Origin: a virus
Virus record (IMG/VR): IMGVR_UViG_3300014720_000244
Location: 1-20,093 of that record
DNA: 20,093 bases
Reading direction: 5' to 3' (one strand)
In this document: positions 1 through 20,093 of the stretch, one piece after another
Position numbering within the stretch: position 1 is the stretch's first letter
Layout of the letters: each line of letters begins with the position of its first letter
The notes under the pieces: model-generated
Databases searched by the model: none
What the model saw: only the letters and a program-made list of their open reading frames with translations
Told to the model about the DNA's origin: nothing
Made by a program: the position numbers and the translations under genes

Positions 1-1
1 A

Positions 2-3000
2 ATATTGTTCTCCAGCGCCGTAACAGAGAGAATGCGCATCGACTCAGCAGGCAATGTTGGCATCGGCACCAATAACGCCAACAGCAATCGACTCGCCATT
101 TCCGGCGGTAACCTATCGGTCACGGGCTCAGTCCTGCCAGGCGTCACCGCCACTTACGACCTTGGTTCCACAACCTACCGTTGGCGTGACCTGTATGCCC
201 GCACCGGATCTTTCTCCGGAGACGTCACGGTCACAGGTGACTTGACGGTAAACGGTACACAGTTCATCGTCAACACCACAGTCGTTGAGATTGAAGACAA
301 TGCCATCCTGTTGAACGCCGGACCGTCTCCCGCTTCGACAGGTGGCATCTACGTCGCCGACACGACGACAGGTGTCACAGGTTCACTCTTGTGGGATGCC
401 ACGACAGATCAGTGGAAGGCGGGTAAACTCGGATCTGAGACGACGTTGGTTTCCGGTAGTGGTACCACCAACTACGTGGCAAAGTGGTCAGGAACCAATG
501 GATTGAGCAACAGCACGATATTCGACAACGGAACTAACGTCGGTATTAGCACAACAACTCCACAAAGCCAGTTTCATGTTAGAAATGCTTCCACTACAGC
601 TACAGCGAGACTACAGGGACAGCTAACTGCCAATGGCACAGCTGCAGTTCTCAACTTCAGCAACACGCAAGACATCGCGGGTGGATACATCATCGGTTCC
701 ATTGGAGTAGAACGCGTCTCCTTCGATAACTCAGGAGAACTGACTTTCTCCACAGCGAACGCTGCAAATACTCCGACGGAAAGGATGCGCATCACATCGG
801 CAGGAAACGTCGGCATTGGAACAAACTCCATCACAAACCACGGCGCCGGATCCACAAACTTCGCGGTGAATGCAACTTCGAACGCCCTCATCGACTGGAT
901 GGTCAACGGCACCCGCACAGCGACAGCATATGCACAAGGATCGGTAACAAATTTTGGAACTGTGACTGCCACCCCGCTGGCATTCATCACCCAGAACGCT
1001 GAGAGAATGCGAATCGACTCCTCTGGCAACGTTGGTATCGGTACTGCCACAGTGAACAGTCCACTGCACCTCGACGCCGCCGCTGGCAGCACCATAATGA
1101 GATTCTCCGATTCCACGAACGGAACATTCGGATTCATAGGTGCCGGATCCGGCCTCTTCACAGGAACGCCTGCCACTGATTTTGCCATCAGGGCTGAAAA
1201 TTCATTCTTCGTTAGATCCAACGGCGCTTTAGGAATTGAGCGCTTCAGAATAACTGCCGGTGGAACTTCGGCCTTCACGGGTTCCGTCGAACCAGGAACT
1301 GACAATCTCTACGACCTCGGTTCCTCCACCAAGCGCTGGAGGAACCTCTACGCCACCAGCATCTCCGGATCTCTCACCGGTAGCAACGTTCTTGCCGGAC
1401 AAATTGTTATTGCTGGGACTGGCGGAGCTTTGAGCGGCAGTAATGATTTGTTCTGGAACAACACAAGTAGATTTGTTGGAATAGGAACATCAGCACCTGG
1501 GTATTCTCTTGACATCTATAACGGGTCTGTCAAGATTAATAAAAACAACTACCTCATCATTGGAAATGACACGAATGATTCAATCATTGTCAACGACGGA
1601 CCGGCCCTCTTTCCTACGACAGATAATGTCGTAACATTCAATACGTACGGAGGTGCGTGGAATTTCAGAGATTCCCAGACTGCAATCGCAAGACTTACTA
1701 TTTTAGCTAATAATGGGAACGTAGGAATCGGTGGAACAAATCCGGTTGCCCGATTTGAAGTCACCGGTTCGGGAAACTCCTCGGGGTCGACGATGCACCT
1801 GCTCAACAGTAGCAACACATCTTTGATGTTCGTAAGAGACGACGGTTATGTGGGCATAGGAACAAATACTCCCACCGTTAGCGAGAAGCTCTCAGTCATC
1901 GGCAACATGATGATAGGCCAGGGAACTGCAAATACAACTCCCGCCTATCTGCACATCACTTCAGGTGGAGGATCCTACGATTCAATAATTGACTTTGGGT
2001 ACTACACGACGTTCGACGCCTCTTTGTGGCAGATAGGCCGAAATGGTGCAACAGGTCAATTTCAGATCAACGATACCTCTTCAGGAACTTCAAACAATGC
2101 TTTGGCCATAGCGGTCACGACAAGAAATGTCGGAATTGGAACAACAAGCATCTCAGCAAGACTCATTGTTTCTGGTTCTTCCACGACATCCACGCCCACG
2201 ATGATAGTACAGGAAGGTGTACCTTCTCCCACGGGTGGCGTCGGCGTCTTTAACGTACAGAACTCTGCGGGAACTTCCCTCCTCTTCGTGAGCGGCAGCG
2301 GAAACGTAGGCATTGGAACGAATGTTCCTACAAGCTATATCTCGTCAAACTCGACTGTTCTTGCAATCGCACACACAGGAAATGTTGCTACTGTCCGTGC
2401 ATCCAGCGGACCAGGGCTTGGGTCTGGTAATCAAGTTGAATTCTATGCATCTGCATCTCAGGTCGGCATCTGGGGGTCAACAAACGTTCCGATGGTGTTT
2501 CACACGAATGCATCTGAGAGAGTTCGAATTGACACTTCTGGAAATGTTGGAATCAGCACAACGTCGCCCTCAACACGCCTCGACATCGTCAGCGGAACTC
2601 TTCGAGCCCAGTATTTCGCAGGTGCCTACGACGGCGAACTCGTGGCCGGTGTGGATGCAGGTGGTTACTACTACGGCACCGGATTCGGAAGGAATACGTC
2701 GATACCAATTTTAATTGGAAGCAATGCCTCGAACATCATCATGTCTGCAGGTGGGTCAGAGAGGGTGAGGATCGTCGGCTCCAACGGCAACGTCGGAATC
2801 GGAACCAACGCTCCGACAATATACTCAGGTTACACAACTCTTGCCGTCAACAACAGCACGAATGGTGCAGTCCTCGATCTAATGGCAGCAGGGACTCGTC
2901 ACGGTACATTCTTCTCGACGAACACGCTCTCGACCATCGGCACCGCAACAGCCACTCCGTTTGCCTTTCAGATAAATGGATCTGAACGTGCTCGCATCGA

Positions 3001-4081
3001 CTCTTTGGGAAACGTCGGAATCGGCACCTCGATCATGTCCGATAAGTTGGCTGTCAACGGCACGATGTCTGTCACAGGATCGACTACACTGGTTGGTGCA
3101 AGCAGCAATCTCACGGTCGGTGGTAGTGCAACGCTCGGTACGACGCGAAAAGTTTTCATAACGACGGATTATGCAGGTTCAGGAGAGTTGCTAGCTGGCG
3201 GTTATATCTCTAGCAATTCCACGAACAATATTTTCATATTACCCTCCTCGGATGGAGGCTCTGCAGGAGCGACCGTTGGTCTTGCTTACTACAGCCCGTC
3301 AGCATGGTATTCTGCGGTGCAAGTTTCAAACGTAAGCTCGGGTTATGGCACGTTGCTGCTCATGAAGACAGGTGGTAACGTAGGCATAGGCACCACAGTT
3401 GCTTCCGACAAGTTGGCCGTCAACGGAACGATGTCTGTCACAGGATCGACCCTGCCAGGTACCGACAACCTCTACAACCTTGGATCCGCTGCGAAACGTT
3501 GGGCCACGGTCTTCGCCACCTCTGTCTCCGGTTCTCTCACGGGCAGTAACGTCCTGGCGGGTCAAGTAGTCGTTGGTGGAACGGGTGGTGTCCTGTCGGG
3601 TTCCAACGACTTCTGGTGGGACAACTCCAACGGCAGGGTTGGCATCGGCACTTCATCTCCCAGCTTCAAACTTGAGGTCAATGGTGATTTTGCGGCATCG
3701 ACGAAGTCGTTCGTCATCCAACACCCCACCAAACCGGGCTGGAAGCTTCGCTATGGATCGCTAGAATCTCCTTATCACGGTGTGCGACTCACTGGGGAGG
3801 CCGAGGTTGTCGATGGAATTTGTGAAGTTGTGTTACCCGACTACATAAGCACGCTGTGTAAGCAAGAGGGAGCTCAAGTTCAGGTAACTAACCTCGGTCA
3901 TAACAAAATGTTGTGGGTTGACTCCCTTAATGTCGTTGATAACAAGTTTGTCGTAAAGAGCAAACATTGGTTCTTCATGAAGTTGTTCGGAAAGAAAAGT
4001 TACAAGTTTTATTGGTCTTTCACAGCTGTTCGTAAAGACATAGACGACATGGTCGTGGAGTTCAACCCATGCGGAAATTAA
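2..4081 (+). CDS. Long tail fibre protein with GNVGIGT repeats (5' end outside window)
   Basis: The reading frame is open from the left edge, and the first visible residues already match the internal repeat pattern (ERMRIDSAGNVGIGT), so the true start lies upstream; the TTG at position 5 is not a convincing start. About 1,359 residues are visible. They hold roughly 14 copies of a G-N-V-G-I-G-T motif, many preceded by ERMRIDS-type residues, as in beta-structured phage fibre shafts. Near residues 40-140 is a fibre module (DLGSTTYRWRDLY, then DNAILLNAG and GSLLWD). The last ~130 residues form a distinct cap starting near KSFVIQHPTKPG and ending FYWSFTAVRKD, a C-terminal domain I recall from fibre-like proteins of aquatic phages. 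No intramolecular-chaperone (S74) peptidase signature is seen. The role is inferred: a virion-surface fibre in host attachment. The stop overlaps the next gene by 13 bases. Confidence 0.85.
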   Translation: MLFSSAVTERMRIDSAGNVGIGTNNANSNRLAISGGNLSVTGSVLPGVTATYDLGSTTYRWRDLYARTGSFSGDVTVTGDLTVNGTQFIVNTTVVEIEDNAILLNAGPSPASTGGIYVADTTTGVTGSLLWDATTDQWKAGKLGSETTLVSGSGTTNYVAKWSGTNGLSNSTIFDNGTNVGISTTTPQSQFHVRNASTTATARLQGQLTANGTAAVLNFSNTQDIAGGYIIGSIGVERVSFDNSGELTFSTANAANTPTERMRITSAGNVGIGTNSITNHGAGSTNFAVNATSNALIDWMVNGTRTATAYAQGSVTNFGTVTATPLAFITQNAERMRIDSSGNVGIGTATVNSPLHLDAAAGSTIMRFSDSTNGTFGFIGAGSGLFTGTPATDFAIRAENSFFVRSNGALGIERFRITAGGTSAFTGSVEPGTDNLYDLGSSTKRWRNLYATSISGSLTGSNVLAGQIVIAGTGGALSGSNDLFWNNTSRFVGIGTSAPGYSLDIYNGSVKINKNNYLIIGNDTNDSIIVNDGPALFPTTDNVVTFNTYGGAWNFRDSQTAIARLTILANNGNVGIGGTNPVARFEVTGSGNSSGSTMHLLNSSNTSLMFVRDDGYVGIGTNTPTVSEKLSVIGNMMIGQGTANTTPAYLHITSGGGSYDSIIDFGYYTTFDASLWQIGRNGATGQFQINDTSSGTSNNALAIAVTTRNVGIGTTSISARLIVSGSSTTSTPTMIVQEGVPSPTGGVGVFNVQNSAGTSLLFVSGSGNVGIGTNVPTSYISSNSTVLAIAHTGNVATVRASSGPGLGSGNQVEFYASASQVGIWGSTNVPMVFHTNASERVRIDTSGNVGISTTSPSTRLDIVSGTLRAQYFAGAYDGELVAGVDAGGYYYGTGFGRNTSIPILIGSNASNIIMSAGGSERVRIVGSNGNVGIGTNAPTIYSGYTTLAVNNSTNGAVLDLMAAGTRHGTFFSTNTLSTIGTATATPFAFQINGSERARIDSLGNVGIGTSIMSDKLAVNGTMSVTGSTTLVGASSNLTVGGSATLGTTRKVFITTDYAGSGELLAGGYISSNSTNNIFILPSSDGGSAGATVGLAYYSPSAWYSAVQVSNVSSGYGTLLLMKTGGNVGIGTTVASDKLAVNGTMSVTGSTLPGTDNLYNLGSAAKRWATVFATSVSGSLTGSNVLAGQVVVGGTGGVLSGSNDFWWDNSNGRVGIGTSSPSFKLEVNGDFAASTKSFVIQHPTKPGWKLRYGSLESPYHGVRLTGEAEVVDGICEVVLPDYISTLCKQEGAQVQVTNLGHNKMLWVDSLNVVDNKFVVKSKHWFFMKLFGKKSYKFYWSFTAVRKDIDDMVVEFNPCGN
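1292..1450 (+). repeat. Fibre module, copy A of an internal duplication
   Basis: This stretch encodes PGTDNLYDLGSSTKRW, then GSLTGSNVLAGQ and SGSND just before a GIGT motif. A paralogous copy lies at about 3451-3610. The two agree closely in protein but differ at many synonymous sites, pointing to an old internal duplication or to exchange between fibres. Confidence 0.75.
3038..3084 (+). repeat. 47-base direct repeat, copy 1
   Basis: By eye, 44 of 47 bases match the copy at 3404-3450, and the last 23 bases are identical. It encodes SDKLAVNGTMSVTGS. All three differences are third-position changes that leave the protein unchanged. Confidence 0.8.
3404..3450 (+). repeat. 47-base direct repeat, copy 2
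   Basis: This is the second copy of the 3038-3084 repeat, lying in the same frame 366 bases downstream inside the first fibre gene. Recombination between the copies would delete exactly 122 codons and keep the frame. Confidence 0.8.
3451..3610 (+). repeat. Fibre module, copy B of the internal duplication
   Basis: This stretch encodes PGTDNLYNLGSAAKRW, GSLTGSNVLAGQ and SGSND in the same order as the copy near 1292-1450. It directly precedes the last GIGT motif and the C-terminal cap domain. Confidence 0.75.
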
Positions 4082-4482
4082 ATCTAACGTGTTGCAAGAT
4101 ATGCAATCAAGACTACACTTCGCTTGGTTTTGTTTACTGGAACACAGGTGGCGGTCACACCAACGGTCCGACCATCACCATTGCGAACGTTTTCAACAGC
4201 ACCACGACTTTTGTTTCCGTGTCCATGGTGTGGAACCACGTCGACAACAAGTACTATTTCTATAGAAACGGAGCGTGGATCAACACCACAAGCTGGACGG
4301 ACGCGTCGATAAATCAGAACAGGACAGACGGTTTCAATATTGGTGGTAACGTGTATCAATGGGGAACAGGAGGCCAATATTGGCCTGGCAGTATCGCTAG
4401 TTTAAGAGTCTGCAGTAGGGCGTTGTCTGCAGACGAAGTGTTGCGTAACTTCGACACCACAAAGGGAAGGTTCGGTTACTGA
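4069..4482 (+). CDS. Truncated/chimeric LamG protein (C-terminal half only)
   Basis: This 137-residue protein matches only the second half of the LamG (concanavalin A-like jellyroll) proteins found elsewhere in the window. It has the late strands (VSMVWNHVDNKYYFYRNGAW) and the shared ending ALSADEVLRNFDTTKGRFGY. The usual opening (SPK-V-GLV-LDAGN, then FDG) is absent. In its place the first ~20 residues are MRKLNLTCCKICNQDYTSLG, with a C-x2-C pair that looks foreign to the family. The start overlaps the fibre stop by 13 bases and has a TGGAG Shine-Dalgarno at 4056-4060, so it may still be translated. It may be a decayed copy created by a deletion, or a small functional variant. The stop and the next start share one base. 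Confidence 0.65.
   Translation: MRKLNLTCCKICNQDYTSLGFVYWNTGGGHTNGPTITIANVFNSTTTFVSVSMVWNHVDNKYYFYRNGAWINTTSWTDASINQNRTDGFNIGGNVYQWGTGGQYWPGSIASLRVCSRALSADEVLRNFDTTKGRFGY
4371..4386. other. 16-base perfect palindrome
   Basis: The sequence aggccaatattggcct equals its own reverse complement. It lies inside the truncated LamG coding region. It could be a protein-binding site or simply chance; roughly 0.3 such sites are expected per 20 kb of random sequence. Confidence 0.5.
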
Positions 4483-5246
4483 TGGCTGCCACGTACTCTC
4501 CAAAGACAGTGACAGACGGCCTCGTCGTTTTGCTCGACGCCGGCAACATCAAAAGTTATGGTGGCACAGGTACGCTGTGGCGCGACCTCAGCGGCAACTC
4601 GAACAATATGACGTTGACCAATGGACCTGCTTTTAGCAACGGCACAATACTTTTTGATTCGACAGATGATACTGCAACACTCGGGTTGGACTCGACGTAC
4701 TTACCTGCTCTTTCTAACTTCTCCATGGAAATGTGGATGAGGATAGACGCCTACCCAACTGCATTGGAGACTGCCAATGCATATGGAAACAAGCAGAAGG
4801 CAGGTGTCTTGTTTGGCGCTGTATACTATTCAGGGGTCGCACTGTATTGGTATGGTAATTCTACGGGAACCACACTGGACGTTTTTGCCTACATAAGAGG
4901 ACAAGATGCGTACCGCAATACTTCTCTTAAGACGATTGGTTTAAATGCTTGGTCACATCTCGTCCTAGTGAACAATTACACCGCGTCAAAGCTGCAACTG
5001 TACTTTAACGGTTCTCTTTTTAGTGAAGTCGCAGGTCCCACTCAAGAGTACAATCCTTCATTTACGGCCAACGCCGGAAACATTGGAATCTGTAAAGCAG
5101 GGTTCTCAGTAGATGGAGGTGGAACGCTTAACTACTCAAACCTAGACTGCGACGTCGCAATAGCTAAAATTTACAAGAACAAAGCCCTCAGTGCCAACGA
5201 AGTGCTGCAAAACTTCAACGCCCTGCGAGGAAGGTTCGGTCTCTGA
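4482..5246 (+). CDS. LamG (concanavalin A-like) domain protein, 254 aa
   Basis: A single LamG jellyroll with the full family layout. The N-terminal block is YSPKTVTDGLVVLLDAGN, followed by WRDLSGNSNNMTLTNGP, FDSTDD, the core strand FSMEMWMRIDAYP, AWSHLVLVNNYTASKLQLYFNG, and the shared C-terminus ALSANEVLQNFNALRGRFGL. Such domains typically bind glycans or proteins, so a virion-surface adhesion role is inferred. The ATG shares its A with the upstream TGA stop (TGATG), and GGAAGG at 4465-4470, in the codons of the previous gene's GRFG, serves as a Shine-Dalgarno. No signal peptide or membrane segment is seen. Confidence 0.85.
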   Translation: MAATYSPKTVTDGLVVLLDAGNIKSYGGTGTLWRDLSGNSNNMTLTNGPAFSNGTILFDSTDDTATLGLDSTYLPALSNFSMEMWMRIDAYPTALETANAYGNKQKAGVLFGAVYYSGVALYWYGNSTGTTLDVFAYIRGQDAYRNTSLKTIGLNAWSHLVLVNNYTASKLQLYFNGSLFSEVAGPTQEYNPSFTANAGNIGICKAGFSVDGGGTLNYSNLDCDVAIAKIYKNKALSANEVLQNFNALRGRFGL

Positions 5247-5896
5247 TGGCCCAGTACTTCTCACCTAAGATCGTCACCTCAAGTCTCGTTTTTTATCTTG
5301 ATTCTGCGAACCTGAAAAGTTATATTCGAAGCGGGACATCTTGGAGAGACATGGTGGGAGGTGTTAACTCGACGCTGACAAACGGTCCGACATACTCCAA
5401 TGACGTACAGGGAACTTTCATCTTCGACGGTTCCAATGACTATGCCGCTACAGGTAATGTGTCTCTGAGTTATCCAGCAGGTTACACTGTCGAAGTCGTC
5501 GTCAAGTACGCGACAATATCAGGCGCCCAAGGGTTGTTCAGCTATAACGATATTAGCAGTTCAAAGTATATAAATTTTTATAAGGCTGCTACGACGATGC
5601 GTTGGGAGACAAATGCTTCTCAGGAAATCAACAGTTCGACTCAATTATCGGCAGGTGTGTGGTACCACATCACAGGTGTCCACAACGGCACGACGGCTTT
5701 CCTTTACATTAACGCTCGCTTGGAAGCGAGTGGCAACCTGACGACGAGTACTTCCATGACAGCACCCATCGAGGTGGGTAGGTATGCTGGGCACACAAAC
5801 GGCAGCATTCCACTCGTGAGATTCTATACGAGGCCTCTTTCACCGAACGAGATACTCCAAAACTTTGAATCCGTCAGGGGTCGCTTCGGCATCTAA
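5246..5896 (+). CDS. LamG (concanavalin A-like) domain protein, 216 aa
   Basis: The opening is FSPKIVTSSLVFYLDSANLKSY, followed by WRDMVGG, LTNGPTYS, FDGSNDYA, the core strand YTVEVVVKY, VWYHITGVHNGTTAFLYINA and the ending PLSPNEILQNFESVRGRFGI. It is the last LamG gene of the + strand group. The start overlaps the upstream stop by one base (TGATG), and a GGAAGG stretch from the previous gene's GRFG codons lies 11 bases before the ATG. A virion-surface binding role is inferred. The core is very different from the neighbouring copy, although both ends are conserved. Confidence 0.85.
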   Translation: MAQYFSPKIVTSSLVFYLDSANLKSYIRSGTSWRDMVGGVNSTLTNGPTYSNDVQGTFIFDGSNDYAATGNVSLSYPAGYTVEVVVKYATISGAQGLFSYNDISSSKYINFYKAATTMRWETNASQEINSSTQLSAGVWYHITGVHNGTTAFLYINARLEASGNLTTSTSMTAPIEVGRYAGHTNGSIPLVRFYTRPLSPNEILQNFESVRGRFGI

Positions 5897-5960
5897 AGCT
5901 CTCCTTCCACAACAAAGAACGTGTCGATGCGGCACACAACTATATTTAGGACGATAAACC

Positions 5961-8435
5961 ATGCCACGTAACATCCTTATAGATCCGCAGAGGACAGGAA
6001 CAGCCAACCCAAACATTCAGTTCAGCGGCTCGATGGCCAACACCATCAAGTTGGAGGTGTTGACGTCAGGATCCGTCCAGTTCACAGGTGTGTCAGGTTC
6101 ACTCCTCAACGTCACCGATTCGCTGTCAGGCTCTCTCTTCGCCGTCTCCGACGTCTCCGGTCTTCCCATCATCGAGGTCTTCTCCGACGACAAGGTGGTC
6201 CTGGGTCAGTTCAACACCAACGCCTTCGTGGTGACCGGTAGTCGAGTCGGAATGGGAACGAACAACCCTGACGTGCGCCTCGTCATTTCCGGTGGTCTCG
6301 GTAATATTCGCATCGGTGAGGTTTTTCCGGCCTACAACGGCATCACGCTCAATGGCCTCACAAGCCAGAATGACTATAACTTCGCGTCAAGAACAACCGA
6401 TCAGAATCTCTATATAAACAGACCGGCGAGCCAAGCCATTCAGTTCCGAGAGGCGAATACAAATCAGATCATCTTCACCGCTGGAGGAAACGTCGGCGTC
6501 GGCACACAAACAGTGGGCACGAACAATGCACTTACAGTGTATAGAGGATCTACTACGAGTGCTTTCATTAGCTCTACAGGAAATGCCAACACACCAGGTT
6601 CGACTGATGCTGTCTTTGGACAAGACACGACAAGTGTCATGTATGTGTGGAACCGCGCGAACGCTGCTGCTATCTTCGGTACGAACTCATCTGAGAGGAT
6701 GCGTATCGACGCGTTAGGACGCTTACTCATCGGCGGGACGAGCACCTACGACTTCAACGGACAAGCAAACCTAGTTGTCAATGGCACTGCAAACAACGCC
6801 ACGATCACGGTAGCGTCGACGGGCATCGGGTATCTCGCATTTGCAGACGGGACCAGCGGCGGCGACCGGTTCGCAGGGCAGGTGCAATATACGCACTCGT
6901 CGGACACAATGTCTTTCCGCACGGCGGCAGCTGTACGCGTCACTATCGACTCTTCAGGCAACGTCGGCATCGGCACGGAGACGTCGACTGCTCGACTCGT
7001 GGTCTCCGGATCGAGCACCGCTTCCACACCGACGATGCTCGTCAGGGAAGGAGTCGTCTCGCCCACCGCCGGTGCCCTCGCCTTCGAGGTCGAGAATTCA
7101 CGTGGTTCCACTCTCTTTGCCGTCTCGGGAAGTGGCAACGTCGGCATCGGTACATCAAATCCTGCCGGTGTCTTTGAGGTCGTCGGCGTCTCGGGATCCC
7201 TCCTCCTCGTCACCGACAACCTCTCGGGATCCCTCTTCTCCGTCAACGACGTCACCGGTCTTCCAATATTCGAGGTCTTCTCTGACGACACCATCATCGC
7301 CGGCGCCGTCAACTCCAATGCCCTCGTCGTGACGGGAAGTCGCGTCGGCATCGGTGTGTCGACTCCTGACACGCGTCTCGACGTCTACACGACAAGTGCC
7401 AACGGCACAGACGGCCTGAGAGTCTTCGGCGGCGCCACGACGAGCAACGTGAGGATCCGCCCCGCGATGAGCTCAGGTACAAATAACAATATAGTTCAAA
7501 ATGGTGACAGCGGTATCATCTATGATGCAGGTGCTCAGGATACCGGTGCATTCGTCATCGCTCCTTGGGCCAGTAGCACATGCGGTTTGCGAATGGACGC
7601 CGTCGGCCGCGTAGGAATAGGAACAACAGCAGCAAACGCTCCACTTGAAGTTAGAAGCACAGCAGACGAAGTCTCGAGATTCGTCTCGACAGGCAACCCT
7701 TACATTTCTCTGTACAGTGGCACAACAAGGCACGGCTACTTTTATAGCGATGGTTCTGTCGTTCAGATAGTCAGTGAAGCGTCAAAATCCTTTGCGGTCC
7801 GCAGCGCAACGACTCTAAATTTACAATCAAACGGATCGTCATCCTCTTCGATATTTACGTTAGACACTGCAGGCAATGTCGGAATTGGTACCGCGGCGCC
7901 TGGAACAAAACTCCACGTGGAAGCAGGCAACATCAGGGTCTCCAGCGGTTACGGAATCGACTTCAGTCTCACCGCCAACGCCACAGGAGGCGCCAGCATC
8001 TCTGAAGTCCTTGACGATTATGAGGAGGGAACGTGGACACCGTCTTACTGGAAAGATGGGGCTGAAACTACGACCCAGTACACTACTACAGCTAATGCAG
8101 GTAACTACGTCAAGGTTGGAGCGAAAGTTACCGTCTGGTTCTCGGCGACCATCTCTACTAAAATTGCTGGTGACCAAGTTTTTGTTACAGACTTGCCTTA
8201 CCCAGTCGACGGTGGTGTCACAGACATCGTAGGGCAGTGGTATCCTACAGTTCCGACTGTAACCTCAGGAATTACTGTTGGAGACCTCGTTCTTTTGACG
8301 CCGTGTGGCGGCGTCGCATATGCAGAAATGTTGTACTTTTTGAACGACGGTAGCGGAGCAAGCTCTGGAGGAAATATTCTTTATAATGCTAATTCCGCGT
8401 TTGTAGGAACGTTAACTTATTGGACGAACAGTTGA
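5961..8435 (+). CDS. Second tail fibre protein with GNVGIGT repeats, 824 aa
   Basis: The protein is complete. It starts at ATG 5961 with an AGGA Shine-Dalgarno at 5948-5951. The N-terminus (MPRNILIDPQRTGTANPNIQF) may be the virion-attachment part. A module GVSGSLL-VTD-LSGSLF, GLPI-EVFSDD, VVTGSRVG appears twice, near residues 40-105 and 407-475. About eight GNVGIGT-type motifs run through the shaft. A block of about 55 residues (ARLVVSGSSTASTPTM to SGSGNVGIGT, near residues 345-395) closely matches one in the first fibre. Near residue 681 is LDDYEEGTWTP, a junction motif common in aquatic-phage fibres, followed by a ~140-residue cap. It probably acts as a receptor-binding fibre; this is inferred from the architecture. 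Confidence 0.85.
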   Translation: MPRNILIDPQRTGTANPNIQFSGSMANTIKLEVLTSGSVQFTGVSGSLLNVTDSLSGSLFAVSDVSGLPIIEVFSDDKVVLGQFNTNAFVVTGSRVGMGTNNPDVRLVISGGLGNIRIGEVFPAYNGITLNGLTSQNDYNFASRTTDQNLYINRPASQAIQFREANTNQIIFTAGGNVGVGTQTVGTNNALTVYRGSTTSAFISSTGNANTPGSTDAVFGQDTTSVMYVWNRANAAAIFGTNSSERMRIDALGRLLIGGTSTYDFNGQANLVVNGTANNATITVASTGIGYLAFADGTSGGDRFAGQVQYTHSSDTMSFRTAAAVRVTIDSSGNVGIGTETSTARLVVSGSSTASTPTMLVREGVVSPTAGALAFEVENSRGSTLFAVSGSGNVGIGTSNPAGVFEVVGVSGSLLLVTDNLSGSLFSVNDVTGLPIFEVFSDDTIIAGAVNSNALVVTGSRVGIGVSTPDTRLDVYTTSANGTDGLRVFGGATTSNVRIRPAMSSGTNNNIVQNGDSGIIYDAGAQDTGAFVIAPWASSTCGLRMDAVGRVGIGTTAANAPLEVRSTADEVSRFVSTGNPYISLYSGTTRHGYFYSDGSVVQIVSEASKSFAVRSATTLNLQSNGSSSSSIFTLDTAGNVGIGTAAPGTKLHVEAGNIRVSSGYGIDFSLTANATGGASISEVLDDYEEGTWTPSYWKDGAETTTQYTTTANAGNYVKVGAKVTVWFSATISTKIAGDQVFVTDLPYPVDGGVTDIVGQWYPTVPTVTSGITVGDLVLLTPCGGVAYAEMLYFLNDGSGASSGGNILYNANSAFVGTLTYWTNS
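6230..7900 (+). repeat. About 8 degenerate GNVGIGT coding repeats
   Basis: Motif copies include SRVGMGT, GGNVGVGT, SGNVGIGT (twice), SRVGIGV, GRVGIGT and AGNVGIGT. Several copies around 6950-7370 use GC-rich codons (ggcaacgtcggcatcggcac), unlike most copies in the first fibre gene. Confidence 0.8.
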
Positions 8436-8436
8436 T

Positions 8437-8441
8437 GAGGA
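8437..8441 (+). promoter_or_regulatory. Shine-Dalgarno of the 111-aa gene
   Basis: GAGGA lies six bases before ATG 8448 and supports that start. Confidence 0.7.
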
Positions 8442-8447
8442 ATTAAC

Positions 8448-8783
8448 ATGGAAATAGTAACAAGATACGCTTTAGAAAATTGTCAGATTGTCGAATCGAC
8501 CAAATGCATTCTCGTGAGATCTCGAGTTGAGAAGTGGGTTGTTTCTGGGACAGAGGAGATGCTTGTAGAGAGTAATGCTCACTTCCACAGGACTACTCTT
8601 TCTCCTGGGGACTGGGCTGGTGCAGACAAATGGGGTGTTAGACAGTACGCCGATGTCGCTTGGACTCAAGAAGTCATCGATTCCTGGCGACAATATGTTT
8701 CAACATTGTCACCTTCAAGAACGACACCGATATTATCGGGATCACAACTTCCTGTCTCGGGTTCTCAAGAAGAGACGACGTGA
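8448..8783 (+). CDS. Small protein of unknown function downstream of fibre, 111 aa
   Basis: I do not recognise this gene. It starts at ATG 8448, 12 bases after the fibre stop, with a good Shine-Dalgarno (GAGGA at 8437-8441, 6-base gap), so it is probably co-transcribed with the fibre. The protein has a compact first ~85 residues with several Trp (DWAGADKWGVRQY, then VAWTQEVIDSWRQYV) and a Ser/Thr/Pro-rich tail. Its position after a fibre gene would suit a fibre assembly chaperone or fibre-tip accessory protein; the W-x-x-Y-type helix near residues 71-84 is faintly reminiscent of tail-assembly chaperones, but this is a guess. The stop abuts the stop of the convergent YkgJ-like gene with no gap. 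Confidence 0.65.
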   Translation: MEIVTRYALENCQIVESTKCILVRSRVEKWVVSGTEEMLVESNAHFHRTTLSPGDWAGADKWGVRQYADVAWTQEVIDSWRQYVSTLSPSRTTPILSGSQLPVSGSQEETT

Positions 8784-8803
8784 TCAAAACTTCTTGTCTT
8801 TTA
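8766..8803 (+). terminator. Possible weak terminator at convergent gene ends
   Basis: CAAGAAG (8766-8772) and CTTCTTG (8790-8796) are perfect inverted repeats with a 17-base loop, followed by tcttttat on the + strand. The stem is short and the loop long. The placement, exactly across the meeting stops of two convergent genes, is what makes it plausible. Confidence 0.35.
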
Positions 8804-9242
8804 TGACGTTGTAGAACTCTTCTTCACCGAGTATGTGGTATTTCCCCTTTACTTGGTAATAAAGATTGAAGTTGTTCTTTATTGCCCAATGAAGTATCCA
8901 ATTGAGAATATCTGATTCGATCGTTCCGCCGGCCTCGACGGCGTGGTAGTACCTTATTCCTGACTCGATCCTCAGGGTCACTATGACTCCCGAGATGTCC
9001 GGTTTCAGCCAAGAAGGCAGGTTCTGGTCGCTGATCCACGCACACTCGTATTTTTTGCAGGGATTCTCTGGCCTAGAAGCGTAGATCGTGCAGTGTTTCT
9101 CTAGGAAGTGACATTTCCTACCTGGAAACATCTCGTGGCCGTGAACTGTGGAAGACAACCAACCTTCACAACATTTTGTGCAACCATTGCAGTGACGTTT
9201 TTGCAAGACGGGAAGCTGTAATTTTTGACCATGTGAGTTCAT
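8784..9242 (-). CDS. YkgJ-family cysteine-cluster protein, 152 aa
   Basis: The protein has the YkgJ-type pattern: C18-x2-C21-x2-C24-C25, then C44, C51 followed by IYASRP, C62 and C67. Members of this family are predicted to bind zinc or an iron-sulfur centre through these cysteines; most have no proven reaction. After residue 70 there is a non-cysteine alpha/beta tail. It lies downstream of the patatin-like gene on the same strand (52-base gap), suggesting co-transcription. The ATG at 9242 has no close Shine-Dalgarno: GGAGG lies 22 bases upstream (9265-9269), so either initiation is weak or a non-standard upstream start is used. It is an accessory gene of unknown role. An alternative is a chaperone-like metal-handling protein. 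Confidence 0.8.
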   Translation of the reverse strand: MNSHGQKLQLPVLQKRHCNGCTKCCEGWLSSTVHGHEMFPGRKCHFLEKHCTIYASRPENPCKKYECAWISDQNLPSWLKPDISGVIVTLRIESGIRYYHAVEAGGTIESDILNWILHWAIKNNFNLYYQVKGKYHILGEEEFYNVIKDKKF

Positions 9243-9294
9243 TATTGTTATTATAACACGTCAACCTCCACATGACAATGTTCTCCACAGCTGT

Positions 9295-9966
9295 TCACTT
9301 GTGCTTTAGGACGAATTTGTCTCCATCTTTCAGACCCTCCTCATACATCTCCACCGCCACCGCGGTGGACGGTATCTCGATCGTGTACTTGTCGAAGAGT
9401 GACAGGTGGGAGGGTCGTATGTCGGACCCGAATGACAGCGGCCACGCCGAGATCCTCAGAGTCTCATGGTGCTTCGACGGTTGGTTGCAGAGGACTCCGG
9501 CGTCGAGGTGGAGGATCCTGTTCTTGAGGCGGACCATGTCGTTCATCAGTGGGATGGAGACGGACGACTTCAGCGCCTCGAACATGTCGCCCTTCGAAGC
9601 GAACTCGTCCTGCATCACGTAGCTCATCTTGAAGGGAAAGAGGGACACCTTCGTGTAGCAGATGGTCAGTCTCCCCGTGGTGTGGACGTCCTTGGGCGTG
9701 GCGTCGTACATGTAGGCCGTCGACCTCTCCACCACCTCCCGCTTCTTCACGGACCGTGCTGCGTCGGCCGTGTTTAATGCCTCTTTAAATGCCTCATAGG
9801 CATCACCTCGAGTTAACAGGAATATTGCTGCGCCACCTCCTGCTGACGCTGTGATGTACTCCACGGTCGACAGGTCGACGAGTCCCGCCTCCGAGAGTCG
9901 GTGGATGACACCGAAATACCAGAACACCTTCCAACCGCAGCCGCTCAGCGAGATTCGAGTAAACAT
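9295..9966 (-). CDS. Patatin-like phospholipase/acyl hydrolase, ATGL (PNPLA2)-like, 223 aa
   Basis: Patatin-fold lipases use a Ser-Asp dyad. Visible here are the oxyanion-loop region SGCGWKVFWYFGV (residues 8-20), the nucleophile motif T-A-S41-A-G-G (family G-x-S-x-G, with the first Gly replaced by Thr) and the acid motif L-D155-A-G (family D-G-G/A). Between them, GRLTICYTKVS and a helix with SSVSIPLM align by eye with the corresponding segments of animal adipose triglyceride lipase (SGCG, GASAG, GRL-TRVS, VDGG). The expected reaction is hydrolysis of acyl esters of phospholipids or neutral lipids. The length matches a minimal patatin core, and no signal peptide or membrane segment is seen. 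The role in infection is unknown; attack on host membranes or lipid stores is possible. The minus-strand ATG is preceded by AGGTG only 2 bases away, so the ribosome-binding site is poor. Confidence 0.8.
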   Translation of the reverse strand: MFTRISLSGCGWKVFWYFGVIHRLSEAGLVDLSTVEYITASAGGGAAIFLLTRGDAYEAFKEALNTADAARSVKKREVVERSTAYMYDATPKDVHTTGRLTICYTKVSLFPFKMSYVMQDEFASKGDMFEALKSSVSIPLMNDMVRLKNRILHLDAGVLCNQPSKHHETLRISAWPLSFGSDIRPSHLSLFDKYTIEIPSTAVAVEMYEEGLKDGDKFVLKHK

Positions 9967-10023
9967 GTCACCTAGACTAACTATAATGTGCGGTGACCCA
10001 GATCGTTATAGGTCGGTGTCAAT

Positions 10024-10039
10024 CGAGAAAAAATTCTCG
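10024..10039. other. Small perfect hairpin in leader
   Basis: CGAGAA (10024-10029) pairs with TTCTCG (10034-10039) around an AAAA loop. No T-run follows on the + strand, so it is not a normal terminator. It may be an operator or an RNA element in the leader of the 64-aa gene. Confidence 0.4.
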
Positions 10040-10082
10040 TCGGGGAGTTTACGCGAAACTTCCTGTGTTTATCCTCAACAAC

Positions 10083-10092
10083 GTTTGCAAAC
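10083..10092. promoter_or_regulatory. Palindrome GTTTGCAAAC beside the ribosome-binding site
   Basis: This is a perfect 10-base palindrome ending three bases before the AGGTGA Shine-Dalgarno of the 64-aa gene. Its position would suit a repressor or translational control site, but chance cannot be excluded. Confidence 0.35.
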
Positions 10093-10094
10093 AA

Positions 10095-10100
10095 AGGTGA
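10095..10100 (+). promoter_or_regulatory. Shine-Dalgarno of the 64-aa gene
   Basis: AGGTGA lies five bases before ATG 10106 and selects this start over the much longer upstream open frame, whose sequence antisense to the lipase gene is not gene-like. Confidence 0.7.
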
Positions 10101-10105
10101 ATCAC

Positions 10106-10300
10106 ATGGAAAATGAATTGGTAGAGAGACAGAACAGGGCACTCAACATCCTCGTGGAAGCGGCACGATTGGCACAGGCCCGTGGAGCCTATACTCTGGA
10201 GCAGGCGGCGCTCGTCGCCGAGGCCATCGCGGTCTTCCGCCCGGCGGACCAGGGGCAGGCGGCCCCGGCGGCACCTCCGGCCGAAACACCGGTGTTCTGA
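10106..10300 (+). CDS. Small helical protein of unknown function, 64 aa
   Basis: The frame continues upstream to 9851, but the real start is taken as ATG 10106, which has a good Shine-Dalgarno and begins the plausible protein MENELVERQNRALNILVEAA. Residues 1-45 are predicted amphipathic helix (ALNILVEAARLAQARGAYTLEQAALVAEAI), and the last ~18 residues are an Ala/Pro-rich tail ending TPVF. Short proteins with this ALNIL-x-A-x-x-AQ-x-x-GA-T/S-LE-A pattern are, from memory, frequent in tailed phages but have no assigned function. It stands alone on the + strand between two - strand blocks, with its own leader and terminator, so it is likely a separate transcription unit. Confidence 0.75.
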   Translation: MENELVERQNRALNILVEAARLAQARGAYTLEQAALVAEAIAVFRPADQGQAAPAAPPAETPVF

Positions 10301-10302
10301 TG

Positions 10303-10337
10303 AAAAAACGGGACCGCAAGGTCCCGTTTGCTTTTAT
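10303..10337. terminator. Strong bidirectional rho-independent terminator
   Basis: CGGGACC (10309-10315) pairs with GGTCCCG (10320-10326) around a GCAA loop, with flanking AAA/TTT extending the stem to 10 bp. On the - strand the stem is followed by six T (complement of 10303-10308); on the + strand it is followed by tttgcttttat. It sits three bases past the stop of the 64-aa gene and overlaps the stop of the convergent LamG gene, so one hairpin ends both units. Confidence 0.92.
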
Positions 10338-11059
10338 ACTCCAAACCTGCTCTTCGTCGCGTTGTAATTCCGTAGAACTTCTGTCGCTGTCAAGACCCTG
10401 TTGTAGACTTTCAGCAATCCTACACTTCCCAATATAGAGAAACCTGTGTTACCTCCCCACCCCGAACCGTACGGGTATAGAGACATAATCGTGAGCGGGT
10501 GTGTGTCGTTAAAGTCTCCATATGTAGGCGTGTTGACAGTGAGGCTGTGATTGGAAGGTCCGGCGTTCAGGACCCCGTTCCGGTAAATGGTAATCTGCGT
10601 GGGCGTGATGATGAACACACCATGCTCCCAGTTTCCCGTAGCGAACTGTGAGTACGAGAGATTGAAATATCCTGAGTTATTTCCTGCTTGAAAACCCGTG
10701 TTGGTGATGTAATAATTGTATTCGCCGTTTCCATTCCACGGTTTTGACACAAAAAATCCATTCGAATCTGACGTCTTCACCCACATCTCAAAGGTAAGTG
10801 TATTGCTACCTGCTCCGCTGGGGGTCCATTGAAATTTTCTACTTGAGTTGTTTATTGCAAGGTAGTCGTTGGAACCATCAAACGACCAGCTTCCAACACC
10901 GTCTGTCGAAAAAGATGGACCGTTTGTTAGTATCGATGAAACGCCGCCTATTAAATCGACTGCGTCGGTTCCGCTCCCAGGATAACTTTTTCTGTTGCCC
11001 GCATCGATGCAGTACACAAGCCCGTTGATCGTTCCGTCAGGTCCACTAGAGACTGTCAT
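10334..11059 (-). CDS. LamG domain protein, 241 aa, last gene of the minus-strand array
   Basis: Family landmarks in order: GLVYCIDAGNRKSYPGSGT, VDLIGG, LTNGPSFS, FDGSNDYLA, the core strand LTFEMWVKTSDSNGFF, ITIYRNGVL, and the end VLTATEVLRNYNATKSRFGV. It is a single jellyroll with no signal peptide; a virion-surface binding role is inferred. The start lies directly against the upstream TAA stop (TAAATG), and a GAGG from the previous gene's Arg-Phe codons, six bases before the ATG, serves as Shine-Dalgarno. Its stop runs into the bidirectional terminator. Confidence 0.85.
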   Translation of the reverse strand: MTVSSGPDGTINGLVYCIDAGNRKSYPGSGTDAVDLIGGVSSILTNGPSFSTDGVGSWSFDGSNDYLAINNSSRKFQWTPSGAGSNTLTFEMWVKTSDSNGFFVSKPWNGNGEYNYYITNTGFQAGNNSGYFNLSYSQFATGNWEHGVFIITPTQITIYRNGVLNAGPSNHSLTVNTPTYGDFNDTHPLTIMSLYPYGSGWGGNTGFSILGSVGLLKVYNRVLTATEVLRNYNATKSRFGV

Positions 11060-11719
11060 TTAAAACCTCGTCTTAACAGCGTTGTAGTTTTGTAATACTT
11101 CCGAAGGTGTCAAAGGCCTGTTGTAGATCATCACAGGTCCAATTCCGCCTGAGTATATGGATGACGTAGAAAATGCACGACGACCGATCTTTAAGATACC
11201 AGTCGGTGTGAACGTTGTCGTGCCAGTGAATTTGTAAGAATCCAACTGGCCATTGATGAAGAAACCTGTCGTTCTGGAAGCGTATGTCATGACGACGTTG
11301 TTCCATTGACCATTTTGAATCGTCGAGTAGGCTGCAGTCGCAGCGACTCCTGTGGTGAGGTTATTGAAATTCACGTTGAGGCCGAACCACTCAAGGCATC
11401 CGGTAGGATCATTACCAATGTTACCTTGGTCTATCAGGTATCCGCCATTTGGATTGAGCAACCACACGCTCAGCGTAAAGTTATTCGACAGTTGCACGCC
11501 TGATCCACAATTGATGTAGTCATCGGTTCCGTCGAAATTGAAATAGCCTAACTTAGAAGATGTGATCTGAGAAACACCATTGACCAAGGTTCCATGGTTA
11601 CCGTTTCCGCTGAGGTCATTGACACGAGTTCCCGACCCAGGATAACTTTTCGGATTACCTGGGTCGTAGTTGAGCAGGAGGTCTCGAGAAATTACTCTTG
11701 GCGAATACGCTACAGACAA
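11060..11719 (-). CDS. LamG domain protein with TTG start, 219 aa
   Basis: The start is TTG (complement of 11717-11719), chosen because a perfect AGGAGG (complement of 11725-11730) lies five bases upstream and the protein begins in family style (SVAYSPRVISRDLLLNYDPGNPKSYPGSGT). It continues with DLSGNGNHGTLVNG, FDGTDDYINCG, FTLSVWLLN and WNNVVMTY. It ends PLTPSEVLQNYNAVKTRF, two residues short of the usual RFGx. It lies one base past the stop of the 117-residue gene. The core differs strongly from its neighbours. Confidence 0.85.
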   Translation of the reverse strand: MSVAYSPRVISRDLLLNYDPGNPKSYPGSGTRVNDLSGNGNHGTLVNGVSQITSSKLGYFNFDGTDDYINCGSGVQLSNNFTLSVWLLNPNGGYLIDQGNIGNDPTGCLEWFGLNVNFNNLTTGVAATAAYSTIQNGQWNNVVMTYASRTTGFFINGQLDSYKFTGTTTFTPTGILKIGRRAFSTSSIYSGGIGPVMIYNRPLTPSEVLQNYNAVKTRF

Positions 11720-11720
11720 A

Positions 11721-12074
11721 TCAACCTCCTGACGTCTCGGGAGACGGCATCGATGCAGTCCACTCAGGCGTCGACAGCATCGTCAGCATCTCTTCGTGGG
11801 TGTAAGGTCCCTCCTTCGTCGTGAGGTCGTCGTAGAAAGAGGGATAACCAGGTGGTGAGACGACTGTCTGTGTCGTCCCCTCCGCCGCGACCGGATCGTC
11901 TGCGGGAGCCCCATGGTCCACTTGCAGAAACTTGGTGTCCCACTTGACGAACGTCTTCGTACCGTCAACCGACTTGCGGAGTGTCTCCGCAGACGTCTCG
12001 AGGACTTGAGTGAAGTCGACCTTGTCTATCTCGCTGACGTTGAAGACGATGTAGTTTCTGCTTGTGTAGTTCAT
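11721..12074 (-). CDS. Conserved-looking protein of unknown function inside the LamG array, 117 aa
   Basis: This is the only non-LamG gene in the minus-strand array. The first ~50 residues (YIVFNVSEIDKVDF, ETSAETLRKSVDGTKTFVKW) look like a small beta-alpha-beta fold, followed by an acidic/Pro linker and a C-terminal helix region (PSFYDDLTTKEGPYTHEEML, LSTPEWT). From memory, similar small proteins with the SVDGTKTFVKW and TPEWT motifs sit near fibre genes of T4-like aquatic phages without known function. The start overlaps the upstream LamG stop by four bases (ATGA), with a GAGGAAG Shine-Dalgarno nine bases upstream. A fibre-assembly or attachment helper role is only inferred from context. Confidence 0.75.
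   Translation of the reverse strand: MNYTSRNYIVFNVSEIDKVDFTQVLETSAETLRKSVDGTKTFVKWDTKFLQVDHGAPADDPVAAEGTTQTVVSPPGYPSFYDDLTTKEGPYTHEEMLTMLSTPEWTASMPSPETSGG
11725..11730 (-). promoter_or_regulatory. AGGAGG Shine-Dalgarno that fixes a TTG start
   Basis: A perfect AGGAGG overlaps the final Ser-Gly-Gly codons of the 117-residue gene and stands five bases before the TTG of the downstream LamG gene. Confidence 0.8.
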
Positions 12075-12799
12075 GTCCCGAATCTTCCTCTCAATGCGTT
12101 GTAGTTCTGTGCAACTTCTGCTGCACTTAAATATACCGTGTGGATCATCATCGATCCAAGTGTACCTGCGAAGACGTTACCATACGAGTCAGTCCCCGGA
12201 CCGTATCCCTCGGAATTGCAGGGACCCCAGTAAGATCCTATGCACACCAAGGGACCAGACTTGTCCTGCAGAAGAGTCGCTGAAAAGTCCTGCACACCAT
12301 TGATGTACATCACCATCGTCGTGCCTGTCTTCGCCCAGACGACGTTCTTCCAAGTGTCGTCGTTGACGCTAGTCGTGCCCTGTGTCGCCTGCCACGAAGT
12401 CGTGTAGTATATGTAGCGCATCTTCCCGGCATTGATGCCGTATCCTAGACCGACAGGTCCACCATTACAATGTGATAGTAAACCTCTATCGAGCGTGTCC
12501 GTCAACTTTATCCAGGCAGACACCGTTATGTCTGACCCCGCAGTAATCGTCGACGCCATTCTGCCCCAGTCGTTCACACCGTCGAAAGTAAACTCTCCGA
12601 CTCTCGTCGTTCCTCTCGTGGGTGGACCAGGTGAGACCGCAGAATACGTCGTCCCGCCTGCATTGTAGAAGGTCACGTGCCTGTTGTTACCGCTGCTGTC
12701 GTACCAGATCGCACCGCCTGACGCCGGATAGTTTAACGTGTCGGCGGCATCGAGGAACAAGCTTAGTCCTCTCGTGACAATTTGTGGTCCGTTCCTCAT
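12071..12799 (-). CDS. LamG domain protein, 242 aa
   Basis: Landmarks: QIVTRGLSLFLDAADTLNYPASG, WYDSSGNNRHVTF, FDGVNDWGRM, the core strand ITVSAWIKLTDTLDRGLL, WKNVVWAKTGTTMVMYINGV and the end YLSAAEVAQNYNALRGRFGT. It overlaps its upstream neighbour's stop by four bases (ATGA) and the downstream gene likewise, indicating coupled translation. The Shine-Dalgarno GGGAGG is embedded in the previous gene's RGRFG codons eight bases before the ATG. Virion-surface binding is inferred. Confidence 0.85.
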   Translation of the reverse strand: MRNGPQIVTRGLSLFLDAADTLNYPASGGAIWYDSSGNNRHVTFYNAGGTTYSAVSPGPPTRGTTRVGEFTFDGVNDWGRMASTITAGSDITVSAWIKLTDTLDRGLLSHCNGGPVGLGYGINAGKMRYIYYTTSWQATQGTTSVNDDTWKNVVWAKTGTTMVMYINGVQDFSATLLQDKSGPLVCIGSYWGPCNSEGYGPGTDSYGNVFAGTLGSMMIHTVYLSAAEVAQNYNALRGRFGT

Positions 12800-13458
12800 A
12801 TTCCGAACCTCCCGCGGAGAGCATTGAAGTTTTGTGCAACTTCTGATGCAGAAAGAGCCCTGTTGTAGTGTCTCGCAACTGCAACTTTCCCGTTGACGGG
12901 CCCGCTGTAGTCAGTCCCCGATATTTTATGGACTCCGACGCTGTATATTGTGGAGCCTGTCGATGCCCTTGTTGCACCAAGATTTCCGTTGATATAGGAT
13001 TTCAGCTCTTGTGCCGAATTATCATAGGTACCCGCTATGTGTGCCCATGTTCCCCAAGATATTGTTGAAGATGTTGTGGAGCCGAGTTGACCACCAGAAG
13101 AAAAGTTATACATCGTCAGCGTCGCGTTTGAATTAACCTCAAGAGCATTTCCTTGCCAATTCACCAAAACTATGTGCCGCACACCTGTCGAGTTTAGATT
13201 TACCCATGCTTCAAATGTTACGCTGGCGGTATTAAATGCAGCATTTATTGGGATTGACACGAAATCGCTTATACCGTTAAAGTTTAACGTACCACTATTA
13301 TCTGTTGAAAATGTTGGACCGCTTAATGTACAGGTATAGTTATTGCCGCTTAGATCCAACCATGATGTTCCGCTTCCAGGGTAACTGTTCCTGTCGGCAG
13401 CATCGAGCCCGAGCACCAAACCGTTCGTGACGACCTTTGGACCACGATAGAATGACAT
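12796..13458 (-). CDS. LamG domain protein, 220 aa
   Basis: Landmarks: KVVTNGLVLGLDAADRNSYPGSGT, WLDLSGNNYTCTLSGPTFS, FNGISDFVSIP, VTFEAWVNLNSTG, TWAHIAGTYDNSAQELKSYING and the end ALSASEVAQNFNALRGRFGI. This is the closest copy to the consensus of the array. The start shares one base with the upstream stop (TGATG), and the stop overlaps the downstream start by four bases. The GGAAGG Shine-Dalgarno comes from the upstream gene's GRFG codons. A single jellyroll, probably a surface-binding module. Confidence 0.88.
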   Translation of the reverse strand: MSFYRGPKVVTNGLVLGLDAADRNSYPGSGTSWLDLSGNNYTCTLSGPTFSTDNSGTLNFNGISDFVSIPINAAFNTASVTFEAWVNLNSTGVRHIVLVNWQGNALEVNSNATLTMYNFSSGGQLGSTTSSTISWGTWAHIAGTYDNSAQELKSYINGNLGATRASTGSTIYSVGVHKISGTDYSGPVNGKVAVARHYNRALSASEVAQNFNALRGRFGI

Positions 13459-14129
13459 CAGACGCCGAACCTTCCGCGGAGAGCGTTGTAATTCTGAGAT
13501 ATTTCTGCGTCACTTAGGTATTTCCTGTAGATCATGATGTTGGCCATATTACCCAAGACGTAGTTACCGATTGTGAACGTGGATGCCAAGCCTGAGGGAG
13601 TCGACGTGTTATTAGGTCCACCTGTGCTGATGTTCGATAGGTTCCTCAAGATCTGTCTGTCTCCTGTGGAGTTTCTGAAACGAAACGTCGCCATGACCCA
13701 GCCCTGTGCAGTGAACTGTCCTCCGTACGTGTAGTAATCATCCACTCCGCCATTTAAGTACATGATGGAGTTGTTTCCCTGCCACGCTTCTATCATGTTT
13801 CCTTGGTTCATGCCGGTGACCAGATACTGAGGAACCCCACCAGGTCTGTTAGATATGTTTATCCACGACACGACTGTCCAAACCTGCGCCGCCGCAGTCT
13901 GACCTAAGGGATTTGCAACCGATGCATACATGTTCGATCCATCGAATGCAAGACTGCCACCACCTGATGTGCTGTAGACAGGAGTGCCTGTGAATGTGCC
14001 GTGGTTGTTGTTACCGCTGATGTCTTTCCACCCACCTCCCACAGTGGTCAAGCTGTTCTTGTCACCTGCATCGAGGTGCAAGACAAGACTGCTGTCTCTT
14101 ACTATGATAGGCCCACCCACGGTGCTCAT
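13458..14129 (-). CDS. LamG domain protein, 223 aa
   Basis: Landmarks: PIIVRDSSLVLHLDAGDKNSL, WKDISGNNNHGTFTGTP, FDGSNMYAS, the core strand WTVVSWINISNRPGG, WVMATFRFRNSTGDRQIL and the end YLSDAEISQNYNALRGRFGV. Overlap with the upstream gene is four bases (ATGA). GGGAGG in the upstream gene's final codons lies eight bases before the ATG. The central region (LVTGMNQGNMIEAWQGNNS) is unlike any neighbour, so the binding face probably differs. Confidence 0.86.
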   Translation of the reverse strand: MSTVGGPIIVRDSSLVLHLDAGDKNSLTTVGGGWKDISGNNNHGTFTGTPVYSTSGGGSLAFDGSNMYASVANPLGQTAAAQVWTVVSWINISNRPGGVPQYLVTGMNQGNMIEAWQGNNSIMYLNGGVDDYYTYGGQFTAQGWVMATFRFRNSTGDRQILRNLSNISTGGPNNTSTPSGLASTFTIGNYVLGNMANIMIYRKYLSDAEISQNYNALRGRFGV

Positions 14130-15385
14130 ACTCCATACCTCCCACGCAGTGCATTGAAATTCTGCTTCACTTCTGCGGCACTCAACGCTCTGTTATACAC
14201 TTTGACGACGCTGATCTCACCGTTGTAGTAGTAACTTCTAGCACCGTTGTAACCACCATAGGCACCGATGGAGATGCCGTTGGTGTTCGTATCGATAGTC
14301 CCTGTTTGCGAATCAGAGTTCACAAGATTACCATTGATGTAGAGTCTTCTACTGCCTGACGTGTATGTTCCAACTATGTGAGCCCACGAAGATGTGTTGA
14401 TGTACGTCGCGGTCGCAACTCTCATGTCAAGCAACGATCCCCCTAACCTCATTCTCCACACTATGTCTGCATCTTGTTGAAAGAGACTGTACTGTGTATT
14501 GACATTTCCTTTTTCAAAGAAGAAACCGTTCTGAGTCGTGGCGTTTGTCTTAATCCATACCTCTACCGTCGGCGTCTGGGTGTTCAATATCGAATTCTCG
14601 GGCGAGATGATAACTTGATTTGTGCCACCGAACGAGAAAGATCCTAAACTTCCCGACGTGAAGCTTGGTGTATTGACGAGCTCTGCGCTGCCCTGGCCTC
14701 GAGCCAGGTCGAGAACACCACCACCAGTTGCAGCCGTTGCACCACGAACTACACTTGGTTCAGGCATGTGCTGAGGAGGAAATACGTACGTACCTGCCGT
14801 TAACGATACGTTCGCGACATAAACTGTGTTATTCGTCGCGTACTCGTAGTGAAACAGATATGTGTTTAATTTTGCTGTTGTCGCCTGCGTCGTGAATTGT
14901 CCCCACGCATACCACCATCCATCACCGAGAGATATTCTTCTAGAAGAGTTCCATACACCTGCTTCTGCCACGTATACGTTGGAAGAAGTGTACTCGTATC
15001 GATACATGTAGTTCGCATTGAGGCTGCCACCTGTGAGTTCTTTGTAGATGATTGCATACGTGTATGTAGTTGAAGGACTCACCTCTATCAAACCGGTGAA
15101 GTAATACAGAGCAGGACAACAGTTTCCCGATGTTGGTGGATTGTTATTGTTATAGTCGTTGTAGATGTAAACTGACTTCGCCGACCTACGACCCAACAAC
15201 GGTATGTTGACGTCTTCTGCACCCTGTTGATACTTGAACGTCGCCGTGTCGGAGTTGCTGTAGTAGTAGTAGATCCCATTGATCAAATTAGTCGCCGGTA
15301 ATCCCTTGAACGACCTGATGTTGGCTGCGTCATAGCACATCACGAGGCCGTTGGAGACTGTCTTAGGAGAGAAATGCTGACTCAT
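14126..15385 (-). CDS. Two-domain LamG protein with inserted beta-rich module, 419 aa
   Basis: This is the first gene of the minus-strand array and almost twice the usual length. It opens with the family N-terminus (FSPKTVSNGLVMCYDAANIRSF, residues 5-26). The LamG pattern is then interrupted by ~190 residues rich in Tyr, Thr and aromatic strands (VSPSTTYTYAIIYKE, YMYRYEYTSSNVYV, GDGWWYAWGQFTTQATT), resembling a carbohydrate-binding (CBM-type) jellyroll. LamG resumes near GVLDLARGQG, with FSFGGTNQ, TVEVWIKTNATTQNGFFFEKGN, SWAHIVGTYTSGSRRLYING and the end ALSAAEVKQNFNALRGRYGV. No clear Shine-Dalgarno precedes the ATG. It is probably a receptor- or glycan-binding surface protein. The CBM assignment is by pattern only. 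Confidence 0.82.
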   Translation of the reverse strand: MSQHFSPKTVSNGLVMCYDAANIRSFKGLPATNLINGIYYYYSNSDTATFKYQQGAEDVNIPLLGRRSAKSVYIYNDYNNNNPPTSGNCCPALYYFTGLIEVSPSTTYTYAIIYKELTGGSLNANYMYRYEYTSSNVYVAEAGVWNSSRRISLGDGWWYAWGQFTTQATTAKLNTYLFHYEYATNNTVYVANVSLTAGTYVFPPQHMPEPSVVRGATAATGGGVLDLARGQGSAELVNTPSFTSGSLGSFSFGGTNQVIISPENSILNTQTPTVEVWIKTNATTQNGFFFEKGNVNTQYSLFQQDADIVWRMRLGGSLLDMRVATATYINTSSWAHIVGTYTSGSRRLYINGNLVNSDSQTGTIDTNTNGISIGAYGGYNGARSYYYNGEISVVKVYNRALSAAEVKQNFNALRGRYGV

Positions 15386-15488
15386 CGTTGAACATTAAAT
15401 ATACGGAACGTCGAAGGAGACTATAACACAATTTCCGGTGGACTGCGACAAGAACGTCGACGATACATACTTATCTCGAGGACGGCAC
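15386..15488. promoter_or_regulatory. Divergent promoter region between LamG array and neck genes
   Basis: These 103 bases lie between two divergent starts, so both the minus-strand LamG array and the plus-strand neck/tail module are probably transcribed from here. The - strand has TATATTTA (complement of 15396-15403) ten bases before the LamG ATG, and the + strand has TATAAC at 15422-15427 with no evident partner box. No match to the T4 late promoter TATAAATA was found. Confidence 0.4.
15478..15482 (+). promoter_or_regulatory. Shine-Dalgarno that fixes the gp13-like start
   Basis: GAGGA lies six bases before ATG 15489 and favours it over the in-frame GTG at 15438, which lacks a ribosome-binding site. 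Confidence 0.7.
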
Positions 15489-16664
15489 ATGGCGACTTTC
15501 GCGAACACCATATCACCCACACCATTCGGTTTCTTCGACTCCGACTCCGACTTTCAGACAGAAGCTGACGGTATGGTCACCTATGTCAAGCGGAAGCTTG
15601 GAGACGACGTCCTCTCTGTCGAATTGACGAAGAAGGAGATCTGGGCATGCTTCGAAGAGGCGACCTGTGAGTACTCCCGTCTCGTCCACGAGACGAAGAT
15701 CGTGTCGGAGTTGACGAACGTCCTCGGTACTGCCACGGGATCCATCGACCTCACCAACAGATACACCCAGAGGTCGCTGGAATATCTCTTGAGAATGGCT
15801 GAACCGTACGCCACCAATGCTTTCGTCGGAGGTTCTGAGAACTCCATACTCGGATACTTCGACCTCGTCTCGGGGCAACAGGACTACGACATCTACACGG
15901 AACTCAAGAATTTCGTCAGCGGTACCAACGTATACGACAACCTGACGGGACAGAAGGGCAAGTTACGAGTCGTTGAGCTCTTCCACATGGAACCGCTCGC
16001 CGCCCAGCAGTTCCTCCTCAACGCGAGCAACATCACCAACTTCCTCGCCACCAACTTCAATTACGAGTCGTACGTCAACTCCTCCATCTTCTACGTCCTC
16101 CCCATCTTCGAAGACGTCCTCAGGAGAGGCATGTTGGAGTCGGCTTTCAGGGTGAGGAGGTCGCACTACTCCTACGAGATCATGGGCAGCAAGCTGAGGA
16201 TATACCCGATACCCACGACCGACTTGCAGACAGGAAAGCTCTTCTGCAAGGTGTTGCCGCCGCAGAATCCCTTAAGCCCCTCCGCGTACGGAGACCAGAC
16301 CATCTACGGAGTCTCCGGCCCGCAGAACATGCCGCTTGGTAACGTGCCGTTCACGACCATAAACCAACCAGGTCGTCAGTGGATTCGTCAGTACACGCTG
16401 GCCTTGGCTCGGGAGTTGCTCGGTCTCATCCGTTCTAAGTTTCAGAACATACCCATTCCCAATGCGGACCTGCAGCTCAACGGTGACGCATTGGTGTCCC
16501 AGGGTCGTGAGGACAAAGACAAACTGCAGACGCAGATGAAAGAATTCCTTGCGCAGTTGACGCATCAGAAACTGCTCGAGGCCGATGCCCTCGCCGCTGA
16601 GTCGCTCAATAAGCAACTAAAGTATGTCCCGATGCCTAAGGGCCACACCATCTCTATAGGTTGA
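15489..16664 (+). CDS. Head-tail connector/neck protein, gp13-like, 391 aa
   Basis: The protein begins MATFANTISPTPFGFFDSDS and carries an N-terminal adaptor-type helical segment (YVKRKLGDDVLSVELTKKEIWACFEEATCEYS, residues ~35-65), typical of connector proteins that bind the portal. A central beta-rich part follows (VVELFHMEP, YEIMGSKLRIYP). The C-terminus (YTLALARELLGLIRSKFQNIPIP, then a long helical region to MPKGHTI) matches what I recall of T4-superfamily structural proteins in this gene position. T4 gp13 is about 309 residues, so this one is longer. The role is inferred from pattern plus the following gp14-, gp15- and gp18-like genes: closing the filled head and joining the tail. The next gene starts three bases after the stop. 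Confidence 0.65.
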   Translation: MATFANTISPTPFGFFDSDSDFQTEADGMVTYVKRKLGDDVLSVELTKKEIWACFEEATCEYSRLVHETKIVSELTNVLGTATGSIDLTNRYTQRSLEYLLRMAEPYATNAFVGGSENSILGYFDLVSGQQDYDIYTELKNFVSGTNVYDNLTGQKGKLRVVELFHMEPLAAQQFLLNASNITNFLATNFNYESYVNSSIFYVLPIFEDVLRRGMLESAFRVRRSHYSYEIMGSKLRIYPIPTTDLQTGKLFCKVLPPQNPLSPSAYGDQTIYGVSGPQNMPLGNVPFTTINQPGRQWIRQYTLALARELLGLIRSKFQNIPIPNADLQLNGDALVSQGREDKDKLQTQMKEFLAQLTHQKLLEADALAAESLNKQLKYVPMPKGHTISIG

Positions 16665-16667
16665 ACC

Positions 16668-17336
16668 ATGGCCCGTCTATTCATTACACCACGTGAACTC
16701 AACTTCATTTCCGACATAACGAAGGAAATTGTCAAGGATGTGATAGGACAAAAAATACATTACTATCCTATTTCCGAGCTGAAGACGAAGACTCACGGCG
16801 TCTACAATGAGGCACTAAAGAAGGTCTATGACAATCCCATCGCCATCGATGCGATGGTCGACAACAACTTCCAGAACGACACAAAGATCGATAAGTTCGG
16901 AGTCGACGCCCAATATAAGATCGAGGTGTACGTTCAACACAGGGACCTCGTAGACAAGGGCATCAACGTTGCCATCGGTGACTTCTTCTCTTTTTCGGAC
17001 ATCTTCTACGAGATAACGGAACGATCGTTCATGAGAAACATCTACGGCATGCCGGAACACAAAGATGGAGTCAAACTCATCGGCGTCGTGGCCCGCGAGG
17101 GTCTCTTCACGGCACCCATCCACGGACCGACCGACATCGAGTACACCGACGCCGATGCTGTGCAGACTGATTTCCACCAACAGAGAGGCGATGCCTTTGA
17201 CGCTGCAGGTGAGGCCACCGGTGACAAGCGTGACCTCGTCGAAAATGGCGTCCTCGATAAGCCTCTCACTGGGCCGAAGGAAGTCTCAAGCAACGGCGAC
17301 CCCGACAACGTTGGCTCAGCTTTTTATGACGAGTGA
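16668..17336 (+). CDS. gp14: Neck protein, gp14-like, 222 aa
   Basis: The N-terminus MARLFITPRELNFISDITKEIVKDVIGQKI is, from memory, the characteristic opening of gp14-type neck proteins of distant T4-like phages. Further landmarks are YKIEVYVQHRDLVDKGI, IGDFFSFSDIFYEIT, GMPEHKDGVKL and the GPTDIEY-DADAVQTDFHQQRG stretch. The last ~45 residues are acidic and low in hydrophobics, probably disordered. It would sit with the gp13-like protein at the head-tail junction. It follows gp13 by three bases and overlaps or abuts the gp15-like gene. Its length is similar to T4 gp14 (about 256 residues). Confidence 0.72.
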   Translation: MARLFITPRELNFISDITKEIVKDVIGQKIHYYPISELKTKTHGVYNEALKKVYDNPIAIDAMVDNNFQNDTKIDKFGVDAQYKIEVYVQHRDLVDKGINVAIGDFFSFSDIFYEITERSFMRNIYGMPEHKDGVKLIGVVAREGLFTAPIHGPTDIEYTDADAVQTDFHQQRGDAFDAAGEATGDKRDLVENGVLDKPLTGPKEVSSNGDPDNVGSAFYDE

Positions 17337-17344
17337 GTAAAACA

Positions 17345-18577
17345 ATGTCGACGAGATTCAAAACTAACTCCACAAGAAACTACAATCAGGCTCCCCTTCC
17401 GACGGGCTACGAGAACGTCGCAGGTGCCCCTGACATATTCATCCCATCGTGCAGCGTAGAAGACGTCGACGTTTCCATTTTTCACCTGTTCGACAAGGAG
17501 ATCGTCGCTCAGTGTGGCGGCATCGACGGAGCAGAGATGAAGAAGGTTCCCGTCATCTTCGCTGCAGGTGAGAAGTGGGCATTGCTTAAGAAGGGTCGTC
17601 TGTTGCGCGACAGAAGCAACACGCTTCTTCTTCCTCTCATCACCATCATGCGCACGGAGTTGAACCAGAGCGTCTCCGAGGACGTGGCTGGTCGAGGAAT
17701 CAATCAACAGAGTGGCGAGATTGTCGTCAGGAGACGTCTTGATAAAACGGACAGGGATTATCAGGGTTTAATTAATAAACTTTTACTGCCCAACCAAAGC
17801 GGTCTATCGACGATCACACCCAACGACGTCACAACGGGCAGAGACATAGGTTCCTTACAGGACGCCAAGTCGACACGTGACGGTGCTTATCTGACTCCAA
17901 ACCTCCTCAACAACGTCTATGAGACCATCGTCGTTCCGACGCCACAGTTCTACACCGTCAAATATCAAGTGACTATTTGGACCCAGTACACACAGCATTC
18001 CAACCAAGTGATCGAGAAGATATTCAACACGTTCTTGCCTCAGGGACAATCGTGGCGTCTGGACACACACAAGGGTTACTGGTTCGTCGCCAAATTCGTC
18101 GATGGTTCACTGTCCACCGAGACCAACTTCGACGACATGTCGCAACAGGAGAGGTACATAAAACACTCGTTTGAAGTTTCTGTGCCGGCATATTTCTTTG
18201 CGAATGCATCCCCGGGGTCTCCGATTCCTGTGAAGAGATACGTGTCTGCCACGACGATAAACTTCGAGACTTCGACAGTCGACGTGTCGAACAAGTCGTT
18301 CGATGAATCCGAGGAATACATCCTCGGGTCCGACGACCCCACTCTTCCTCTCGACGAGGCACCCAACGTCAGGCCGGACCAGAGGAATGTGGGTTGGAGG
18401 CAACAGAAAGTGTATCCCATAAACTCTGACCTCGATGACACGACGACTCTTGGTAACGATCCTGCCGCGGCATCGATGCCTCGGGGATACGTCAAGATGA
18501 TCAACAGGACGTCTCGAGGAGAAACAGCATTCTCTGGTGCATCTCTGGGCGGACTAGAAATTAAGGTTACAAAGTAG
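17345..18577 (+). CDS. gp15: Tail sheath stabilizer/completion protein, gp15-like, 410 aa
   Basis: gp15 proteins cap the tail sheath and tube so that heads can attach. Family-type landmarks are VPVIFAAGEKWALLKKGRLLRD, LPLITIMRTELNQS, RRRLDKTDRDYQGLINKLLLP, VVPTPQFYTVKYQVTIWTQYTQHSNQVIEKIF, KGYWFVAKFVDGSLSTETNFDD, and YIKHSFEVSVPAYFFA. ATG 17345 is chosen; a GTG at 17333, overlapping the upstream TGA in a GTGA arrangement, is an alternative. Neither has a strong Shine-Dalgarno. T4 gp15 is about 272 residues; the excess here is partly a ~110-residue C-terminal extension rich in Asp and Pro. Confidence 0.78.
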   Translation: MSTRFKTNSTRNYNQAPLPTGYENVAGAPDIFIPSCSVEDVDVSIFHLFDKEIVAQCGGIDGAEMKKVPVIFAAGEKWALLKKGRLLRDRSNTLLLPLITIMRTELNQSVSEDVAGRGINQQSGEIVVRRRLDKTDRDYQGLINKLLLPNQSGLSTITPNDVTTGRDIGSLQDAKSTRDGAYLTPNLLNNVYETIVVPTPQFYTVKYQVTIWTQYTQHSNQVIEKIFNTFLPQGQSWRLDTHKGYWFVAKFVDGSLSTETNFDDMSQQERYIKHSFEVSVPAYFFANASPGSPIPVKRYVSATTINFETSTVDVSNKSFDESEEYILGSDDPTLPLDEAPNVRPDQRNVGWRQQKVYPINSDLDDTTTLGNDPAAASMPRGYVKMINRTSRGETAFSGASLGGLEIKVTK

Positions 18578-18624
18578 TGTTTCCTAACTTTGTCGGTGAT
18601 AGTTATGCGAAGAATCACTGATCG

Positions 18625-18630
18625 AAGGAG
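18625..18630 (+). promoter_or_regulatory. Shine-Dalgarno of the tail sheath gene
   Basis: AAGGAG lies eight bases before ATG 18639, the strongest ribosome-binding site on the + strand of the window, as expected for a highly expressed sheath protein. The rest of the 61-base gap after gp15 shows no clear terminator or promoter. Confidence 0.8.
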
Positions 18631-18638
18631 ATTACATA

Positions 18639-20093
18639 ATGGCCGAGCAGACTTTCAAGGCGCCTAACTTTTACGAGCGAGAAATCGACCTCTCAGCTCC
18701 CGCGACAACTGGACCGGTCGGCGTACCAGCTGCCGTCGTCGGTACCGCCAATAAGGGCCCTGCCTTCGTCCCCGTCACGGTTGCAAACTTCAACGAGTTC
18801 GTCCAGACATTCGGTAACCTCGATCCGAAGAACTTTGGACCTTACGCTGTCAACGAGTTCTTGAAGCATCGTGCCGCCCTCACATACGTCAGAGTGCTCG
18901 GCGCTGGCGCCAACTCGACGACGGCTCACCTCACTGCGACTCAGAACTACGGCACTGTCAACAACGCCGGCTTCAGTCTCACAGGAACAGGCGACGCCAT
19001 CAGCGGCGACAAGCGCCACCGTGGAGCCGTCCAGTTCCTCACAGCGAAGCACGTCTTCGCCCCGAACGGTGATGTGGGCATGCCGATGTTCAACGACAAC
19101 GACACCGTCGGCACAGCGTCGAGCATCGACCTCGTCCGCGGCGTCATCATGACGCCCAACACCTCGAGAGTCATGGTTCTCCCACTCTCCACAGGCCTGT
19201 CGGCTTTAGGCCCGTCGACCAACGACAATGCTACTGTCGACTCCAATGGCAAGTTCAAGATCATCATCTCGTCGAGCTTGAACGCCAACTTCTCGACGGC
19301 CGACGGTCTCGGTGGAGTAAGGGTCCTCACAGCCTCGTTCGATCCATCGGACAAGGACTACTTCGGCAAGTTGTTGAACACCGACCCAGACAAGTTTTAT
19401 CAGGAGCAACACTACCTTCACGCAGACTTTGCCGTCGACGTCAATGTCGCTTACGTCAGTTCGTCGTGTGAACTCGCTGTCCTCTCGGGTTCTGCCAACG
19501 TCTCGAACTCTGGCAATCCAAGCCTCACTTTCAGGGAAGTCTTCGGTTCCTACAACACACGCTACTCGGCCCCGCAGACAAGCTACTTCATATCGCAACC
19601 TTTCGGAGCCACGGAGTACGACCTCTTCAAGTTCGAAGCCCTCGATGATGGCGAGTATGCCAACAAACTCTACAAGATTTCCATCACAAACGTCAAGGCA
19701 TCGGTCAATGACGCGAACAAGTACGGCACATTCAACGTGCAGATCCGTGACTGGAATGACACCGACACGTCTCCCATCGTCCTGGAGCAGTTCACAAACT
19801 GTTCTCTCGATCCGACATCGGAGAATTACGTTGCTAAGTTGATCGGTGACCGCAAGGTGTACTACAACTTCGATGCGCTGAATGTTTCGGAGAAGCGTCT
19901 CGTTGCCACAGGCAAGTATCCTAACAACTCCCGTACCGTCAGAATAGTGATGGACGACGCCGTTGAAAGAGGATTGGTTCCTGCCAATTCGTTGCCCTTC
20001 GGATTCAGAGGTCCAAAACTTCTGAACGTCAATCCGAACACGACAGTCGCAGCGACGGTCACGTCGGCCACGGCTCGCCTCGGTGGGCAGATC
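18639..20093 (+). CDS. gp18: Tail sheath protein, gp18-like (3' end outside window)
   Basis: The frame runs open from ATG 18639 to the right edge, giving 485 residues without a stop. The N-terminus (MAEQTFKAPNFYEREIDLSA, then TGPVGVPAAVVGTANKGPAFVPV and FVQTFGNLDPKNFGPYAVNEFLK) is diagnostic of contractile tail sheath proteins: an entry strand that links neighbouring subunits, followed by the A-V-V-G-T-A-x-K-G-P motif. LTYVRVLGAGANSTTAHL continues the conserved sheath domain, and the region from ~residue 110 on looks like the variable, outward-facing insertion. T4 gp18 is 659 residues, so a conserved C-terminal domain probably lies beyond the edge. It polymerises around the tail tube and contracts on infection. 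It follows the gp15-like gene by 61 bases. Confidence 0.92.
   Translation, partial: MAEQTFKAPNFYEREIDLSAPATTGPVGVPAAVVGTANKGPAFVPVTVANFNEFVQTFGNLDPKNFGPYAVNEFLKHRAALTYVRVLGAGANSTTAHLTATQNYGTVNNAGFSLTGTGDAISGDKRHRGAVQFLTAKHVFAPNGDVGMPMFNDNDTVGTASSIDLVRGVIMTPNTSRVMVLPLSTGLSALGPSTNDNATVDSNGKFKIIISSSLNANFSTADGLGGVRVLTASFDPSDKDYFGKLLNTDPDKFYQEQHYLHADFAVDVNVAYVSSSCELAVLSGSANVSNSGNPSLTFREVFGSYNTRYSAPQTSYFISQPFGATEYDLFKFEALDDGEYANKLYKISITNVKASVNDANKYGTFNVQIRDWNDTDTSPIVLEQFTNCSLDPTSENYVAKLIGDRKVYYNFDALNVSEKRLVATGKYPNNSRTVRIVMDDAVERGLVPANSLPFGFRGPKLLNVNPNTTVAATVTSATARLGGQI

Follow-up and report, generated by a model that had tools for sequence, protein, structure and literature searches.

Two arrays of LamG genes in the host-recognition island of an uncultured T4-like phage: a probable recombining repertoire of lectin-like adhesins

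The nine LamG genes and their setting

The window analysed here is an IMG/VR virus fragment of 20,093 nt. Its gene content, as judged from Pfam and PHROG matches, is that of a T4-like myophage, with two fibre genes, a neck protein, a gp15-like sheath stabiliser (PF16724) and a tail sheath, and on sequence grounds we assign it to an uncultured phage of this type (Table 1). A second contig of the same phage (L009) was 99.99% identical to the window over 9768 nt. Cultured relatives are distant, with neck proteins 34% (Microcystis phage Mel-JY01) and 27% identical (Flavobacterium phage immuto, in which the homologue is annotated as head completion). A search of genome contigs with the neck gene returned only a 33% relative, in a Chthoniobacterales MAG, and identified no host. 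The hosts are probably bacteria of lakes, a lake source being suggested by the sample series of the relatives.

Table 1. Features of the LamG island and its borders in the window
Feature	Position	Strand	Basis or remark
Tail fibre gene with GNVGIGT repeats; its 5' end lies beyond the window	2–4081	+	PHROG tail fibre families
LamG A1, N-terminally truncated remnant	4069–4482	+	PF13385 positions 54–150 only
LamG A2	4482–5246	+	PF13385; start overlaps A1 stop (TGATG)
LamG A3, final gene of array A	5246–5896	+	PF13385; RGR codons AGG GGT CGC
Second tail fibre gene, immediately 3' of array A	5961–8435	+	PHROG tail fibre families
Patatin-like protein marking the conserved left border	9295–9966	−	PF01734
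Small conserved gene 'sm', border marker	10109–10300	+	66–91% identity in relatives
Candidate terminator: 10-bp stem immediately 3' of array B	10306–10329		Scan hit
LamG B6, final gene of array B	10334–11059	−	PF13385
LamG B5	11060–11719	−	PF13385; TTG start, ends KTRF without final G
orf117, single copy within array B	11721–12074	−	Family of LamG-neighbour proteins
LamG B4	12071–12799	−	PF13385
LamG B3 (LG7)	12796–13458	−	PF13385; AlphaFold2 model
LamG B2	13458–14129	−	PF13385
LamG B1 (LG9), extra beta domain	14126–15385	−	PF13385; model pLDDT 80
Neck/head-completion protein, conserved right border	15489–16664	+	PHROG 211 head-tail adaptor

A reading made previously from the sequence only had placed nine LamG frames here, three on the plus and six on the minus strand, and all nine matched PF13385 above the family cut-off at those places, with no hits across 50 shuffled windows. 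Pairwise protein identity among the nine was 22–36%. Eight of the frames are complete and the remaining one, A1, is a remnant, since it begins in mid-domain and the N-terminal motif is absent upstream of it in every frame; the upstream sequence is that of the fibre gene, whose end A1 overlaps by 13 nt. Of the cassette, A1 has kept the C-terminal half, together with its junction with A2. The extra beta domain of B1 comprises about 190 aa. The arrays are located between the tail-fibre genes and the neck gene: array A is flanked by the two fibre genes, and array B runs antiparallel to the structural genes, close to the patatin gene, and is split between B4 and B5 by the non-LamG gene orf117. Same-strand runs of at least six LamG genes were found in 11 of 72 distinct LamG contigs, so the array of the window is not unique.

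The patatin-like protein is 88–91% identical to its counterparts in two relatives (L022 and L028), and the start codon of 'sm' lies a few bases upstream of 10109, within a frame listed as 9851–10300. Terminator-like hits across the window were not above the number in shuffled sequences, and the T4 late promoter motif (ATAAATA) does not occur in the window. The second fibre gene contains a 106-nt direct repeat (6087–6192 and 7185–7290, 78% identity), which suggests an internal duplication. The frame at 8784–9242 (minus strand) encodes a cysteine-cluster protein whose sole matches are PHROG 9155 and 11468, of unknown function; a homologue (42–53%) is present in several relatives, on the opposite strand relative to the neck gene.

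The sequence-only reading also held that the nine proteins share both ends and have strongly divergent middles. When conservation was scored by position over 61 LamG proteins, the values were 2.82 bits for residues 1–51, 1.40 for residues 66–186 and 2.80 for residues 187–220 (p = 1e-20), in keeping with that description. The shared ends do not extend in full to all nine genes: A1 lacks the N-terminal motif and B5 ends in KTRF. Conservation of the C-terminus is, in part, a general property of PF13385 proteins. The AlphaFold2 model of B3 (pLDDT 87, pTM 0.86) consists of a two-sheet jellyroll followed by a C-terminal helix bearing QNFNALRGRF, and Foldseek matches to PDB structures (E-values down to 7e-10) confirmed the predicted fold as ConA-like. 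The best PDB matches were lectin-like domains of sialidases and other receptor-binding domains, and the best virus matches included cyanophage and uncultured-phage proteins, those of S-PM2 and S-SKS1 among them. We regard the LamG core as the predicted carbohydrate- or surface-binding part. Solved structures align to the profile only as far as about position 215–220 of 227, so the final helix lies mostly outside the common domain. When the C-terminal motif was searched for as a module independent of the LamG fold, four apparently spurious hits were obtained outside LamG proteins, against 355 within them.

Members of the orf117 family (85–117 aa) have no Pfam or PHROG match. A profile search of viral contigs gave 65 distinct loci among the best 80 kept; 62 of these hold LamG genes, in 59 a LamG gene lies within 60 nt, and orf117 is single copy in 64, although some bias is possible in these figures, as the profile was built from members adjoining LamG genes and covers the best 80 loci only. 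In the isolate collection, a single member used as query matched S-SKS1 and immuto alone, both of which are LamG phages. A shared adaptor or chaperone would be a reasonable guess for the function of orf117.

Turnover of genes and movement of cores in relatives

The neck-protein search identified 80 relatives. Those with a neck protein 83–92% identical to that of the window have the neck and tail genes in common with it, and also patatin and 'sm' wherever the contig extends far enough. Neither a fixed gene order nor similar cores were found when copy number and order were compared: ten genomes carried between 1 and 10 LamG genes, which occupied a single strand or both and lay at different places between the conserved borders. 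The layout is patatin, 'sm', six LamG genes and neck in the window; patatin, ten LamG genes, 'sm' and neck in L028; and patatin, 'sm', three plus-strand and three minus-strand LamG genes and neck in L022. The locus thus has the form of a T4-like host recognition cluster, a variable island beside the neck gene with conserved patatin/'sm' and neck borders. Nine close relatives have 4 kb or more of upstream sequence, and three of them show no LamG gene; among 17 more distant neck relatives with 8 kb or more, a single one has a LamG gene there.

Among the 38 LamG genes of the ten genomes, median identity was 29.9% between genomes and 30.0% within one, and few pairs exceeded 50%. Orthologues above 65% were confined to the window and L017, to L016, L018 and L021, and to two L020/L028 pairs, the order of which is permuted. 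Of the LamG genes in the window, B1 alone has a clear orthologue among the neck-gene relatives (70% identical, in L017). No phage nearly identical to that of the window but bearing a different array was found, L009 being the same phage. Omega values were 0.04–0.19 for most LamG orthologues, as expected under purifying selection, and higher (0.38–1.08) in the closest pair, L129/L137; the generally low values in surviving orthologues suggest that the proteins are in use. Three conserved plus-strand genes (about 160–180, 120–136 and 190 aa) lie directly 5' of the neck gene in relatives (L028:8404–9897; L022:8350–9780; L016:7777–9308); the window is without this block, and B1 adjoins its neck gene.

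One alternative makes the LamG proteins permanent components of the particle that diverged after an old duplication, decorate different sites of the capsid or tail and form no changing host-range repertoire. Their PHROG matches, virion structural proteins filed under head and packaging, would fit such a role, as would the intact overlapping genes and the purifying selection on orthologues. However, genes for such components would be expected to persist among relatives, as those for neck, sheath and patatin do, whereas relatives with an 83–92% identical neck hold 1 to 10 LamG genes and almost no orthologues, and we consider this explanation unlikely.

The clearest evidence for core movement comes from two contigs of a phage different from that of the window, L129 and L137, with flanks mostly 94–97% identical. 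Their five-gene LamG arrays agree at genes 1, 3 and 5, but a core of about 640 nt found in gene 4 of L129 is that of gene 2 of L137 (97–100% identity). The ends stayed in place, the first 38 or so and the last 20 or so nucleotides tracking gene position. A four-way alignment gave 184 informative sites for a move and none for a reciprocal exchange, and the 17 sites tracking gene position were all at the two ends, with switch points within the shared motifs LDAAN-SY-GSG and QNYDAL. The alignment points to one clear transfer of a LamG core between array positions, a single case in metagenome assemblies. The swap could possibly reflect an assembly mis-join at a shared stretch of about 44 nt, exchanging the two cores of one contig; even so, the gene 2 cores would differ between the two phages and the ends agree, so that core replacement would remain. 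Gain and loss of cassettes was observed in another pair, L098 and L116, in which LamG genes 97–98% identical are interleaved with unrelated LamG genes and two LamG cassettes form an indel. The LamG junctions of the window are 64–76% alike at the DNA level and, given these conserved junctions and the turnover in relatives, its own arrays may recombine by the same mechanism.

No dedicated enzyme for core movement has been found so far. Inversion by site-specific repeats was rejected, as there are no suitable repeats, the longest inverted repeat being 68 nt at 71% identity; the inverted repeats, weak or short and mostly LamG gene ends, do not resemble those of an invertible fibre cassette of the phiCh1 or Mu type. 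Ten window proteins scanned with Pfam included no reverse transcriptase, and no repeat matching a diversity-generating retroelement was detected in the window, which is a fragment.

Junctions between LamG genes overlap mostly as ATGA or TAATG/TGATG, and the R-G-R codons of the end motif read GGR AGR, a ribosome-binding site with a spacing that fits the next start. AGG was present in the RGR codons in 67 of 120 cases when a gene follows and in 13 of 64 otherwise (p = 4e-6), and a Shine-Dalgarno core in 87 of 120 and 24 of 64, respectively (p = 7e-6), both p values being optimistic because related sequences are not independent. The codon bias was stronger before a following gene in 25 of the 33 contigs having both kinds. 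RGR codon choice therefore depends on whether a gene follows. Ribosome-binding sites within the preceding gene are common in phage operons; the unusual point is the location of this one in the conserved end of the cassette.

These signals bear on a second alternative, a silent archive in which one or a few LamG copies are used and the remainder donate cores by gene conversion. The core transfer between positions and the remnant copy in the window are compatible with an archive. However, eight of the nine frames are complete, the junction signals are kept, and purifying selection on orthologues at different places fits expression of most copies, making an archive quite improbable.

A proposed recombining adhesin repertoire

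We consider it likely that the nine genes, which lie in the host-recognition island of a T4-like phage, encode a set of lectin-like adhesins that is renewed by recombination. In each cassette, a variable jellyroll core would be set between a constant strand region at the N-terminus and, at the C-terminus, a constant strand and helix ending in RGRFG. Homologous recombination in the constant ends would replace cores or move them between array positions, and whole cassettes would be gained and lost, leaving relatives with the same tail and neck holding different sets. With the RGR codons acting as the Shine-Dalgarno sequence of the next gene, a core swap between the ends would spare the start, the stop and the next translation signal. 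The constant ends probably dock the LamG proteins at a shared site on the fibre or baseplate, and orf117, the single-copy partner, may take part. The repertoire and recombination store proposed from the sequence are well supported by the strong turnover, the permuted orthologues, the two-cassette indel and the one core transfer; we infer display on the virion, ligand binding at surfaces and an effect on host range.

According to their record labels, LamG relatives in immuto and S-PM2 are structural, and in S-PM2 homologous LamG domains lie at the C-terminal ends of large proteins that carry a virion structural label. The S-PM2 labels, together with the position of array A between two fibre genes, make it very unlikely that the LamG proteins act in or on the infected cell and not in the virion, as surface lectins or in superinfection exclusion with the nearby patatin in the same function, despite the orientation of array B opposite to the structural genes and close to the patatin gene.

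The adhesin repertoire can tentatively be extended to a plug-in system, in which constant orf117 and constant ends would mount interchangeable LamG cores on the same virion site and the end motif would combine three roles, those of docking helix, site of recombination and ribosome-binding site for the following cassette, with the particles of one clone showing a mixed, quickly renewed binding set; we regard this as possible but rather doubtful.

Relation to known systems

In T4-like phages of aquatic habitats, namely pelagimyophages and cyanomyophages, a hypervariable host recognition cluster (HRC) lies upstream of the neck gene, and concanavalin-A-domain proteins have been reported in the structural operon of HRC phages (PMC7029224). 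The island described here resembles the HRC in its location in the structural region beside the neck gene and in its fibre genes, but differs in that single-domain LamG genes follow one another head to tail in long arrays. Pelagimyophage HRCs conspicuously contain glycosyltransferases, of which none was seen among the genes identified in the window, and the other border of the HRC is the VrlC baseplate gene, whereas the window ends inside a fibre gene on that side. Metaviromic islands, as presented in part of one report, are phage regions that vary within populations and are enriched in genes for lectin-like and carbohydrate-binding proteins (PMC3909814); in that part they are defined by read under-recruitment, unlike the island here, and no array structure is described. 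LamG domains in phage fibres are already known (PMC7824862). The T-even gp38-type adhesins of hafunaviruses (PMC8651126) are, like the LamG array, small, with variable segments and in a hypervariable region, and they set host range; unlike the LamG proteins, they are glycine-rich, of unrelated sequence and encoded by one gene rather than an array.

Our literature search, of incomplete coverage, found nothing specific on phage LamG arrays. Within the literature searched, four features are apparently new: long arrays of stand-alone LamG cassettes, a core that has moved between genes, a translation signal placed in the end motif, and the orf117 family. Already known in aquatic phages are a hypervariable host recognition island by the neck gene and the occurrence of lectin-like genes in variable regions (PMC7029224, PMC3909814). 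The question touched upon is how phages of uncultured aquatic bacteria track changing cell surfaces. An array of same-fold adhesins in which the cores move and the ends stay fixed would be a counterpart, working by recombination, of retroelement or invertase systems.

The LamG proteins of immuto, S-SKS1 and S-PM2 have the same domain and the same ends as those of the window, but are only about 27–36% identical to them. These phages have up to three LamG genes, or LamG domains fused to large proteins, whereas the window has nine, mostly stand-alone. In immuto, adjacent LamG genes are followed by an orf117 homologue and then a fibre gene, and the orf117 family provides both a testable partner and a marker for finding LamG arrays. 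Besides orf117, another kind of small gene, zinc-ribbon-like with CxxC pairs, recurs among the LamG genes of several arrays (L095:3568–3813; L098:5705–5899; L108:1212–1436; L118:12459–12656).
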